From Chloroflexota bacterium (lineage in GTDB: Bacteria; Chloroflexota; Chloroflexia; QHBQ01; JADMIH01), in assembly GCA_015478675.1 (NCBI GenBank), contig JADMIH010000002.1, forward strand, positions 14,233 through 78,232: a stretch of DNA of 64,000 nt. The letters are read 5' to 3'. The notes under the pieces are model-generated. The model did not search any database. It was given only the letters and a program-made list of their open reading frames with translations, and was not told the origin of the DNA. Below are positions 1-64,000 of the stretch, one piece after another. Positions within the stretch are counted from its first letter, which is position 1, and each line of letters opens with the position of its first letter. The position numbers and the translations under genes were made by a program.

Positions 1-649
1 TTGTCAAAGCGGCACGAGTGTGCTGTTCTAAGCCCAGCTTAGCGTAAACCGTCGATAGGTAGGCTCGAACAGTCGACGAAGTATAATTCAGCCGTTTCGA
101 GATTTCGCGTATATCAAGCTCCGGCTGCACCGCTAGCTTGAGGATCTGGATTTCCTTTGGAGTCAGCCGGTCTAGAGCCTTGCCGTAACGTGGGCTCCCG
201 AACTTTCTAATCAGACGCAGAGGTACATACTTGTCGTCGGTGAGAAGAACTTGCGTGAAACCTATTGCTAGCTCCTTGTCTCCGGTGCCCTTCTCATCGA
301 TACCGTCTGGGCCATCAGGGTTTTCGGTCCATTCTTCGAAGTCGTCGCGATTGAGGAAGGCGGTATGGACGAATACCTTTACAGGTAGATGCTGGCGCCG
401 GATCTCACTCAAGACGTCACGCCCGCTCAATGTGCCGGCAAGCGATAGATCCAGAACGAGCAGATCCGGGCGATGCTGTTCCACCAACTTAATGGCCTCA
501 TCGCCATCTGCTGTTTCCGCTACAACCTCACCGCCCAGCATCCCAATGAGTACGTTGCGTAGTCCCCCACGCATCTGTGGATGGTCATCACAGATGATTA
601 CTTTGCGGCCCTTGGTAGGAGGCGTATCATCTTCGGTATAAAGTAGCAT
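1..649 (-). CDS. Response regulator, NarL/FixJ type (3' end cut by window)
   Basis: The frame starts at ATG 649 and is still open at base 1. Comparison with the neighbouring paralogue at 920-1594 suggests about ten C-terminal residues are missing. It has a receiver domain with the acidic pair D21-D22 and the likely phospho-accepting Asp67 in VLDLSL. A GIDEKGTGDKEL segment follows, then a C-terminal LuxR-type helix-turn-helix (LTPKEIQILKLAV ... TSSTVRAYLSTVYAKLGL). A role as a phosphorylation-controlled transcription factor follows from the family. No sensor kinase is adjacent, so it looks like an orphan regulator, although the partner could lie outside the window. Confidence 0.85.
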   Translation of the reverse strand, partial: MLLYTEDDTPPTKGRKVIICDDHPQMRGGLRNVLIGMLGGEVVAETADGDEAIKLVEQHRPDLLVLDLSLAGTLSGRDVLSEIRRQHLPVKVFVHTAFLNRDDFEEWTENPDGPDGIDEKGTGDKELAIGFTQVLLTDDKYVPLRLIRKFGSPRYGKALDRLTPKEIQILKLAVQPELDIREISKRLNYTSSTVRAYLSTVYAKLGLEQHTRAALT

Positions 650-919
650 CGTTTCCTCTCGCTTGACTCTCATAGCACGCTGCCTGCGCCGGAATATGAC
701 TATGAAAAAAGCAGCGCGTCATTTGGGCGGCTGCTTTCGGGAAGTACTCAAATCCCTTATGCGCAGTGCTGCAGGACGTAACGTTTTCTATAAGCCAGGT
801 ACGATAACTGGGTTGGTCAACCCGCGCATCCAGGATTTTAACATGGTTCCAAAGCGAGTGCAATGCTTATATCCGAACTGAGTCATGAAGCTGATCCTTG
901 GCCGCACCTTACGGAATAC

Positions 920-1594
920 CTAGCCGCGATGGGCGTAATAGAACGCGATCAACGCGGCGCGGTTGTGATTTTCCAGGCCTAGCTTATCGTATACGGTCGT
1001 CAGGTAGGAGCGCACTGTGGCCGAGGTATAGTTCAGCTGCTTCGCTATTGTGCGCGTATCGAGTTCCGGCCGGATCGCCAGCTTGAGAACCTGCAACTCC
1101 TTAGGCGTTAGACGATCTAGACCGCTGCCATCACCCGGGTTTCCGAACCTCTTGACGAGCCGCAGGGGTATGTACCTCTGATCTGTGAGCAGCACCTGTG
1201 TGAAGCCTATTGCCAGCTCCTTGTCTCCGGTGCCTTTCTCATCTATGCCATCTGGCCCATCGGGATCATCTATCCATTCCTCGAAATCGTCACGATTTAG
1301 ATAAGCAGAGTGCACAAAGACCTTTGTTGGAAGGCGCCTGCGGCGGATCTCAGCCAAAACATCGCGGCCCTTCATCGCACCCGGTAAGGACAGGTCGAGA
1401 ACCAGCATATCGGGGCGATGCAACTCCAGCAACGCAATCGCCTCCTCTCCCCTTGCTGCTTCCCCAACGACTTGGCACCCAAGCATGCCAACAAGCACAT
1501 TGCGCACGCCTCCACGCATCTGGGGATGGTCGTCGCAGATTACCACCTTGCAACCCTTGGTAACTTCCGTTTCACTTTGCGTGTACACCAACAT
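920..1594 (-). CDS. Response regulator, NarL/FixJ type
   Basis: This complete 224-residue protein is collinear with the truncated regulator at 1-649 over the whole length, so the two are tandem duplicates. The receiver domain has D21-D22 and the phospho-acceptor Asp67 (VLDLSLPG). The middle segment DPDGPDGIDEKGTGDKELAI is almost identical in both copies and is atypical for the family. The LuxR HTH is at about residues 160-220 (LTPKELQVLKLAI ... TSATVRSYLTTVYDKLGL). The 270-base spacer to the downstream copy suggests separate transcription. The target genes are unknown and no kinase is next to it. Confidence 0.85.
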   Translation of the reverse strand: MLVYTQSETEVTKGCKVVICDDHPQMRGGVRNVLVGMLGCQVVGEAARGEEAIALLELHRPDMLVLDLSLPGAMKGRDVLAEIRRRRLPTKVFVHSAYLNRDDFEEWIDDPDGPDGIDEKGTGDKELAIGFTQVLLTDQRYIPLRLVKRFGNPGDGSGLDRLTPKELQVLKLAIRPELDTRTIAKQLNYTSATVRSYLTTVYDKLGLENHNRAALIAFYYAHRG

Positions 1595-2088
1595 GCTTCG
1601 AGGGCCTTGCGTAAAGAACGTGGTCTTCCGAGGCCGGGTATCCCTCAGAAGACCATTCAGCTGTCACGTTGCTCTCTATTGTGTAACAGAATGCCGCCCG
1701 GTGAAAAGAGATAGATGCACCATAGCAGGCAGGATATTTGTACCGCTTGGCTAGACGATTGTACCGCCCTCGCCGGTACATTTGTCCCGGCAACGTATCC
1801 GCAGTCGTTGGGGACTTATGAGCAATTACCTCCACTAGATGCCTGCGAACCAGGGCGTCATGATACAGGGGATCAGGGCCCCTGCTGCCAAAACGCCAAG
1901 AGCCTGTTATGGGGCTGAGATTAGCACTTGAGCTAAGTTCGCGGGCAAAGGCGGAGAAGTGAAGACCCGCCGTCTTTCAGACTCACGTTCCCGGTCGCCA
2001 GCCAACCTGCGTAAGCGGGTCGCTGATGGGAAGCTGCGCTCCACTTATTGAGCGACCTGAAAATCGCTACCTCTACTAACTCACTGCC
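1595..2088. other. Intergenic region, no gene supported
   Basis: This is nearly 500 bases between two minus-strand genes. Short open frames occur but lack ribosome binding sites and recognisable protein features. I see no tRNA fold or clear repeat. It presumably holds the promoter of the response regulator that starts at 1594. Confidence 0.5.
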
Positions 2089-3042
2089 TCATCCGGCCAG
2101 CTTATGATCGGCAAGCACTTCATCGATCACGCGCCGGGATTCCTTTGCTTTCAACGGGTGGGTGTGCATGTGCTCAGCAAGTGTAATCAGCCCCTTCCAC
2201 AGCGCCCAGCCACGACCTCGCGCCCAGGCTGCGCCATCTACCGGAACACCTGCGCGGAACCCTTCCCGGCTTTCGCCTGACAGGAGCGTCCACGCAATGG
2301 TCAGGTCGCACGCGGGATCACCTACGGCCGAACACCCGAAGTCGATAACGGCACTCAACCGGCCCCCCTTGACGAGCAGATTGCCTACAGCAACGTCCCC
2401 GTGGAGCCAGACGGGCGGGCCATGCCATGTTGCACTGAGACCTGCCTCCCACACGTCAGTCGCTGCATCTGCGTCAATGTGGCTTTCTAATGCTGCGATA
2501 GCTTGCCTGGTTTCAGCGTCCAGAACCGCCAGCGGCCCGCCGCGATAAAAGCTGTGTGGTCCGGCGGGCGGGCCTCCGGTTGGGTCGATGCGCTGCAGGG
2601 CGGTGAGGAACTCAGCCAGCGCCGTCGCAAATTGGCGCAGATCAGCGATCGTCTCAATAGTTGCGATCTCTCCGTCCAGCCACCGGTAAACAGACCAGCG
2701 CCAGGGATAACTCTCACCAGGAAGTCCCATGGCCAGCGGGGTAGGTATTGGCAGAGGCAGGAGCGGAGCAAGCCTGGGCAACCAGAGGTGTTCCTTCTCC
2801 ACTTGTGCGACGTACCCCTGAGCGCTGGGAAGTCGCACGCTCATCTCTTTGCCGAGATGAAACGTCCTGTTGTCATGCCCGTCGAATTCGACTGGCTCGA
2901 TGGGAAGGTGTGCCCACTGGGGAAATTGCGCGGCGACTAACCGGCGCACGAGGGCTACGTTGATGTCTACGTTTGTAGCAGGCTTATTATCACTCACACT
3001 AATTGGGCATGGCTCCTTCCGTTGAGCCTGTCCCTCTTCCAT
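2089..3042 (-). CDS. Aminoglycoside/macrolide phosphotransferase-like kinase
   Basis: This 317-residue protein belongs to the APH/choline-kinase superfamily. The catalytic loop is WLHGDVAVGNLLV (HGD...N, the Brenner motif), followed by VIDFGCSAVGDPACDL, whose Asp binds magnesium. The N-lobe contains DGHDNRTFHLG and SVRLPSAQGYVAQVEKE, the likely nucleotide-binding region. Members phosphorylate antibiotics or small metabolites in the cytoplasm; the substrate cannot be read from sequence. The overall pattern (RLPSAQ...VEKE, then the PTPLAMGLPGESYPWRWSVYRWL region) is the one usually annotated as APH(3')-like or macrolide 2'-phosphotransferase-like. It appears monocistronic. Confidence 0.85.
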   Translation of the reverse strand: MEEGQAQRKEPCPISVSDNKPATNVDINVALVRRLVAAQFPQWAHLPIEPVEFDGHDNRTFHLGKEMSVRLPSAQGYVAQVEKEHLWLPRLAPLLPLPIPTPLAMGLPGESYPWRWSVYRWLDGEIATIETIADLRQFATALAEFLTALQRIDPTGGPPAGPHSFYRGGPLAVLDAETRQAIAALESHIDADAATDVWEAGLSATWHGPPVWLHGDVAVGNLLVKGGRLSAVIDFGCSAVGDPACDLTIAWTLLSGESREGFRAGVPVDGAAWARGRGWALWKGLITLAEHMHTHPLKAKESRRVIDEVLADHKLAG

Positions 3043-3086
3043 ACCTCCATTCTACCAACTTTGCTGAGTGAAGTTCATATCAGGCT

Positions 3087-3737
3087 CTAGAGCAAGCCCT
3101 TTTCTACCGCGTACATCGCGGCCTGGGTGCGGTCTTGCACCTGGATCTTGCGATAGATTTCGGAAAGCTGGTTGCGAACCCGTGACTCGGATATCCCAAC
3201 TCGTGTCGAAATCTCCTTGTTGCTCCGGCCCTGAGCGACTAATCGCAAGAGGATCACCTCGCGCTCAGTGAGCTTCTCTCCGGCTAACTCTGATTGCGTC
3301 AGCTCCTGCCCCTGTAACCTCTGCAACTCACTCAGCATGCGTGTTGCAAGTTCCCGTGTCATGACTGCCTGGCCTGCTGCAACCGTCTTAATTGTATCCA
3401 GAAGCTCATCCGGGTCAGCGTCTTTGTGTAGATAGCCCTTTGCCCCCATTCGCAGAGCTTCCACTGTCAGCTGCTCTTCTTGATACATCGTAAGCATAAT
3501 GACTTTCACATCGGGCAATTCCTGCACAATCCGACCGGTCGCCTGCACGCCATTAAGACCTGGCAGTTGGATGTCCATCAGTACGACATCAGGACGTAGT
3601 TGGCGGGTCAGCTCGACAGCTGTCGCTCCATCGGCAGCTTCGCCGACAATCTGAATATCCTGGTCTCGACTCAGCGCAGTCTTGAGGCCCAGCCTGGTCA
3701 GTTGGTGGTCATCGACGAGTAACACACGGATGCTCAT
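3087..3737 (-). CDS. Response regulator, NarL/LiaR type
   Basis: This 216-residue protein has a canonical receiver domain (D9-D10, phospho-acceptor Asp55 in VVLMDIQLPG, Lys near 105 in LHKDADP) and a C-terminal LuxR HTH (LTEREVILLRLVAQGRSNKEIS). Its start overlaps the last four bases of the upstream histidine kinase gene, so the two are translationally coupled and form a two-component system. It would bind DNA after phosphorylation by that kinase. The regulated genes are not apparent; the divergent P450 gene is a reasonable candidate. Confidence 0.93.
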   Translation of the reverse strand: MSIRVLLVDDHQLTRLGLKTALSRDQDIQIVGEAADGATAVELTRQLRPDVVLMDIQLPGLNGVQATGRIVQELPDVKVIMLTMYQEEQLTVEALRMGAKGYLHKDADPDELLDTIKTVAAGQAVMTRELATRMLSELQRLQGQELTQSELAGEKLTEREVILLRLVAQGRSNKEISTRVGISESRVRNQLSEIYRKIQVQDRTQAAMYAVEKGLL

Positions 3738-5062
3738 ACCGGACTCCTGTTCTCCTCACGTTGGGTAACTGCTTTGCTGTCTGTGAAGCTCGATGGTTCC
3801 TGCGGTGCTGCGGCTCTTGGACGATAAGGAGCAGTGACCTTGACCACCGTGCCTCCGCGACGTGAGCTCGTTATCTTCAGTTTCCCATCTATTGAGGTTA
3901 CGAGTTCGTGCATAGTAGCCAGGCCAAGGTGCCCATCTTGGACGCTACGCCGAAGTGTCATATCGGTATCAAACCCGACACCATCATCCCGAATTTCAAG
4001 CTCAACCGTGTCTTTCAAATGTTCGAGGCGTATCCAGGCATGTTGGCCGTTGCTATGCTTCTGTACGTTTCTTAGCGCCTCCTGTGCTATCCGGAACAAC
4101 GCTATCTCGAGATTAGTATCCAGGCGACCCAATCTGTGGCTGCTTACTTCGACCTTGGGAGTGCCACCCCGTTGAGTAGCCAGTTGGTCTAGAGCTGCCG
4201 GTAGACCATAGAGGTCCAGTATCGCAGGATGTAATTCGGTTGAAAGCTCCCTTAATTCTCGGATGGCGCTATCGACAAGCGTGAGCAATTCCTCTGGAGC
4301 CTGCTCATTGTGTATGGCCAGGCGCAACGCCCCTAAGTCCTGCACCGGCCCTTCATGCAGCACCTGGGAGAGATGCTTACGCTCGCTCTCCCGGGTTGCG
4401 ATCACCTGCTGAAGTAAATGCGCCTGGTCAGTATGTGCCTTTTGTAACTCGGTAATAAAACGTTCCACGACGGCCAGGTAGCCCAGTAAGACGGGCGTCA
4501 GGCTGAGAAGCATGAAGAAAGTCGCGCTGACGTTTTCGTACTGTACCTTCGCCACCGAGACGGTTGCGGGATGCGGCCATATCCCAATACCGGCAGTCGC
4601 GAATAACATTGCATAGTTCAAAATAAGCCAGCCCAGAGTGATGATCACACCTCGCCGACCCAGGCATAACCCGGCACCAAGAACGTAGATGAGCACCAGC
4701 ATGGCGTGGGGGTTGATATTTGGCCCGTCCATGTACGTCGTAGCGAGCAGCGTTACAGAGATGCCTATTAGTGTGCAGGCTAACACGCATGCCTTGTAAT
4801 ATTTCTCGATCCATTTGCTCACGAGGAATGTAGCCAGGCAGGCCAAGGCGACCACGAACACCCTGGTTAATATGAGCCGCCAGTCGCCCCAATGCTCCAG
4901 CGTATATGGAACGCTGAACATGATACCGACCACACAGAATATGATCGCAGCTGCACGTACCACGTTGGGCGCGTAGAGCAGAACGCCGTTGGAGATCGTT
5001 ACCGGCCCCTCCGGCTTCAACCAGCTGTAGGTAAGCTTCATCGTGCGCGCTAGTCTGCTCAT
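3734..5062 (-). CDS. Sensor histidine kinase, DesK/NarX (HisKA_3) type
   Basis: This 442-residue membrane kinase has a hydrophobic N-terminal half with about six transmembrane segments (roughly residues 30-205) and almost no extracellular domain, as in DesK- or LiaS-type sensors. A HisKA_3 dimerisation domain follows with the phospho-accepting His236 in VLHEGPVQDL, then a GHKL ATPase domain with the N box (AQEALRNVQKHS) and G box (IRDDGVGFD). It overlaps the downstream response regulator by four bases. The likely signal is membrane-associated, but no ligand can be named. The gene diverges from the cytochrome P450 gene. Confidence 0.92.
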   Translation of the reverse strand: MSRLARTMKLTYSWLKPEGPVTISNGVLLYAPNVVRAAAIIFCVVGIMFSVPYTLEHWGDWRLILTRVFVVALACLATFLVSKWIEKYYKACVLACTLIGISVTLLATTYMDGPNINPHAMLVLIYVLGAGLCLGRRGVIITLGWLILNYAMLFATAGIGIWPHPATVSVAKVQYENVSATFFMLLSLTPVLLGYLAVVERFITELQKAHTDQAHLLQQVIATRESERKHLSQVLHEGPVQDLGALRLAIHNEQAPEELLTLVDSAIRELRELSTELHPAILDLYGLPAALDQLATQRGGTPKVEVSSHRLGRLDTNLEIALFRIAQEALRNVQKHSNGQHAWIRLEHLKDTVELEIRDDGVGFDTDMTLRRSVQDGHLGLATMHELVTSIDGKLKITSSRRGGTVVKVTAPYRPRAAAPQEPSSFTDSKAVTQREENRSPV

Positions 5063-5074
5063 AGCGACTCCTCA

Positions 5075-5104
5075 TTGAATGAACCCTGTGCCAGAAATTA
5101 TAAT
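5075..5104 (+). promoter_or_regulatory. Probable sigma-70 promoter of the P450 gene
   Basis: TTGAAT (5075-5080) and TATAAT (5099-5104) are separated by 18 bases. They lie 32 bases upstream of the P450 start codon, which is preceded by AAGGGG at 5125-5130. The region lies between divergent genes, so it may share control with the histidine kinase operon. Confidence 0.6.
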
Positions 5105-5135
5105 GCAGAAGGTACAGTTTGCATAAGGGGCAGTT

Positions 5136-6482
5136 ATGGGTAATCACAAAACGATTCCTGGCATTTCGGAACCGCCGCTGATCGGAAGTCTGCTGCCTGC
5201 ACTGACGAGCGACACAAGCTTCCGGCAGAAAATGCGTGAGGAGTACCCGGACATCAGCCGCTTCCGCGTTGGACCATACACATTTGTGACTGTAGCGGAG
5301 CCCGAGTTGTGTCAGGAAGTATTGACGCACACAGACGAATTCGACAAGACTCCTGCCGTCACTGCGGCGGCTCGCCCAGCATTCGGGTTCGGCATATTGC
5401 TGATAGAGAACCGGCCCCATCGCGCCCGCAGGCGCATGATCCAGCCCGCGTTCAATCACAGCCGCATCGTTACGTACGTCGATACTATCAGTAAGCACGC
5501 CATGGAGCGAGGGCAGATGTGGGCCGACGACCAGGTTATAGACATTGGCAACGAGATGACAAATCTCACGATGCGAGTCATCGGCAAGATCATGTTCGAC
5601 CTTGATGATCTAGGCGATGAGGACGAACTGGGGCAGGCGATCACGACCGTCTTCGACTACATGAAGACAGCGTTCCTACTGCCGGTACCGTTATCTTGGC
5701 CCTTGCCTCATAACATCAAGATGCGGAAAGCGCTCACCATGCTGGACAGCACAATCTACAATACTATTGCTCGACGACGTGCTTCCAGCGAGAGCAAGGG
5801 TGATCTGATATCCCTGCTGCTGGCCGCCCGCGACGAAGATGGCCGCCAACTCACAGATGAGGAGATACGAGACGATGCGATGGCAATTCTGGTTGCCGGG
5901 CACGAAACTACAGCCTATTCTCTAGCCTTTGCCTTTTACCTGCTGACCAAACATCCTGCCGTTTACTCAAGGCTCCAGCATGAGGTGCGCAATGTGCTGC
6001 AAGGTCGCCCGCCTACGCTGGAGGATCTCGCTCATCTACCGTATACAGTGCAGGTGTTCAAGGAAACACTCAGGCTGTTCCCGGCAGCTCACACGTTACC
6101 TCGCCAGGCCACAGTAGACACAACAATTGGGAGCTACGAAGTACGAAAAGGCTGGTTCGTGGGAGTGGACATTTGGGGAATGCATCGTCGACCCGACTAC
6201 TTCCCCAACCCGAAGCGCTTTGACCCCGATCGCTTTACCCCAGGGCGAGAAGCGCAAATCCCACGCAACACATACCTTCCGTTCGGCAGCGGCCCGCGGA
6301 ACTGCATTGGACGTGGGCTGGCAATGCTTGAGGGACCGCTCGCTCTGGCGGCACTGACACAGCAGGTTCGCCTCGAGGCAGAACCTGCAACGCGCCTCAA
6401 GCTGAAGTTCTTGCTGACCATCCGCCCAAAGAAGCCTTTGATGATGCGAGTTCATCGTCTCGATGCTACAAGGTCCTCGTAG
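5136..6482 (+). CDS. Cytochrome P450
   Basis: This 448-residue haem-thiolate monooxygenase shows all the family hallmarks: the I-helix oxygen-activation motif AGHETTAYS, the K-helix ExxR (ETLRLF) and the haem-binding loop FGSGPRNCIGRG with the axial ligand Cys390. There is no membrane anchor, so it is a soluble bacterial class I type enzyme needing external redox partners. None are encoded nearby. The overall sequence resembles the CYP102/CYP4-like fatty-acid or xenobiotic hydroxylase branch, but the substrate is not predictable. ATG 5136 has a good ribosome site and a promoter upstream. Confidence 0.95.
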   Translation: MGNHKTIPGISEPPLIGSLLPALTSDTSFRQKMREEYPDISRFRVGPYTFVTVAEPELCQEVLTHTDEFDKTPAVTAAARPAFGFGILLIENRPHRARRRMIQPAFNHSRIVTYVDTISKHAMERGQMWADDQVIDIGNEMTNLTMRVIGKIMFDLDDLGDEDELGQAITTVFDYMKTAFLLPVPLSWPLPHNIKMRKALTMLDSTIYNTIARRRASSESKGDLISLLLAARDEDGRQLTDEEIRDDAMAILVAGHETTAYSLAFAFYLLTKHPAVYSRLQHEVRNVLQGRPPTLEDLAHLPYTVQVFKETLRLFPAAHTLPRQATVDTTIGSYEVRKGWFVGVDIWGMHRRPDYFPNPKRFDPDRFTPGREAQIPRNTYLPFGSGPRNCIGRGLAMLEGPLALAALTQQVRLEAEPATRLKLKFLLTIRPKKPLMMRVHRLDATRSS

Positions 6483-6640
6483 GGCGCTGGTCTGATGGAA
6501 GACGGACAGTGCCGCCTGCAACGCTCAGCACGCCGGCGTCTTCGAGGGCCCGCCAGGCAAGTGGGGTGTCCGCGGGCTACCAATCTTCCTCGCAGCTTCA
6601 CCAGCCTCGCTACCGTCTTAGGACCAGGAGGATATCCGAG

Positions 6641-8359
6641 ATGCCAGGAGTACCAAGCACTGAAATCACCGAGGTCGCTGAGGAGTTTGCCGAAGGGGTG
6701 TTGCGGCGCTCGCCCACGACAGCGACATCTTTAGGGGACCGACGCTTTGATGACCGTCTCCCCGACATCGGTCCCGAAGGTCGAGCTGAGGAGCGGGCGG
6801 CGCTCCTCGACCTGAGAGAGAAGCTGTCAAGGATCGACCGCTCCTCACTGGCAGGGGAAGATGCTATCACCCATCACATGCTGGAGTTGGCGGCCGACTA
6901 CGGTCTGGCCTCCCTGGATCGCCAATTGTATCACCTGGCGGTGGACCAGGTAGGAGGGCCGCAGGTCAGTTTCGCCATGCTCCTCAACTGGCACACGATG
7001 GAGACCGAGCAGAATACCCGCGATCTGCTAGCGCGGTTCCGCGCCTTCCCCGGGTACATGGATCAGTACCTCGGCAACCTCCAAGAAGGAGCCTCACGGG
7101 AGAGAACCTCACCTCGCATCGCTGTAGAGCGGGTGATCGGTCAATTGACGGCGCTGCTGGCTACCTCGCCGGAAGCTTCCCCTTATGGTAGAACCGCACA
7201 GAAGGCGCTGGGCGATCTGTCCCATCAACTCCTCGCGGCCATACGTAACTCCATCTACCCGGCGTTTGAAAAGCTGCTGAACTATCTCGAAACCGAGTAT
7301 ATTCCGGTTGCCCGCGAGGAGCCTGGGCTGTGTTCCATACCAGAGGGGGAGGAGACTTACGCAGAACTGGTGCGGCAGGCGACGCAGAGCGACTTCACAC
7401 CTGAGCAGATACACCAGATCGGCATAGAGGAGCTACAGGGCATCCACGAGGAGATGCGGGCTTTGGGCATGATGGGCGTGACGGGCGTCCGAGAATACTC
7501 GGAGAAGCTCAAGGCCGACCCGGCCAACCACTTCATGTCCAGAGAGGAGTTGCTCCAGGCAGCGCAAGAATTGTACGACCAGGCATACGCGGCGTTACCC
7601 GAGCTCTTCGGTCATCTCCCCGCCACCCCCTGCCGAGTGATACCTATCGAGGAGTACCGGGAGAAAGACAGCATGGCAGCCTTCTACTACCCGCCCAGCC
7701 AGGATGGCTCCCGCCCCGGCACCTACTATGTCAACACCTACCGTCCCGACACCCGCCCACGCTACAACCTCCCCGCCCTCACCCTACACGAGGCGGTGCC
7801 CGGCCACCACCTGCAGATAGCCATCCAGAATGAAGCCCAGGGCGTCCCTCGCTTCCGAAGGCACGAGCTCGGTACGGACGGCGCGCTTACAGCCTTTACA
7901 GAGGGGTGGGGGCTGTACAGTGAGCGGCTAGGCACGCCAATGGGGATGTACAGCACGGACCTGGAGCGCTTCGGCATGCTCTCGTACCAGGCATGGCGGG
8001 CCGCCCGGCTGGTAGTGGACTCTGGCATACATGCGTTGCGGTGGCCGCGAGAACGGGCTATACAGTTCATGCTGGACAACGTAGGCCTGCCAGAGAACGA
8101 GGTGGTGAACGAGGTAGACCGCTACATCGTCTGGCCGAGCCAGGCACTGGCCTACAAGATGGGGCAGCGGCACATAGAGGCATTGAGACGTCAAGCGGAA
8201 GAGAGACTTGAAGGGCAGTTCGACCTGAGAGCGTTCCACGACGAGCTTTTGCGCCATGGGGCTATTCCGCTAACGACAGCGACATTCGTCATCGAGAGAT
8301 GGATCGAAGGCCAGCATGAGCACGATGGAAACGCGGAGACGGAGAACGCAGAAGGCTAG
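6641..8359 (+). CDS. DUF885 family protein, predicted zinc hydrolase
   Basis: The frame is open from 6509, but ATG 6641 is the convincing start: AGGAGG at 6626-6631 sits nine bases upstream. The product is 572 residues. The DUF885 signature is LHEAVPGHHLQ at residue 382 onward (His383, Glu384 and the later His pair form an HExxxGHH-like metal site), followed by TEGWGLYSERLG. DUF885 proteins are related to zinc peptidases, and members have been assigned peptidase-like activity. No signal peptide is visible, so a cytoplasmic role is likely. It follows the P450 gene on the same strand with a 158-base gap. Confidence 0.88.
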   Translation: MPGVPSTEITEVAEEFAEGVLRRSPTTATSLGDRRFDDRLPDIGPEGRAEERAALLDLREKLSRIDRSSLAGEDAITHHMLELAADYGLASLDRQLYHLAVDQVGGPQVSFAMLLNWHTMETEQNTRDLLARFRAFPGYMDQYLGNLQEGASRERTSPRIAVERVIGQLTALLATSPEASPYGRTAQKALGDLSHQLLAAIRNSIYPAFEKLLNYLETEYIPVAREEPGLCSIPEGEETYAELVRQATQSDFTPEQIHQIGIEELQGIHEEMRALGMMGVTGVREYSEKLKADPANHFMSREELLQAAQELYDQAYAALPELFGHLPATPCRVIPIEEYREKDSMAAFYYPPSQDGSRPGTYYVNTYRPDTRPRYNLPALTLHEAVPGHHLQIAIQNEAQGVPRFRRHELGTDGALTAFTEGWGLYSERLGTPMGMYSTDLERFGMLSYQAWRAARLVVDSGIHALRWPRERAIQFMLDNVGLPENEVVNEVDRYIVWPSQALAYKMGQRHIEALRRQAEERLEGQFDLRAFHDELLRHGAIPLTTATFVIERWIEGQHEHDGNAETENAEG

Positions 8360-8396
8360 TTGAAGAGTTGCAACCGATTTCAGCTCCTCAGCAGTG

Positions 8397-9443
8397 CTAT
8401 GCAGGGTCTGTTGCTACGCCGACAGTTACAGCGAGAGTTTGTAAGCTAGCCATAACGCTCTCGACGTTACCCGCTCTATCCGACATACGCACTCTTAGCA
8501 AATAGCCCGCGAGTACTGCTCTCACAAAACGGTCGGAATAGAGCTTGGAAATCACTCGGACTGGAACCAACCTCATCGCCTTTCCCATTGTCGCAACAAC
8601 AGTCACATCTCCGACAAACAACCCCTCTTTCACAGCCTGCTTGGCACGTTTGTAGGTTATGTACATATGCTGCCAAGCTGTGAAAGAGTCGGCTATGACA
8701 CGGCAGTCTTCTCGTACCTGTCGCCATTGGTCCTCTGTCGCTCGAGCGAGAGCCTCGCGACCTGCCCGAATTGACATCAATTCGCGTAGGGGCACTGGTT
8801 GGGCCCATTCTTCCGGTGCGCCTGCTGCACGAGCAAAGAGTTCGCCAATTGATGGATAGCGAAGCTCCTCGGGGACATCGTAATCGTATTCCTCCTGGTA
8901 GTCCCATTCAATGGGCGGCTCCTTTTCGGCCGCAACGTGCAGCAGCCAGGTTATCAGCGCATTGACGTAGTCCTTATCCTTGTCGTACACACGTTTGTAT
9001 GCGAGCTCAAGTAAAGAATCCGAGGCAGGTGAACGTAACCCCAACTGATCGGCCAGAGGCTGATCTGAGTAGAGGACACCGCTCTCGTCCAGCGACTGGA
9101 CTTCTTCTTGGGCGCCTTCGATGACTTTCAAGCAATAAGCTCGCATATTGATTGGGTATCCATCGAGCCATAACTGCCAAAGCCAGGCATCGAAGTCTCG
9201 CAGCCCTTCCTTTTTCATCTCAAGCAGCCGCCGCGCAATCGAGACGCATTCTGGATTGTAGAATGTAACCATTCTATGCCCGATGCGTATTTGCTCAAAG
9301 AGTGGTTCATTAGACCAAGCGAATACTTCTCGGTGCCATCGTTGGAGTTGCCAGCTTGAAATCCCTGTGCGCTGAAGCATCTCCTCCTCTGTGAGCCATT
9401 CACTCAATGGTCTTTCTGAAGATGATGCTTTATTAGTTTTCAT
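8397..9443 (-). CDS. Unknown protein with N-terminal MerR-like HTH
   Basis: This 348-residue protein is not recognised as a whole. The N-terminus (LTEEEMLQRTGISSWQLQRWHRE) looks like the winged-helix/MerR-type HTH used by excisionases and small regulators, and is followed by RRLLEMKKEGL, which resembles the second part of that domain. The middle is acidic and tyrosine-rich (EYDYDVPEELRYPSIGELFARAAG). The C-terminus contains VTVVATMGKAMRLVPVRVISKLYS. AAGG lies just upstream of ATG 9443, and a strong -10 with an inverted repeat lies further upstream. It could be a regulator of the element. Confidence 0.7.
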   Translation of the reverse strand: MKTNKASSSERPLSEWLTEEEMLQRTGISSWQLQRWHREVFAWSNEPLFEQIRIGHRMVTFYNPECVSIARRLLEMKKEGLRDFDAWLWQLWLDGYPINMRAYCLKVIEGAQEEVQSLDESGVLYSDQPLADQLGLRSPASDSLLELAYKRVYDKDKDYVNALITWLLHVAAEKEPPIEWDYQEEYDYDVPEELRYPSIGELFARAAGAPEEWAQPVPLRELMSIRAGREALARATEDQWRQVREDCRVIADSFTAWQHMYITYKRAKQAVKEGLFVGDVTVVATMGKAMRLVPVRVISKLYSDRFVRAVLAGYLLRVRMSDRAGNVESVMASLQTLAVTVGVATDPA

Positions 9444-9493
9444 GACCTTGTTCCCTTCTCTGGCTCTATGGCCACATTTCAGTTTCTGGCATA

Positions 9494-9525
9494 ATTATAG
9501 CAAGCAGAGATCTGGGAATGTCCCA
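9494..9525 (-). promoter_or_regulatory. Promoter -10 and inverted repeat upstream of the HTH gene
   Basis: On the minus strand a perfect TATAAT lies at 9499-9494, about 50 bases before the ATG of the HTH protein gene. An inverted repeat TGGGA-N3-TCCCA lies at 9513-9525, in the area expected for the -35 box, which itself is poor. This suggests an operator close to the promoter, possibly used for autoregulation by the HTH protein. Confidence 0.5.
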
Positions 9526-9638
9526 ATCTCGCGCACGGGTTAGTGTGCTGATGTGAGTCGCGGAAGCGTTAGGATTGGGAGTAACTGCAGGTGAGTGCCA
9601 GGTCGTAGGAGGCAGTTCAGGCGCTCAGGTTCTGGACA

Positions 9639-10211
9639 TTACGCCTTTGAGCGAGCCAGTTGCGCCCTAATAGCGTCGAGTTCCTTTTTGGTATTTTGCC
9701 AAATGCTATAGGCAGCTCTCTCAGCGCGCTGTAACTCCCACATTCGTCTGACAAGCGCCGCCGGCGGTGGTAGGCAAGTTGAAGCGGGTGCCACATTGAG
9801 ATGAGCTTCAGCGGCACTGGACCTGAGCGTCCGTAAGGGAAGCTTGCCGAACTTCGCCAACAGGTTGAGATAGATCCTCAGGAACGTCGTGCCATGCGGT
9901 GCTTCGCCGCGAACTTTGTAGTAGCGATCGACGATGCCGTGCGCGCACTCATGTAAGACAGGCACTGGCTTTCGGGCAAATGTGGGCAGCTTGATCGTGT
10001 AGGGTCGCTCCCAGCACGCGCTGCGCCTGCCGCGACCGTCCTTGACCTCAGGAGGTTCAAGTCCGTAGCTGGCGAATACTTCTGTGATCAGCTTGCGGCA
10101 CTCTTCCAGCGTAAGGTCTTTCTTGAGCATGGGCTGAATCTTCTTGTTTTCCCAGTCATATACCTTTTGCCGCTGATTATCACGGACTCCGTTAGCAGTA
10201 AGGGATGCCAT
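9639..10211 (-). CDS. Predicted zinc metalloprotease-like protein (HExxH)
   Basis: The frame is open from 10250, but ATG 10211 has AGGAGA six bases upstream (10218-10223) and is preferred, giving 190 residues. The central motif VLHECAHGIVDRYY contains HECAH, the HExxH zinc site of gluzincin or SprT-like proteases, followed by GEAPHGTTFLRIYLNLLAKF. A preceding segment (SACWERPYTIKLPTFARKPVPVLHE) resembles the beta-strand before the active helix in SprT-like families. It is the third gene of the MoxR/VWA operon, so it may act on targets of that AAA+ machine. The substrate is unknown. Confidence 0.72.
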   Translation of the reverse strand: MASLTANGVRDNQRQKVYDWENKKIQPMLKKDLTLEECRKLITEVFASYGLEPPEVKDGRGRRSACWERPYTIKLPTFARKPVPVLHECAHGIVDRYYKVRGEAPHGTTFLRIYLNLLAKFGKLPLRTLRSSAAEAHLNVAPASTCLPPPAALVRRMWELQRAERAAYSIWQNTKKELDAIRAQLARSKA

Positions 10212-10268
10212 TTGTGTTCTCCTCATGCCCGATTGCACACATTCACGCACCGGGGATGTTCAATCACG

Positions 10269-11990
10269 TTACAGCACGAAGACACTCTTCAGCACATCTT
10301 CGTCTGAGTCGGGGCTCAGGTCGGCGAGGCTGAGCACCTGGTCGGAAATCTGGTCTAAAAGGTTCCGACCTTGCTGAGTGCCCAGCAACACCGAATAACA
10401 GCGCATCCCACGTCGCTCACGGCACGACTGCCAGTCGCTTATGACCCCCTTGCTGAGCACGGTCAAGCCGTCAGAGATGCATACCACGTCAGCCAGTTCA
10501 AAGGGAGCTTGCTCGACGAGCTTGAGAGCCTCACGCATCCACGGTTCAAATTCGGTACCACCGCCGAAATAATGCTCGGCGCATGCCACCAGCAGGCGGT
10601 GATCCACTACGCTGCCACTCTTCCAGGGGAAGAAGAAGGTTTTGAGTTGAGCCCCATCGGAGAAGTGCAGCACCGCCATATCCCTGCGCTGCCTGCGAGC
10701 GATGGCCAGCAACGCCAGCGTGACCGCCTTGGCCCACATCTCTTTGCTGAAGGTTCCAAGCCTCTCGGACATGGAGCCGCTGGAGTCGATAGCAATGAGG
10801 ATCGGCCCCTTCCCAACTGGATCGCGGCCCTGCAAATGATATTGCATGAGACGCTGTTCAGCGAAGCCGAGGTAAAAAAGGTCCTCAAGCTCCGGGTCCG
10901 ATATTTTACAGAGTTCAGAAGCCAGCACGCGCCCAAGGTCAGCACCAGAGATGATATCGGTGTATTCATCAGGTCCGTGTTGGAGCTTGGTTTGCTGGAC
11001 ATCTAGAGCCAGCCGCACGAAGCGCCCGCACATCTCGGCGAGCTGGCGCAGCTTAGCCGATGACAGCACCTGCTGGGCAAGCGCAAGCCGCTCACGGGCA
11101 TCCATCAGCCCGCCAGGACCTGCACCCATGCCGGCGCCACCAGATACGTCCCCGTATCCGCCTGTGAATGCTTTGAGCGTCGCGGCCAATTGATCGACCT
11201 GCTGCTCAGCCTGCAGTGCAGCCCCGCGCGCTGCGCGGCGAACTGCGTCCTGCCGCTCCTCTGCAGTTTGTGCCAATTCGGCCTCAATCTGCGCTGCCTG
11301 CTCCTGTAACTCCTCGGCTTCCTTTCGCATCCCCTGCGCTTGGCTGCGCAACTGCTCGCCTCGTCGGGTGTTCGTCGGGGCAACGAGATCGCTCAGGTCG
11401 GAAAGCACCTCGGCGCGCTCGAATAGCGAATCCGCGCGCTCTTGCAACTCCTGGGCTCGGTTGATGAGTTCCAAGTCGTTCGGGTCCACCGCAGTCACGA
11501 TCCCCGGCACAAGACCTATCGTTGCCAGTGTAGAGGCGACCTCGTCAGCTACTGTCCCGGCTTCTCGGAGACGCTTCCACTCCACGGTCGACATCATCTG
11601 CTCAACCATCTCCCTGTTATAGATGTAGGCCGGCGACATATCGGCTGGATTGCACAGGTTGGGTAGGCGCTTGTAAACGGAGTTGAACACGTCGCGCATT
11701 AGCGCGGGGGCGGTAGCTAGATTGTCGTGCACCTTCTGTAGCGTTTCCGGTAGCCGGCTGTATGACTGAAATGCTTCGTTGTAGACCTGCACGTCATAGG
11801 CGTCATGAAGTACCGCCTGAGTGCCGTCCTCGATAGCCGAAGTGGGTAGCCAATTTATCACCGCAGAGCTAGGCTGCCCGGCCTTCACAGGCAGATCATC
11901 AACGGCATTAACCGCATCAGAGGATAGGTTCTTATGCGTCGCCTGTTTTCCTCTCCTAGGTTTGCTAGTCATAGAAGACACTGAAGACAT
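10269..11990 (-). CDS. VWA-domain protein, ViaA/CoxE-like partner of the MoxR ATPase
   Basis: This 573-residue cytoplasmic protein has a C-terminal von Willebrand A domain with an intact metal-ion-dependent adhesion site (AIDSSGSM near residue 400, later Thr/Asp positions around FGGGTEFEPWM and CISDGLT). The central part (about residues 185-280) is a long predicted coiled coil rich in Glu, Gln, Ala and Arg. Such proteins are encoded with MoxR-family AAA+ ATPases (RavA-ViaA, CoxD-CoxE) and act as substrate or partner adaptors. The ATG lies two bases after the stop of the MoxR gene, indicating tight translational coupling. Confidence 0.88.
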   Translation of the reverse strand: MSSVSSMTSKPRRGKQATHKNLSSDAVNAVDDLPVKAGQPSSAVINWLPTSAIEDGTQAVLHDAYDVQVYNEAFQSYSRLPETLQKVHDNLATAPALMRDVFNSVYKRLPNLCNPADMSPAYIYNREMVEQMMSTVEWKRLREAGTVADEVASTLATIGLVPGIVTAVDPNDLELINRAQELQERADSLFERAEVLSDLSDLVAPTNTRRGEQLRSQAQGMRKEAEELQEQAAQIEAELAQTAEERQDAVRRAARGAALQAEQQVDQLAATLKAFTGGYGDVSGGAGMGAGPGGLMDARERLALAQQVLSSAKLRQLAEMCGRFVRLALDVQQTKLQHGPDEYTDIISGADLGRVLASELCKISDPELEDLFYLGFAEQRLMQYHLQGRDPVGKGPILIAIDSSGSMSERLGTFSKEMWAKAVTLALLAIARRQRRDMAVLHFSDGAQLKTFFFPWKSGSVVDHRLLVACAEHYFGGGTEFEPWMREALKLVEQAPFELADVVCISDGLTVLSKGVISDWQSCRERRGMRCYSVLLGTQQGRNLLDQISDQVLSLADLSPDSDEDVLKSVFVL

Positions 11991-11992
11991 TG

Positions 11993-13294
11993 CTAGGCCG
12001 GCAAAGGAACCCCCGCCAACCTGACTACCTCCTGGAACATGGATGTCACCTGCTCGTAGGCGCGGTCAATACGAACTGTGTTACGGCCTTGCGTCCGGGC
12101 GGCGTTCTGCAACTCGGCGAGCTTGGCGCGGTTGGACTTGAACTTGCCGAAGGCCTCTAATGCCGCTTGCATCTTCTCGGCGTCGTTCTTGCCGGCGTCA
12201 TTCTGGACGTCCAGGAATGCCTTATGCACCGAGGCTGCCTGGTCGGCGAGTTCTTCTGCCCTGGCATTGAGGGGATTGGCAAGGTGGGCTACAACCCGGC
12301 CAATATCCTGTCGCTGCTCCGGGGTCTGCCAGAGTACATCTCTCAGTATCAGCAGGTCGTCCTCTTCAACGACATTACGACCTTCGAGAAGAGCATGAGC
12401 CCGCAGCAGGGCGAGTGACTGCACCCAGCGGCGGTCGGAAGCGATTATGCCTTTCGCTTTCAGGTCTTTGCGTAACTGCTCGATGGCACCCAGCATTGCG
12501 TCGGCGATAGTCACGCCAGCGGACGCGCTCTGCAATGCAAGCAACTCGTCGCGGGTCACTGCCACCCTTGCTGCCGCTGCCACCTGTGATCCGCCGAAGT
12601 GTGCAACCGGGGTAGCCGCGACAGTCGCCCGTAGGAGGCGGGAGAACCCTCCATCGCTGAGATAGGCAGTTTGCAGGCGCAGACTGAAGCGATCCCAGAG
12701 TGCCTGCAGATCCTCTCCCTGGGGCATCTCGTTGGAGGCCCCAAACAAGGAGATCAAGGGGACCGGCACGCGAGCGGAGCCGTTGTCAAAGGCTCTCTCG
12801 TTCATCAGCGTCAGCAGGCTGTTGAGGATCGCCGAACTCGCCTTGAAGGGTTCATCGAGAAATACAAGTTCAGCCTCAGGAGCTTTGCCGGCGGTGATAC
12901 GACGGTATTCGTCGTTGCGAAGGCCTGTGACGGATATGGGGCCAAATATCTCGTCCGGGGTGGTGAAGCGGGTCATCAGCCAGATGAAGTAGCGGAGCCC
13001 GCCTGTCGGAGAGCTTATGCGCTGAGCAAGTAGTGCCACCAGTTGCGACTTTGCTGTGCCCGGCGGGCCAAGCAGTACCATGTGCTGACGCGCCAGGATG
13101 GCAATCAACGCCGCCCGCACAACCTCTTCACGTTCCAACAATTGCGCGCACAACTGCGTCTCCAGTGCCCGGTATCGCCGCAACGCATCAGACAGCTGCA
13201 CACCAACCACCGATCCAATGTCCGCAGCATCTCCTTCACTGCCTCGGATCGCTGTTTCCCTGGGCCCTTCCGACTGTCTGCGCCCTCTTGCCAT
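11993..13294 (-). CDS. MoxR-family AAA+ ATPase (RavA-like)
   Basis: This 433-residue AAA+ protein has Walker A GPPGTAKS at residues 76-83, Walker B LVFLDEPFK and a sensor-1 region (LISLFGASNEMP). The arrangement DEPFKASSAILNSLLTLMNERAF is typical of RavA-type MoxR ATPases. These chaperone-like ATPases remodel or activate protein complexes with a VWA partner; the partner is the next gene. ATG 13294 has AAGGAG upstream. Transcription starts from the palindrome-containing promoter at 13327-13361, leaving a leader of only about 25 bases. The C-terminal 100 residues are helical and probably mediate partner binding. Confidence 0.93.
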   Translation of the reverse strand: MARGRRQSEGPRETAIRGSEGDAADIGSVVGVQLSDALRRYRALETQLCAQLLEREEVVRAALIAILARQHMVLLGPPGTAKSQLVALLAQRISSPTGGLRYFIWLMTRFTTPDEIFGPISVTGLRNDEYRRITAGKAPEAELVFLDEPFKASSAILNSLLTLMNERAFDNGSARVPVPLISLFGASNEMPQGEDLQALWDRFSLRLQTAYLSDGGFSRLLRATVAATPVAHFGGSQVAAAARVAVTRDELLALQSASAGVTIADAMLGAIEQLRKDLKAKGIIASDRRWVQSLALLRAHALLEGRNVVEEDDLLILRDVLWQTPEQRQDIGRVVAHLANPLNARAEELADQAASVHKAFLDVQNDAGKNDAEKMQAALEAFGKFKSNRAKLAELQNAARTQGRNTVRIDRAYEQVTSMFQEVVRLAGVPLPA

Positions 13295-13326
13295 CCCGAT
13301 GCTCCTTGATCTTTTGCTGTGGTGTC

Positions 13327-13361
13327 ATCATACCACAGATGATACCATTTGTCAAGTATCA
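13327..13361 (-). promoter_or_regulatory. Promoter with 22-bp palindromic operator (MoxR operon)
   Basis: Reading the minus strand, TTGACA (13355-13350) and TATGAT (13332-13327) are separated by exactly 17 bases. The -35 box lies inside a palindrome TGATAC-N10-GTATCA at 13340-13361. The central ten bases are identical at the four sites found in this window (13340, 15667, 47921, 51360), so they appear to be one operator family. A repressor bound here would block polymerase. Confidence 0.85.
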
Positions 13362-13465
13362 ACCTGCTACGCGCAGCACTTGCAGGAATGCAGTTGCAAG
13401 GGACAGCAACCCTGGACTGACGTAGAACAAGCACCACAAGAGAGCTTTCCGCTAGGTCCGGAACT

Positions 13466-15529
13466 CTAGCCCCTAGCAGATCCGGATACAGCCCGAGAAA
13501 GTGCATGCAGTCGGTCAAGTTCTGCGCTGTTCACACGAAGACGCCCGTCTGCGTCCTCGATGAGCAGCTTGACGCCAACCAGCGCGCGAGCGGCCGATCG
13601 GATACGGTAGAGGGTCTTGCTACCGGTCGTCCCCTGCCCCTCGGCGATCTCCTCCGGGCTCAGCGAAGCGTCGAAGCACATACGCAGAAGGCGTGGTATA
13701 TAGCGATCCGCCCCATCTGAGGTCGTGGCCTTTGCCACCTCGATCTTGGCGGCCACCGCGGGGATCGCCATGATTCTCCCGACCTCGTCTTCACCCTGGT
13801 CTCCAGGCTCATCCTTTGTCAGGGCCCTGATGTTGGCTCTACCGCTGCTCCGCTTCAGGCGAGAAGCGGGCGGCCTACCGGTCGATGTGCTCATACTAGA
13901 TAAGCTGCCACGGGATTGGCCCTTTGCCGGACGGCCTCTGGCCAGGAGGTTGCGGACTTCCCCACTTTGGAAGACGTTCACTGTCAGCTCCAATCCCCAC
14001 CGCTCGTAGACCAGCAGGCGCTTGCTGTAACGCTCGAATTCCGTGCGATCCATCAGCACGTGGTGTTCGCCAGCTACCTCGGCATCCTCGGCCTGGTGCG
14101 CCAGTCTGCCTGCTCGCTGACCTGCCTGCATGCGGGAACCGTACAGGAAGTCCACCTCTATCACCCGCCGTATTGAGGGGATGCTCAGCCCTTCGTCGGC
14201 AATTGACGAGACCACCACCATGTCGTGCGTCTCGATTGTCTCTCGCTGCCGCTTCGTCTTATGATGCACGAAGGGTACGCGCAGCACATCGGCGAGTTGC
14301 TGACCCACATCCAAGCGCTGCACGAACAGGAGGGTCCTACCATCCACGGGGCGGGCACACAACTCACTCGCAAGCTTCAACTTCTCGTTGAGGTCCCGAA
14401 CCAGCCACACCGTCACCGTGGGCAGCTGTGCCGGCGCGACTGGCCAGTCACCGCCCAGAGGAACGCCGCAAAGAGCCGGAATGAGTTCTTCGTGCCCATC
14501 TTCTCGATAAGGCGTGGCGCTCAGTCCGAGGCGGGCAGCGCACTTCAGTGCGGCCGCCGCCTCGATAGCAAAGTCCGCGGGCAGGTGGTGCGACTCGTCG
14601 AAAGCCACCAAACTCCACTCCTGCGCGAAGTATTTGCGTGCACTGTGGTAAGTGGTGACGGTCACCTCTCCCGCTGCCTCAGGTTCGAGGAACAACTCAA
14701 GACGAGCCTTCCACTGTTCGACCAGCGTTCGGCGTGGGCATAACACGAGCTTCGGCCCTCGAAGATCAGCCATCGCCTGGAGCGCCACGTAACTCTTCCC
14801 CGTTTGCGGGTGAGCGAAGATCGAGATTGCACCCAGTTCCAGGAGTTGACGATATGCGTCGGCCTGGTAAGCGCGCAGCCGAAACGCCGGCTCCCCGGTG
14901 TCCTCTACCTTTGCAATCTTGCTGGGCCTTTTGAGGTCCTCCGGCACAGGCGCAGGAGCGAATGGCAGAAAACCCTCCTCGCGGATTATTCGTCTCAGCA
15001 CCTCGAACCGCGACGCAGGGCGCAGGTAAAGCCGATTCCCCTCTCGCCTGGCGATGGTCTTGCGGCCACCCAACCTGTCGAAGACGTCAGCGGCATCCCC
15101 TTCGGTAACAGTGAGCATATCTCCCTCCAAGATGCCTCTGAACGACGGCTCCCCAAGCTCCAACTCAGCAGCCAGCCAGTCGGGCAGCGGTGAAATGAGA
15201 TGCAGGAACCTGGATACCTCGAAAACATCGTAAGCGCCACTCTGCCTCAGGGGCCAACCAGCCCGCAATCCGAGGAAACGCGGCACGATCAGTTCGTATC
15301 GCCCAGCTCCAAGAGGACGCACGACATAAGGCTTTTGGAAGAATTGATCTAACGATTCCTGGTCAAATGCTGAGAGGGCGGCTGCTCGCTGTGCCTGAAG
15401 CATAGCTTCCTTCATTGCGCTCTGGGCCTGCTCGGCAGCGGTCACTAGTGTGTGCAGATCTCCCAGTGCCTGTTGAACTGTGCTGGCGGCTTGCTGCGCC
15501 ACCTGACCGAAGACAGGGCTGTTACTCAT
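13466..15529 (-). CDS. Superfamily 2 DNA/RNA helicase (DEAD/DEAH-box)
   Basis: This 687-residue protein has SF2 motifs: a Q-like LRAYQADAYRQLLE, motif I AHPQTGKSYVAL (GKS), motif II DESH (VAFDESHHLP), motif III LSATPYR and motif VI-like QRAGRLAHQ. The helicase core spans about residues 195-520. About 190 N-terminal residues precede it and resemble the damage-recognition region of XPB/RadD-like helicases. The C-terminal tail has a possible HTH (LSPEEIAEGQGTTGSKTLYRIRSAARALV). AAAGGAGAGGAG precedes ATG 15529. The gene diverges from the small-protein operon at 15740. It probably unwinds DNA in repair or transfer of the element. Confidence 0.88.
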   Translation of the reverse strand: MSNSPVFGQVAQQAASTVQQALGDLHTLVTAAEQAQSAMKEAMLQAQRAAALSAFDQESLDQFFQKPYVVRPLGAGRYELIVPRFLGLRAGWPLRQSGAYDVFEVSRFLHLISPLPDWLAAELELGEPSFRGILEGDMLTVTEGDAADVFDRLGGRKTIARREGNRLYLRPASRFEVLRRIIREEGFLPFAPAPVPEDLKRPSKIAKVEDTGEPAFRLRAYQADAYRQLLELGAISIFAHPQTGKSYVALQAMADLRGPKLVLCPRRTLVEQWKARLELFLEPEAAGEVTVTTYHSARKYFAQEWSLVAFDESHHLPADFAIEAAAALKCAARLGLSATPYREDGHEELIPALCGVPLGGDWPVAPAQLPTVTVWLVRDLNEKLKLASELCARPVDGRTLLFVQRLDVGQQLADVLRVPFVHHKTKRQRETIETHDMVVVSSIADEGLSIPSIRRVIEVDFLYGSRMQAGQRAGRLAHQAEDAEVAGEHHVLMDRTEFERYSKRLLVYERWGLELTVNVFQSGEVRNLLARGRPAKGQSRGSLSSMSTSTGRPPASRLKRSSGRANIRALTKDEPGDQGEDEVGRIMAIPAVAAKIEVAKATTSDGADRYIPRLLRMCFDASLSPEEIAEGQGTTGSKTLYRIRSAARALVGVKLLIEDADGRLRVNSAELDRLHALSRAVSGSARG

Positions 15530-15666
15530 GCTGTTCTCCTCTCCTTTACTCTACCCCGTACTCTCCGCGCTCTCACCCGAACCAAACTCTACTGATATCT
15601 TGGTGTTCAAAACTCCATTCGTCAATAGCCCTCAACCAGTTGTCAGCCTCATTATAAATCGATTGT

Positions 15667-15701
15667 TGATACTTGACAAATGGTATCAGATGTGTTATGA
15701 T
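15667..15701 (+). promoter_or_regulatory. Promoter with 22-bp palindromic operator (small-protein operon)
   Basis: The palindrome TGATAC-N10-GTATCA lies at 15667-15688 and overlaps TTGACA (15673-15678). After a 17-base spacer comes TATGAT (15696-15701). It reads toward the operon starting at 15740. Its palindrome is base-for-base the same as the ones at 13340-13361 and 51360-51381. Confidence 0.85.
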
Positions 15702-15739
15702 GTCAATGTAAAGCGACAGCAGTGAGCAGGAGGGCGGCG

Positions 15740-15997
15740 GTGCAATGCAAGTTATGCCAGTTGGAATACGGTGTAGTCAACGAGCAGGACCTGTGCGGTG
15801 GCTGTGCCCACGATATGGCCGAGGCTGAGCGAATATTGCGATCCTCGAAGGCCTCGTTTAATGCACGCCCCATAGACGCTGACAGCGATCTGGCTGATAG
15901 CCAGGACCAATTGGCGGACCCTGTATTGGTCTGTTCCAATCCGGATTTGCCCAGGGAAGTTCATGCATATGAATCCATATCGAAAGCTGCTGCCTAA
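15740..15997 (+). CDS. Small putative zinc-ribbon protein
   Basis: This is an 85-residue protein of unknown function. The N-terminus has two CxxC pairs (CKLC and CGGC, 16 residues apart), which suggests a treble-clef or rubredoxin-like zinc site. The rest is acidic and probably disordered. GTG 15740 is chosen because AGGAGG at 15728-15733 sits six bases upstream; an earlier GTG at 15722 would overlap that site. It is the first gene after the palindromic promoter and so probably heads the operon of small proteins. Confidence 0.6.
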   Translation: MQCKLCQLEYGVVNEQDLCGGCAHDMAEAERILRSSKASFNARPIDADSDLADSQDQLADPVLVCSNPDLPREVHAYESISKAAA

Positions 15998-16059
15998 CCC
16001 TGTGCTGCTCTCCAGCCGCGAACTCGCTAATATGTTCAGCCGCGAAAGAGGAGAAGGAG

Positions 16060-16482
16060 ATGGCTAACTACAACCCCATGATTCGCACCAGCTACTTCAA
16101 ACCCAGAGACGTGCAGGCGTTCGACCTCTTCTGCAAGCGATACGAGCTTGTGAAGATTGAGGACAAACAGGATGGGGAGAAGCTCGTTGGCTTCTACGTG
16201 GACAATGGGGAAGGCATACCCACCTACATATGCAGCGCAGAGACGGGCGATTGCGAGGAGGTCGAGCCAGGGGCTTTCCTCGATGAACTGGCAGAGCAAC
16301 TCGCCCCCGGCTGGGCGGTTGAGGTCCGGGAGATAGGCTTCGAGAAGATGCGCTATCTGGTAGGTGTGACCACAATCCTGCGTTGGGATGGCGAGACTCA
16401 TACGCTGTGCCTCGATGAAGTAGAGGAACGGGCACGTAAGGAGTGGGGCCAGGAATTCAAGCTAACCGCCTGCGCCTACTGA
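16060..16482 (+). CDS. Unknown protein, paralogue of the next gene
   Basis: This 140-residue acidic protein is not recognised. It shares its whole length with the product at 16512-16916. Common features are an N-terminal S-x-F-[KR]-P-[RK]-D segment followed by a [FL]DxF motif, a central acidic stretch (EVEPGAFLDELAEQLAPG against VVSVEDFAQELAPLLEVG), VEVR[ED][IV]G[FY]E, and a C-terminal RWDG...LDEVEERARKEWG. The pattern is that of a small alpha/beta domain duplicated in tandem. GAGGAGAAGGAG lies before ATG 16060. There is no signal peptide or membrane segment, so it is a cytoplasmic protein of the element. Confidence 0.8.
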   Translation: MANYNPMIRTSYFKPRDVQAFDLFCKRYELVKIEDKQDGEKLVGFYVDNGEGIPTYICSAETGDCEEVEPGAFLDELAEQLAPGWAVEVREIGFEKMRYLVGVTTILRWDGETHTLCLDEVEERARKEWGQEFKLTACAY

Positions 16483-16511
16483 TGTACTCACTGAAAGGGG
16501 TACTGTACCAG

Positions 16512-16916
16512 ATGATCCTGTCCAGCAGCTTCCGGCCAAAAGACCCTGCCAGCCTTGACGCCTTCCTGCGAAAGTTTGACCTGGAGAAGGTCGAGTCCGT
16601 CCAGGATGGGCAGGCGCTTGTCAGGTTCATGGCCTGTGACACCCGGCGGCGGTTGCCCGGACACATCTATAACCCAGACATGGCTGACTATGAGGTGGTG
16701 TCGGTGGAGGACTTCGCGCAGGAATTGGCCCCGCTTCTGGAAGTGGGTTCTGCTGTGGAAGTGCGCGACGTGGGATACGAGTATCTGGAACAGAACGTCT
16801 ACGGTCGGGTAATCATCGTGCGCTGGGACGGCAAGATGAAGGAACTGGACCTGGACGATGCCGAGGAGCAGGCCAAACAGGAGTGGGGCGGCCTTGACTG
16901 TATGAGTCTTCCTTAG
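16512..16916 (+). CDS. Unknown protein, paralogue of the previous gene
   Basis: This 134-residue protein arose by tandem duplication with the 16060 gene; see that entry for shared motifs. ATG 16512 is preferred because GAAAGGGG precedes it and it aligns with the paralogue's conserved start region. An earlier in-frame ATG at 16482 overlaps the upstream stop codon and remains possible. The two copies have diverged considerably, so the duplication is old. The function is unknown. Confidence 0.75.
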   Translation: MILSSSFRPKDPASLDAFLRKFDLEKVESVQDGQALVRFMACDTRRRLPGHIYNPDMADYEVVSVEDFAQELAPLLEVGSAVEVRDVGYEYLEQNVYGRVIIVRWDGKMKELDLDDAEEQAKQEWGGLDCMSLP

Positions 16917-16952
16917 ACTGGTGTAACCAGCGCAAGAGAGGGGGTTATCGCT

Positions 16953-17288
16953 ATGCCAACATACATCTTTGTCACTCACGAAGGCTTCACCTATTCTCCC
17001 GATCCAAACGCTATCTCACCCGATGTCGTCAACATGCAGGTGCTTGGCACAGCCTTTGGCGACAGCCAGGAGCAGGCATTCGAGAACTTTGCCGCAGATA
17101 ACCCCGATCTGCTGGGGAGTGCCTTCGATGAGGTGCAGTGTATCGAGTTGAAGTACGACAGCTATGATGAGCAGGCAAAGTGGTTCTACCTGAGTGATGT
17201 TCGTAAAGGGCCAGATCATGTGGAGGATGCCGAGGACGCAGATAATTGTGCTCATAGGATTGGACAGGCTGAAGACGCTTTTGCGTAA
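16953..17288 (+). CDS. Small unknown acidic protein
   Basis: This 111-residue protein (ATG 16953 after GAGAGGGGG) is not recognised. It begins with the hydrophobic strand MPTYIFVTHEGFTYSP and continues with FGDSQEQAFENFAADNPDLL. That suggests a small ferredoxin-like or two-layer fold like many plasmid accessory proteins. The tail is Asp/Glu-rich (HVEDAEDADN). It lies in the same direction and close spacing as its neighbours and is probably cotranscribed from 15667. Confidence 0.7.
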   Translation: MPTYIFVTHEGFTYSPDPNAISPDVVNMQVLGTAFGDSQEQAFENFAADNPDLLGSAFDEVQCIELKYDSYDEQAKWFYLSDVRKGPDHVEDAEDADNCAHRIGQAEDAFA

Positions 17289-17341
17289 AGCTGACAGTCC
17301 GATCGGCCTTCCAGCAGTCGAACGGTAGGAAGATGAACGAC

Positions 17342-17791
17342 ATGCATCTATTGCTGACCGATGCACCACACGAGGCTCAGGCTCATGCGGCTATCGTGGT
17401 GACGGGAGGTACCATCACCAGCTTGTGGTCGCGCCCCTCCTATGGTGAGGCTCTGGACACCTTGCGTCGCTGGTACGCTGTCCGTCGCACCATGTATGCC
17501 ATCGATGAGGTCGGGTTTGGAGGCAACGTCACTGAAGAGGAGCACAGCCCCGATCCGGCGACCGCTACTGTTGAGGAGATCGCTGGCTGGTACTCCGATG
17601 GCGACAGCGACTACTACGTGTTGATCACCGCCATAGATCAAATCGACCCTCTAGACAGGTGCCTCCGGGAAGAGATACCCGCTTTCGCGCAGGAATATCA
17701 GGGAGAGGCGCGCCTGGCCGTGCTGGGTGCTATGGCCCACCTGAACGAAATGAAGCCTGGGACGAACAATGTTCCAGGCACCGGTAGATGA
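17342..17791 (+). CDS. Small unknown protein
   Basis: This 149-residue protein has no recognised family. An ATG at 17333 touches the ribosome site, so ATG 17342, nine bases after AGGAAG (17327-17332), is preferred. Visible features are an N-terminal beta-rich part (AIVVTGGTITSLW), an aromatic WYAVRRTMYAIDEVGFGG, and a central acidic WYSDGDSDYYVLITAIDQID. It is the last gene before the IS630 insertion, which struck 29 bases after its stop codon. The next gene of the original operon starts at 20837. Confidence 0.7.
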   Translation: MHLLLTDAPHEAQAHAAIVVTGGTITSLWSRPSYGEALDTLRRWYAVRRTMYAIDEVGFGGNVTEEEHSPDPATATVEEIAGWYSDGDSDYYVLITAIDQIDPLDRCLREEIPAFAQEYQGEARLAVLGAMAHLNEMKPGTNNVPGTGR

Positions 17792-18386
17792 TTGTCCAAC
17801 ACAGATGCATGGAGCTTCCTAATGCATAATCACGAAAGGTATTGTGAAAAGGGATGAACAAGTTTGGTAGAATAGGGCATGAAGCCACCCTTGTTTGTGC
17901 GGACACTGACAGACGAAGAACAGCAGACACTGCTCGCTGGCCTGCGCTCCCTGAAGTCCGACGCCTTTACGCTGCGGCGATGCCAAATACTACTCGCCTC
18001 CTCAAGAGGCCAGCTCCCTTCCGAGATAGCAGCCAACCTGGGTTGCGCCACCCAGACTGTGCGCAATGCCATCAACGATTTCCACACAGAAGGGTTGGAT
18101 TGCCTCAAACCTGGCTCATCACGTCCCAAGACAGTACAACCCATCTTCGACCCAGCCAAAGCCGAACAGTTACGAGCTATCTTGCACCAAAGTCCTCGCA
18201 CTTTCGACAAACCTACTTCAGTATGGACGCTCAGTTTAGCTGCCGAGGTATGCTTGGAGCAGGGAGTAACCGAGCGATTGGTCAGCATCGAGCGGATACG
18301 AGTAGCTTTGAAGCGACTAGGTGTAGGCTGGAAGCGAGCCAAACACTGGATTACTTCCCCAGACCCCGAATACGAGCGCAAAAAAA

Positions 18387-20188
18387 CTAGGACGGCAAAA
18401 TGAGCTTGAGTAGGTGCATTTCTTGCTGAGAGGGTCACATTATCCTGATTGCGGAGTAAATCGAATGGCAAGAAAGCAACATCGACCGGCAGCTACGTCG
18501 GAAATGACACTCAAGCCCCTGCACCACCATTGCTCGGTGTGCGGCAACAGTTCGTGGGTAGCTTACCACAACAGGCGCACCATCTCCACATTGGAGGGTG
18601 TTCGTCGCTTGACGCTGGTAATCCGCCGGTGCCAAAACCCGCAGTGCCCCCTCTACCACCGACCTTACCGCCCAGAAGAAGAAGGTGTACTTGCCTTGCC
18701 AGGAGGTGAGTTCGGCCTGGATGTCATAGCGATGGTGGGTGCTCTACGCTATGGGCAGCATCGCTCGGTGCCTGAGATCCACAGAGAGCTACTCGCACGT
18801 GGTGTCGAGATTTCAGAGCGAAGTGTGACCAATTTGCTTGAGCGTTATGAGGAACTGGTGGCTTTACGATTAGCAGACCACTCCCACCTACAAGCACGGC
18901 TAAGTGAGCAAGGATACGTCATCCTGGCAATAGATGGGCTGCAACCGGACATGGGACATGAGGTGCTGTGGGTGCTGCGTGACTGCGTATCGGGAGAGGT
19001 ATTGCTGGCCCGCAGCCTGTTGAGTGCAGCCGAAGAAGAGTTGGTCGAACTGTTGCAAGAGGTCGCTCACACCCTCCAAACCTTGCAAGTGCTGCATAAG
19101 CGGGATAAACGCGACCCCCAAAACCCTGACGCTGAGGCCAAACCGAAATCAATACAAATACGCGGTGTGATCTCTGATGGGCAGCGCTCGATCAGAAACG
19201 CAGTGCGCACAGCTCTACCTGGCGTACCACACCAGTTGTGCCAGTTCCACTATCTACGAGAAGCAGCAAAGCCTGTGTACGAAGCTGATCGCCATGCCAA
19301 GAAGGAACTAAAGATGCATGTACGTGGGGTGCGACCCATAGAGAGGCTAGTTGAAAGTCAGGGCGGACCGCAAGGCCAGCAAGCCCAAGTCGTACAGGGC
19401 TACTGCCTGGCTGTCAGAAGCGCCCTTACGGATGATGGCCGACCTCCACTTAGCGCTCCTGGGCTCAAGTTGTATGAGCGCCTCAGGGCAATTCGTGATT
19501 CCATCGAGAGAGTTGGCACAGCCGCGGAAAAAGGGGGCGCACCCTCCCTAAAGCACTAACTCGTCTGCACAGGCTGCTTGCTTATGGGCTGAGCAAGACC
19601 GAGCAGAGTTGGCCGCAGATATGTATCGGCTATGGTTGGGTATATCAAGCTCAGCACTTGCTCACAAACAAAGAAGGCTTGTGTGTGGAAGAGTTACGCC
19701 GTGCTTACCGTCAACTGCTGGCTCAGATGTTGGCTCATCGGCGAGATCAAGAAGCGACTGGGACTGGAGCATCAGGTTGGCTGAATGGCGCGGTTACCCA
19801 GTTCATGAAGGTAACCAGGAGCTACTGGAAGGGGTTGTTTCGGTGTTACGAGCATGCGAGTGTGGGTCTACCACGCACCAACAACGAGTTGGAGCAGTTC
19901 TTCGGTTCGGTACGCTACCGAGAGCGGAGAGCAAGTGGCAGAAAGGGGGCTTCTCCCGCCATCGTGGTACGAGGCAATGTGAGAGTGATAGCTGCGGTGG
20001 CTACTCCCGTAGAGGGTTTGCGGGCGGATGACATTTGTCCCATAGATACTACACAGTGGATGGTACTGCGTAGGTCCCTTGAGCGAAGGCAGGAGGGTCG
20101 CCGTGCTCAGTTACGATTCCGCAGGGATACAACGGTTTACCTTGCCAAGCTCGAAGATGACCTACTCAAGCTCATTTTGCCGTCCTAG
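18387..20188 (+). mobile_element. Insertion sequence of unassigned family, nested in the IS630
   Basis: This 1802-base element has perfect 29-base terminal inverted repeats starting CTAGGACGGCAAAATGAG (18387-18415 and 20160-20188). It lies in an A-tract with a likely 6-bp AAAAAA duplication. The right terminal repeat supplies the transposase stop codon. I do not assign it to a family; the transposase has an RNase-H-like DDE fold with a C...H insert resembling IS256/MULE types. Confidence 0.88.
18465..20188 (+). CDS. DDE transposase of the nested IS, needs -1 frameshift
   Basis: ATG 18465 follows GGAG. The first frame (to 19559) carries a zinc-binding N-terminus (CSVCG...CQNPQC), the first catalytic Asp in LAIDGLQPD and the second in VISDGQRSI, followed by QLCQFHYLREA. 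The downstream frame contains the catalytic Glu in PRTNNELEQFFGSVRYRERR. The switch to the -1 frame must occur close to the A5G5 run around 19528-19537, after which the -1 frame is open to 20188. This could be programmed slippage, as in many IS elements, or a disabling mutation. The family is unassigned. Confidence 0.72.
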
Positions 20189-20836
20189 AAAAAAAGCGGC
20201 GCGACCTGTTGATTGAGCGAGCCACCAAGCGTGCTCAAGAAGGTTGGGTGGTCGGCTACGGTGACGAAGTATGGTGGAGCAGGTTGGCGCAGCCTCGAAT
20301 GCACGCTTGGTGTGATGAAGGGCAGCCCTTGCGCTTGCAGGAGTTTGGGGTTGATAAAGAAGACCCGGATCCAAAGGCGTTGTGTTGCTATGGGTTGTTG
20401 CGTGCTGACACAAATAGGGTATGGTTGCGCTTTGTTGATGGACGACCAGTCAGCCATGTGACCACAGCCTACTTGGAATGGGTGTGTGAGCGCCTGGATG
20501 CCGAAGGCAAGCGAGTGTTGGTGCTCATATGGGACAACGCCACTTGGCACATCAGTCGTGAAGTAATGAGTTGGATAAGCCAACACAACCATTTGGTGCT
20601 TGCTGGCTGGCGAGAAGGCGCAGAGGGCAAGAGTGGTGTTCAGATAATCCCCTGCTTTTTGCCAATCAAAAGTCCCTGGCTCAACCCGATTGAGCCGCGC
20701 TGGGTGCATGGCAAGCGAGCAGTGGCCGAGCCTGCCAGCAAGCTGACCGCACAGCAGTTGGCTGACCGTGTTTGTGACTATTTTGGTTCTGTCCACCATG
20801 AGCATCTCAAACAATACCTTTCGTGATTATGCACTA

Positions 20837-21454
20837 ATGAACAACACAGCGCCTTCAGAACTGCAACACGATTCGATCAGCGATGGGCCCCTGAATTCGT
20901 TTAGGGCGATAGAAATCGAGGCGACCATCCACGCTCTCGAGCAGCGGGCCACGCAGCTTGAAGAGGCACGCTACGAGGCTCTGCGCGAGGTGAGAGGTGC
21001 CACACGGCGCGTTACCGAGTTGAGTCTGCAAGCGATGGAAGCCCGAATGCGGCTGTGCGCGCTCATCGAGTGCGAGCCATTACAGAAGGACGCGCGCATC
21101 GGCAAGCGCGACCGTCCGGCCATCTTGCAACTGGCGCACATGTATTTCGATGAGCCCGGCAAGTACCGCCTGGTGATGTGTGCTCGCTATGATGGGGCGT
21201 GCACGACATCAGAACAAGTAGGCGAGCCTGAATGGTGCTCGAAGGTGGTGTATGACACCATGCGGCCCGAAGGCAAGGGCTCACTTGCGCTTGCAGATGC
21301 TGTACGTGCAGCGTACAGGGCAGCAGAAACACGGGGCTACAGATTGGTCTGGACGACAGCCGAAATACCTGGTGACCATAAGCCGGGATCAATTACGTCC
21401 CCCGGCCAATATAGCTGTGCGACTGAAGTGCTCTGCCATGAGCAAGAAGTCTGA
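20837..21454 (+). CDS. Unknown protein with N-terminal coiled coil
   Basis: This 205-residue protein starts at ATG 20837, immediately after the TA duplication of the IS630. Its original GGAG ribosome site is now 3 kb away at 17811-17814. Residues about 20-75 form a coiled coil (EIEATIHALEQRATQLEEARYEALREVRGATRRVTEL). The C-terminal half (PAILQLAHMYFDEPGKYRLVMCARYDG...) is a globular domain I do not recognise. It was probably the last or next-to-last gene of the operon from 15667 before insertion. Expression now is doubtful unless the IS provides a promoter. Confidence 0.68.
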   Translation: MNNTAPSELQHDSISDGPLNSFRAIEIEATIHALEQRATQLEEARYEALREVRGATRRVTELSLQAMEARMRLCALIECEPLQKDARIGKRDRPAILQLAHMYFDEPGKYRLVMCARYDGACTTSEQVGEPEWCSKVVYDTMRPEGKGSLALADAVRAAYRAAETRGYRLVWTTAEIPGDHKPGSITSPGQYSCATEVLCHEQEV

Positions 21455-21596
21455 AGAGGACGCGCAAGCAGGTCTGCTACCTGGCGGAACCCCGCCCAAA
21501 TCGGAAGGTGATCTGCAGGCACGCTTTCCTTCTCGTCGCCTAACGATGTCACATGAGTGCAGACACGCTGCCACAGAGACGAAGGCAAAGGCGTAA
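21438..21596 (+). CDS. Very short hypothetical protein
   Basis: This is a possible 52-residue protein starting at ATG 21438, overlapping the previous gene by 17 bases. It is rich in Lys, Glu, Gly and Pro and has no recognised feature. No good ribosome site is visible, so it would depend on coupling with the upstream gene. It may be spurious. Confidence 0.3.
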   Translation: MSKKSEEDAQAGLLPGGTPPKSEGDLQARFPSRRLTMSHECRHAATETKAKA

Positions 21597-22006
21597 TCAG
21601 GGCCCATCTACTGATGGTCCGTCAGGCAAGTGTACCTGCGAGACCGAGGATGAACCGGTCGGATAGGAAGGGCGTATCGCCAGCTCTACCGATCCAACCT
21701 TTACAGGTTCTACCAATTTGTCCATGCCACGCAAGTATCACAAACCCAGCATTTGCTGGTCTGATGTAGCAACAAGAGCAGAACCCCGGACAGTTCCTAC
21801 ATGTCGGCATGACATGACAGCAAGCCAATTGACCAGAATCAAGCGCGAGATCGGCGCGATTCCCGGCAGCGGAGCGTTTCGCCTGGGCCGGTGACAATTA
21901 TGTGACCTTGTGCCCGCTACACTACGAACAACCCTGATGCACTGCGGGTTAGAGATGCGAACATCTGGTACATAGGAAAATCGGAGAGTGCAGAAAGGAT
22001 GAAGCC
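21597..22006. other. Intergenic region before the DnaA-like gene
   Basis: About 400 bases with no convincing gene. A small inverted repeat CATGTC-N5-GACATG occurs at 21800-21816. No cluster of consensus DnaA boxes (TTATCCACA-like) was seen by eye. It may contain the promoter of the initiator gene and, by analogy with plasmid replicons, possibly an origin, but nothing in the sequence proves this. Confidence 0.4.
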
Positions 22007-23701
22007 ATGGAGATGATGACAGACTCGGCTAATGGCCCAGCTACAGGAATTATAGACATGCGCGAGGTATGGAGCTCGACCCTGGCAGCTCTGAAGGAGC
22101 AGGTGCCGGAACCTAGCTTCCGGACCTGGCTGGAGGGCACACGGCTGAACGAGATCAAAGGGAGTCGAGCCGGGGTACCTACGGCAGTGATTGCCGTCCC
22201 CTCAACCTTCGCCGCCGAATGGCTGCAGCGTCGCTACAGCAGGTCAATCGCTGAGGCATTGAAGATGCGCCTGGGCCGCTCCGTCGGCGTTGCATTCACG
22301 GTGGAGGCCCCGCCGGCGCGCCGCACAAGCCGAGCAATACACGCGCTCGATGGCATCCCCTATGTCCCATATGTCACTCACGACAGCCAGGCTGAAGAGC
22401 ACCTTATGCCGATGGCAGTTGGACAATCGGGACCACTCCCCCTGAGCGCCGGGCGCGCCCCGTCGAACAGGGCTGGCACATACCCAGCCCATTCTACGCC
22501 AAATCCAAACGAGCGTGCCAAGGATGATCGAATCGAGCACTCTGAAGTGCGGGCACTACACTCGGAGCAAATACTAACAGGACCAATCCGAACACCAGGA
22601 GGTGCCAGCCTGCATGCCAACTCAGTTCCCACCCCGGTGCTCAATCCGCGATATACCTTCGACCGCTTCCTGGTAGGCAGAGGCAACCAGCTTGCAGCGT
22701 CGGTCGCGCGCCGCGTAGCCGAGGAGCCGGGCGCAGCATACAACCCTCTCTTCATCTACGGCTACCGCGGCGTTGGCAAGACCCACCTCCTGCAGGCCAC
22801 AGGCAACGACGCCCACGCTCGCATGAGGTCGCGTGTGGTGTGCTTATCAGCTATGCTATTCGACAATCCTACAGCCGCTTCCAGGCTTGCCACTCCGGAC
22901 GCGCCCAGGAGCATAGACTTGCTGCTGGTTGATGACCTGCACCTCATAGCGGGCGCAAGCGGGCGCGCCGCTCAGAGATCGCTGGCGATGCTGGTGGAAG
23001 CGATGCTCGCAGCAGGAAAGGGTGTAGTCGTGACGGCCCCACAACCACCGGACTCTATGCTGGCATTACACGAGACTCTGCACTTCCGGCTCAGAGGAGG
23101 CATGGTGGTGGCGCTGGAGATGCCGGATGCTGAACTGCGCCTGAGGGCGGCAGGCCAGTTGGTTGAGCAGGCTGGTGCACCGGTGGGTCCGGGCGTCGTG
23201 GAGTTGCTGGCTTCCACCAGAAAGAGCATGGCGGAGCTATACGCCACCTGGGAACGTGTGATGGCCAGATGCGGTCAGAGCGATCAGACAGGGACCCAGG
23301 AACAAACAAGATCGGTAAGCCCGCAGGATGTGCAGGCGGTGCTTGCTGAAATCGATTCCGAAGCCACGTTCAGACCACATTTGAGGCCGGATGGGATTAT
23401 CGACCAGGTCGCATCCTACTTCGATCTGGAGATAAACGAACTGTGTGATGCCTCGCGGGAGCGGCGAGTTATGGTCCCGAGGCAGATCGCAATGTATCTG
23501 ATTCGCGAGCAGACTGATCGGCCCTACCAGTGGATAGCGCATCGCTTCGGCCGTCAGGACCACACTACGGCCATGCATTCATGTGCCAGGATAGAGGGCT
23601 TGTTGGAAACCGACCCGGAAGTCAAGCAGTCGGTGCTCGAACTGCGCCAAATGATATTCGGGGAGCATCAGCGCTCTGATGCAATTCGGTTGGCCGGCTA
23701 G
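22007..23701 (+). CDS. DnaA-like replication initiator
   Basis: This 564-residue protein has the full DnaA layout. Domain I (VWSSTLAALKEQVPEPSFRTWLEGTRL) matches the DnaA N-terminus, and a long variable linker covers about 90-210. The AAA+ domain has Walker A GYRGVGKTH and Walker B LLLVDDLHLI. Domain IV is a DNA-binding HTH with the signature RQIAMYLIREQTDRPYQWIAHRFGRQDHTTAMHSC. AAAGGA lies seven bases before the ATG. No dnaN or recF follows, so it is unlikely to be the standard chromosomal locus. It more likely initiates or controls replication of the element. It would bind DnaA boxes and melt an origin. Confidence 0.85.
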   Translation: MEMMTDSANGPATGIIDMREVWSSTLAALKEQVPEPSFRTWLEGTRLNEIKGSRAGVPTAVIAVPSTFAAEWLQRRYSRSIAEALKMRLGRSVGVAFTVEAPPARRTSRAIHALDGIPYVPYVTHDSQAEEHLMPMAVGQSGPLPLSAGRAPSNRAGTYPAHSTPNPNERAKDDRIEHSEVRALHSEQILTGPIRTPGGASLHANSVPTPVLNPRYTFDRFLVGRGNQLAASVARRVAEEPGAAYNPLFIYGYRGVGKTHLLQATGNDAHARMRSRVVCLSAMLFDNPTAASRLATPDAPRSIDLLLVDDLHLIAGASGRAAQRSLAMLVEAMLAAGKGVVVTAPQPPDSMLALHETLHFRLRGGMVVALEMPDAELRLRAAGQLVEQAGAPVGPGVVELLASTRKSMAELYATWERVMARCGQSDQTGTQEQTRSVSPQDVQAVLAEIDSEATFRPHLRPDGIIDQVASYFDLEINELCDASRERRVMVPRQIAMYLIREQTDRPYQWIAHRFGRQDHTTAMHSCARIEGLLETDPEVKQSVLELRQMIFGEHQRSDAIRLAG

Positions 23702-23758
23702 GCACGCAGGCAGAGTTCGTTGTCACACTATTGGTTTTCGTGAAGGAAGTACAGAAGT

Positions 23759-25084
23759 ATGCCAGCACATGGAATCAAGCACGAGGACGCGATTAGTTTC
23801 CCTTCCCTTCTCACTTCTGCCGCTGACTTGAGAGAGATTATTTCAACGTCGCCGTCAGTCGCGAACCTGCTGCCCCGCCTGATGCGCACCATGGCGGACG
23901 AGATAGAGAGGGCATCCTGTGCCCATTCGGCTTCTCCAGCACGTCCGATCGCCGATCCGCCTCAGCCCCTGGCTCCGGTAGACCTCCGGTCCCTTGCGCG
24001 TGAGGTCGCATCCGGCCTTTCAGTGACACTGAGCGACCACCTGGTCAGAAGCCTTGAGTCCGTGGCTTGTGGCATACGAGACATGCCTGGTATGCCTGTT
24101 ATGCCCGACGGATCGGTACAGCTGGCAGCTGCCCGGCCTGAGCAGGGATCCACACCTGAGCATCCCAGCTCAAAGGGCGATAAGCCGCCAGTCAGGGGGC
24201 GCTTACGCCTTAAGCTGCTCGGCTCACCGGAGATCACCCTCGACGGGGCAAGGCTGAAAGCCCTGGAGCGATGTACTCGCGCCTCACTGATCATCTATAT
24301 ACTGGCGCTGCACCCCCGAGGTTTGAGTAGTGAGCGCCTTGCTGCCTATATTGCCTCAGACTCGGGGTACACAGATACGTTCGATTCGGGCGCCAACATG
24401 GGGTTGGGTGCCGTGCGTACTTTCGTCTGGCGTCTGCGCAAGTTAGCAGGATGGTCAGATATAGTCGTTTCCCCTGAAGAGCAAGGGGGTTACCAGAGCA
24501 GGTACAGATTACCAGACGACACGACATGCGACCTGTGGGAGTTCGAGGCCAAACTGGACGAGGCGGGGCGCCTGGCCGTACGAGCCAACATTGAGCCGGA
24601 TGCTGCCCATCACGCGGCTGCTCTACGGCAGGACGCTATCCTGCTTTACCAGGGAGAATTCTGCAAAGGAATAGGCACTGGAGCCATATCGGATGCTGCC
24701 GAGTATTTGCGTCAAAGGTACTTGCAGGCGGTGCTGCTACAGGCCAGTTACTGGAAGGACAAAGCCACGGCATTACGGCGAGCGCGCGAGGGCAGTGGCT
24801 GTGCAGTTCGAGCATCGGTGCAGGAGGAGAGCGCCTGGCTCGAAGCCTTGAGCAACTATAGATTGGCTACTCAGGTTGAGCCATATGATGAGGCGGCGTA
24901 TGCGGGAGCCATGCTGTGCCAGGCGCATCTGGGGCAGCGCAAAGGCATAAAGAAAACGCTGGCCCGTTGCTCGCGGGTACTCAACACCGAGCTAGATGTG
25001 AACCCTCGGCCGACTACGATCCGAACTGCCCGGGAATGCCTTCAAATCGCTTCGGGGGTAAGCCCTATCCCATACACTGCCTGA
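23759..25084 (+). CDS. SARP-like regulator (wHTH plus BTAD)
   Basis: This is a 441-residue protein. About 145 residues of low-similarity N-terminus precede a winged-helix DNA-binding region (GRLRLKLLGSPEITLDGARLKALERCTRASLIIYILALHPRGLSSERLAAYI ... VRTFVWRLRKLAG) of the OmpR/SARP type. A bacterial transcriptional activation domain follows (YEFEAKLDEAG-like segment, then YRLATQVEPYDEAAYAGAMLCQAHLGQRKGIKKTL) built of TPR-like helices. SARPs activate promoters through heptamer repeats 11 bp apart just upstream of the -10. Two such sites precede T4SS operons here, making this protein the natural candidate. It converges on the T4SS operon end. Confidence 0.8.
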   Translation: MPAHGIKHEDAISFPSLLTSAADLREIISTSPSVANLLPRLMRTMADEIERASCAHSASPARPIADPPQPLAPVDLRSLAREVASGLSVTLSDHLVRSLESVACGIRDMPGMPVMPDGSVQLAAARPEQGSTPEHPSSKGDKPPVRGRLRLKLLGSPEITLDGARLKALERCTRASLIIYILALHPRGLSSERLAAYIASDSGYTDTFDSGANMGLGAVRTFVWRLRKLAGWSDIVVSPEEQGGYQSRYRLPDDTTCDLWEFEAKLDEAGRLAVRANIEPDAAHHAAALRQDAILLYQGEFCKGIGTGAISDAAEYLRQRYLQAVLLQASYWKDKATALRRAREGSGCAVRASVQEESAWLEALSNYRLATQVEPYDEAAYAGAMLCQAHLGQRKGIKKTLARCSRVLNTELDVNPRPTTIRTARECLQIASGVSPIPYTA

Positions 25085-25091
25085 TAAGCGG

Positions 25092-25628
25092 CTACTTGCC
25101 GTACACAGGATATCCGTGAGGATCCGTCATATTCATCCGCAGCCATTCTGCCCACCCACCAGCCAGCACCCGCACATCCGGATATTCCATCTTCTTCAAC
25201 AGGAGTGCTGCACGGGCACTCATTTGCTCTGTCGGTCACGCGCAATACAGCACGATGAGAGCGTCAGAGCGCGAGGGAGCCACCACCGACGTAATACGTG
25301 CTTCCAGTTCGGCCTCGGGAATGGATAGCGCCCCGCGTATGTGGCCCTCCGAGTAGAGTGCCTGGGAGCGGACATCGATCAAATACAGGTTGCCCTCGCT
25401 CCCCTGCTGCCCAGGGCCACGGGTAGCCATCTGAAGAGTGCCAAACCCAGCCGCTCTGTCGTACATCAGCTTGAAATCGCTGATTTTTATCCGCGGCACG
25501 GATGCGACACTGGCATCATCCCCATTGGATATCTCGCTATACACGTGATAGCCCCAGGCGGCTAAGAGGACGAGCAAAGCACCGGCCATAATGCTTACCA
25601 ATCGCTTCCGGTCTGTGGTAACTACCAT
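25092..25628 (-). CDS. Membrane-anchored rhodanese with in-frame UGA at the catalytic site (candidate selenoprotein)
   Basis: An N-terminal transmembrane anchor (LVSIMAGALLVLLAAWGYHVY) precedes a rhodanese domain: LYLIDVRSQALYSEGHIRGALSIPEAEL, then LIVLYCA, then UGA (25238-25236), then PTEQMSARAALLLKK ... VRVLAGGWAEWL. Stopping at UGA would remove the active-site loop. Reading through gives 178 residues and a complete domain, with the UGA at residue 131. That is exactly where YCxCP-type relatives carry the catalytic cysteine. The gene starts one base after the end of the 1156-residue T4SS gene. Its function would be sulfur or redox transfer outside the membrane. Alternatively it is a nonsense-mutated pseudogene. 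Confidence 0.65.
25203..25238 (-). promoter_or_regulatory. UGA codon plus SECIS-like hairpin
   Basis: Fourteen nucleotides after the UGA, the transcript can form a 6-bp stem GAGUGC/GCACUC closing a 7-nt loop CCGUGCA (arms at 25221-25216 and 25208-25203). The position (loop beginning 20 nt after UGA) lies in the range known for bacterial SECIS elements. The loop contains a G-U, but the sequence does not by itself prove SelB recognition. Confidence 0.4.
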
Positions 25629-25629
25629 C

Positions 25630-28600
25630 TCAGGGAAGGACCTCCTCTGTTGCTTCTGTTACCGATGGAGCGGCAGGAGAAGGAATAGCTGGCGAAGCGG
25701 GCACAACCAACGAGGACGTGGGCGACCACGAGGCCCGCAGCTCATTAGCTATGCTGCTATCTACGTGTGCGGTAAAGATGACTTTCCTCGCACCGGGAGC
25801 TCCTGTCACGAGCAGAGCATCACCCTCTTCTATACGCCTCAGCACCCCCAATAGACGATCTGCGTTTAGCGTCCGGCTCATGAGGTCGGGGTGGGAAACG
25901 TCGCGACGAGTGGGAGGAACCCGCGTATCCACCCCTGCTGCCTTCTCGACCACCTTGTGCATCCCATCGCGCAGTATGCTCAACTCCTGGTCCACCAGAT
26001 GGAGGGTGACATCGGGCGCGTCCATGTCCGCCACCGGAGCGGGCCCGATGATCAGGTTGCCAAACGTCTCGCAGGCCCTGGCACGGTACGCACGCAGGTG
26101 GCGTAGCGCGCTGACCGTGGCTGCGACAGCAATACCTGACCCCTCATGTCCCAGCTCCTGCAAATTCGATGGATCCGAAAGGGGGCTGCCGGAGCCAAAC
26201 CACGCCCCCGCTCCATGCAGCACGAGCAGCACCGGGTCGGGCTCGCCGTAGCCGGTATAGCCATTTGGAGTTGCCTCCATGGCCGATATGCCCTGAGCCT
26301 TTCTTTGTTGCGAAACGGCCCACAATGACCAGAGCAGATAAAGACCATAGCGCTTCCGCGCCAGGTCATCTTCGCTGTAGGGGGGCATTGCCGTCCGGTA
26401 TGCTCCGCTCAGGTTTACTCTCAGCATCCTGGCAGCGCCTACAGCACCTCCGTGCAGCAGGTCACCCAGCGAGACATGTGGGCGACTCAGCATGCGCACC
26501 AGGGGGGAGTGGCCCACTACGCGCTTGAGCTGGCCGCGCAAGGCCGCACCATATAAGTAGAGATCATGCGGGTCTAGGCGCTCGACCTCCGCAGCCCGCT
26601 CCAGAGCTTCTTTGGCCGCCTGGAGCGCGCGCTCGCCCGCAGTGCCGGCCCTCTGCATGATACCGACCCACTCCGGATCGCTCCATGCTGCACGCTCGCG
26701 CCGCAGCAGGTTGAGCAGCGTTTCAGATTGCTCGAGTACCAGCATGAGCGCAGGCAGATCGGGACACGAAGGTAAAGATGACAACGAGGGTGAGAAAGAG
26801 GGTGACGAGGGTGCCATCCGAGATGCAGAGCCTCGAGAGCCGGTCATCGCTGCAAGTTCTCCATCGTGAGGAGATGACGAGATACCACGGGAAGCCAGAA
26901 TCAACCTTGCACGATGATGTCGCAGCAAGAGTACGGTGAGCCAGGCTTCCATTATCGCAATGCCCGGCCCGTTATCTTCTCCGTTATCTTCTATACGGAC
27001 CGCATCGATGCCCACGATCCCTGCGTCCATGCCGGTCACATTCACTGCCTGCAGGAAACGCATCTGAGCCGCTAGCCCGATCTGTAGAGCAAGCGATGCC
27101 GCTTCCGCTTCTCCTTGCAGTGGAGGGAGCCAGGGCGAAGCCGCTACGTACAGCATGTTTGGATGCACACTTCCGGCCGGGTTGTCCATGTCTATTTGGG
27201 CCACCCATTTTGCCGCCAGGGCAGGGTCGCTGACGCGAAGCATGTTTGGAGAGAGGGGATCGGCGCCGGCTGCGCTGGCGGCCCTACCAGCACCGGCATA
27301 ACCGGCAGGAACGATGGAAGTCACCCCTGCTCTGTGACCTTTCAGATCGCCCGACATGATCTGAGATCCCTTACGAGCCGACGAGGGTGGCTCATCCGGA
27401 GGAGGGCCACCGTCCACCGCAACAACGGTTACTCCCATATCGAGTGCCTGTGAAACCAACGCTCCCGCGACATCCCTGCGCCATGCATCGCTGCCACCGG
27501 CCACCAGTAGATGCTCGCCGAGCATAGGGTGCAATCGCAAGCGACTATGACCCCTTGGGCAGTAATCATTGCCGATACGTAAGTCATCTGCGGCGGAGCG
27601 GGCAGGGAAGCCGCTAGCGGAACTGGCAGCATAGCCAGCAGCCGAAACAGTCGAGGCTGGCGGAGTGCTCTGTGCCTTACGAAGTGCGGGCACCCCTACA
27701 GCTCGCCCATCGCAGGTGGCGCTACCGAGTACCAGGATCTGAGAAGGAAGAGGCGGTAGCACATAAGAAGGTGGTAAGGGCACCTCGCCGGCCTCTATGG
27801 AGTCGAGCGATGTGTAGGATCCGGTTGTGGCCGGGAAGAATAAGTCGCCGGTGCCAACCACGGTGCCGGCGACATCGGTCGTAGCGATAGGCACACTTCC
27901 ATTGGCTTCCGTAACCAGTAACGGCACAGCCGGTGGCGGCATTCGCCTCTGCCTTGCGCGACCGGCGTTTATGTCTCCGGGCCACCAGTCCCACAGCGGA
28001 TAATTCGCTGCCAGCGCGTTTACAAGGCGCCCTGGTAGGCCTGCATACACCGGTTCGCGGTATATGATGCCATTTCTCTCGCGAAGTCCTGGGTTAAGCT
28101 GTGTGCCGCTATCGATACCTTCCGGTTGAGGATTCTGCGAAGGCTGCGACGACAGAGAGGGCAGAGGCCACCGCCATGTCAATCCCCATAACAACGGCTT
28201 CAGGAATGGCAGTGGTGATTTCTGTGATAGCTCCTGGGGTGATTGCCGTGCTCTACGACCCGGCCTTAGAGATGTGAGCGATGGCCGCCGTATGGAGAGC
28301 TGCCTCATATCACACTGGGCCACTAAGACAGCCGACCAGCCATGTGCCCAAAGCTTCAACCGTACCTCAACTTCTCTTATACCGGTCGAATTGTCTGAGC
28401 CTCCAAGCCCTGCCGCCAACGCCGCTGCCAGTTCGCCCAGGTGGATGCCACAGGCGAGCGGATCAGCCAGACTCCCCCTACCTGCCGACGCTGCATCCCA
28501 CCTCCAGGCACGTACAGCCCAGCCGGGGATCGTAGGCTTGAGTGGGCCCGGCACGGCACACTTCATTGCCCACACGCCGGGCAATAGACCTGAAAGCATG

Positions 28601-29100
28601 CCCTCCAGGGCTTTCCGGGCCGAGACAGGCGCCACGAGAAACAAGGAAATCTTAGCGGAGACCATGTCTGAATTCTCAGACTCAGACTGCGTTGCAACCT
28701 GCCCACCTTTAGCAGGAGCTTGAGCTGCCACGGCTGCGGGTGCGCCCATAACTCCCATGTCAGCACCTGAGGGGGGTTTCCCGGGTTCGAAGCGCCATAT
28801 CAGGTCCACATGGCCTGCGTTGCGAGCGACGGCATTGAGCATACGGGTTACGGCGCCGCTGTCCGGCTGCTGATCGGCGTGATAGAGCACTCTGTATGCT
28901 ACCATCTCCCCTCTTGCGGTGGTCCATAACCGGACACCTACCCAGGTGAGCAGTCCGATGCTTCCAAGGATAGCCGCCATACCTGGAATTGATGCTTGTA
29001 GAGGCACGACCCCGGCTCCCGCCAGAATAACCAGCATAACTCCAAACGCCAGACAACATAAGGCACATAGCGCGACTCGCACACAGGTTGATCGTTCCAA
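25630..29100 (-). CDS. Large T4SS-associated membrane protein, VirD4-like without Walker residues
   Basis: This is a 1156-residue protein. Two N-terminal membrane segments (about residues 8-60) are followed by a very long cytoplasmic part. The C-terminal half resembles the TraD/VirD4/HerA coupling fold. It has a strand plus loop HLLVAGGSDAWRRD where a Walker A would be, LRGQLKRVVGHSPLVRMLSRPHVSLGDLLHGG ... LRVNLSG, and VLLVLHGAGAWFGSGSPLSD where Walker B would be. The GKS/T and the DE are absent, so ATP hydrolysis is unlikely. It sits downstream of VirB4 in the same operon and may be a structural or substrate-receptor variant of a coupling protein. The start codon has no strong ribosome site. 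Confidence 0.6.
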   Translation of the reverse strand: MERSTCVRVALCALCCLAFGVMLVILAGAGVVPLQASIPGMAAILGSIGLLTWVGVRLWTTARGEMVAYRVLYHADQQPDSGAVTRMLNAVARNAGHVDLIWRFEPGKPPSGADMGVMGAPAAVAAQAPAKGGQVATQSESENSDMVSAKISLFLVAPVSARKALEGMLSGLLPGVWAMKCAVPGPLKPTIPGWAVRAWRWDAASAGRGSLADPLACGIHLGELAAALAAGLGGSDNSTGIREVEVRLKLWAHGWSAVLVAQCDMRQLSIRRPSLTSLRPGRRARQSPQELSQKSPLPFLKPLLWGLTWRWPLPSLSSQPSQNPQPEGIDSGTQLNPGLRERNGIIYREPVYAGLPGRLVNALAANYPLWDWWPGDINAGRARQRRMPPPAVPLLVTEANGSVPIATTDVAGTVVGTGDLFFPATTGSYTSLDSIEAGEVPLPPSYVLPPLPSQILVLGSATCDGRAVGVPALRKAQSTPPASTVSAAGYAASSASGFPARSAADDLRIGNDYCPRGHSRLRLHPMLGEHLLVAGGSDAWRRDVAGALVSQALDMGVTVVAVDGGPPPDEPPSSARKGSQIMSGDLKGHRAGVTSIVPAGYAGAGRAASAAGADPLSPNMLRVSDPALAAKWVAQIDMDNPAGSVHPNMLYVAASPWLPPLQGEAEAASLALQIGLAAQMRFLQAVNVTGMDAGIVGIDAVRIEDNGEDNGPGIAIMEAWLTVLLLRHHRARLILASRGISSSPHDGELAAMTGSRGSASRMAPSSPSFSPSLSSLPSCPDLPALMLVLEQSETLLNLLRRERAAWSDPEWVGIMQRAGTAGERALQAAKEALERAAEVERLDPHDLYLYGAALRGQLKRVVGHSPLVRMLSRPHVSLGDLLHGGAVGAARMLRVNLSGAYRTAMPPYSEDDLARKRYGLYLLWSLWAVSQQRKAQGISAMEATPNGYTGYGEPDPVLLVLHGAGAWFGSGSPLSDPSNLQELGHEGSGIAVAATVSALRHLRAYRARACETFGNLIIGPAPVADMDAPDVTLHLVDQELSILRDGMHKVVEKAAGVDTRVPPTRRDVSHPDLMSRTLNADRLLGVLRRIEEGDALLVTGAPGARKVIFTAHVDSSIANELRASWSPTSSLVVPASPAIPSPAAPSVTEATEEVLP

Positions 29101-29173
29101 CGACGCTTCACACCCCTCTCTTCAAAGCCGGGACACCCTTCCGGCAGAGCTTCAATCCTGACCGCATGGCACC

Positions 29174-29554
29174 CTAAGAAGGATCAGCATACTTCTCGTT
29201 CCACCAGGCCGCGTTCTCAACGTCTGAGTCGGCGACGACCTCCGGTGCCTCAGGCGCGGCCACGCCCCACCGCGAGGAGGCCCCCGGCGACGCGACTTCA
29301 TCCGGGGCAGTTATGTCGTCCGTGCCGTGAATGGCGTGTCCAGCAGGTACGCGCCCGTTGCCATCGGGGAAGTGGCTCTCACCACCTGTCTTACCGGAAT
29401 AGCCCTGCTGGCGCAGACGGGCTTGAAGTTCGTCGCGTTTCGCGCACAGAAAATCGTGCCAGCGCCCGTTACGCGTCTGCGCAGCTATCTGCATTTGTAC
29501 GAGAGCCACATCCCGCTCTGAGGATCGTTTGTTGTGACTTCGGCGTATCGGCAT
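29174..29554 (-). CDS. Small unknown protein of the T4SS operon
   Basis: An open frame reaches upstream to 29704, but it would overlap the VirB4 gene. ATG 29554 has AAAGGAGG seven bases upstream (29569-29562), which decides the start. The 126-residue product begins with a basic, probably DNA- or RNA-binding segment (RRSHNKRSSERDVALVQMQIAAQTRNGRWHDFLCAKRDELQARLRQQG). It ends in an acidic tail (EAPEVVADSDVENAAWWNEKYADPS). There is no membrane segment. The family is unknown. Its place between VirB4 and the VirD4-like gene suggests an accessory factor or substrate adaptor. Confidence 0.7.
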   Translation of the reverse strand: MPIRRSHNKRSSERDVALVQMQIAAQTRNGRWHDFLCAKRDELQARLRQQGYSGKTGGESHFPDGNGRVPAGHAIHGTDDITAPDEVASPGASSRWGVAAPEAPEVVADSDVENAAWWNEKYADPS

Positions 29555-29639
29555 TACTCTGCCTCCTTTCTTGCTCTCCTGGCTGCCCCCTGCTACCGAC
29601 TGCGTGCCCTTTTCCCCGTGAGCACAGGGCGGATCCCGA

Positions 29640-32111
29640 CTAACTTCCGGAGAAGAGAGCCATCTCTGCCCGGCTGGAATGCATGTGCATGTGGAAAATG
29701 TCATCTCCCAGCAGCGTGACGCACTCGCCGCGCTGGCTGGTGCCCATCAAGAAAGCATGGTACTCGGTCAGTTTGGGGTAGAGATCACGCGCAATCTTGG
29801 TGGCTGTGGCCGTCTGGCGATAAAGAGTGATGAGCGGAGTGTTCTCAATGATGGCGCGACCGGTGAACGTTTCTGAGAAGGTGAAGAGGTTCTGCTCCGC
29901 CATCCAGATCGCAGCTCGATAGGTGCGCGCGGTCTTCACCAGGAGCATCGCCTGCTCGGCAAGCATTGGCTCCTGCGCCATGTACCGAAACTCGTCTATG
30001 AAGACTATCATCGGCTGCTCGCGGTGGCGATTGCGGATGCGTCGCTGCACCGCCGCCAGCACCTGCGAGTAGAGGAGAGGACGGAAGGTGTCGTTCACCT
30101 GCGAGAAATCGTAAGCCACTCCAGGCGATGTCAGGAGGAGGTTGAGGCTCGTGCCCTCTCTGGGGTTGAACACCTCCCCGTACACGCCATCTACGTACAG
30201 CCCGGCGATCTCGTCCGCCAGGGCACGTCCGTAGTCACCCTTGAGCCTGAGCCGAGAGCACAACTGCTCCAGGCGCGGCGTCTCATCGGGCCTGATCGTC
30301 TGGGGGTCAATACCCGTATAGAGGTCGCGCAGAGCGGAGCCGAGGGCCGCAAGTTCTGCATTCGTGAATACCCGCCGTCCGGCAACCATTCCGCTGCCTT
30401 GCCCCTGGCCCGGCTGCCCTGTGAGCGCCTGCCAGCCGCCTCCCTGCGAGGCAGAAGCTGCAGCGCCTCCGGCTCCCGCAGCCGAAGAAAGCAACACGGC
30501 CAGAGCACGCTGCACATGTGTTACCTGGTCCGTGAGGGTAGTCTCCACCACGTCCAGCACGTTGAGAGAGGTGTGTGCAAAGTCCACGCGGTTGTGCGAC
30601 CCGCCTTCGCCCATCGCCTGCATTAGCCGCCTCGAATGACCCATCGGCTCCAGCACTACAACCTGCGTGCCCCGAAGGGCCTCCCTGTAAAGGAGGAGGT
30701 TTGCACCGTAGGTCTTGCCTGAGCCGGTTTCGCCCACGATCACGTGATGGTAGGCTGAGGCTCCTGAAGCGCCGGAGTTGCCAAATATCCCGGATGCGCC
30801 GCCTTCCCCGTGGATACCTCCCCTGCGTGGCCCATCTATTCCACTGCCGCCCACTCCTGCGCCTGCCACACCGCCCACACTACCGGCGCCACTCTGCCGG
30901 GTCCACCCATCGTAGAACACAGGGTAGCCTCCATCGGCGTCTATGCCCCACAGGATGCCGCGCGTGTCGTTGCGGCGGCGCAGGCCGAAGGGCACCAGCA
31001 CCGACGCTCCTTCCGATACGGCTGTGCGCTGGGTCAGCTTCAGGTTGATGCGGCCCGTGGGCACGGGTGTGAAGAGCTTGAGAGCCTCAAGCTGGTTGCC
31101 ACTCTCAACGCGGAACCGCAGCTTGCTCGCCAGCACCCGCTCGGCAAGCAGCACGTTCTCGTGTAAGATGCTACGCGTCCTGCCTTTGATCAGAATGGCC
31201 ACCACCACGCGGTGCAAACGCTGCCCGGCGTCTACCGCTTTCATAGCATAGTCGCAGTCCACCCAGGCCGCCTCTGATCTGGTATCGCGGCCCATACGCC
31301 CGGTCGTGTTGAGTTGAGCCTCAAGGGCGTTATACGCGTTCATGAGGGTTATGTGCGCGCGGTCGGGAGGGTAAGTATAGATGTCCACGGCCAGGCCGAC
31401 CGGGAACTGCAGTTGCAGCAGATCGTGTATCGTGTACAGGTCCCAGGCCCCTCTGAGGTCCCAGCTCGTCAGCACGCACATGAACGGCTCGCCAGGGGTG
31501 AGCGGTGCCAGGTGGTCGCGCTCCTCAATGTACTGTCCCCTGAAGAACGGCTCCGTAGTGTCCACAGCAACTACCCGCGTCATGAACGCGCCGCTGGCAA
31601 GACCCTGTACGGTGTTGTCAGGTATCTCAGGCGGCAGCCAGGCCTGGAGGTAATATTTGATGCCATGCAGGTCGGTGGACGCGCGCAGTTCCTCCATGAA
31701 CCGCCGGTACTGCTTCAGACCCTCTCTACGCCACTCCTCGGCTGTGGAAAGCACCATCTCGTGCGCCGAGTCGACGGCCCCTTGCAGCGAATATGGCTCG
31801 GAGAGGGCAAGGATGCGCATGGGCAGGTCGATGGCAGAGAAGAACTCCGCGAAGCGGAACTGCACCGCAGCCAGCTCGTCTCCCTGGAACATGCCCAGGT
31901 GGAAAGGTTTTACCTCGAATATGGAGACGCCTTCTGTGATGTCGTACCTGGAGGCGCTACGGTCTTGCCTCTTCTCCTTGCCGCGCTGCCCGCTACCCAT
32001 GCGGATCGCCGCCGTAGAAGAAGGAGAAACGGCATCATCAGTGCCGTCAGATGCCGGTCGTGGGGAGTCCTTGCTCCTCCCGGGAACTATGTTTCGGATG
32101 CCCTTAGCCAT
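29640..32111 (-). CDS. virB4: VirB4-family T4SS ATPase
   Basis: This 823-residue cytoplasmic ATPase has Walker A VIVGETGSGKTYGANLLL (near residues 456-466), Walker B PMIVFIDEFRYM and motif regions typical of VirB4/TrbE (DLYTGIDPQTIRPDETPRLEQLCSRL, VAYDFSQVNDTFRPLLYSQVL). The N-terminal 380 residues are the VirB4 assembly domain. Glycine- and serine-rich segments (GSGIDGPRRGGIHGEGGASGIFGNSGASG) form an unusual insertion just before the P-loop. It powers pilus assembly and substrate transfer. It lies nine bases after the PrgI-like gene and is the clearest T4SS marker in the window. Confidence 0.95.
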   Translation of the reverse strand: MAKGIRNIVPGRSKDSPRPASDGTDDAVSPSSTAAIRMGSGQRGKEKRQDRSASRYDITEGVSIFEVKPFHLGMFQGDELAAVQFRFAEFFSAIDLPMRILALSEPYSLQGAVDSAHEMVLSTAEEWRREGLKQYRRFMEELRASTDLHGIKYYLQAWLPPEIPDNTVQGLASGAFMTRVVAVDTTEPFFRGQYIEERDHLAPLTPGEPFMCVLTSWDLRGAWDLYTIHDLLQLQFPVGLAVDIYTYPPDRAHITLMNAYNALEAQLNTTGRMGRDTRSEAAWVDCDYAMKAVDAGQRLHRVVVAILIKGRTRSILHENVLLAERVLASKLRFRVESGNQLEALKLFTPVPTGRINLKLTQRTAVSEGASVLVPFGLRRRNDTRGILWGIDADGGYPVFYDGWTRQSGAGSVGGVAGAGVGGSGIDGPRRGGIHGEGGASGIFGNSGASGASAYHHVIVGETGSGKTYGANLLLYREALRGTQVVVLEPMGHSRRLMQAMGEGGSHNRVDFAHTSLNVLDVVETTLTDQVTHVQRALAVLLSSAAGAGGAAASASQGGGWQALTGQPGQGQGSGMVAGRRVFTNAELAALGSALRDLYTGIDPQTIRPDETPRLEQLCSRLRLKGDYGRALADEIAGLYVDGVYGEVFNPREGTSLNLLLTSPGVAYDFSQVNDTFRPLLYSQVLAAVQRRIRNRHREQPMIVFIDEFRYMAQEPMLAEQAMLLVKTARTYRAAIWMAEQNLFTFSETFTGRAIIENTPLITLYRQTATATKIARDLYPKLTEYHAFLMGTSQRGECVTLLGDDIFHMHMHSSRAEMALFSGS

Positions 32112-32119
32112 GTGTCAGC

Positions 32120-32731
32120 TCACAGGTTCCAATCACCGTAATCTGAGTCGAGCCGGTCGTCCCCTACAGGAGGCTGATGCAAGTGGCCGTTGCTCGACGC
32201 CGATCTCGGCTTGATAGAAGCATCAGTACCAACACCATGTGCCTGAGAGGGTTGAGCGCCAGGAACGGACGCCCACGCCCTCTCTTCCGCAGGTGGTACG
32301 AACAGGCCGTCGAAAAGGTCGGCGGACGAGCCGGAGCCGGACCCTCTATGTACCAGCACCGGCACTGGCTTGCCGTCTCGGGTCGCCACCAGCATGAAAG
32401 GCTCATGCTTGACCGCGCGTGCCCTGTAGTAGAAAGCGGCGTCTATCGTGAAGTCACCCAACCCTATTTTCAGGTAGCGCCGCAGGATGAAGGTGGCGTA
32501 GGAGAGTGCCCATCTGTAGATCGGGTGGCCTTTGACCTTCCAGGTTGTCATCACGCCCAGCAGAACGCCGAAGAGAATACCGAGCAGCTTGAGAGGGGGC
32601 GCCACCATCTCTATCAGCGAATTGCCGATGAAGGCCCCTAAGAAGCCTCCGCCCAGATTGGCATAGGTGAATATCCAGAAACCCTTCTGGTCGGCCTGTC
32701 CCAGGAACTCCTCCAGTTGACGAACCCCCAT
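32120..32731 (-). CDS. PrgI-like T4SS inner-membrane protein
   Basis: This 203-residue protein has two closely spaced membrane segments (about residues 20-65: ANLGGGFLGAFIGNSLIEMVAPPLKLLGILFGVLLGVMTTW). A basic cytoplasmic part follows, with the motif HPIYRWALSYATFILRRYLK. This is the pattern of PrgI-family proteins, the Gram-positive counterparts of VirB3 that pair with VirB4. The C-terminal 70 residues are polar and low in complexity. It directly precedes virB4. Confidence 0.82.
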   Translation of the reverse strand: MGVRQLEEFLGQADQKGFWIFTYANLGGGFLGAFIGNSLIEMVAPPLKLLGILFGVLLGVMTTWKVKGHPIYRWALSYATFILRRYLKIGLGDFTIDAAFYYRARAVKHEPFMLVATRDGKPVPVLVHRGSGSGSSADLFDGLFVPPAEERAWASVPGAQPSQAHGVGTDASIKPRSASSNGHLHQPPVGDDRLDSDYGDWNL

Positions 32732-32824
32732 GTCTCACTACTCCTGTTGGCTTATGTTTGATGGTAGATGCCGCATCGGGCTTCTCGCCGCCAGAATCCG
32801 TGGCGCATTCGGCCCTCGCGTGTG

Positions 32825-33196
32825 CTACGCGCAGCCGCTGCCAGTACCCGTGGCGCCCAGAGTGGTGAGGATGAAGGTGGCTATCAGGGGCAGTATGGCT
32901 ATGACGATGAGGCCGACGATTACACTCCGGATGGCTCCCTGGAACTGGTTGGAAAACTCGGGGGCGAGACCTCTCAGTATGAGGGCAAACCCTATGGCAA
33001 TTGCTGCCGCGATTACGAGTATGCTGGTCCAGCCCTTTATCGCGTCGAGCATATTGCAGATCGCCTGCTCAGGTCCTACTTGTAGGAGGACACCCGCCAG
33101 CCAGGTACTTCCGAGGTGCAACGCCCTGCCGGGCAACCACCCTCCTGAAGCATCTCCCAACTGGAAAACTAGCGCCGGTATGAAAAATAGGTGCAT
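32825..33196 (-). CDS. VirB2/TrbC-like pilin
   Basis: This 123-residue protein has an N-terminal hydrophobic leader and two transmembrane helices (about residues 55-75 and 90-115: ILVIAAAIAIGFALILRGL; SVIVGLIVIAILPLIATFILTTLG) with a short polar loop. That is the usual layout of conjugative pilins. A perfect AAAGGAGG precedes ATG 33196. It is the first gene after the promoter with paired heptamers at 33319-33353, and is followed by PrgI and VirB4 genes. Confidence 0.78.
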   Translation of the reverse strand: MHLFFIPALVFQLGDASGGWLPGRALHLGSTWLAGVLLQVGPEQAICNMLDAIKGWTSILVIAAAIAIGFALILRGLAPEFSNQFQGAIRSVIVGLIVIAILPLIATFILTTLGATGTGSGCA

Positions 33197-33318
33197 GACT
33201 ACCCTCCTTTGCGGACCCGTTTTGAATTAGATTGAGGCCGCCCAAAGGGATGGCAAGGGCTCAACCGGCCCCTTTTCCTTCCCAGGTCGATCTCGCTTCG
33301 TAGATCCGCCACAGCCAG

Positions 33319-33353
33319 AGTATAACGATGCAGGCGTCACGCACGCGTCACAC
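33319..33353 (-). promoter_or_regulatory. SARP-type promoter of the pilin/VirB4 operon
   Basis: On the minus strand, GTGTGACG...GCGTGACGC (33353-33334) carries two GTGACGC heptamers starting 11 bases apart. They are followed after nine bases (33333-33325) by the -10 TATACT (33324-33319). There is no -35 box. The same layout, with identical spacing, precedes the first T4SS operon at 47808-47842. Confidence 0.75.
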
Positions 33354-33439
33354 TTCAGAGATCGCGCGTTCGTTATCCCATCACTTCCGTAGCACATTGC
33401 AAGACATTGACCTGAGCAGCACCAGATAGTTGTAAAGGT

Positions 33440-35197
33440 CTATATGAAGCGGTCAAACATGTCCTGGTGACCATGGCACAGGGCTCCTGACGGTTTGCGG
33501 GCATATAATCTCCAGCCATCAGGTCCAAGACTGCCCACGAATTGATAGTGGGCGTTTATGTAATGGAACACCTCGCTCATCTGGGGAGGCATGTCATAGA
33601 CGAGCATCGGTGCCCACTGTTCGCGAGCGGTCACATCTATGGGCGGGGTGATTCTGTCGCTGGACGAAGCATCGATGATCAGCGCAGGCTGGCTACTCTC
33701 GATATCGCGCAGGAACTCCATCACCAGTGATTCATCTCCGTAACCACTCGTATAAAGCGGGTACTGGTATGCGAAACGACTGGGCGAGCGCCTCCCGGCA
33801 GCGAAGTTAAGGCCAGGCTCGTCACCCCAGAGCAGCACCTTGTCGCCTGCCGATGTGTGGTCGGCTATATAACGGGCCGCCTGAGCGCGCGTCACTGCGG
33901 TCGAAGTGAGCATCCCGATGCGATTTGACACTATGAGCGAAGGTACACCCACCAGAACAGGTAGGAAAAGACACAGACAGCCTGCTCGTATCCAGGGCGC
34001 TCGCGCATTGACGGCTTCCATCAGAGTACGAGCAAACACCGCACACAAGATCCCAAACGCAGGCAGCCAGGCCGTGTAGTAATAGCCATAGCTGCGACCC
34101 GGGATCGCCACCAGCAGAAGCTCAATCGGCAGGTCAATCAACACCAGCAAAGCGAGTAGCTTGTAGGCAGCATTGCTACTACTGCTACTACTGCTACTGC
34201 TGCTACTGCTGCTACTGCTGCTACTGCTGCCGTTGCAACCGTCAGCAGGAGAGCCCCGACCAATTACCTTCTCGTGGCGATAAGAATTGAGGGCTTGTCG
34301 GCAGATACCGATCCATGAAATCAGGGCGAGGGCAGGTGTGCCGGAGAGAGCAGGCAGGCCACCCAGTCCGGAGAGGATTGAGAGGAGCCGATCTCCAGCA
34401 GGGGCCGCAGAGTAGACGATTCCGTAGCGGAAGACAGCATCGAATGCCTGCTCCAACGCACCGTTCGCATAGAAGTAGGCTGTGACAGGGATAAGCACCA
34501 GCAGGATGCCGGCGCATATGGACCCAAGATCGCCCAGTATATCATTGCGACGAGCACGCGATCCTGATGACATACGCGTGAAGATGAGAACTGCAACAAT
34601 CGTTAGTTGCGTGCCGACGAGAGTTGGCTTCAACAGGAAACAGGTCGCTGCCGACACACCGATGAAAACTCTTTTGATTGTTCCCGGCCATGCGCTACGC
34701 TGTGGCTTAGCCGACTGCTCAACCTGGCAGAACAGATAGAGCGATCCAAATTGCAGGGGCAGGGCATACTCTTCAGGATAGTTATCCCAGATCAGGAGCA
34801 GTCCAAGCGTGCCCAGCCAGGCTACCGAACCGAACAGGGCAGGCGCCACGCCAAGAGCCTTTCTCATCAGCGCGAACCCCAGTAATAGGGCCGAGCAGAC
34901 AAACAGCGTCTGGATAGCCCATACGCCCCAGAGGGTGCGCCCCCCGAGGGCAAGGCCCAGAGCATCCAGGTAATAGATAGCGGGTGGCTTGTGGTCCCAT
35001 ACGTCGCGATAGGGTAACTTCCCATCGAGCACGAGAGAAGCCACGTAAAGGAAGACGCCAGAGTCTCTACCGGGTACGCTCCTGAACGAAGGCGCTACCG
35101 ACAGCATAATGGTTATGCCCATAGCCACCAACACCCCGCCGGGCAACCAGCGGGCAAAAGGGTGGAGAGTGGCGGTGCCTCTGCGGAGAGGACTCAC
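33440..35197 (-). CDS. Membrane glycosyltransferase, PMT/ArnT (GT39/GT83)-like
   Basis: This is a 585-residue polytopic protein. The first extracytoplasmic loop has the GT-C fingerprint RDSGVFLYVASLVLDGKLPYRDVWDHKPPAIYYLDAL, in which acidic residues act in catalysis, and about ten membrane helices follow. Such enzymes transfer sugar from a lipid carrier to proteins or lipids on the outer face. An 18-serine linker (34175-34228) interrupts the central region. The gene lies in the T4SS region between a membrane protein and the pilin gene, so it may glycosylate pilin or Thr/Pro-rich surface proteins encoded here. The last point is inference. GTG 35197 follows AAGGG. Confidence 0.82.
   Translation of the reverse strand: MSPLRRGTATLHPFARWLPGGVLVAMGITIMLSVAPSFRSVPGRDSGVFLYVASLVLDGKLPYRDVWDHKPPAIYYLDALGLALGGRTLWGVWAIQTLFVCSALLLGFALMRKALGVAPALFGSVAWLGTLGLLLIWDNYPEEYALPLQFGSLYLFCQVEQSAKPQRSAWPGTIKRVFIGVSAATCFLLKPTLVGTQLTIVAVLIFTRMSSGSRARRNDILGDLGSICAGILLVLIPVTAYFYANGALEQAFDAVFRYGIVYSAAPAGDRLLSILSGLGGLPALSGTPALALISWIGICRQALNSYRHEKVIGRGSPADGCNGSSSSSSSSSSSSSSSSSSNAAYKLLALLVLIDLPIELLLVAIPGRSYGYYYTAWLPAFGILCAVFARTLMEAVNARAPWIRAGCLCLFLPVLVGVPSLIVSNRIGMLTSTAVTRAQAARYIADHTSAGDKVLLWGDEPGLNFAAGRRSPSRFAYQYPLYTSGYGDESLVMEFLRDIESSQPALIIDASSSDRITPPIDVTAREQWAPMLVYDMPPQMSEVFHYINAHYQFVGSLGPDGWRLYARKPSGALCHGHQDMFDRFI
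34175..34228 (-). repeat. AGC/AGT trinucleotide repeat encoding poly-serine
   Basis: Eighteen consecutive serine codons, all AGC or AGT, form a microsatellite within the glycosyltransferase gene. Length change by slippage would alter the linker in steps of one serine without breaking the frame. Confidence 0.95.
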
Positions 35198-35217
35198 GTG
35201 AGACCCTTAGTAAGTAG

Positions 35218-36234
35218 TTAGGGCTGAGGTACGGGATGCGTAGGTGGTGCCCCTGGCAACTGGTTGATGTCGAGTGATGGGGTTGCCACACCAACTTCTG
35301 GGCCAGCGCCATAACCGGAGAGAGTATAGTCTTCGGTGCCGCGAATGAGCCAGCGTTTCGCGCCTTGCTCATCTCCGAGCAGAACCAGGGTAAGGCCGGG
35401 CCTGTTCTGAATGAAGACCTCAATCTGCTGGCGATCGATCTGCACAGGTTTCTCCAGCCGAAAGTGTCGTACTGCTCCTCCGGACATCCGTACTAGAGCC
35501 TCCTTTTCGCCATCCTGTGCCTGGCCGAGTCCCTGGAACAACTGCATGTTAGCGCCGAGCGCGGGTATTCCAAAGCTCCAGTTGATCACAGTGCCTCCGA
35601 TCCAGGAGGCAGTGCCTTCGGTTTTCTGGTAACTCCATCGCCCGGCCTGCATAGCCGATGGGTAGACTCGGAAAGGCACCCCATCCAACTCCAGGGTCTC
35701 CGGATACACGGGAGGGAGCTTCTGCTTGTAGTCTGAGCCCACAACGATGCCCGACGCGGCCCAGACGGCAGTAGCCTGCGCCATAGCAGTCTGCGTCGCC
35801 TCGGCTGCCAGTGTTTCAGTCAGGGCAGCTGCGGCCATGGCGGTGGCCGTCGCGGATGTTCCCGATGCAGCAGAAACCCCGCTAGTACCTCGATTGCTGC
35901 CCATCATTGAAAAGAAGGCAAACAGCACGGCAACGGCTATGAGCGCGCCGCCAGCCGCGAAACCGTAGTTCCGTGCGGGGGCGGGACGTACCGCAAGCAT
36001 CGCCTCGTCGGAGGTCCAGTCCACGTCCACCCTGGGCGATATGATGTGCATAGAGCCGTCCTCGGGGAAGGAGCCCTGTTCAGCTCTACGTATCAGCTCG
36101 TTGAGTAGTGCAAGTTCTTCCTCGTCGGTGCGCACTCCTTTGCTCGACAGTATGCCGTGGTACACCTCGTCGAACTCTCGGTCCAGGTCATCGCCGATAG
36201 CCTGCCCTGCGGGTCTGTATTGTCGCGTGAACAT
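35218..36234 (-). CDS. Single-pass membrane protein with possible catalytic-site-less sortase-like domain
   Basis: This is a 338-residue protein. A cytoplasmic N-terminus (about 1-85), one membrane helix (GFAAGGALIAVAVLFAFFSM), an Ala/Thr-rich linker (about 110-155) and an extracellular domain are visible. The domain shows FRVYPSAMQ, GGTVINWSFGIPALG, LFQGLGQ and TLVLLGDEQGAKRWLIRG. The order resembles a sortase barrel, but the catalytic His and Cys positions are replaced (Asn and Leu) and only an Arg persists. This fold assignment is tentative. It could act as a structural or binding subunit comparable to VirB8. GAGGAG precedes ATG 36234. Confidence 0.6.
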   Translation of the reverse strand: MFTRQYRPAGQAIGDDLDREFDEVYHGILSSKGVRTDEEELALLNELIRRAEQGSFPEDGSMHIISPRVDVDWTSDEAMLAVRPAPARNYGFAAGGALIAVAVLFAFFSMMGSNRGTSGVSAASGTSATATAMAAAALTETLAAEATQTAMAQATAVWAASGIVVGSDYKQKLPPVYPETLELDGVPFRVYPSAMQAGRWSYQKTEGTASWIGGTVINWSFGIPALGANMQLFQGLGQAQDGEKEALVRMSGGAVRHFRLEKPVQIDRQQIEVFIQNRPGLTLVLLGDEQGAKRWLIRGTEDYTLSGYGAGPEVGVATPSLDINQLPGAPPTHPVPQP

Positions 36235-36477
36235 TTCCTTACTCCTCTGCTCCTCTGTACTCCTCAGATCGTCCAGCCAGGGGCGAATCGTGTTGTTGAG
36301 CTCAGTTGCCGGGCGGCCTACTCGCTTTTATTTGTCGGGCATGCAGTTACAATCACGAGCGCGAGAGCCACGCCCCTTTAGGGGCTGTGGCTGAAGTGCC
36401 GTAGGTGCGAAAAGTGAAAGCCCACCAATAGTGTTGATAGGCCCACTAAATCGACACATCCGTGCTATAATAGCGGC

Positions 36478-36876
36478 ATTGAATACCACTACGATGAGCT
36501 CCGGGTACACCTGATTGTGTACCACCTGATATGGACGTCCAAACGCCGAAAGAAGGTGCTTCGCAATAGTGCTGCAGCGGATTGTAGGCGCATCATCCAG
36601 GAGGTTTGCGATGCCAGTGATTGGCGGATACTGGAGCTTGCGGTCATGCCTGATTACATCCACCTGTTTGTCAGAGTACGCCCAACAAAAAGCGCGGCGG
36701 ATGTGGTCAATGCCGTCAAGGGGCGCACGTCGCACGACCTCAGAGAGAAGCACCCTCACCTGCTGAGGCTGCCTAGCTTGTGGACCAGAAGCTACGTCGC
36801 ATCTACGGCAAGCAATATCTCCGCTGACACCATTGACACCATCCAAGGGTACATTGACGCACAAAAAGGTAGGTAG
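36478..36876 (+). CDS. tnpA: IS200-type TnpA (Y1 HUH transposase), probably defective
   Basis: This protein of up to 132 residues resembles IS200-type TnpA: YHLIWTSKRRKKVL, PSLWTRSYVASTA, and the catalytic Tyr in GYIDAQKG. The metal-binding HUH motif, normally PDHVHLF, reads PDYIHLF, so one of the two histidines is replaced by Tyr. The conserved start region (EYHYDELRVHLIVYHL) has no ATG; the frame can start at ATT 36478 or, less likely, GTG 36517. A TATAAT lies at 36466-36471. TnpA makes and rejoins single-strand nicks in transposition. This copy may be inactive, while the tnpB gene beside it appears intact. Confidence 0.75.
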   Translation: MEYHYDELRVHLIVYHLIWTSKRRKKVLRNSAAADCRRIIQEVCDASDWRILELAVMPDYIHLFVRVRPTKSAADVVNAVKGRTSHDLREKHPHLLRLPSLWTRSYVASTASNISADTIDTIQGYIDAQKGR

Positions 36877-38013
36877 ATGCAAGAACGCCGAACGTACAAG
36901 TACAGACTTCTGCCAACCCGTCACCAGGCGACTGTGCTTCAACACCACCTGGACCTTTGCCGCGAGTTGTACAACGCCGCGCTCCAGCACAGGCGGGATG
37001 CCTATCGCATGGCGGGCAAGAGCATCAGCTTTGTCGAGCAATCCGCTGCCCTGCCGGAGTGTAAGGATGTCCGACCGGACGTAGCTTCCGTATACAGCCA
37101 GGTGCTTCAGGATGTGCTCCATCGCGTTGACAAGACCTTCAAGGCGTTCTTTGCGCGTGGGGGCTGTGGGGGCTACCCACGCTTCAAGAGCAGAGACAGG
37201 TACAGTAGCCTCTGCTATCCTCAGTTGGGGTGGTCCTTGCACAACGACCGCCTGACACTTTCCAAGATTGGCACTATCAGATTGAAGCTGCATCGTCCTA
37301 TTTGTGGGAAGGTCAAGACAGTCACAATCAGGCGAGACGGCGGTCTCTGGTATGTTTGCTTCTCTGTGGAGTACGAGTTCAAGGCCCCCACACACCAGGG
37401 CAAGCCTGTAGGTGTAGATGTGGGATTGGAGCACTTTGCTAACCTGTCCAACGGAGGGCAGATAGCCAATCCGCGCTATTTTCGCAAAGGACAGAAGCAC
37501 CTGGCGAAGGTACAACACCAATTGGCGAGGCTTACCATGGGCAGTCCGCTCAGAAGAAAATACCGCAAGAGGGTCGTGTCTGCCCATCGCAAGGTCAGGC
37601 GACAACGTGCGGATTTTCTCCACAAGCTGTCTCGCAAACTGGTTCAGACGTATTCCCATGTTGTTGTAGAGAAGTTGAACGTCAAAGGGTTGGCGGGCGG
37701 AATGCTCGCCAAGTCTGTGAATGATGCAGGCTGGTCTGCTTTCATCAGTATGCTGAGGTACAAGGCGGAAGGTGCTGGTTCTCAGTTGGTGGAAGTGGAC
37801 GCCCGTCTGACTTCGCAGACGTGCCCACAATGCGGTAGCATCCGAAAGAAGGGACTTTCGGAACGTTGGCATTCCTGTGTAGATTGTGGCTTTGAGTGTC
37901 ATCGTGATATTGCCGCCGCTTTAGTCATTTTGAGACGAGGGCTATCGTCTCTGGGTATCCAGCCCCTGGATGCCGCCACCCTTCAGGGCGTGCGGAGTAG
38001 TCACTCACTTTGA
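36877..38013 (+). CDS. tnpB: TnpB RNA-guided nuclease (IS605 type)
   Basis: This is a 378-residue TnpB, the ancestor-type of Cas12. The RuvC catalytic residues are in GVDVGLEHFA (Asp), VVEKLNVKGL (Glu) and CHRDIAAA (Asp). The zinc finger is CPQCG...CVDCG. The N-terminal OB/HTH region YKYRLLPTRHQATVLQHHLDLCRELYNAAL is intact. TnpB is guided by an omega RNA from the element's right end to cleave DNA next to a target-adjacent motif. The start ATG is immediately after the tnpA stop codon. There is no frameshift, so it may still be functional. Confidence 0.93.
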   Translation: MQERRTYKYRLLPTRHQATVLQHHLDLCRELYNAALQHRRDAYRMAGKSISFVEQSAALPECKDVRPDVASVYSQVLQDVLHRVDKTFKAFFARGGCGGYPRFKSRDRYSSLCYPQLGWSLHNDRLTLSKIGTIRLKLHRPICGKVKTVTIRRDGGLWYVCFSVEYEFKAPTHQGKPVGVDVGLEHFANLSNGGQIANPRYFRKGQKHLAKVQHQLARLTMGSPLRRKYRKRVVSAHRKVRRQRADFLHKLSRKLVQTYSHVVVEKLNVKGLAGGMLAKSVNDAGWSAFISMLRYKAEGAGSQLVEVDARLTSQTCPQCGSIRKKGLSERWHSCVDCGFECHRDIAAALVILRRGLSSLGIQPLDAATLQGVRSSHSL

Positions 38014-38016
38014 CAG
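37920..38016 (+). ncRNA. Predicted omega (right-end) RNA region
   Basis: By analogy with characterised TnpB systems, the RNA would begin within the 3' end of tnpB and end at the right boundary of the element. The region contains a hairpin TCCAG/CTGGA and the 37973-37995 hairpin. The exact ends are not determined. Confidence 0.35.
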
Positions 38017-38021
38017 GCCAA

Positions 38022-39404
38022 TCAGGGGATGACAGCGGGCAGTGCGGGAGGAAGTACTCGCACCTCCAGATAGAGTCCTCCATCTTCCGAAGCGGACCAC
38101 ACGTCGGTTCGTTGCCTCGAAGCAGATGCCATCTCGAAAGGGTCTACCAGGTCCGACCAGTTGAGATCCGGGAGTGACACCCGTACGCGCCCCGCCCAGA
38201 CCCACTCCAGACGAGCGTGCCCATTAGCGTTGGTACTCACGGTCTTCTGCACCGAGTTGGTGCGCACGTTCAGTAGCGCCACTCGCAGATCGTGCAAGCC
38301 CTCGCCTGGGTCGGGCGCGCCGTTCTGGTTTTGATCCAGGTAAGCGACCACATCGACGCTGGCAGGTAGACCCGGCGACCCCGGCTTGGGAGATGGTGAT
38401 GGCGAAGGAGTTGGAGTGAAGGTGAGCGTTGGAGTAGCAGGTAGGGGTGTAGGAGGTGGCACGCGGGTATTAGTCGGAACAGGTGCCGGTGGAGTTGGAC
38501 GAGGAGTGGGTTGCTGTTTTGGGACTGGTACCTGGACAGGCTGCATCGGCCCGGAGCCCTGTCCATAGGGCCCAGCTGAATTTGAAGGTTGTACCGGCTG
38601 AACAGGTACAGATGCCGAAGGCGGCCCGAGATCTAGCACTGCGAAGGTGTAGGTGGCTCCTCGGGGGTTCTTGAGGGCGTAACGATAGTTGAATACCTCA
38701 GCTGCCATCTGACCGTCTGTGTCGACGCAGGCGTGGGCAGCGGCGAAGTATCCACCCTCTGCGGGCCCCATGCTCGGGTTGTATTCGGCCAGCAGTTTAC
38801 GCCCCTCCTTCACAGGCGGGTACCACCAGATGCGGATGGCGTGCTGCACCTTCCATTTCCCCGTGAGCTGTTCGGCATTGCCATTGATGTCGCCGGTGAA
38901 GGCTCGGTAGCAGCGTCCCCTGGAGACATTCCATACATACCAATCCCGATCCTCACCAGGGGTGGGGTTCGGCGCGGGCTGAGTGCGAGGCAGCAGGTTC
39001 AGGCTGCGGTAAAGGGTGCCCGTCACAACCGGTGCGGGGCCAAGCAGGTCATCCGTGCCGTCGTTAGGCTCCATCTGGTCAGGCCAGGAACCATCACCCG
39101 CTCCCGCATAGATTACCGGCATACCTCCAAACTCTGTCGACGGCGTCAGTATCGGACGCGCGATGGGTGAAGGGGTAGGAGAGGCATCGCCGGCGTACGT
39201 TGTCCCGGGAGCCGCCAGAAACAGGGCGCTCAAGAACATACCCACAATTAGCAACGCTGGTATGCTCGCGGCACAGTGGCTCGTTGGCCGCCCCTTCGTA
39301 TCTGCATCGGAATTGCGCATGGCGCTCACATCGCTAGAGATGATTGATTGCGTTGCTTCTGTATGCTTGATCACGGCAGGCGACAAATCTCTAGTTGATC
39401 TCAT
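38022..39404 (-). CDS. Secreted protein with Thr/Pro linker and SdrD-like B domain
   Basis: This 460-residue protein has an N-terminal signal segment (ASIPALLIVGMFLSALFLAAPGTTYAG) and then a domain with EDRDWYVWNVSRGRCYRAFTG. A Thr/Pro/Ser-rich linker (TPAPVPTNTRVPPPTPLP...) follows, then an SdrD B-like/Cna-like domain (SVDVVAYLDQNQNGAPDPGEGLHDLRVALLNVR) with a calcium-type DQNQNGAPDPGE loop. It is predicted to be exported and exposed on the cell surface. Its start overlaps the VirB6-like gene by 14 bases; the first plausible ATG may also be nearer residue 29. It is likely a surface or adhesin component of the T4SS. Confidence 0.75.
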   Translation of the reverse strand: MRSTRDLSPAVIKHTEATQSIISSDVSAMRNSDADTKGRPTSHCAASIPALLIVGMFLSALFLAAPGTTYAGDASPTPSPIARPILTPSTEFGGMPVIYAGAGDGSWPDQMEPNDGTDDLLGPAPVVTGTLYRSLNLLPRTQPAPNPTPGEDRDWYVWNVSRGRCYRAFTGDINGNAEQLTGKWKVQHAIRIWWYPPVKEGRKLLAEYNPSMGPAEGGYFAAAHACVDTDGQMAAEVFNYRYALKNPRGATYTFAVLDLGPPSASVPVQPVQPSNSAGPYGQGSGPMQPVQVPVPKQQPTPRPTPPAPVPTNTRVPPPTPLPATPTLTFTPTPSPSPSPKPGSPGLPASVDVVAYLDQNQNGAPDPGEGLHDLRVALLNVRTNSVQKTVSTNANGHARLEWVWAGRVRVSLPDLNWSDLVDPFEMASASRQRTDVWSASEDGGLYLEVRVLPPALPAVIP

Positions 39405-42400
39405 CAGCTTCTCCTGGCTCTTCGCCGTACTCTACCCCCTCAGCAAGCCATGTGGACTTTGGATGGGCCTTCAAATCCTGCCCGGCAGTAGTTGCGCCAT
39501 CTACCCTGTTCTGACTTACAGAGCTGTTCGGCTTACTCGTTGGCCCTCTTGTTGGTCTCGGCGGACGGGGCTTTGGTTTACTCTGCTGGCCAAGCTTGAC
39601 CTGTGGTGCGAGGTCAACCGCATTACCAGATCTCCCTGGTAGCTCATGTCCAGACACGTACGCACGAGCGTCTGCTGGCGTATCTTCTAAGGGGGCCTCT
39701 AGGGTAGCAGGCGTAGCTGTAAACATGGCTGGAGATACAGCAGGCTCAGGAGCAGGTACAGCACCGACGGTGAATGGATGGGCCGAGTAGGTCTCAATAG
39801 GCACGGAGTAAAGCTCGTCGCTTATGGTCATGCCTTCGGCGAGCAACGTGCCCAGCGTCTCCTCAGCGCTCTCCCGTGACTTGTGGCCAGGCGTACCGGG
39901 AGGAGAGAGCCGAGATGCCTGTCGTAGCGTGTTAGTTCGCACCCTGTCCAGAGGCTGAAGCATGTCAGGTGGCACCCCCGCTGCACGCCACTGATTGTGT
40001 CGCTTTGTTTCATCCTTCTCCGGGATGCCTGCTATAACCCCTGCCATGTCGTGGGCGCTCGTCGCCACGTCCAGAGTGGTGGACACATCTGTCGCTGACA
40101 GACCTACATAGCGTGCGATCTCGACGAAGCGCTTGATGGGCGCAGTGCTGGTACGGAGTGATGGCGTACCCAGCTCTTCTGATACGGCCTGCACAGGGTC
40201 AGAAGCATCCAACAGGCTGGCCTCCACTATTGCTCCTTTGACCTGCGGCCAGGGCAGAGCGCGCTTCAGCCCCAACCCCGCAGATAGCATGAGCGCCATA
40301 TCACCGGCGGGTATACCTTGATCGGCTTGCCCAGTGGTATCCAGGGAGCCAGGCGGCTGAATCTGTAGAGGGCCTCCCCGTGAGGAGACCAGGGACAGGA
40401 CGGATGCTGCGCCTGGCGAACTCAGGTCCAGATAGCCGTTAGGCCCCACGAAGCTGTCGAGCACAGCCTGGGGGTCCTCAATACCCCCCATCCCACCTGC
40501 GCTCTCAGCTACCTCTCCGGTCGCCTCAAGAACCCGCAACATGCCATCGGGCGAAATTACGCCCTCCTGAAGCATGGTTGCGAAGCGCTGCCGATCATCG
40601 ACAGACAGGTGGCTCAACTTACCCTGCAGAGCATTCGCATTCAAAGGCACTCCGCGAGCTACCCGGTCTGCCAGTTCCCGCACATCGGACAACACCTGGT
40701 GTCGCGCCTGGCCCTCGGCACCGGACCACATCGTCAGACCAGATGCTCGCCCGACTTTGTTTGCCGATAATCCAGTAGGAGCTTCGCCGTCGGCAGGTTC
40801 CCAGGCCACCAGAAAGCCTGGGCGTTTCCTGGACTTCTGCACATGTTTGCCTTTCTGTAAGAGGCCAAGAATGTCTACGGTCGCCGGTATCAGATCGTAA
40901 TGGCCGAGTCTGTGGTCATCCTCCAAGCGAGCGCCACTGTAGATCAACAGATAGCCATCTATCAGTGCGATCGCTCTGTTCTCGACCAGCACCGCATCAT
41001 CAGCCGCAGCACGTACACTCAGGTCATTCGCCTTGAGCTTGAGCATGGTGGTTACGTAGGGCTCACTTTCTGAGTCTGTCCCCTCTCCAGTTGGCGAACT
41101 CCTCGTGTTGCTAATACCTCTGACAGAGACTGGCTGTATGCCGTTGTTGGCAACATTGCTTGATGGTGCAGATTGCCCGACACTACTTCCGCGAGCTTGT
41201 GGCTCCTGCCGGCTACTGGTTGATGCACTGGTGGCCGCGCTTGGGTTGGCGGCAGCACCGTTGTTGGTGGCGCTATTCGGGCCAGTAGCCTTTGAAGAAG
41301 TAGGCCCCCCGGAACGGACGGTCTCGTCGCTACTGCCATCAGCGTTGCCAGCGGATGTATTTGCGATGGCTGTGGAGGCACTTCCAGCTTGGTTGGGATT
41401 ATTGCCGTCGCCCGCACGCAGGGATTTCCAGGGCCTTGAGTAACCTCGCCACGCCAGGCGCCCCATACCTGCTGTGCGCATATCACTGCGATACTTCTGC
41501 CTGCTCTCCTCCAGGGAGGTCCACTCACGGACCTTTCTCACCGCCCACTCTCTCCTCTGGGGGGAGACATTCTTCTGCTCCATCAGGATGGCAGCAGCTT
41601 CGTCAGCATCCCGGTCCAAGCGCAGAGCGCGAGCAGTTTCCAGCTGGTAAGCATGTTCGTGCGCCATCTGGTGGTAGCTTTCAACTGCGCTGTAGCCGCG
41701 CTGTAACCCCGCCAGTGGAGAGCGACCCACCACCGCCCCTGCTCTCACCCTGGCGGCTTGGAGGGCAGCACTGCCCACTGCGCTCAAGCCACCGCCTCTG
41801 AGCCCGCCCTGGCGATGGAGCAGGGTCGCAGCTCCCACCAGGGCACCACCTCCCGTGGCTACGGCCGCGCCCGCCAGCGCCGCCATACCAGCAACTCGGC
41901 CTGCGGCAGCAAAGGGGTCTGTCTGCCTGACGCCCACGCCTGTGGCGGAACCCACAGCCGAACCGATGACGTTGAGCGCCCCGGTTACTGTGCTTGCAGC
42001 CATGCCCACGAACTGGAACGAGAGGAGCATGGTGAGGGCAGATATGGCTATGAAGACCAGGGCGGTTCCTCTATCGGCGAAGATGATGAGCATCTGCACC
42101 AGGAACGCCAGCATGGTGGCCACCACGAAAGTTCGCACCACCAGGAAGAGATAGGCGCGCAGCACGGAGGCAGCTATGATTTCAGTCAGTGAGAAGAAAG
42201 CGAAGGGTATAGCGACGGGCAGCGAGATGAAGAGCACCATAGCGGCGATCGCAAAGAGCAAGAATATGACGGCTTCGATGATCGAGAAGAAGGAGGGGAG
42301 TGTGCCTTCGAGGAGACGCATGACCCCATCTTTGGCGTTTCTGACCGATGCGGTGCGCTCTTCCTCGTTGCCGTCTCGCCAGGTGAAGTACCTCTCATAC

Positions 42401-43074
42401 AGCGCCCGCGGGTAGCCACCGGTGTTCTGAGCGTCGGCCCGAGCGCCGGTGATGTCCCCTTCCTCAGCCCCTACGAAGGCAGCAGCGGCATCCAGGCCGT
42501 TGCAACCCGCCGGGCAATTGGAGCCGACCGCATTGCCGAACAGATGCGGCACGTACCCAGGCGTCTGGCCCGGTAGCCAGAAGTCACCGACAGTGTTTGG
42601 CACGACCTGGTTGTTATATCTATTGACCTCATTCTGGTAGTTGATCGTTGAGGCTATGAGATGAGCTTGTTCCTGCAACCCGAGCCTGGTGCTTTCCAGC
42701 CCCGCTACCATCCCCGGCCCTGCGGAGAAAATGATGACGGCTATGAAAAACCAGAGGATGACCTTGTTGAACTCGACTGCCTGGAACCTGCCGATCAAGG
42801 GACGAGCGATAAGGGTAAAGGCCAGTATGGTGAAGGCAAGCATGATACCCAGGTAGACCAGTTGCTTGAGTAGTTCGTTGCCCTGCAGCAACTGGGTCAT
42901 GAGGATGCCCAGCAGGTTGTCTTGCCCACCGCCGCCGACGAGCAGCACCCGGAACCAGTGAAGCAGACCGGCTATCATGAGCATCATTCGGTCGAGAGTC
43001 CACAGGATCCCACCGATCATATTCAGGATGTTGAATATGATGCCGTCGCGTATAGCGCCCAGATCAGGCCACAT
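39391..43074 (-). CDS. VirB6/TrbL-like polytopic T4SS protein with long C-terminal tail
   Basis: This is a 1227-residue protein. The N-terminal 370 residues have at least six membrane segments, among them QLVYLGIMLAFTILAFTLIARPL, KVILWFFIAVIIFSAGPGM and FFSIIEAVIFLLFAIAAMVLFISLPVAI. That is the VirB6/TrbL channel arrangement. The remaining 850 residues are hydrophilic, Ala/Gly/Ser-rich, predicted disordered, and have no recognised enzymatic domain. Extended VirB6 proteins with long soluble tails occur in other T4SS. It follows the Cna-like gene (ATG 43074 with GGAGGG upstream) and precedes the secreted B-repeat gene, consistent with a core T4SS operon. Confidence 0.82.
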   Translation of the reverse strand: MWPDLGAIRDGIIFNILNMIGGILWTLDRMMLMIAGLLHWFRVLLVGGGGQDNLLGILMTQLLQGNELLKQLVYLGIMLAFTILAFTLIARPLIGRFQAVEFNKVILWFFIAVIIFSAGPGMVAGLESTRLGLQEQAHLIASTINYQNEVNRYNNQVVPNTVGDFWLPGQTPGYVPHLFGNAVGSNCPAGCNGLDAAAAFVGAEEGDITGARADAQNTGGYPRALYERYFTWRDGNEEERTASVRNAKDGVMRLLEGTLPSFFSIIEAVIFLLFAIAAMVLFISLPVAIPFAFFSLTEIIAASVLRAYLFLVVRTFVVATMLAFLVQMLIIFADRGTALVFIAISALTMLLSFQFVGMAASTVTGALNVIGSAVGSATGVGVRQTDPFAAAGRVAGMAALAGAAVATGGGALVGAATLLHRQGGLRGGGLSAVGSAALQAARVRAGAVVGRSPLAGLQRGYSAVESYHQMAHEHAYQLETARALRLDRDADEAAAILMEQKNVSPQRREWAVRKVREWTSLEESRQKYRSDMRTAGMGRLAWRGYSRPWKSLRAGDGNNPNQAGSASTAIANTSAGNADGSSDETVRSGGPTSSKATGPNSATNNGAAANPSAATSASTSSRQEPQARGSSVGQSAPSSNVANNGIQPVSVRGISNTRSSPTGEGTDSESEPYVTTMLKLKANDLSVRAAADDAVLVENRAIALIDGYLLIYSGARLEDDHRLGHYDLIPATVDILGLLQKGKHVQKSRKRPGFLVAWEPADGEAPTGLSANKVGRASGLTMWSGAEGQARHQVLSDVRELADRVARGVPLNANALQGKLSHLSVDDRQRFATMLQEGVISPDGMLRVLEATGEVAESAGGMGGIEDPQAVLDSFVGPNGYLDLSSPGAASVLSLVSSRGGPLQIQPPGSLDTTGQADQGIPAGDMALMLSAGLGLKRALPWPQVKGAIVEASLLDASDPVQAVSEELGTPSLRTSTAPIKRFVEIARYVGLSATDVSTTLDVATSAHDMAGVIAGIPEKDETKRHNQWRAAGVPPDMLQPLDRVRTNTLRQASRLSPPGTPGHKSRESAEETLGTLLAEGMTISDELYSVPIETYSAHPFTVGAVPAPEPAVSPAMFTATPATLEAPLEDTPADARAYVSGHELPGRSGNAVDLAPQVKLGQQSKPKPRPPRPTRGPTSKPNSSVSQNRVDGATTAGQDLKAHPKSTWLAEGVEYGEEPGEADEIN

Positions 43075-43140
43075 GTCGTCTAGCCCTCCTAAGATTCAGG
43101 GTCGCGCAGAGCACATAGCTGGCAGTACTTTGAGACATGA

Positions 43141-44211
43141 TCATTGTCGTATCCAATTCCGCCGACGTGACTCTTTGTCAACACGTGCAGGTGCATTCTG
43201 CTGCGAGGTGCGCCTTGTGGCCCATGCTATTGCCACCAGTCCGCCAATGACCAGGCCAGCGACCGCGACCCACCAGGCGCTGATCAGGTGCGTGGAAGTC
43301 TGCACAGTCCTCTGTGAAGGCTGCTGGTCGGAACCAGGGACCACGTATGCGCCCGATGCATCAAAGGTCGATTCCTGGGTGCTGTCACCTGTACCGCTGC
43401 CGTCGCTGCTCGCCTGACGTACAACGCTCGGCGTTCCGACGGCCCCTACGGTTATGCTCGCAAGCGGAATCGGAGGGGCATCGTTTGCGGCTGCCAGATC
43501 GATACCAGGTAGCCAGCCGCCTTGCCCGGAGGAGAACTCCAGGACGTAACGGCTCGTGGTCGGCCCCGCTCCTGGTTGTACAGGTTGCTGGCTGGGACCC
43601 CCTTCTTCGTTCAGAGCAGTTACCTGCTCGACGAAACCGCCTCCCTCGCGAGTACGACCCTGAGGATAGAGGCCCTGCAGGGAGGCCGGAACAACGGATG
43701 CTGTATCTTGTTGGTGGGTGACCTCGCCCTCAAATTGAAGGATCCACGTTCCTTCACCGAGCTGGTCAAAACGTACCAGTCCGCGCTGGTCGGTGGTCGC
43801 CTTTAGAGTGCCGGTGACGATGGGTGTGCAATCTACCTCAGGCGTCGACATGGGTGCGACGCCGCCACCCTGTCCAGCGCTAGGGCCAAACTGGTTGGTC
43901 TCACGACCCGCCACATACAGTTCTGGCCCGCCCATAGCTGGCGACGCGGCGGTCAACACAACCTTTACGCCCATGGCGGCCCTGCCATCAAGGAAGCGTA
44001 GCAGCACCGATCTGCTCTGGCCGCACATAGCACCTTCTGGGCTGTGTTGTGAGCCGCCTGCTTGCGCTGCTGCTCCTTGAGCAAACATCAAGCCGCTTAC
44101 GCACAGTGTCATCAGGAGCACCACCAGGCTCTGCCATCTGCTAGCGAGCAGGCAACCAGAAGAGAGGGTATCCCGCTGCGCTTTTGAATGCCGTGTCCAC
44201 TCGAGTCTCAT
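43141..44211 (-). CDS. Cell-surface protein with signal peptide, Cna-like part and C-terminal anchor
   Basis: This is a 356-residue protein. A signal peptide (LVVLLMTLCVSGLMFAQGAAAQAGG) precedes a beta-rich ectodomain with LRFLDGRAAMGVKVVLTAASPAM and TKATTDQRGLVRFDQLGEGTWILQFEGE. That resembles the carboxypeptidase-regulatory/Cna-B fold. The C-terminus has a transmembrane helix (SAWWVAVAGLVIGGLVAIAWATRR) and a basic tail, so it is anchored with the N-terminus outside. It lies between the M23 and VirB6 genes and probably forms part of the surface structure. GGGAGGAG precedes the ATG. Confidence 0.75.
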   Translation of the reverse strand: MRLEWTRHSKAQRDTLSSGCLLASRWQSLVVLLMTLCVSGLMFAQGAAAQAGGSQHSPEGAMCGQSRSVLLRFLDGRAAMGVKVVLTAASPAMGGPELYVAGRETNQFGPSAGQGGGVAPMSTPEVDCTPIVTGTLKATTDQRGLVRFDQLGEGTWILQFEGEVTHQQDTASVVPASLQGLYPQGRTREGGGFVEQVTALNEEGGPSQQPVQPGAGPTTSRYVLEFSSGQGGWLPGIDLAAANDAPPIPLASITVGAVGTPSVVRQASSDGSGTGDSTQESTFDASGAYVVPGSDQQPSQRTVQTSTHLISAWWVAVAGLVIGGLVAIAWATRRTSQQNAPARVDKESRRRNWIRQ

Positions 44212-44232
44212 ATCTCTCCTCCCGGCCAGTTA

Positions 44233-45666
44233 TTACCGGCTGCCGCCATTGAGGCCGAGCAGGTTGAAGGGGTCAACGAAGCCCTGGCCGGGGCGCTGCA
44301 CCTGAAAGTGGAGGTGCGGGCCGGTCGAGCAGCCGGTCGAGCCCATGAGGCCGACGATCTGCCCAGGCACGACGTGGTCGCCTACCTCCACTCGCTCCGA
44401 GCCAACGACGGTGTGCCCGTACTTGATGGTGTACGACCCTGACTGGATCACGATCACCCAGCCCAGGTTCGTGCGAGGCTCCTCAGCGCCTGGGAAGGTG
44501 CAATGCACTCCCTGAGACACGCCCACGTATGTAACCGTGCCTTCCGTCACGGCGTACAGCGGCGAGCCTCTGCGGTCGGCGAAGTCCACGCCGGCGTGGA
44601 ACCAGGGGCGGCCAGGTGGGCAGTCGTATCCTGAGATTTCGGGGAAGGCAGTGCAGCCGAAGTCCTGGCTGATATACGTGCCTCGGCGCACGGGCCAGCC
44701 CTGGAAGCTGCCATCTATTACCGGCGTTCGCCTGACCAGAGGCTCTTGCCAGACGGCTCCGCCCTGATCTCGACTGGTGACCGGACCGGATGTGTTGTCC
44801 CGGCAATGCGGATCGGCGGCTGGTCTGAACCAGACTATGTTCTCCGCGCTGCCGGCGTCATAGCGCAAGTCAGGATTACTCAGGTCGGGCGCAAACCCCA
44901 CAGCTAGCCCTCTTCCCGAAGGAGCTTCCAGTGACATGTGGAGCACGCGGGTCTGGCCGCCGTGCAAGATGGCCCAGTCGTCCTGCCACACTGCTCCGGC
45001 AGCCTCTCCGGCGCGTTTTGTATACCCCCACCTGCCCGACAGCACCTCGCCCGACTGAGTGGCGACTTCACGCATTATGGTGCGGAGCGGCCAGGTGACC
45101 GTGAGCGTCTGACCGCCTTCATTGGCTACTTCGAACGTCCACACATGGGCCACCATTCCCTGAGGTCCGGGAGTGGGGAGAGGTGCGGAGGTGGTGTAGC
45201 CTGTGAGGGTCATCCGCAGAGGGCCCATGCGCACGTTTTGGTCCATATAGAACGTCGTGGTGGTGTGAGAGTCCGGCATCATCTGCAGGCCGTAAGGTGT
45301 GGCCGTAGGGAGTGGTGTTGTGCATTCCAGCACCGGCTCCGGAGTGGGAGTGCCCGGACCAACGGTCGGCCCTGGATACGGTTCTAGCCAGCACTGTGTC
45401 GGCACGGGCGAAGGAGTAGGGCAGTTCCAGTAGGCGTTGTATAGGCCCATCTCGGTGGAGTCGGGCAGGTCAGAACCGGCGCGACACGCCAGCAGCACGG
45501 CAGATGCGAAGCAAAGAAACGCCGTGAGGTAAGCTGCGCGCACACTTTTATACTCACGCACCGCGGCAAAGTGCTTGCGCTCGCTGCTGTCTGAATTTGA
45601 CGATACTTCGCCGGGTGTGTTTGACCTCGTCATACTCTTCGCCCTATGAGTGTTCATAGTTGTCAT
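44233..45666 (-). CDS. Lipoprotein M23-family metallopeptidase (LytM type)
   Basis: Open frame extends to 45765, but ATG 45666 lies just after the stop of the upstream lipoprotein gene and is preferred (477 residues). A lipobox LLAC ends the signal segment (AYLTAFLCFASAVLLAC). The C-terminal LytM domain has HAGVDF and HLHF zinc motifs, and the fold signature VTEGTVTYVG...GWVIVIQSGSYTIKYGH...GDHVVPGQIVGLMGSTG. Peptidoglycan hydrolases of this kind open the wall for T4SS assembly (VirB1-like role). Between the lipobox and the catalytic domain lies a Thr/Pro-rich segment and a beta-rich domain of unknown kind. Confidence 0.87.
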   Translation of the reverse strand: MTTMNTHRAKSMTRSNTPGEVSSNSDSSERKHFAAVREYKSVRAAYLTAFLCFASAVLLACRAGSDLPDSTEMGLYNAYWNCPTPSPVPTQCWLEPYPGPTVGPGTPTPEPVLECTTPLPTATPYGLQMMPDSHTTTTFYMDQNVRMGPLRMTLTGYTTSAPLPTPGPQGMVAHVWTFEVANEGGQTLTVTWPLRTIMREVATQSGEVLSGRWGYTKRAGEAAGAVWQDDWAILHGGQTRVLHMSLEAPSGRGLAVGFAPDLSNPDLRYDAGSAENIVWFRPAADPHCRDNTSGPVTSRDQGGAVWQEPLVRRTPVIDGSFQGWPVRRGTYISQDFGCTAFPEISGYDCPPGRPWFHAGVDFADRRGSPLYAVTEGTVTYVGVSQGVHCTFPGAEEPRTNLGWVIVIQSGSYTIKYGHTVVGSERVEVGDHVVPGQIVGLMGSTGCSTGPHLHFQVQRPGQGFVDPFNLLGLNGGSR

Positions 45667-45671
45667 GGTTG

Positions 45672-47636
45672 TTATGGTTGGTTGTTGGCCGAAATCAGCG
45701 TGTACGGCCATATGGCACCGAAGAAGGCTTCTTTGCTTGCCCCTTTCTCCATCCAGATCAGCCATGCAGCTCCTGTGCTGTCCAGCGCCCCAGCGCCCTG
45801 CAACTGGTTCATAGCTTCGTACTGAGTAGGTGGGAAGGCTCGGAGGGGCGTGGTTTGCCCGAACTGTGGCCCTACTGCGCCATCCCAGGCGCTGCCGGGC
45901 GCATCGGGTAGAGAGTAGGCATAGGCGGCGAAGTATTGTCTTATGCCGCCAACAGCCGGCGGAGCAGTGCCGTACCTGTAAACCACGAATACCCTGCTGC
46001 GTTCTGGCACCCAGAATGGCTGGGGCAGATGCACCTTCGGCGCAATTGTCGTGGCATCGGGTTGCAATCCTGGAGCGAGGACACCCTGTTCAGTGCCCTC
46101 GCTGTACCCTTCTTCCGGGGTAGTGGTTGGTTCTGGTTCTCCAGGGACCGGTGGGAAGTAGGCGAAGGTGTCCTCGTCTGTCCAGTGAGGCCCGGCGGGT
46201 GTGTCCGCGTCCGGGGTATAAACAAAGCAGATGCGCCCCGTGGAATAGATGCTCCAGAAGGCGTACACAAATGCACGACCCTGATACCGAAACGCCAGGG
46301 CGCGCAGCGACGACGGCCAATAGTCGAGTATACCCAGCCTGGCGTTCATGGCGTCGCTGTTCGCTAACTCCACTGGCTGATGCCATCCCTGCCATTGCCC
46401 ATCATCCCCGGTATCGCTGTAAGTGGCGTACACATTGCTGCCATCATCGAAGATTAGAAAAGCCCGGTAACCCCCACCCTGCGAGCCTGGCAGTTGCAGG
46501 AACGCGAAGTCGCTCTCGAACTGGCGTCCGGACGTCATCCTTGGAGGGGATACATTGGTCCATTCTCCTTGCGGCGAGCGGCGGAAAACGCGCACGAACG
46601 AGTCCGGCACCTCCGGCCTATCTGCGTTCCCGCCTGTCCACGCAGCCAGCAGCGCACCGTCGGGTGCGGCTTTCAAGCGCACGTTGTTGCACCAGCTCGG
46701 GCTTGCATCACCTATGCGGAGGGGCTCTGACCATCCTCCATTCCCATCTCCGGAGCGCCTGTAGAGCGCATCAGTGAGACTGGTGCCGGCGCGCCTGTCG
46801 CAGTAGAGTGCGTGTACATCTCCGTTGGGCGTGATGGCAACAGCCGAATCCAGATAGGTGGTCTTGAACCCGATCTTCGATTCCAGGACATTCACCGATC
46901 GGGCATCGGAAAGGGTGTGGGTCTTCGGATCCATCCGTCGCAGGTAGACTCTGTGCTCGGCGTCCGTTGCCTGGTTGGTGTTGTCTTGCGACCAGATAAA
47001 GGAAGGCGCGCCCGTTACAGGATCTATCGCGGGCTGGCCGACGCCGGCGTTACCGGACATCGACGCGAGAGCCCGCCCTTCTGAAGTGCCACTGCCTCCC
47101 GAGGGCATCGGCGTGTTGATCGGGAAGGTTGGGAAGACGGGCGGGGGAATCGTGGGCCGCGGGGTGAGGGTGGGCTGGCCGGGAGCGGCAGTACACGTTA
47201 TGGCTGGTGGTGGCCAGGCCGGCGGCTCGGTGGGCTGCCTCGGAACCAGGGTGGGATACGAACCACCGGAAGGTCGCGTTGGAACAGGAGTGTTGGTGGG
47301 GCGGGGAGGTATCCAGGTGCCGGTGGGCGTTGCGGTGCCTGTGGGCACGGTGTATTGCTGCGAGCCGTAGGGAAAGCAGTTGCACCTACACGCAGTGGCT
47401 GTGGCGATAGCTGCTTGCTCGCTCATCATCCCGCCCGTGCAGCCAGCCAGAATAGCCTGTAAGGCAAGTAATCCAAGGATCATTGGTAACCAAGTCACGG
47501 AGAACGCCGGCATACGGCGGGATGGCCTGCCTCCCTGGGAAGGCCGAGGTACGACACGATCAACAGAATGGTCGGCGAAATCGGCCTGGCACGTTATTTT
47601 ATCTACTGTATCTGGTGTGTCGGGTGTATCTGCCAT
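45672..47636 (-). CDS. Lipoprotein with predicted beta-propeller (sialidase-like repeats)
   Basis: This is a 654-residue protein. A lipobox ILAGC follows a hydrophobic stretch (TWLPMILGLLALQAILAG); ATG 47636 gives a long cytoplasmic-type N-terminus, so an inner ATG is possible. A Thr/Pro linker (TPTGTWIPPRPTNTPVPTRPS...) precedes a domain of about 430 residues with repeated propeller blades, including PAIDPVTGAPSFIWSQDNTN, DSAVAITPNGDVHALYCDRR, VRLKAAPDGALLAAWTG and DFAFLQLPGSQGGGYRAFLIFDDGSNVYATYSD. Blades contain Asp-box-like turns. It is surface-exposed; it could bind carbohydrate or protein. It is the first gene of the T4SS operon. Confidence 0.75.
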   Translation of the reverse strand: MADTPDTPDTVDKITCQADFADHSVDRVVPRPSQGGRPSRRMPAFSVTWLPMILGLLALQAILAGCTGGMMSEQAAIATATACRCNCFPYGSQQYTVPTGTATPTGTWIPPRPTNTPVPTRPSGGSYPTLVPRQPTEPPAWPPPAITCTAAPGQPTLTPRPTIPPPVFPTFPINTPMPSGGSGTSEGRALASMSGNAGVGQPAIDPVTGAPSFIWSQDNTNQATDAEHRVYLRRMDPKTHTLSDARSVNVLESKIGFKTTYLDSAVAITPNGDVHALYCDRRAGTSLTDALYRRSGDGNGGWSEPLRIGDASPSWCNNVRLKAAPDGALLAAWTGGNADRPEVPDSFVRVFRRSPQGEWTNVSPPRMTSGRQFESDFAFLQLPGSQGGGYRAFLIFDDGSNVYATYSDTGDDGQWQGWHQPVELANSDAMNARLGILDYWPSSLRALAFRYQGRAFVYAFWSIYSTGRICFVYTPDADTPAGPHWTDEDTFAYFPPVPGEPEPTTTPEEGYSEGTEQGVLAPGLQPDATTIAPKVHLPQPFWVPERSRVFVVYRYGTAPPAVGGIRQYFAAYAYSLPDAPGSAWDGAVGPQFGQTTPLRAFPPTQYEAMNQLQGAGALDSTGAAWLIWMEKGASKEAFFGAIWPYTLISANNQP

Positions 47637-47807
47637 GCTTCGCTTTCATCAACTCCAACTCTAAACTCCGGTCAGATATGCCTGATAGCCCTGCTGGTAT
47701 GGCTCGAATGACTATGTGAAAGACCTGTCATGATCCGTAGATCCGCAGTAAAGACTCGACGGGTGCAGGCGAAACCAGGCCGCCATCGGCGCAATGCCGC
47801 TGAGCCA

Positions 47808-47842
47808 AGCCTAGCATCGGGAGCGTCACGCGCTCGTCACAC
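47808..47842 (-). promoter_or_regulatory. SARP-type promoter of the first T4SS operon
   Basis: The minus strand reads GTGTGACG...GCGTGACGC (47842-47823) with two heptamers 11 bases apart, a nine-base spacer and the -10 TAGGCT (47813-47808). The spacing equals that at 33319-33353. It lies about 170 bases upstream of the lipoprotein gene at 47636. The weak -10 and absent -35 imply activator dependence. Confidence 0.72.
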
Positions 47843-47920
47843 ATCTAATGTAAAACCCGGAAGTTCAACTGCAGTTTGGTGATTTCCGGCCGCGAGCACA
47901 GACCAGAACTACGGCATACT

Positions 47921-47956
47921 TGATATTTGACAAATGGTATCATTATCTGATAGAAT
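47921..47956 (+). promoter_or_regulatory. Promoter with palindromic operator (48-kb gene)
   Basis: The palindrome TGATAT-N10-GTATCA (47921-47942, one base off the perfect dyad) contains TTGACA (47927-47932). TAGAAT (47951-47956) follows 18 bases downstream. It is the third member of the operator family and drives the gene starting at 48072 with a leader of about 110 bases. It is also adjacent to the divergent T4SS promoter. Confidence 0.82.
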
Positions 47957-48071
47957 GCAGTGCATAGGGAAGAGTACGCAGGCGCGGCCGCCGGGTAGAT
48001 TAGGACGCGCCTTGAGCAAAATCGTAATCTGCGGATCAGGACTGGATTACGGGGGTCAGGAGGTAAGCACC

Positions 48072-49286
48072 ATGAGCGCAGGCAGCAGTATCAGAGACGA
48101 GATTGAACGCTCCACAGAGGGCTTGCCCCTGCTCGGGTATACAGTGCAGTGGAGCCTGCGGGGGTTGCAGGTAGAGCACGACGATCTGGTCAAGGCATTA
48201 ACGGAGATCGGCTTCCAAGGATACACGCCGGATCCGCCCACGCCTCGAAAGGCACTGCGTAGAGCGATAGAAAGCTGGGTCCTGAGGCGCGCTCAGGCAG
48301 GGCAGGGGGCAGGCTTATCAGGACGGGACGTCGAGGGTGACGAGGAAGGCGAAGTCAGGGGAGAAGGAGAGGAAGGAGGGACAGGAACCCACACTTCAGG
48401 GCAGCGTAGGCAGGTGCTGGTGCGCACCATCAACAGGCGGGATAGTGAGTACCTCGTGTTCGCGCTGGTGCTTGAGGAAGCGGATTTGCGCTCCCTTGGC
48501 CTATCTTACGGCACCGACTTGCGGGTGCTACTCCGCAAGTCAGACCTGTCAATCGCCATCACCACTACGCCGAGGGGGCGTGTAAGCGGCGATACAACCC
48601 CGCCCATCGCCGCCGGGCTGCCCGAATACTGGGCGCGTTACCGCAGCCTGCACACGGCTTCGGACCTGTCACGGGTCGTCTGCGACATTGTACGTGGCAT
48701 GGGAGCCATCTCATTGCGAGCCGGTGGCGGTACATATTTCGTCCCTCCATCTGCTGTCGGCAGTCTGGATCGGCTGCGTACCCTGGTCAGCAATCTGGAA
48801 GACCTGAACTTCAAGAGAAGAGGCGGGTCGCGAGCACGCAAGGCACGAGAGGCACAAGGGGCACGGGAGAGCAATAGCTTTCTGCTGAGTCTCGGCGTCC
48901 CGGACGCGAAGTTTGCGAGGCGCAGCCTGGCCAGGGCCGCTCATACCAGTTTCATGGATGAGTTGGCCGTTATGCAGACAGACTTGCAGCGCTTCATCGT
49001 GGCCCCCGCGGGCACCGTCAAGCCGAAAACCGTTTCCGAGCGGCTCCTGCAATACAAGGAAATCTATGCTCGTGCCGAGATGTATGCAACGCTCCTCGAC
49101 ATGCAGAAAGACCAGATCACAAGCGCGGTGCATCGGTTGGAAGCGCAGGCACAGGCGATCGTAATGGCAGTATCAGCCCCTGACCCGAGCGAGGTTGAGA
49201 GTAATGAAGGCAGCCCAGGAAGCGAAGAGAGTACGGCGAAGGATGCGCCTACACCACGGCATGCCGGGCAATACAAAAGGCCCTAA
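48072..49286 (+). CDS. Unknown protein of the element, 404 residues
   Basis: The frame is open from 47934 but AGGAGGT (48058-48064), seven bases before ATG 48072, decides the start. No family is recognised. Visible parts are an N-terminal region with LVKALTEIGFQGYTPDPPTPRKALRRAI, an acidic Gly/Glu-rich insert (about residues 80-110) and a central beta/alpha domain (VRTINRRDSEYLVFALVLEEADLRSLGL). After PEYWARYRSLHTASDLSRVVCDIVRGMGAISLRAGGGTYFVPPSAVGSLDRL comes a C-terminal helical coiled region. Some phage and plasmid proteins annotated DUF6744 look similar; this is only an impression. It has its own palindrome-controlled promoter, so it may act early in the element's life cycle. Confidence 0.72.
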   Translation: MSAGSSIRDEIERSTEGLPLLGYTVQWSLRGLQVEHDDLVKALTEIGFQGYTPDPPTPRKALRRAIESWVLRRAQAGQGAGLSGRDVEGDEEGEVRGEGEEGGTGTHTSGQRRQVLVRTINRRDSEYLVFALVLEEADLRSLGLSYGTDLRVLLRKSDLSIAITTTPRGRVSGDTTPPIAAGLPEYWARYRSLHTASDLSRVVCDIVRGMGAISLRAGGGTYFVPPSAVGSLDRLRTLVSNLEDLNFKRRGGSRARKAREAQGARESNSFLLSLGVPDAKFARRSLARAAHTSFMDELAVMQTDLQRFIVAPAGTVKPKTVSERLLQYKEIYARAEMYATLLDMQKDQITSAVHRLEAQAQAIVMAVSAPDPSEVESNEGSPGSEESTAKDAPTPRHAGQYKRP

Positions 49287-49375
49287 CTAACCCGAAAGTC
49301 AATCAGAGCCTTTGTGTCTCCAGGGGCTGTTACACCTCTGAAGTGAGCTTATGTTACCAGATCCCTGCGGCCTTG

Positions 49376-49915
49376 TCAAGAACCTGAAGATACGAGAATT
49401 GCGCTTTTATCAAGTTCTTCGGGCAAAGCATGTGATCGAGCGCGGCGGGCGCTGTCGCCATAAACGCAGGTGAGCATACCACCCAATTCTATGCGTACAA
49501 AGTCGGCACCGGTAACACGTGTGGCTATGTGAGCGTACCCGGCTCCTTCCTCTCGTCCCTGCCCTAACTGGGCCAATACCCAGATGGTGGCCTCACGGGC
49601 ACGTTCGCGTCCCTCCTCGCCCTTCCAGTAGCTTTTCAGTGTCGGTAAGGGAACCTGCCACGGGCGCACATCGCGGAATATATCGGCCAGCGCCCAGTAG
49701 AGGCTCCGTTGTATACCTCCTGCAACATACCGGCCAGTCCAAAGCGCCTGAGGAGTTCCTTGTTGAATATCTGCGCCACCTGCAAACCATTGACCTCCCA
49801 CGGGCCCTAGCCCGACCTAGTCGAGCACCCGCTGGGTGTCCTGGCGAGCGCGCTCGTGAGCTTTCGCGCCCTGCCAATAAGCCTGCGGCACGCGCACGCC
49901 CATCTACCACTTGAC
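49376..49915 (-). pseudogene. Decayed relative of the 13-repeat protein gene
   Basis: The minus strand encodes the last two repeats of the 59976-63182 type: MGVRVPQAYWQGAKAHERARQDTQRVLD, KELLRRFGLAGMLQEVYNG, then RDVRPWQVPLPTLKSYWKGEEGRERAREATIWVLAQLG and the C-terminal GGMLTCVYGDSARRA. Two stops (TAG in place of likely CAG codons) and a frameshift near 49710 interrupt it. It is a remnant of an ancient duplication or a captured fragment. The C-terminal frame (49376 to about 49700) still resembles the intact copy closely. Confidence 0.8.
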
Positions 49916-50166
49916 CGCCAGCTTTAAGTTACCCTAACCACGGCGCCCCGCTCAGACGCTTAGTCCCTACGTGAGCAGTTTCAAACTCAAGTTGAAGTCT
50001 CTCTCGGTGCTATTATTTACTCTGCCGCCCTGGCGCGACTTTCGAAGAGAGTTCGCATGAACCTTGACAGATGGCTTCTAGTCCCCTAGTATAGTCACTA
50101 TCTTACCATCATGTAAGGCAGCGGCCATTCGGACTGGTACGCGGGTTTACAGGAGAAGATCACAAG

Positions 50167-50967
50167 GTGAGCAAATTTCCGCACAACTCACTTCCAGGGA
50201 ACAACAGTGCAGAGAACGGTGCAGAGAAGGACCTGAGCCGGTCGACTGAAGAATTCGGCCTGCCTGAGAAAGCGTATTCGTCCACGCAGGGAGCGCCGCC
50301 AAGGCGTAGGAGGCATGGCAATCCACCCCATACTCAAAAGGAGTGGTATAGCAAGTCTGAGGCCGCCCAGTACCTAGGTGTGGCCGAGATAACTATTACC
50401 CGCTACCTGGAAAAGGGCACCCTGCACGCGCATCGCCTGCTAACTCCCGGTAGAGAAGGGAAGCAAGGTGAGCAGGGGGAGCATAGTCCGTATGACTACG
50501 GACGATTGCGTATTCACAAGAGCGAACTGGATCGATACCTGGAGAGGGAAGACCGCCATCCAGACGATGCTCAGGCTTCTGAGGCCAGATGGCGCGCAAA
50601 TGAGAGAAGTGCTGGGGGTAACCAAGCCACCACAAGCACAACAGCCCGTATGGGCTACGAACCTCAGGAGGAGCAGGAACTCGCCCGGCTTACACAGGCC
50701 GGAGATACCGGGGCGCTGGAGCGTCTGCGGCGAGACAACCTGCTCATGACCAGGGAAGAAGCCGCTCTGCGATTAGGCGTCTCCTGGCGCACCATCAAAC
50801 GATATATCGAAAGTGGTGTGCTTCGCCTTGCGGGTTATTTCAGGTGCCCGGACAGCTACACCAGGGCGCACGTCTTTCGCTCAGATGTCGAGAGGTTATT
50901 AGGGCGTGATCAGCCCACTGCTCATGTCCAGGATCAGCGCCTTCCAGGCGATGCGGATGAGACCTGA
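50167..50967 (+). CDS. Protein with two HTH_17/MerR-like DNA-binding domains
   Basis: This 266-residue protein has two excisionase-type helix-turn-helix domains. The first is at about residues 55-130 (WYSKSEAAQYLGVAEITITRYLEKGTLHAHRL ... RIHKSELDRYLERED). The second is at about 190-255 (LLMTREEAALRLGVSWRTIKRYIESGVLRLAG ... VFRSDVERLLGRD). Linkers are polar and disordered. Such duplicated domains bind palindromic or repeated sites. It is a candidate for the regulator of the 22-bp palindrome family, but no evidence links it. GTG 50167 follows AGGAGA. Confidence 0.82.
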   Translation: MSKFPHNSLPGNNSAENGAEKDLSRSTEEFGLPEKAYSSTQGAPPRRRRHGNPPHTQKEWYSKSEAAQYLGVAEITITRYLEKGTLHAHRLLTPGREGKQGEQGEHSPYDYGRLRIHKSELDRYLEREDRHPDDAQASEARWRANERSAGGNQATTSTTARMGYEPQEEQELARLTQAGDTGALERLRRDNLLMTREEAALRLGVSWRTIKRYIESGVLRLAGYFRCPDSYTRAHVFRSDVERLLGRDQPTAHVQDQRLPGDADET

Positions 50968-51001
50968 GATAGAGACGTACCATATTCTGTAACAGGTTCC
51001 T

Positions 51002-51250
51002 TTAGACGCCTCTTTCCGATACCGATGCGTTGCATGCGCGACTCACAGCTGCTGGCCGGGTTATGCGTAGCGTACCAGCCATAATCAACCAGCCATCCTT
51101 CTTGCGCCTCATATTGCGCCCATACATTACCTGTGCCAGATTTGTTGGGTCTACGCCCACCACCTCGGCTATCCGCGCCAAATCAGAATCGAAGCGCCAG
51201 GATCGAGGCTGCACTTCTACTCTGTGGGCCATGCGCTCCAGCAACTGCAA
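51002..51250 (-). CDS. Small putative HTH protein
   Basis: This possible 82-residue protein begins at TTG 51250 after AAGGAAAG. The middle (SDLARIAEVVGVDPTNLAQVMYGRNMRRKKDGWLIM) resembles a helix-turn-helix with a basic tail. It lies divergent to the ligase operon promoter. The start codon is weak and the gene may be spurious, but it is the only candidate in this 460-base interval. Confidence 0.4.
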   Translation of the reverse strand: MQLLERMAHRVEVQPRSWRFDSDLARIAEVVGVDPTNLAQVMYGRNMRRKKDGWLIMAGTLRITRPAAVSRACNASVSERGV

Positions 51251-51359
51251 CTTTCCTTACTCCATCCGTCGATCCGACCTTGCCCTTCGCTTTTCCTTCC
51301 CCAGATTCATATTTCCGCTCCCTGCCCGAGGTTCGCATTCTCGATGCCTGTGCACAGAT

Positions 51360-51394
51360 TGATACTTGACAAATGGTATCAGATTTGGTAGAAT
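51360..51394 (+). promoter_or_regulatory. Promoter with 22-bp palindromic operator (ligase operon)
   Basis: TGATAC-N10-GTATCA (51360-51381) overlaps TTGACA (51366-51371); TAGAAT (51389-51394) follows after 17 bases. The palindrome is identical to those at 13340-13361 and 15667-15688. The start codon at 51429 follows within 35 bases of the -10. Confidence 0.85.
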
Positions 51395-51428
51395 GGATGT
51401 GAGGTAGATAGAGGAGAGGGTTGCAATT

Positions 51429-51908
51429 ATGGGTCTCGCCATCCGAGCAGTCAGCAAGGTATCGTTCGTCTCCGCAGGCTATGCCGAGTCCTGGGGTCAT
51501 GGTGACCACATCAGCATCTCGACATTCAACGCCGGTTTCTCCGAGCGCCTCGACGGCTTGCGAGGAGGAGTCTATCTCATAAGGGGCAGCGAATTAGGCT
51601 TCTCGGCTGGAGGTTACGCAGACTACGGCAATTGGCGAGATCGCCTCTCCCTCCTTATGGTGGGCGTCCCTCAGGAGAGGGTTTGGGCCTGCAAGCATCG
51701 CTACGAGAATGCGCCGTTCGTTGAACTGATCGACTTCAGCGATTGCGAAGGTGCATTTGGACCAGCGACCAGCAAGGTGCTGGCAGCAGACTTCGCACGT
51801 TATGCAACGCGCATCGCCACTGAGGACTCCGAGTTCGCAGACCTTTACAGGCGATTTCGTCAGGCCTTTGAACTTGCCAGCGACACGGGCTTCGTCCTCT
51901 ACTGCTGA
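51429..51908 (+). CDS. Unknown protein, first gene of the ligase operon
   Basis: This 159-residue cytoplasmic protein with GAGGAGAGGG upstream of the ATG is not recognised. The N-terminus is beta-rich (GLAIRAVSKVSFVSAGYAESWGHGDHISISTFNAGF, RLDGLRGGVYLIRGSELGFSAGGYADYGNWRDRLSLLMVG). The C-terminal helix carries DFARYATRIATEDSEFADLYRRFRQAFELA. It is cotranscribed with the UDG-like and ligase genes, so a DNA-related role is plausible. No catalytic motif is visible. Confidence 0.72.
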   Translation: MGLAIRAVSKVSFVSAGYAESWGHGDHISISTFNAGFSERLDGLRGGVYLIRGSELGFSAGGYADYGNWRDRLSLLMVGVPQERVWACKHRYENAPFVELIDFSDCEGAFGPATSKVLAADFARYATRIATEDSEFADLYRRFRQAFELASDTGFVLYC

Positions 51909-51978
51909 TAGCCGGGCCGCAGGGCGGCGATTGCTTGCGAATGAGACAGAAGAGCATTCCCGACAGAGGAGCATTCCA

Positions 51979-52392
51979 ATGAACGCCTTCGCATTTATCG
52001 GCGAGCGACCTTCTATGCGTGCCGTGCAGATCGGCGCTACCTGGGAAAACGGCAGACTTGCCGGTAAGACACTGCGCGACACATTGACATCGCTGGGGAT
52101 TGATCCCGACCGCCAGTGCTACCTCAATCTCTACATGGCCCCCAGGAGGTCCGATTGCGATCCGAGGGACGAAGCAGAGGCAATCACACAGATTCGAAGG
52201 CTGCAAACAGACGGCTACATGATCGTTGGGATGGGGCAGATCGTTTGCCGACGGCTCGAAGCATACAGCATCCCCCACCTGCAACTCACGCACCCCGCTG
52301 CAAGAGGCAGCATTCGCCGCAGGGAACACTATCGGGCCCACGCAAGATACGTTCTTGTCGAGACAGGGCAACTGGCCGCACTCGGCTCCTAG
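51979..52392 (+). CDS. Putative uracil-DNA-glycosylase-superfamily protein
   Basis: ATG 51979 with AGAGGAG seven bases upstream gives 137 residues. The start FAFIGERPSMRAVQIGATWENGRLAGKTLRDTLTSLG matches the loop and strand arrangement of UDG-type enzymes (G-x-x-P, then the gap-filling GKLL-like turn). The end LQLTHPAARGSIRRREHYRAHAR resembles their HPS/HPAR motif. UDGs remove uracil or deaminated bases. The resemblance is partial and the protein is short, so it could also be a related nucleotide-binding fold. It precedes the DNA ligase, a logical repair partner. Confidence 0.5.
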   Translation: MNAFAFIGERPSMRAVQIGATWENGRLAGKTLRDTLTSLGIDPDRQCYLNLYMAPRRSDCDPRDEAEAITQIRRLQTDGYMIVGMGQIVCRRLEAYSIPHLQLTHPAARGSIRRREHYRAHARYVLVETGQLAALGS

Positions 52393-52471
52393 TCATTGAC
52401 CTGCTACAAGCAGCACTATCTCGCGCTGCCAATAAGCCGAAAAGCCGAAAACTGAGAATGGGAGGTTTGAG

Positions 52472-53770
52472 ATGAGTGGCAAAGTGACAGATTTGATAGC
52501 CTTACACTACCAGGCAGGGGGCTCCGACAAGGTATGGGCCGCTGCAGTGGTAGAAGAGGAGGATGCCAGCGCACTTATGGTGTCCTGCTGGGGTCGCCGC
52601 GGGGCATCCTTGCAGATCGGGGTCAAAGCGACGGTAAACCTGGCCGCCGCCCAAAAGCTCTTCAACAGCAAGAAGAAGGAAAAGCTAGCCGAAGGTTATG
52701 AGGAGATCGATTGCACTCTCTACGGCATCAGCACTACGCTGAGTAGCCTGCATCCTGCCGTATCAGGAGCCGCAAGCTCTATGGGCGCATCCACCGGCCC
52801 TGAGGCCACTACACCCAGAGAGACCCCGCGCATCGTGGTCAGCCACGTCACCGTCCTGCGCGACGCGGAGCTTACGACCTGTCTGAACGCAGCAGAGTAT
52901 GGCGTCACCGAGAAGGTCAACGGGACCCGGTGTGTGGTTAGCTTCGATGGCGTTAACCTGCGCGCCTACAACCGGCGGGGTGTGGAGCAGCCGACCGTAC
53001 CAGATGCCGCAAGATCTCTCGTAGAGTTACACGAGCCATTCATGGTGGACGGAGAGCGCATGGAGGGTGCCAGCGCCGGTGCGTATGCCATCTTCGACCT
53101 GCTGGAGTGGGGCTGCCAATCCGTGCGTGACTGGCCCTACAGTCACCGCATAGAGAAGCTCAAGGATGCTCTGATCGGCGCTGGCCTCATCAAGCGGGCA
53201 GGGGCGACACTGGCTCGTAACGTTACTGCCGTGCCGGGCCTGGCTTTGCTGATACCTGCCACCGAGCAAGAGGACAAGCAGGCAGTGATGTCGGAGGTGA
53301 TGCTCGCCAGCGGAGAAGGCATCGTTGTTCGCACTCTGGATGCACCGTCGCTGCAGGGCGATACCCGCTACGAGCGAAAATACAAGTTCGTGGCCGAGGT
53401 AGACGCCATAGTCATAGGGATCAAGCCTGGGATCGGCACCGGCTCGGTGCGGCTCGGCCTCCTGCGACCCACAGATGGAGCCATCATCGATGTGGGGTGC
53501 GTGCGTAGCGGCCTTCGGGATGCGGATATAGCCCACCTGGGTGCGCTACTTGCGCAAGGTAAGGAGCCAGTGCTGACGGTCTCCTGTCTGAAGGCACGCA
53601 CGGTCGGCATCAGCCTAGTGGAGCCCAGGACTTCCATATTGCACCTTCGCGATGATAAGTCAGCCAGCGAATGCACGACAAATCAGCTTGTAGAGCTTCT
53701 CGGACAGGACCGTGCAGCGATGATCGATAACGCCCGTCCGTGGAGTGCCGTGTTAAGCCGGGCAGCGTAA
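52472..53770 (+). CDS. ATP-dependent DNA ligase with N-terminal WGR-like domain
   Basis: This is a 432-residue protein. Residues about 1-90 resemble a WGR domain (VSCWGRRGASLQ). The nucleotidyltransferase domain has motif I EKVNGTR with the adenylated Lys148, motif III FMVDGERM...AIFDLLEWG, motif IV SGEGIVVRTLD and motif V YERKYKFVAEVDAIV. An OB-like domain and motif near GLLRPTDGAIIDVG complete the fold. It seals nicks using ATP, and its operon with a UDG-like protein suggests a base-excision type module carried by the element. GGGAGG precedes ATG 52472. Confidence 0.85.
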   Translation: MSGKVTDLIALHYQAGGSDKVWAAAVVEEEDASALMVSCWGRRGASLQIGVKATVNLAAAQKLFNSKKKEKLAEGYEEIDCTLYGISTTLSSLHPAVSGAASSMGASTGPEATTPRETPRIVVSHVTVLRDAELTTCLNAAEYGVTEKVNGTRCVVSFDGVNLRAYNRRGVEQPTVPDAARSLVELHEPFMVDGERMEGASAGAYAIFDLLEWGCQSVRDWPYSHRIEKLKDALIGAGLIKRAGATLARNVTAVPGLALLIPATEQEDKQAVMSEVMLASGEGIVVRTLDAPSLQGDTRYERKYKFVAEVDAIVIGIKPGIGTGSVRLGLLRPTDGAIIDVGCVRSGLRDADIAHLGALLAQGKEPVLTVSCLKARTVGISLVEPRTSILHLRDDKSASECTTNQLVELLGQDRAAMIDNARPWSAVLSRAA

Positions 53771-53849
53771 GTCGGGCGAGGTACCTCTGGGCCACGCAGC
53801 TGCCAACTGCACGGCGGGATAAACGGGTAATTTGAGGAGATAGTGACAG

Positions 53850-55091
53850 ATGCTTAAGCTTTCATTCGCCGATCAAATAGAGTACAGACGACTCGCAGGG
53901 CGGGAGACGCTCGTCGACACACCGCCCGAATGCGCTTATCTATGGGAGAAAGGCAAGGCCGCAGGGTTCCACCTGGGACGGCTATACATGGTGAACGAAC
54001 CGTTGGATCCCGGAGCCGGAGGAGCGTGGCACAGGGAGAGCGGCGACGTATGGTTGCACTGCCCCCCAAGCCCAGACTCACCCGTTCGTTCGCAAACCAA
54101 CTTGCTGCACGAACTAGCCCACGCCGACCTACGCACACGTGCCACGGAGATGTTGGACGGATACTGGGATGGGGAGGCAGCTACCTGGCGCCGGGCGAGG
54201 GAGCTGGCCGTAGAGTGGGGCGTCGAGCACCTGCTGACCCAGGAGGCGCTCGAAGGCTACCTTCAGGAGACCGAAGAACTACGGGAGGCTCACCGTCAGG
54301 CCGGGAGCCTGGCAGGCAGCCTATGCCCGTACACCGCAGGGCGCGCCTATGATGCACTTAGGATAGCGTTGGCCGAGCGCCTGGGCGAGCAGAGTTGGGA
54401 CCATGATCTGTTCGAAGCAGTTCTGTATGGCTATTGTGAACTGCCTGACTACGACGCGGCGGCGGTGGATTTCGACAGAAGCCTGCTGCGTGGGTGCTGG
54501 AGTCTCGGCTACACGCAGAATGGCGACTTTGGGTCTCTGGCTCTACCTCAAGACGAAAAGAGCGCCGGGTGTTTGCGTTATGCCATGCAACACATCACCC
54601 CGGCAAGTCGGAGGCGCGGCGATTGGAAGGCCGGAGCACAGACTATTCGTTACGAAGACGGTGAAGTAACCTATCTGTTCCACACGCGCGTTGAGAGCGA
54701 TGCCGATTTGGAACAGGCCCTCTGGGCTCTGAACTCTGCTCTCCTCGACTACCCGCAGGCGAGTGTAATGGCGCATTGGGACTGCTTCGGTGATGATCTG
54801 GAGAGGCAATCAGCGAGAATATATCACCTGTCAGTCCACTACGAACATCCTGACGGCACTTCCCGCACCCCCATCACACGTGGAGAGATTTGGGTGCTGT
54901 GTCAGCCTCGGCACGAGCATTCAACAAAGGCGGAGGCAGCTTTACAGCGATTCATAAGAGGTTGGCTGAGGGTACAGGGCCTGCGATGTGGCCGATTGAG
55001 CGAAGGGTTGTATGAATTATGGAGCTGGCAAGAGGCAGCGCAACGCCGGCGTAGCAGTGCGCCGGTTGCGGAGGCTTCATCGGCTGCTTGA
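53850..55091 (+). CDS. Predicted zinc hydrolase domain protein, 413 residues
   Basis: The N-terminal part has LLHELAHADLRTR near residue 86, an HExxH site followed by EMLDGYWDG. The remaining 300 residues are a mixed alpha/beta region of unknown family (GEQSWDHDLFEAVLYGYCELPDY; ALWALNSALLDYPQASVMAHWDCFGDD). It has no signal peptide. It closes the ligase operon (80-base gap). The HExxH domain is the second in this element besides the one at 9639, which shows a similar LHECAH. Function is unknown; it may be a SprT-like or M78-like protease. Confidence 0.68.
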   Translation: MLKLSFADQIEYRRLAGRETLVDTPPECAYLWEKGKAAGFHLGRLYMVNEPLDPGAGGAWHRESGDVWLHCPPSPDSPVRSQTNLLHELAHADLRTRATEMLDGYWDGEAATWRRARELAVEWGVEHLLTQEALEGYLQETEELREAHRQAGSLAGSLCPYTAGRAYDALRIALAERLGEQSWDHDLFEAVLYGYCELPDYDAAAVDFDRSLLRGCWSLGYTQNGDFGSLALPQDEKSAGCLRYAMQHITPASRRRGDWKAGAQTIRYEDGEVTYLFHTRVESDADLEQALWALNSALLDYPQASVMAHWDCFGDDLERQSARIYHLSVHYEHPDGTSRTPITRGEIWVLCQPRHEHSTKAEAALQRFIRGWLRVQGLRCGRLSEGLYELWSWQEAAQRRRSSAPVAEASSAA

Positions 55092-55237
55092 GATCCTGGG
55101 AAGGTCGAAATAGAGTGGGCATTGTGGAAAGTAGTCAAAGCCCAAGGCCGCTACGGCTTCAGACACTATGCGGCTAACAGACTTAGAGGTTCCGCGTCCT
55201 TTGGCGCGAGTTCCAGGCCGATCTTGCGCAGCGCCAG

Positions 55238-56119
55238 GTGCACGCCGTGACGCGCTCGCCGCTCGCCCAGGTGCGGGAGATGGGGCTCACCATTGCGCAG
55301 CTCGCTGAGCAGATGGCGCTTGAGGGACGAGTGGACTACATAGACGGCACGGTCACCGTTCTGTCTACCAGGATCGAGAACACAGACCAGCGCCTGGACA
55401 GGGCAAATGGACGGTTGGATAAGGCAGCCCAGATTGTCGGCCAGTTGCAGCAACGCCTGGGCCGCGTCGAGCGCAAGTTGGAGCCTGGTGCCGTCATAAC
55501 AGACGAACAGGCATCCGAAATAATGAACAGGGTAAAGGCGATTGCCGAGTCTCTCAGAGACCCCTCGAAGAACCACTACCAGTCAATCTTCGGGGAGCTA
55601 TACAGACTCTTCAAGATAACTAGCTATAAGTTGGTCCCGCAGAGCCGCTACGCCGTTGTATTAGCCGACAGGCCCTTTGTACCTCCTGGTCACGAGGTCA
55701 TTTTCGCACATGGGCTACTTGCAGGTTTTCGCAGCGATTTCCTAGTTGCTTCGCATCTGCTGGTACCCCAGATCGAGCAATCTATTAGATACCTTCTCAC
55801 TCTGAGCGACGTAATTCCATATGGGCTAGATGACGATAGGATTCAGAAGGCTCATTTGCTCGATACCGTCCTGAGAAGACCCGAAACAGCTCGAATCCTC
55901 GGGGAAGAAGTGGTATACGATTTGAAAGTTCTGCTCGTGGATCATCTGGGCACAAACCTTCGAAATCGCCTATCTCATGGCTTAATGAGGACGGAGGAAT
56001 TCGGCGGGTGGCCGACAATATACTTGTGGTGGGTGGTCTTGCGCCTTTGTCTTAGACTTGCATTCACGGATGATTCACCTGAGCAGGCATCTGGAGAAGA
56101 AGCAAGGTCAAGCAAGTGA
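55238..56119 (+). CDS. ORF6C-like and DUF4209/HEPN-like fusion protein
   Basis: This is a 293-residue protein from GTG 55238 without a clear ribosome site. Residues about 1-140 resemble the ORF6C domain of phage antirepressors (LAQVREMGLTIAQLAEQM ... ITDEQASEIMNRVKAIAESL ... KNHYQSIFGELYRLFKITSYK), missing the usual N-terminal Bro/KilA part. The C-terminal part (FAHGLLAGFRSDFLVASHLLVPQIEQSIRYLLTLSDVI) resembles DUF4209. It contains an Rx4H motif (Arg242 to His247, RNRLSH), the ribonuclease signature of HEPN proteins. It is upstream of the STAND nuclease gene on the same strand with a 60-base gap. Confidence 0.7.
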   Translation: MHAVTRSPLAQVREMGLTIAQLAEQMALEGRVDYIDGTVTVLSTRIENTDQRLDRANGRLDKAAQIVGQLQQRLGRVERKLEPGAVITDEQASEIMNRVKAIAESLRDPSKNHYQSIFGELYRLFKITSYKLVPQSRYAVVLADRPFVPPGHEVIFAHGLLAGFRSDFLVASHLLVPQIEQSIRYLLTLSDVIPYGLDDDRIQKAHLLDTVLRRPETARILGEEVVYDLKVLLVDHLGTNLRNRLSHGLMRTEEFGGWPTIYLWWVVLRLCLRLAFTDDSPEQASGEEARSSK

Positions 56120-56179
56120 AAAAGCTGTAAGCACACGCGTGTTTGTAATCAAAACAACCAAAGGGCCAAACAGATTTCT

Positions 56180-59100
56180 ATGGTCTATTTTAACCCATCT
56201 GAAATAACCTATCGGGATATTGAGAACCTTCCCGACATAGGAGTTGTTCGCCTTGTCAACCTTCTCATCAAAGATGAGGGCGAGCGGCTTAGATTGCCTG
56301 CAAATCAGGTCAGAACTACCCTGGCGATTACCGATCCGGATGGGGGTATCGACGCCATCACGGATGCCGTAGAGAAGGAGAGTTCATACTTTCCTCGGGG
56401 CTCCACAGTCTGGCAGTTTAAGAAGAGTTGGCCCGGCACGCCACAGCAAAGGGAAGCTGAACTCACGAAACCAGCCGTTCAAGAGATGTTCGCGCAGGGT
56501 AGCAACTATATTATGGTGGTTGGGCACCGGACGACCCCACATTGGAACAGAAAGCGGGAAGAAGCCCTCCGTGACTTGGCACGTGAGCATGGGTGCACAG
56601 GGGAAGTTCGCATTTACGAAGCCAATCTTATCGCAGGGTGGGCTTCAACCGTCCCGGCAGCACGGTTCGAGTTTCACCACCCCACAGGTGAGTTCATTCG
56701 AGCGGACCAAGCATTACGAGACCCGGTACACGCAACAGAGTTCGAGATGGATGCCGGACGTCAGACGATACTCAGCGCAATAAAGGAGCAGGTATTCTCT
56801 GAGGCACGGCAATCCTCATACGCACGGATTGAGGGCGAAGCCGGTATCGGGAAGAGCAGGTTAGCACTAGAGATCGTTCGTGATCTTGGTCTGGAGTCCA
56901 TTGTTCTCTATAGCCAGAACGTTCCATCGAACTCATTTTTCACCTGGGTAGTTACTGATCCCCGCATCCAGCCCGTAGTTATAGTGGACGAGTGTGATGA
57001 GACAGACGCGATTCGACTTGAGCAGTGGGTACGCTTGGCCGAGGGGCGCCTAACGCTGGTATCAGTTGGGCCAATGAGGCCAGGAAGTGCCAGCGGTCAA
57101 AACATATACGTTTTGCCGAGGTTGGAGCAAGCTGCTGTGGAGCAAGTGATCCGTTCTTCAGCTCCAACCCTGGATGACATGCAAGTGCGCCGGGTTGCTG
57201 AAACAACAAAGGGCTACTTGAAGATGACTATAGCGGTCGCTGGTGCGGTTGCGCGCGGGGCGACTTCAATGACGCAGATGCGTGATGCCAGTCAGATCCG
57301 GCATGAGGTGACGCGCATTATGGTGCCTGGTGATGAAGCACATGATGCACTTGCCGGTGTAGCACTTCTAACTCGCCTGGGCTGGAAAGACGAATTGGAA
57401 GCTGAAGGCCGCGCGGTCGCCGAATTCCTCGGCTTAGGATGGAACGCGATGCGAAATGCTCTTTTGCAGTCGAGGAGAAGGGGGCTTGTTGTAGAGAGGG
57501 GACGCTACCTGTACGTTTCGCCGGAGCTCCTTGCTCTGTGGCTAGCAGCCGACATATGGGGATTCCAGGCTGATCGCGCCATCGAACTGCTTGATACTCT
57601 CACCTCGGAGCCTAGCAAGCAGGCTATGTTGGACCGCTTGGCGCAACTGGGGGATCTGCCGGGCGTGAGGGGCATACTGGGAGGTATGCTAAATGAGCAA
57701 GGCTTTTTTCGCGATATAGAGTCTCTCGACCAACCGCAGGCTGCTAGACTTTTCTCTGTTCTCGCTAAGGGAGTTCCCGAGGCAGCGCTCGCAACTCTGC
57801 AGCACATAGTCGACACCACGCCGCTGAACAGGCTTAAGACCTTCGGACCCGGCCGAAGGCACGTACTGTGGGCCCTCGAGAAGTTCCTTCCAAGTAAGGA
57901 GACCTTCTTCTCTGCTGCCCGTGTAGTCCGGAGGTTGGCTGAGGCCGAAAACGAAAGTGTCGGCAATAGCGCTACGGGTATTTGGCAGGAGTTGTTCCTT
58001 ACGTTTTTGGGTCAGACTGAGGTCCCCGCAAGCGAGAGAGTAACCCTCGCGACGGAAGTAATGGATTCCGACTCCTTGGCCTTGCGCATGCTAGCACTCG
58101 ATGCTGTAGCCTCTGCACTTCAAGGTCATGAAGTCGCGACGATCGTGCCTGAAGCAACGGTGATTCCACGGAGCCGCTGGAGACCTAAGACCTGGGGTGA
58201 GGTATCGGAGTACAAACGGCAAATGCTTACCATACTGGACCAGGGATTCAGCGATCGAGAGCCGGAAGTTAGAAAGAAGGCCCTCCAAGTCTTTCTAGAC
58301 AATGCCAGATGGCTCGTTGAGGGGGGGATGGCGGAAGACGCCGTGTCCCGCTTTGTAGAGTTGTCAGGCGAGAACGAAGAGGAGGACCGGAATATATGGG
58401 AGCACATGATGGAGGTGCTCAACTGGTCTGGGGAACGCCTGACTGAGCAGCAGCGGGAAACACTGGAACGGAACCTAGGACGCTTCTACGGCGATTCACT
58501 CGCGGACCGGATAAAGAGGTATGTGGGCAGGCGTTCCAGCGTCGACTGGTCAATAGGCCATAAGAACCAAGAGCTAGATCCCAACAAAATCGCTAGCGAG
58601 CTAGCGGAGGAGGCGCTTACGCGTCTCAACGAGCTACGATCAGTGTTACCTTGGCTAACCTCGCCCGACGCAGAAAACGCGTGGATCTTCGCGCGGCGCT
58701 TGGGACAACTTGATACAGAGCATATATGGCTAGAACCTCTACTAGAGGCAACAAGGACGGGCAATAATGCGCAACCGCTCTCATTGTATCTCTCTGGGCG
58801 GGCAGAGGCGGGAGAGCAAGAATGGCGAGAAAACCTCCTAGATAAATGGTCTGAGGATGAAGCCCTCAGCAGGATCGTTTTCGAAGCCACAAGACTCGGT
58901 GCTTCAAGTGAGAGGGGCGTCACGCGCCTACTGAAGCTAGTAGATAAACAGTGGGTAAAGCCAGATATGCTAAGGCTGCTGGGCTATGGCGCTTGGGCGC
59001 AAGGTCTGCCAGCCTACCAGGTGGAGCAAATACTGAGGAGAATCCTGGCGGATCCGTCTACGCAAGCAACAGGTGCGGCAGCGCTAATACTCATCGGCTG

Positions 59101-59788
59101 GGTGCAGGACAAGAGTCAGCCAATCGATGACAAAGTAAAGACACTTATCTGGGAAATCCTGGAGCGACCGAGTGGCTGGAACGGTCCGGTCGATCTTGAG
59201 TACGAGTGGGAGCAACTAGCAAAGATCCTACTGCCAGGCGAACCTGCGCGGCTCGCGAGACTAATCTTGATGATTATTGCCCAAGCGCCGGGGCTACATC
59301 ACGGCCGAGTTACGCTGCTGAGTGAAGCACTCGCCATAGAACCAGCTGCAGTCTGGCAAGTTATCGGAGAAGCACTACTCAGGAGCCCAAGCCGATACTA
59401 TCTTACATGGGCACTTGAAGAGTCTGGGTTCATTTCCCAGGTGCCACTGGAAATCCTCAAGCCATGGTTGGCAAAGAAAAAGGCCAAGGGTGCCCAGGCA
59501 ATAGCTGTGATATTGAAGCCGGGTGGCGAGCAGTTGAGCGAGCTTGTCCGTCTGCTAATCAGTGAATATGGGGACCAGGTTGGCGGCACTCTAGCAGGCA
59601 ACTTCTTCAGCGGAGGCTTCATGGGAAGCGAAGCTGAGTACTTCCAACAAAAGCTCAATATTGCCCGAAGGTGGCAACACGATGAGGATGCTCACGTCAG
59701 AGAATGGGCATTTAGCTTGGCGCGCTCCCTTGATGCCCAGATCAAGGATGCACGGTTGCGCGAAGAAGAGGAAAATATCGGGTTATGA
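56180..59788 (+). CDS. Antiviral STAND-type NTPase with N-terminal nuclease domain (Avs-like)
   Basis: This is a 1202-residue protein. The N-terminus (about 1-180) has a PD-(D/E)xK-like nuclease pattern: DPDGGIDAI then VWQFKKSW. A STAND NTPase domain follows: Walker A EGEAGIGKSRLALEI (near 217-224), Walker B VVIVDECDE. The rest is a long array of helical repeats that would serve as sensor. This is the layout of Avs-type defence proteins that recognise phage proteins and degrade DNA. Neither sensing partner nor trigger is evident. It is not membrane-bound. The assignment rests on motifs only. Confidence 0.72.
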   Translation: MVYFNPSEITYRDIENLPDIGVVRLVNLLIKDEGERLRLPANQVRTTLAITDPDGGIDAITDAVEKESSYFPRGSTVWQFKKSWPGTPQQREAELTKPAVQEMFAQGSNYIMVVGHRTTPHWNRKREEALRDLAREHGCTGEVRIYEANLIAGWASTVPAARFEFHHPTGEFIRADQALRDPVHATEFEMDAGRQTILSAIKEQVFSEARQSSYARIEGEAGIGKSRLALEIVRDLGLESIVLYSQNVPSNSFFTWVVTDPRIQPVVIVDECDETDAIRLEQWVRLAEGRLTLVSVGPMRPGSASGQNIYVLPRLEQAAVEQVIRSSAPTLDDMQVRRVAETTKGYLKMTIAVAGAVARGATSMTQMRDASQIRHEVTRIMVPGDEAHDALAGVALLTRLGWKDELEAEGRAVAEFLGLGWNAMRNALLQSRRRGLVVERGRYLYVSPELLALWLAADIWGFQADRAIELLDTLTSEPSKQAMLDRLAQLGDLPGVRGILGGMLNEQGFFRDIESLDQPQAARLFSVLAKGVPEAALATLQHIVDTTPLNRLKTFGPGRRHVLWALEKFLPSKETFFSAARVVRRLAEAENESVGNSATGIWQELFLTFLGQTEVPASERVTLATEVMDSDSLALRMLALDAVASALQGHEVATIVPEATVIPRSRWRPKTWGEVSEYKRQMLTILDQGFSDREPEVRKKALQVFLDNARWLVEGGMAEDAVSRFVELSGENEEEDRNIWEHMMEVLNWSGERLTEQQRETLERNLGRFYGDSLADRIKRYVGRRSSVDWSIGHKNQELDPNKIASELAEEALTRLNELRSVLPWLTSPDAENAWIFARRLGQLDTEHIWLEPLLEATRTGNNAQPLSLYLSGRAEAGEQEWRENLLDKWSEDEALSRIVFEATRLGASSERGVTRLLKLVDKQWVKPDMLRLLGYGAWAQGLPAYQVEQILRRILADPSTQATGAAALILIGWVQDKSQPIDDKVKTLIWEILERPSGWNGPVDLEYEWEQLAKILLPGEPARLARLILMIIAQAPGLHHGRVTLLSEALAIEPAAVWQVIGEALLRSPSRYYLTWALEESGFISQVPLEILKPWLAKKKAKGAQAIAVILKPGGEQLSELVRLLISEYGDQVGGTLAGNFFSGGFMGSEAEYFQQKLNIARRWQHDEDAHVREWAFSLARSLDAQIKDARLREEEENIGL

Positions 59789-59975
59789 GAGAACCCGCGC
59801 GTTCAGCACAATAGCGCCGACGTAATATTTGTGGCACCAGGCACGGTAACTGGATCGGGGATAAGGCCTAAACCGTCGCTACAATCTTCACCGCTTTGAT
59901 CGTTCATGACAGCGTAGATTTGGAGATGTTATGCCAGTTGTGCATATCAGTCGCCAAGACGAGTGGGGGACGCTG

Positions 59976-62900
59976 TCATCCTAAAGTCAGTTGCTGGGCG
60001 TGCAAATCTTCCAAGGCTAGGCGAGCACTATCATCGTAAACACATGAGAGCATGCCGCCCAGACCAAGGCGCTCAAAGTGCTTGCCTGTCACGCTTGCGA
60101 CTATCTGTTCACGCTGTACCACTGGATCGAACCCTAGTTGGCTCAGCAACCAGCGGGTAGCTTCCACCGCACGAGCACGACCATCAGGGCCTTTCCAATA
60201 GCCCTTGGGGGTTGGCAATGCCACCTGCCAGGGGCGCATATCTGGAAAGATATCGCCAAATGCACAAAAAAGGCTGCCTCCATAGACTTTCTGTAACATA
60301 CCAGCGAGACCAAAGCGACTAAATAGCTCCTTGGTGAAGGTACCAGCAATGCTGACAGGCTCTCGATCAGCAAGCCCGGCTGCTTTCAGAAGCCACTGCA
60401 AAGCCTCACGAGACCGGTCTCGTGCTCCAGCCCCTCGCCAGTAGCCCTGGGGAACCTTGACACCCATCTGCCAGGGCCGAAGGTCAGGTAGTATGTCAGA
60501 TAGAGCAGCGAACCGGCTACTTCTGTAGACGCTGGCGAGCATTCCTTGCAATCCGAAGCGAATGAAGATCTCCTGAGTGACCTTCTCCGCAACTTCAGCC
60601 AACGATGCATCCTCTAAACCAAGCTGGGCGAGCATCCACCGCATGGCATTGCGGGCATTCTCTCGCCCTTGCTCTCCCTTCCAGTAATTGAATGGCACCT
60701 GTGTGCCCATCTGCCATGGTATCAGGTCTGGAGCAACGTCGGATAGCGCCTCGTATACCCCGCCGTCGTACACTATCGCTAACATGCCGCCCAGTCCCGC
60801 TTCGATGAAGTCGGCTCGGTCTATGCGGTTTGCGATTGCCGACTGGTCGATAGGCTCTCCTACTTTCACGAGCCCCAATTCCGCAAGGAGCCAACGGGTA
60901 GCCTCCCGAGCGTGCTCGCGTCCCTCCGCCCCTTGCCAGTATTCCCGTGGCGCACTCCTCACCTGCCAAGGCAGTAGCCCAGGTATTGCGTCTGCCAGAG
61001 CGTCATGAGGACTATTGCCATAGATGTTGGCCAGCATACCGCCCAAATAATGTTGCTGAAACGTCTCCTTCGTGATCGTGCGCAGGCCCGTGCTCCCTAG
61101 CTTAGCTTCAATAGCCAGCCTTGAAAGCATCCAGAGGGTCGCCTCCCTTGCGTGTTGTCGGCCCTCCTCACCTTGCCAAAACTCGCGGGGGGTTTTCGCC
61201 ATCTGCCAGGGTCGCAACTCCGGGAAGATCGCTTTCAGAGCTTCATATGGGCTTCCGCTATAGACCTTACCCAGCATGGTGATCAAACCGGCGCGCTCGA
61301 ACGCGTCTGCATCGACCACCTGCGCAATCTGCTCCGAGTCGCGCTCCAGCAGGCCCATCTCGACCAGCATATGGCGGGTTGCCTCAACACCGTTACGCCT
61401 CCCCTCCTCTCCTTGCCAGCAGCGCTGGGGTACTTTTGAACCCATCTGCCAAGGCCGAAGCTCGGGGAAGAGGTCAGACAGCGCCGCGTAAGCACTACTC
61501 CCATACACTTCCCGGAACGGAGCACCAAGCCCATGTTCAATGAATGCCGGCTTGTCTATCACCGCAGCGATGGCAACGGGGTCGTCCACGTCCAAGCCAA
61601 GAGAAGTAATCAGGCTACGAGTACCTTCGCGGGCGTGGCCACGCCCCACCTCGCTTTGCCAATAACCCTTCGGCACGTAGGTCTTTGGCTCCCGTTTAGG
61701 GAGTTGTGGGAAAGCATCGGTCAGGGCGTTATAGGGGCTGCTGTTGTAGAGGATCGAGAGCATGCCATACAGCCCATGCCGGGTGAACATATCTTCTGCC
61801 ACCACCGCGGCCAGGTCAGTGGGATCTTCGTCTTGCAGGCCGTACTGCTCCAACAACCAAATGGTGGCCTCACGCGCGTGCTGCCGCTCCTCGTCGCCTT
61901 GCCAGTAGCCCATTGGCACGCCATTCTTCATTTGCCAGGGTCGCAGTTCTGGAAAGAGGTCAGACAGCGCTGCGTATGGGCTGTTGCGGTAGACAATGCC
62001 TAGCATGCCGCTCAGGCCCATACGTACGAAGACAGGCTGGTCGAAGACGCTAGCAACCTCTGCTGGAGGAGCCTTCTGAAGCCCAAGCTCGCCGAGCATC
62101 CAGCGAAGCGCTTCCTGGGCATGCACCCTCCCATCTTTCCCGGCCCAATACCTGTGAGGTGCCTCTGTTCTAACTAGCCATGGGCGCAGATCTGGATATA
62201 CATCCTGAAGGGCCGCGAATGGACTGCCATTGTAGACGCACGACAGGAGACCTCCGAGGCCGTTAGCCTCGAAGGTTTCTTTATCAAGGCGGCGAGCAAT
62301 TTCCGGCAAGGGAGCGGAGGTCAGCCCCAACCGCCTGATGAGCCATCGAGTGCCAATACGGCCATGCTGGCGCCGGCGCGGTCCTGACCAGTAGCCGCTG
62401 GGGGCCGTGCTCATCTGCCATGGCTGTAGGCCGGGGTAGATGTCAGCCAGGGCATCATATCCTCTGCGCTCGTAAACCGCATCGAGCATCCCTGAGAGGC
62501 CATGCTGCAAAAACATCTTTCGTGACACCCGCAACGCGACTTCTTCAGCTGAAAGGCCGCCCCAGCCATATTCGCCGATCAATCTGCGGGTGGCTTCCTG
62601 AGCACGTTGTTGGCCTTCTTCACCTTGCCAGTATCCCTTTCGAGAGCGCTCATGGCGCCATGGCGGGAGGGCCGGAAATATGGCACGCAACGCCGCGGTA
62701 GGGCTTCCGGCATACACCACGTCGAGCATTCCACCCAGGTCGCACCAGTCGAATACGGAACGCGGCAACAGGCCCACTATCGAACGTGGGTCTTGCCTGG
62801 CCGTTTTATCCAGGCCGAACTCTTCTAATAGGCAAGCAGTGGCAGCTTGCGCTCGTTCTATACCACTTACGCCTCTCCAGTAATCATCGCTAACCGGCGC

Positions 62901-63182
62901 GTGACGCCATGAGGCTAGCTCGGGACGGACGTCGATTGCAGCGTAGTAGGGGCTGTTACGATACACCACGCGCAACATTCCGCCAAGGCCGCGCGCTTGG
63001 AAAACTTCGCGCGCGAGTGTGCGGGCTACTATTAGCGATGTCGCGTCGTTCAGTCGAAGTTCTTCCAACAGATGACTTACCAACGCCTGAGCATGCTCCC
63101 GCGCTCCTGGAGCTTTCCAATCTGCTTCCTGCCTTTGTGCACCAGGTTGCGATCTGTCTGATGTGTGTCCCCGCTTCGGCAC
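59976..63182 (-). CDS. Large protein of 13 tandem ~80-residue repeats
   Basis: This 1068-residue protein consists of 13 units of about 74-86 residues and no other domain. Each unit reads YWxGxxGRxxAREATRWLLxELGL, then a variable stretch, then FxxxGLGGMLxxVYxxSPYxALxDIFPELRPWQM. Two helices and a helix-turn are likely per unit. The repeats resemble Bacilli proteins with DUF4046-like repeats, but this is a memory-based impression. They could form a solenoid or bind nucleic acid. It starts at GTG 63182, directly after the stop of the upstream gene. The function is unknown; no enzymatic motif is visible. Confidence 0.75.
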   Translation of the reverse strand: MPKRGHTSDRSQPGAQRQEADWKAPGAREHAQALVSHLLEELRLNDATSLIVARTLAREVFQARGLGGMLRVVYRNSPYYAAIDVRPELASWRHAPVSDDYWRGVSGIERAQAATACLLEEFGLDKTARQDPRSIVGLLPRSVFDWCDLGGMLDVVYAGSPTAALRAIFPALPPWRHERSRKGYWQGEEGQQRAQEATRRLIGEYGWGGLSAEEVALRVSRKMFLQHGLSGMLDAVYERRGYDALADIYPGLQPWQMSTAPSGYWSGPRRRQHGRIGTRWLIRRLGLTSAPLPEIARRLDKETFEANGLGGLLSCVYNGSPFAALQDVYPDLRPWLVRTEAPHRYWAGKDGRVHAQEALRWMLGELGLQKAPPAEVASVFDQPVFVRMGLSGMLGIVYRNSPYAALSDLFPELRPWQMKNGVPMGYWQGDEERQHAREATIWLLEQYGLQDEDPTDLAAVVAEDMFTRHGLYGMLSILYNSSPYNALTDAFPQLPKREPKTYVPKGYWQSEVGRGHAREGTRSLITSLGLDVDDPVAIAAVIDKPAFIEHGLGAPFREVYGSSAYAALSDLFPELRPWQMGSKVPQRCWQGEEGRRNGVEATRHMLVEMGLLERDSEQIAQVVDADAFERAGLITMLGKVYSGSPYEALKAIFPELRPWQMAKTPREFWQGEEGRQHAREATLWMLSRLAIEAKLGSTGLRTITKETFQQHYLGGMLANIYGNSPHDALADAIPGLLPWQVRSAPREYWQGAEGREHAREATRWLLAELGLVKVGEPIDQSAIANRIDRADFIEAGLGGMLAIVYDGGVYEALSDVAPDLIPWQMGTQVPFNYWKGEQGRENARNAMRWMLAQLGLEDASLAEVAEKVTQEIFIRFGLQGMLASVYRSSRFAALSDILPDLRPWQMGVKVPQGYWRGAGARDRSREALQWLLKAAGLADREPVSIAGTFTKELFSRFGLAGMLQKVYGGSLFCAFGDIFPDMRPWQVALPTPKGYWKGPDGRARAVEATRWLLSQLGFDPVVQREQIVASVTGKHFERLGLGGMLSCVYDDSARLALEDLHAQQLTLG

Positions 63183-63644
63183 TCAGCTCACCTGCCCCGG
63201 TTCATCCGGGAAATAAATGACACCGCTGGGGAGCCTGCCAACCGATAGTATCTTCGCTACTTCCTGCGGCGAATAGCCGTGCTCGCTCATCCACACGCCC
63301 AGGTCGTCAAGGGTACCAAATACAGGTGATGCAGGCGTTCCTTCCGATATAGTCTCGTAAAGTTGCACGGCCGTGGCTTCGTCCTCTGTCCAGGACTCTC
63401 GCCTGTATATTCGAGGATCGGGCGGCTCGCCTTCCCAGCCACACCACTGCGCGAAACTCAGACCGGCTGTATCATCCGGGAACCTCAGCTGAGAAGGATG
63501 CCGCCCTTCTTCCCATAGCTTCAGGCCGTACTCGTAATCACGTACAGCCTCGTCGTAACTGCGATCAAAGAGAGGGATGTATTTCCCGTCTACGTCAACC
63601 GGGTGCTGCCACCAGGGTGGTACTCGCCTAATCTCTCTACCCAC
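63183..63644 (-). CDS. Small unknown protein upstream of the repeat gene
   Basis: GTG 63644 with AAGGGAG seven bases upstream (63658-63652) is chosen over an earlier TTG. The 153-residue protein has an acidic N-terminal part (RSYDEAVRDYEYGLKLWEEG), a middle segment with SFAQWCGWEGEPPDPRIYRR, and a C-terminal HTH-like segment (MSEHGYSPQEVAKILSVGRLPSGVIYF). It ends exactly where the repeat protein begins, so the two are translationally coupled. The function is unknown. Confidence 0.62.
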   Translation of the reverse strand: MGREIRRVPPWWQHPVDVDGKYIPLFDRSYDEAVRDYEYGLKLWEEGRHPSQLRFPDDTAGLSFAQWCGWEGEPPDPRIYRRESWTEDEATAVQLYETISEGTPASPVFGTLDDLGVWMSEHGYSPQEVAKILSVGRLPSGVIYFPDEPGQVS

Positions 63645-63784
63645 TTGCAAACTCCCTTGGTCGTTCTTTTGCAACTTAGAAGTCCCGGACGGATTTCTGT
63701 CATCGACCGGTATTGCCTTACTGTACAGTATCGGGTTCTAACGCAAAGTTGATACCGCTGGCAAACTCCCACTGAGAGCCACGC

Positions 63785-64000
63785 TCATGCTGCGATACGA
63801 TACAGTCGCTCGAACGCCGATTGGCGTGTTCTGGCATGTGGGCGTTCATCTAGCCAATCGCTGACTCTCATCAGGTTGATCGACGAGGCCACCGCCAGAT
63901 GCTGCAGGCGCGTTTTCGCTAAGCCCATATACCGAGCCCGTCGCACGCTACACACCCTCACCCCCTGCGATATTGTACCTTCGATCCCCGCCCGTTTGGC
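63785..64000 (-). CDS. IS1182-family transposase, C-terminal part (cut by window)
   Basis: The minus-strand frame enters at base 64000 and ends at TGA 63787-63785, giving 71 residues. It matches the C-terminal region of IS1182-type DDE transposases: RAGIEGTISQGV ... RRARYMGLAKTRLQHLAVASSINLMRVSDWLDERP. The catalytic Glu lies in the first motif. The remaining transposase and the left end of the element lie outside the window. Confidence 0.85.
   Translation of the reverse strand, partial: AKRAGIEGTISQGVRVCSVRRARYMGLAKTRLQHLAVASSINLMRVSDWLDERPHARTRQSAFERLYRIAA

Follow-up and report, generated by a model that had tools for sequence, protein, structure and literature searches.

A predicted selenocysteine-containing CxU rhodanese next to a type IV secretion-like gene cluster in Chloroflexota

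The single-domain rhodaneses PspE and GlpE are cysteine enzymes that have no CxU insert. A rhodanese selenoprotein type with a CxU motif is already known, being described by the NCBIfam model NF041203 (rhodanese_LYCAU) and by entries in two selenoprotein reviews, 'Rhodanese-like domain-containing protein form 3, CxU' (PMC13188914) and 'COG0607 form 2, CxU' (PMC9312934). Another rhodanese-like selenoprotein is named in a Global Ocean Sampling paper (PMC2398784), and three selenoproteins were counted in Chloroflexi in 2006 (PMC1794560). Among the titles and abstract openings listed for selenoproteins together with Chloroflexota, type IV secretion systems (T4SS) or conjugation, or mobile elements, no T4SS-linked selenoprotein was found.

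The rhodanese described here is encoded in a 64-kb stretch of Chloroflexota DNA (hereafter, the window) and, judged by its sequence, is a divergent member of this CxU type. Its best NCBIfam model is NF041203 (E 5.7e-18), with a score of 64.8 bits that lies below the equivalog cut-off of 115. Nine Chloroflexota relatives scored singly on this model reached 53.7–92.4 bits, the best being L085 (92.4). At E 1e-10 the model matched 26 of the 35 members of our alignment, and the other nine were the truncated database proteins P0001–P0009 discussed below. The window protein and NF041203 have in common a single rhodanese domain and the CxU motif, but the former differs in having a membrane anchor, an insert of ~20 residues before the first core strand, and a T4SS neighbor. 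The anchored or lipobox-bearing CxU rhodaneses of Chloroflexota (at least 35 loci) share the UGA site, SECIS, rhodanese core, and mostly the N-terminal anchor; their motif is mostly YCTU and that of the window protein YCAU, and within the sequence covered at these loci no T4SS connection was noticed. TsoB, a rhodanese/DsbD fusion-like protein (NF045694), is also a rhodanese selenoprotein, but it is a fusion with two selenocysteines (Sec), and the window protein scores only 23 bits against its cut-off of 805.

The rhodanese gene and its in-frame UGA

The rhodanese gene reads on the minus strand from an ATG at 25628 to LIVLYCA and then encounters UGA as codon 131 (25238–25236; Table 1). The same frame continues with PTEQMSARAALLLKK..., and the complete stretch after the UGA, PTEQMSARAALLLKKMEYPDVRVLAGGWAEWLRMNMTDPHGYPVYGK, is closed by a TAG ending at 25092; the translation thus bears out the earlier note on this DNA, which had claimed an uninterrupted frame carrying a rhodanese C-terminus. 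When the UGA is read through, Pfam domain PF00581 spans it (residues 79–163, E 8.2e-17, 62 bits, cut-off 22.2), with homology on either side of residue 131, and both domain score and fold identify the protein as a PF00581 rhodanese. The N-terminus contains a helix predicted at residues 6–42, a candidate membrane anchor, in agreement with the membrane attachment claimed previously.

Table 1. Features of the rhodanese locus and the adjoining cluster (window coordinates)
Feature	Position	Strand	Remarks
Predicted selenoprotein gene, rhodanese	25092..25628	(-)	178 aa, Sec at residue 131, N-terminal anchor and one rhodanese domain
In-frame UGA, putative Sec131, motif C-A-U	25236..25238	(-)	Same-site UGA in at least 35 Chloroflexota loci
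Region matched by SECIS covariance model R1	25194..25238	(-)	45 nt, 36.2 bits, window excluded from model
SECIS hairpin	25203..25221	(-)	6 base pairs (family: 7), loop containing CGUGC
1156-aa ORF	25630..29100	(-)	Stops 1 nt short of the rhodanese ATG; unmatched in Pfam and NCBIfam
VirB4-like T4SS ATPase	29640..32111	(-)	PF12846, 27.7 bits, cut-off 27.5; Herpetosiphon plasmid relatives
203-aa protein	32120..32731	(-)	Relatives beside virB4 in 3/10 related T4SS regions
Possible T4SS pilin	32825..33196	(-)	PF18895, E 0.00099, below cut-off
1227-aa protein	39391..43074	(-)	Relatives in 6/10 related T4SS regions
M23 peptidase	44233..45765	(-)	PF01551, E 4.4e-20

An open frame after a UGA says little by itself, because 378 of the window's 1862 TGA triplets likewise precede 47 or more open codons. 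This frequency is what an ordinary rhodanese gene with a nonsense mutation or sequencing error would have in its favor, and the open frame also accords with UGA being read as Trp or another amino acid through a changed code or a suppressor. Such an altered code is opposed by the many window ORFs that terminate at TGA, among them the immediate upstream neighbor of the rhodanese.

Relatives of the rhodanese are more telling. A protein search with it returned 17 proteins, of which the nine closest (P0001–P0009; 43–92% identical over the shared part) are 130–163 amino acids long and end, every one, exactly at LIVLYCA. We infer from these sequences that their stop codon is UGA. The remaining eight are other rhodaneses that extend beyond the UGA site. 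When 400 genomes from the phylum of G002 (Chloroflexi) were searched with the rhodanese, 211 yielded matches; most of the top ones listed contain one internal TGA, and in 19 of 32 loci (L083–L114) UGA occupied the homologous position of a short rhodanese. Of 38 candidate loci tested, 33 match the motif and two (L203 and L206) carry the UGA site within a variant motif; the other three (L199, L204, and L208, in genomes G083 and G173) did not show the site and are excluded from every count. The total is at least 35 UGA rhodanese loci in at least 29 Chloroflexota genomes. Identity is 26–39% over 25 aligned Chloroflexota loci, and in 26 read-through sequences the residues SARAA, GG, and W after the UGA are kept as protein. 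Many UGA loci start with a hydrophobic helix or with a stretch that, by eye, we take to be lipobox-like.

Cysteine in place of the UGA, which the earlier note had suggested looking for in homologues, occurs in L144 (YCACPNE), from the order of G036; yet L143 has Gln there, and L147, L149, and L150 have U. The Cys homologue is a further point against an altered code. In L147, L149, L150, and L207 the UGA rhodanese lies near the end of frames of 306–586 codons, and these may be fusions with another domain. L105 (G091:C95) has UGA at both motif positions (YUTUP), a candidate double-Sec active site.

A strain-specific nonsense mutation, one of the outcomes that the earlier note had set against its own reading, is excluded because relatives have the same UGA site. 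With an identical end point in nine relatives at 43–92% identity, the same-site UGA in at least 29 genomes, and the covarying hairpin described below, we see next to no chance that a nonsense mutation or sequencing error accounts for the UGA.

No closer relatives turned up in other collections: none in 82 genomes from the order of G036 (best E 6e-14, with a limit of 1e-5), none in 47 genomes from the class of G341 (limit 1e-12), and none among 97 loci (80 retained) found by searching genome contigs with the rhodanese alignment. UGA occupied the site in none of the 69 rhodaneses aligned over it from these 80 loci and two viral-contig loci, the other 13 of the 82 being aligned too poorly to call. 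The 69 had Gly in 52 cases, Cys in five, and another residue or a gap in 12, several of the Cys assignments coming from gapped alignments. Nineteen plasmid records matched the rhodanese, all less than 60% identical to it and each aligned over less than 80% of its length. A search with the post-UGA part, too short a query to be informative, gave nothing, and the viral structure library gave nothing informative.

SECIS hairpin and selenocysteine machinery

A hairpin begins 14 nt past the UGA, with arms GAGTGC (25221–25216) and GCACTC (25208–25203) enclosing the 7-nt loop CCGTGCA (25215–25209), exactly the 6-bp stem, loop size, and distance given in the earlier note. The 50 nt starting at the UGA have a minimum free energy of -13.2 kcal/mol. 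In the family, the 45 nt from the UGA form a gap-free alignment of 34 sequences, in which 90.2% of cells are paired in a stem of columns 18–24 with 30–36 (loop CGUGC), and six of the seven stem pairs show compensatory changes. None of 500 shuffles reached any of five observed measures; kinship can inflate such controls, but rarely does so for the two measures that count pairs or types. Sliding the partner strand lowered stem pairing to 34–55%. The window stem has a double change, U21–A33 replacing C–G, and does not form the pair that is innermost in the family, C24 with A30.

A covariance model built from 33 relatives without the window (R1) found the window site at E 6e-10, and the next place in the 64 kb scored 9.2 bits. 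A sequence-only model (R2) gave the site 20.6 bits, so that pairing contributes ~16 bits of the R1 score. L203 and L206, which missed the motif pattern and stand outside the alignment, served as held-out tests and scored 44.3 and 39.8 with the SECIS covariance model. The highest other score in 97 sources (1.44 Mb) was 20.1, at a place without the stem.

The codons in this region are also unusually uniform. Across 27 non-redundant members including the window, the dominant codon makes up a fraction of 0.88–1.00 at codons +6 to +10, as compared with 0.31–0.81 in the other columns that have one residue in at least 80% of members. Arg+8 is CGT in 26 of the 27, although only 16% of all Arg codons of these genes are CGT. 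Taken by itself, folding energy is weak evidence: codon-preserving shuffles gave a mean z of -1.10 for the 27 members (window, -1.07) versus -0.30 for 81 control stretches, and five members had values near or above zero. The mRNA folding advised in the earlier note thus yields a hairpin that folds, covaries, and matches a family covariance model. Comparison with its relatives establishes that the recoding site UGA131 is conserved and that a covarying SECIS hairpin of bacterial type comes after it. Rfam at the gathering score found no match in the 64-kb window.

The hairpin also bears on the possibility that the UGA is a conserved true stop, so that the product is a membrane protein of 130 aa that lacks the second rhodanese half, or that both forms are made. 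Database gene calls do terminate at the UGA site, and partial termination is generally expected at Sec UGA codons, which would give both forms. A plain stop, however, requires neither conserved protein downstream nor a SECIS; the retention of SARAA, GG, and W and the presence of the hairpin therefore argue against it, and we consider a true stop very unlikely.

Genomes carrying UGA rhodaneses mostly encode the machinery for Sec decoding. Of 29 carriers, 27 have selB at E ≤4.8e-88 (exceptions, G199 and G002), 27 have tRNA-Sec at 60 bits or more (exceptions, G324 and G143), and 28 have selD over its cut-off (exception, G324). All three occur together in 25, and each remaining carrier has at least one. 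Enrichment of selB in carriers is only modest (27/29, one-sided Fisher p 0.017, for a carrier set of at least 29 and a comparison group that may include further carriers), because 306 of the 400 genomes sampled from the phylum have selB over the cut-off. Among ten selB-poor non-carriers, tRNA-Sec reached 60 bits in one and exceeded the gathering score of 47 in three. The hosts of the Cys-type (G430) and Gln-type (G415) homologues have selB and selD, but their best tRNA-Sec scores, 45.4 and 45.0 bits respectively, stay under the gathering score. Cys at the site is therefore no marker of lost Sec decoding, as G430 retains selB and selD. The tRNA search of the 64-kb window found none. Separately, one in-frame TGA is present in 33 of the 36 above-cut-off matches to selD (in G002, G057, G114, and other genomes searched), so that SelD looks like a selenoprotein in those genomes.

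The covarying hairpin adjacent to the UGA throughout the family and the Sec machinery of the hosts leave reading as Trp or another amino acid with hardly any weight. The central claim of the earlier note, a Sec rhodanese, is supported by a UGA kept in relatives, a Cys homologue, the covarying SECIS, and Sec genes in the relatives' genomes. UGA131 is very probably translated as Sec and the gene very probably yields a full-length membrane-anchored rhodanese, an assessment that covers the selenoprotein reading and neither its chemistry nor a T4SS role.

Active site and proposed chemistry

The earlier note had placed the UGA exactly at the catalytic cysteine, which is not established: in a profile alignment to solved rhodaneses the canonical catalytic position falls on Cys129, two residues before Sec131. 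The active loop is C-A-U-P-T-E (C129-A130-U131) and contains the CxU motif. The active loop of classical thiosulfate sulfurtransferase, CxxGxR, begins at the catalytic Cys, and this loop is absent from the window rhodanese.

Following established selenocysteine biology, SelB with Sec-tRNA would bind the hairpin and insert Sec at UGA131. The predicted product of 178 amino acids would be anchored by a membrane helix at its N-terminus, with the rhodanese domain outside the cytoplasm, a topology suggested by the basic residues that precede the helix and by the lipobox-like starts of relatives. Cys129 and Sec131 could form a CxU pair in which one is the nucleophile, bearing a persulfide or selenenylsulfide that is resolved by the other. 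Because the loop lacks CxxGxR, the protein may be an enzyme of thiol/persulfide redox chemistry in the envelope and not a classical thiosulfate sulfurtransferase.

The T4SS-like neighborhood and its implications

The 1156-aa ORF, VirB4-like ATPase, possible pilin, 1227-aa protein, and M23 peptidase all lie upstream of the rhodanese, which is thus the 3'-terminal gene of a T4SS-like cluster. Since it starts 1 nt after the preceding 1156-aa ORF, it is probably co-expressed with the cluster. PF12846 identifies the ATPase as VirB4-type, as expected of a conjugative T4SS; NF045971 (E 4.9e-19) and TIGR00929 also match, both below their cut-offs. No relaxase or coupling protein family was found by Pfam in the 37 window ORFs scanned, and the ends of the window may cut the element. 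Of the 'conjugation machine' described in the earlier note, the adjoining VirB4-type cluster stands, and conjugation is a possible function of it.

Relatives of the VirB4-like ATPase occur in 15 of the 400 Chloroflexota-sample genomes and in two plasmid records, both Herpetosiphon, and none was found in viral contigs. Together with the rhodanese family, these VirB4 relatives point to Chloroflexota as the source of the window, whereas its DnaA, being a very long branch, gave no placement. The 1156-aa neighbor had no match in the genome contigs. Ten related T4SS regions all contain the VirB4 match, six the 1227-aa protein, and three the 338-aa and 203-aa proteins, one of these three being the Herpetosiphon aurantiacus plasmid CP000877 (99,204 bases). 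In L133, L134, L135, and this plasmid, T4SS gene order is related to that of the window cluster. Neither a rhodanese nor the UGA motif was found in the ten regions, two of which are cut by contig ends. Hosts of T4SS relatives (G036, G104, G112, and G376) have selB, selD, and tRNA-Sec. A VirB4 relative (P0024, 83%) and the rhodanese P0007 both come from contigs of 43,358 bases and so probably share one contig, which would mean that the rhodanese–T4SS linkage is conserved in one relative. For P0003, P0004, and P0006 no such contig match was found among the 15 VirB4 relatives listed.

Other genes were observed in the window. An IS605-type OrfB (TnpB-like) gene lies inside the T4SS cluster on the opposite strand (36877–38013). 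A DnaA-family protein (22007–23701) has the usual three Pfam domains on an extremely long branch and adjoins a BTAD-domain protein; transposase pieces (DDE_3 and weak Mutator-like; 17854–20826) lie upstream of its gene. An APH-family phosphotransferase gene occupies 2089–3042 (PF01636, 155 bits).

The CxU rhodanese branch is easily overlooked, because database products end at the UGA, the nine close relatives being stored as fragments; at least 29 Chloroflexota genomes carry such genes with the recoding site and a covarying SECIS. The SECIS covariance model offers a direct means of finding them. We tentatively raise the possibility, which we regard as less probable than its converse, that the Sec redox enzyme is an accessory of a Chloroflexota T4SS or conjugation apparatus, acting on disulfides or persulfides of extracytoplasmic parts, such that transfer would be selenium-dependent. 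The T4SS neighborhood makes a selenium-dependent component of secretion or transfer a testable idea.
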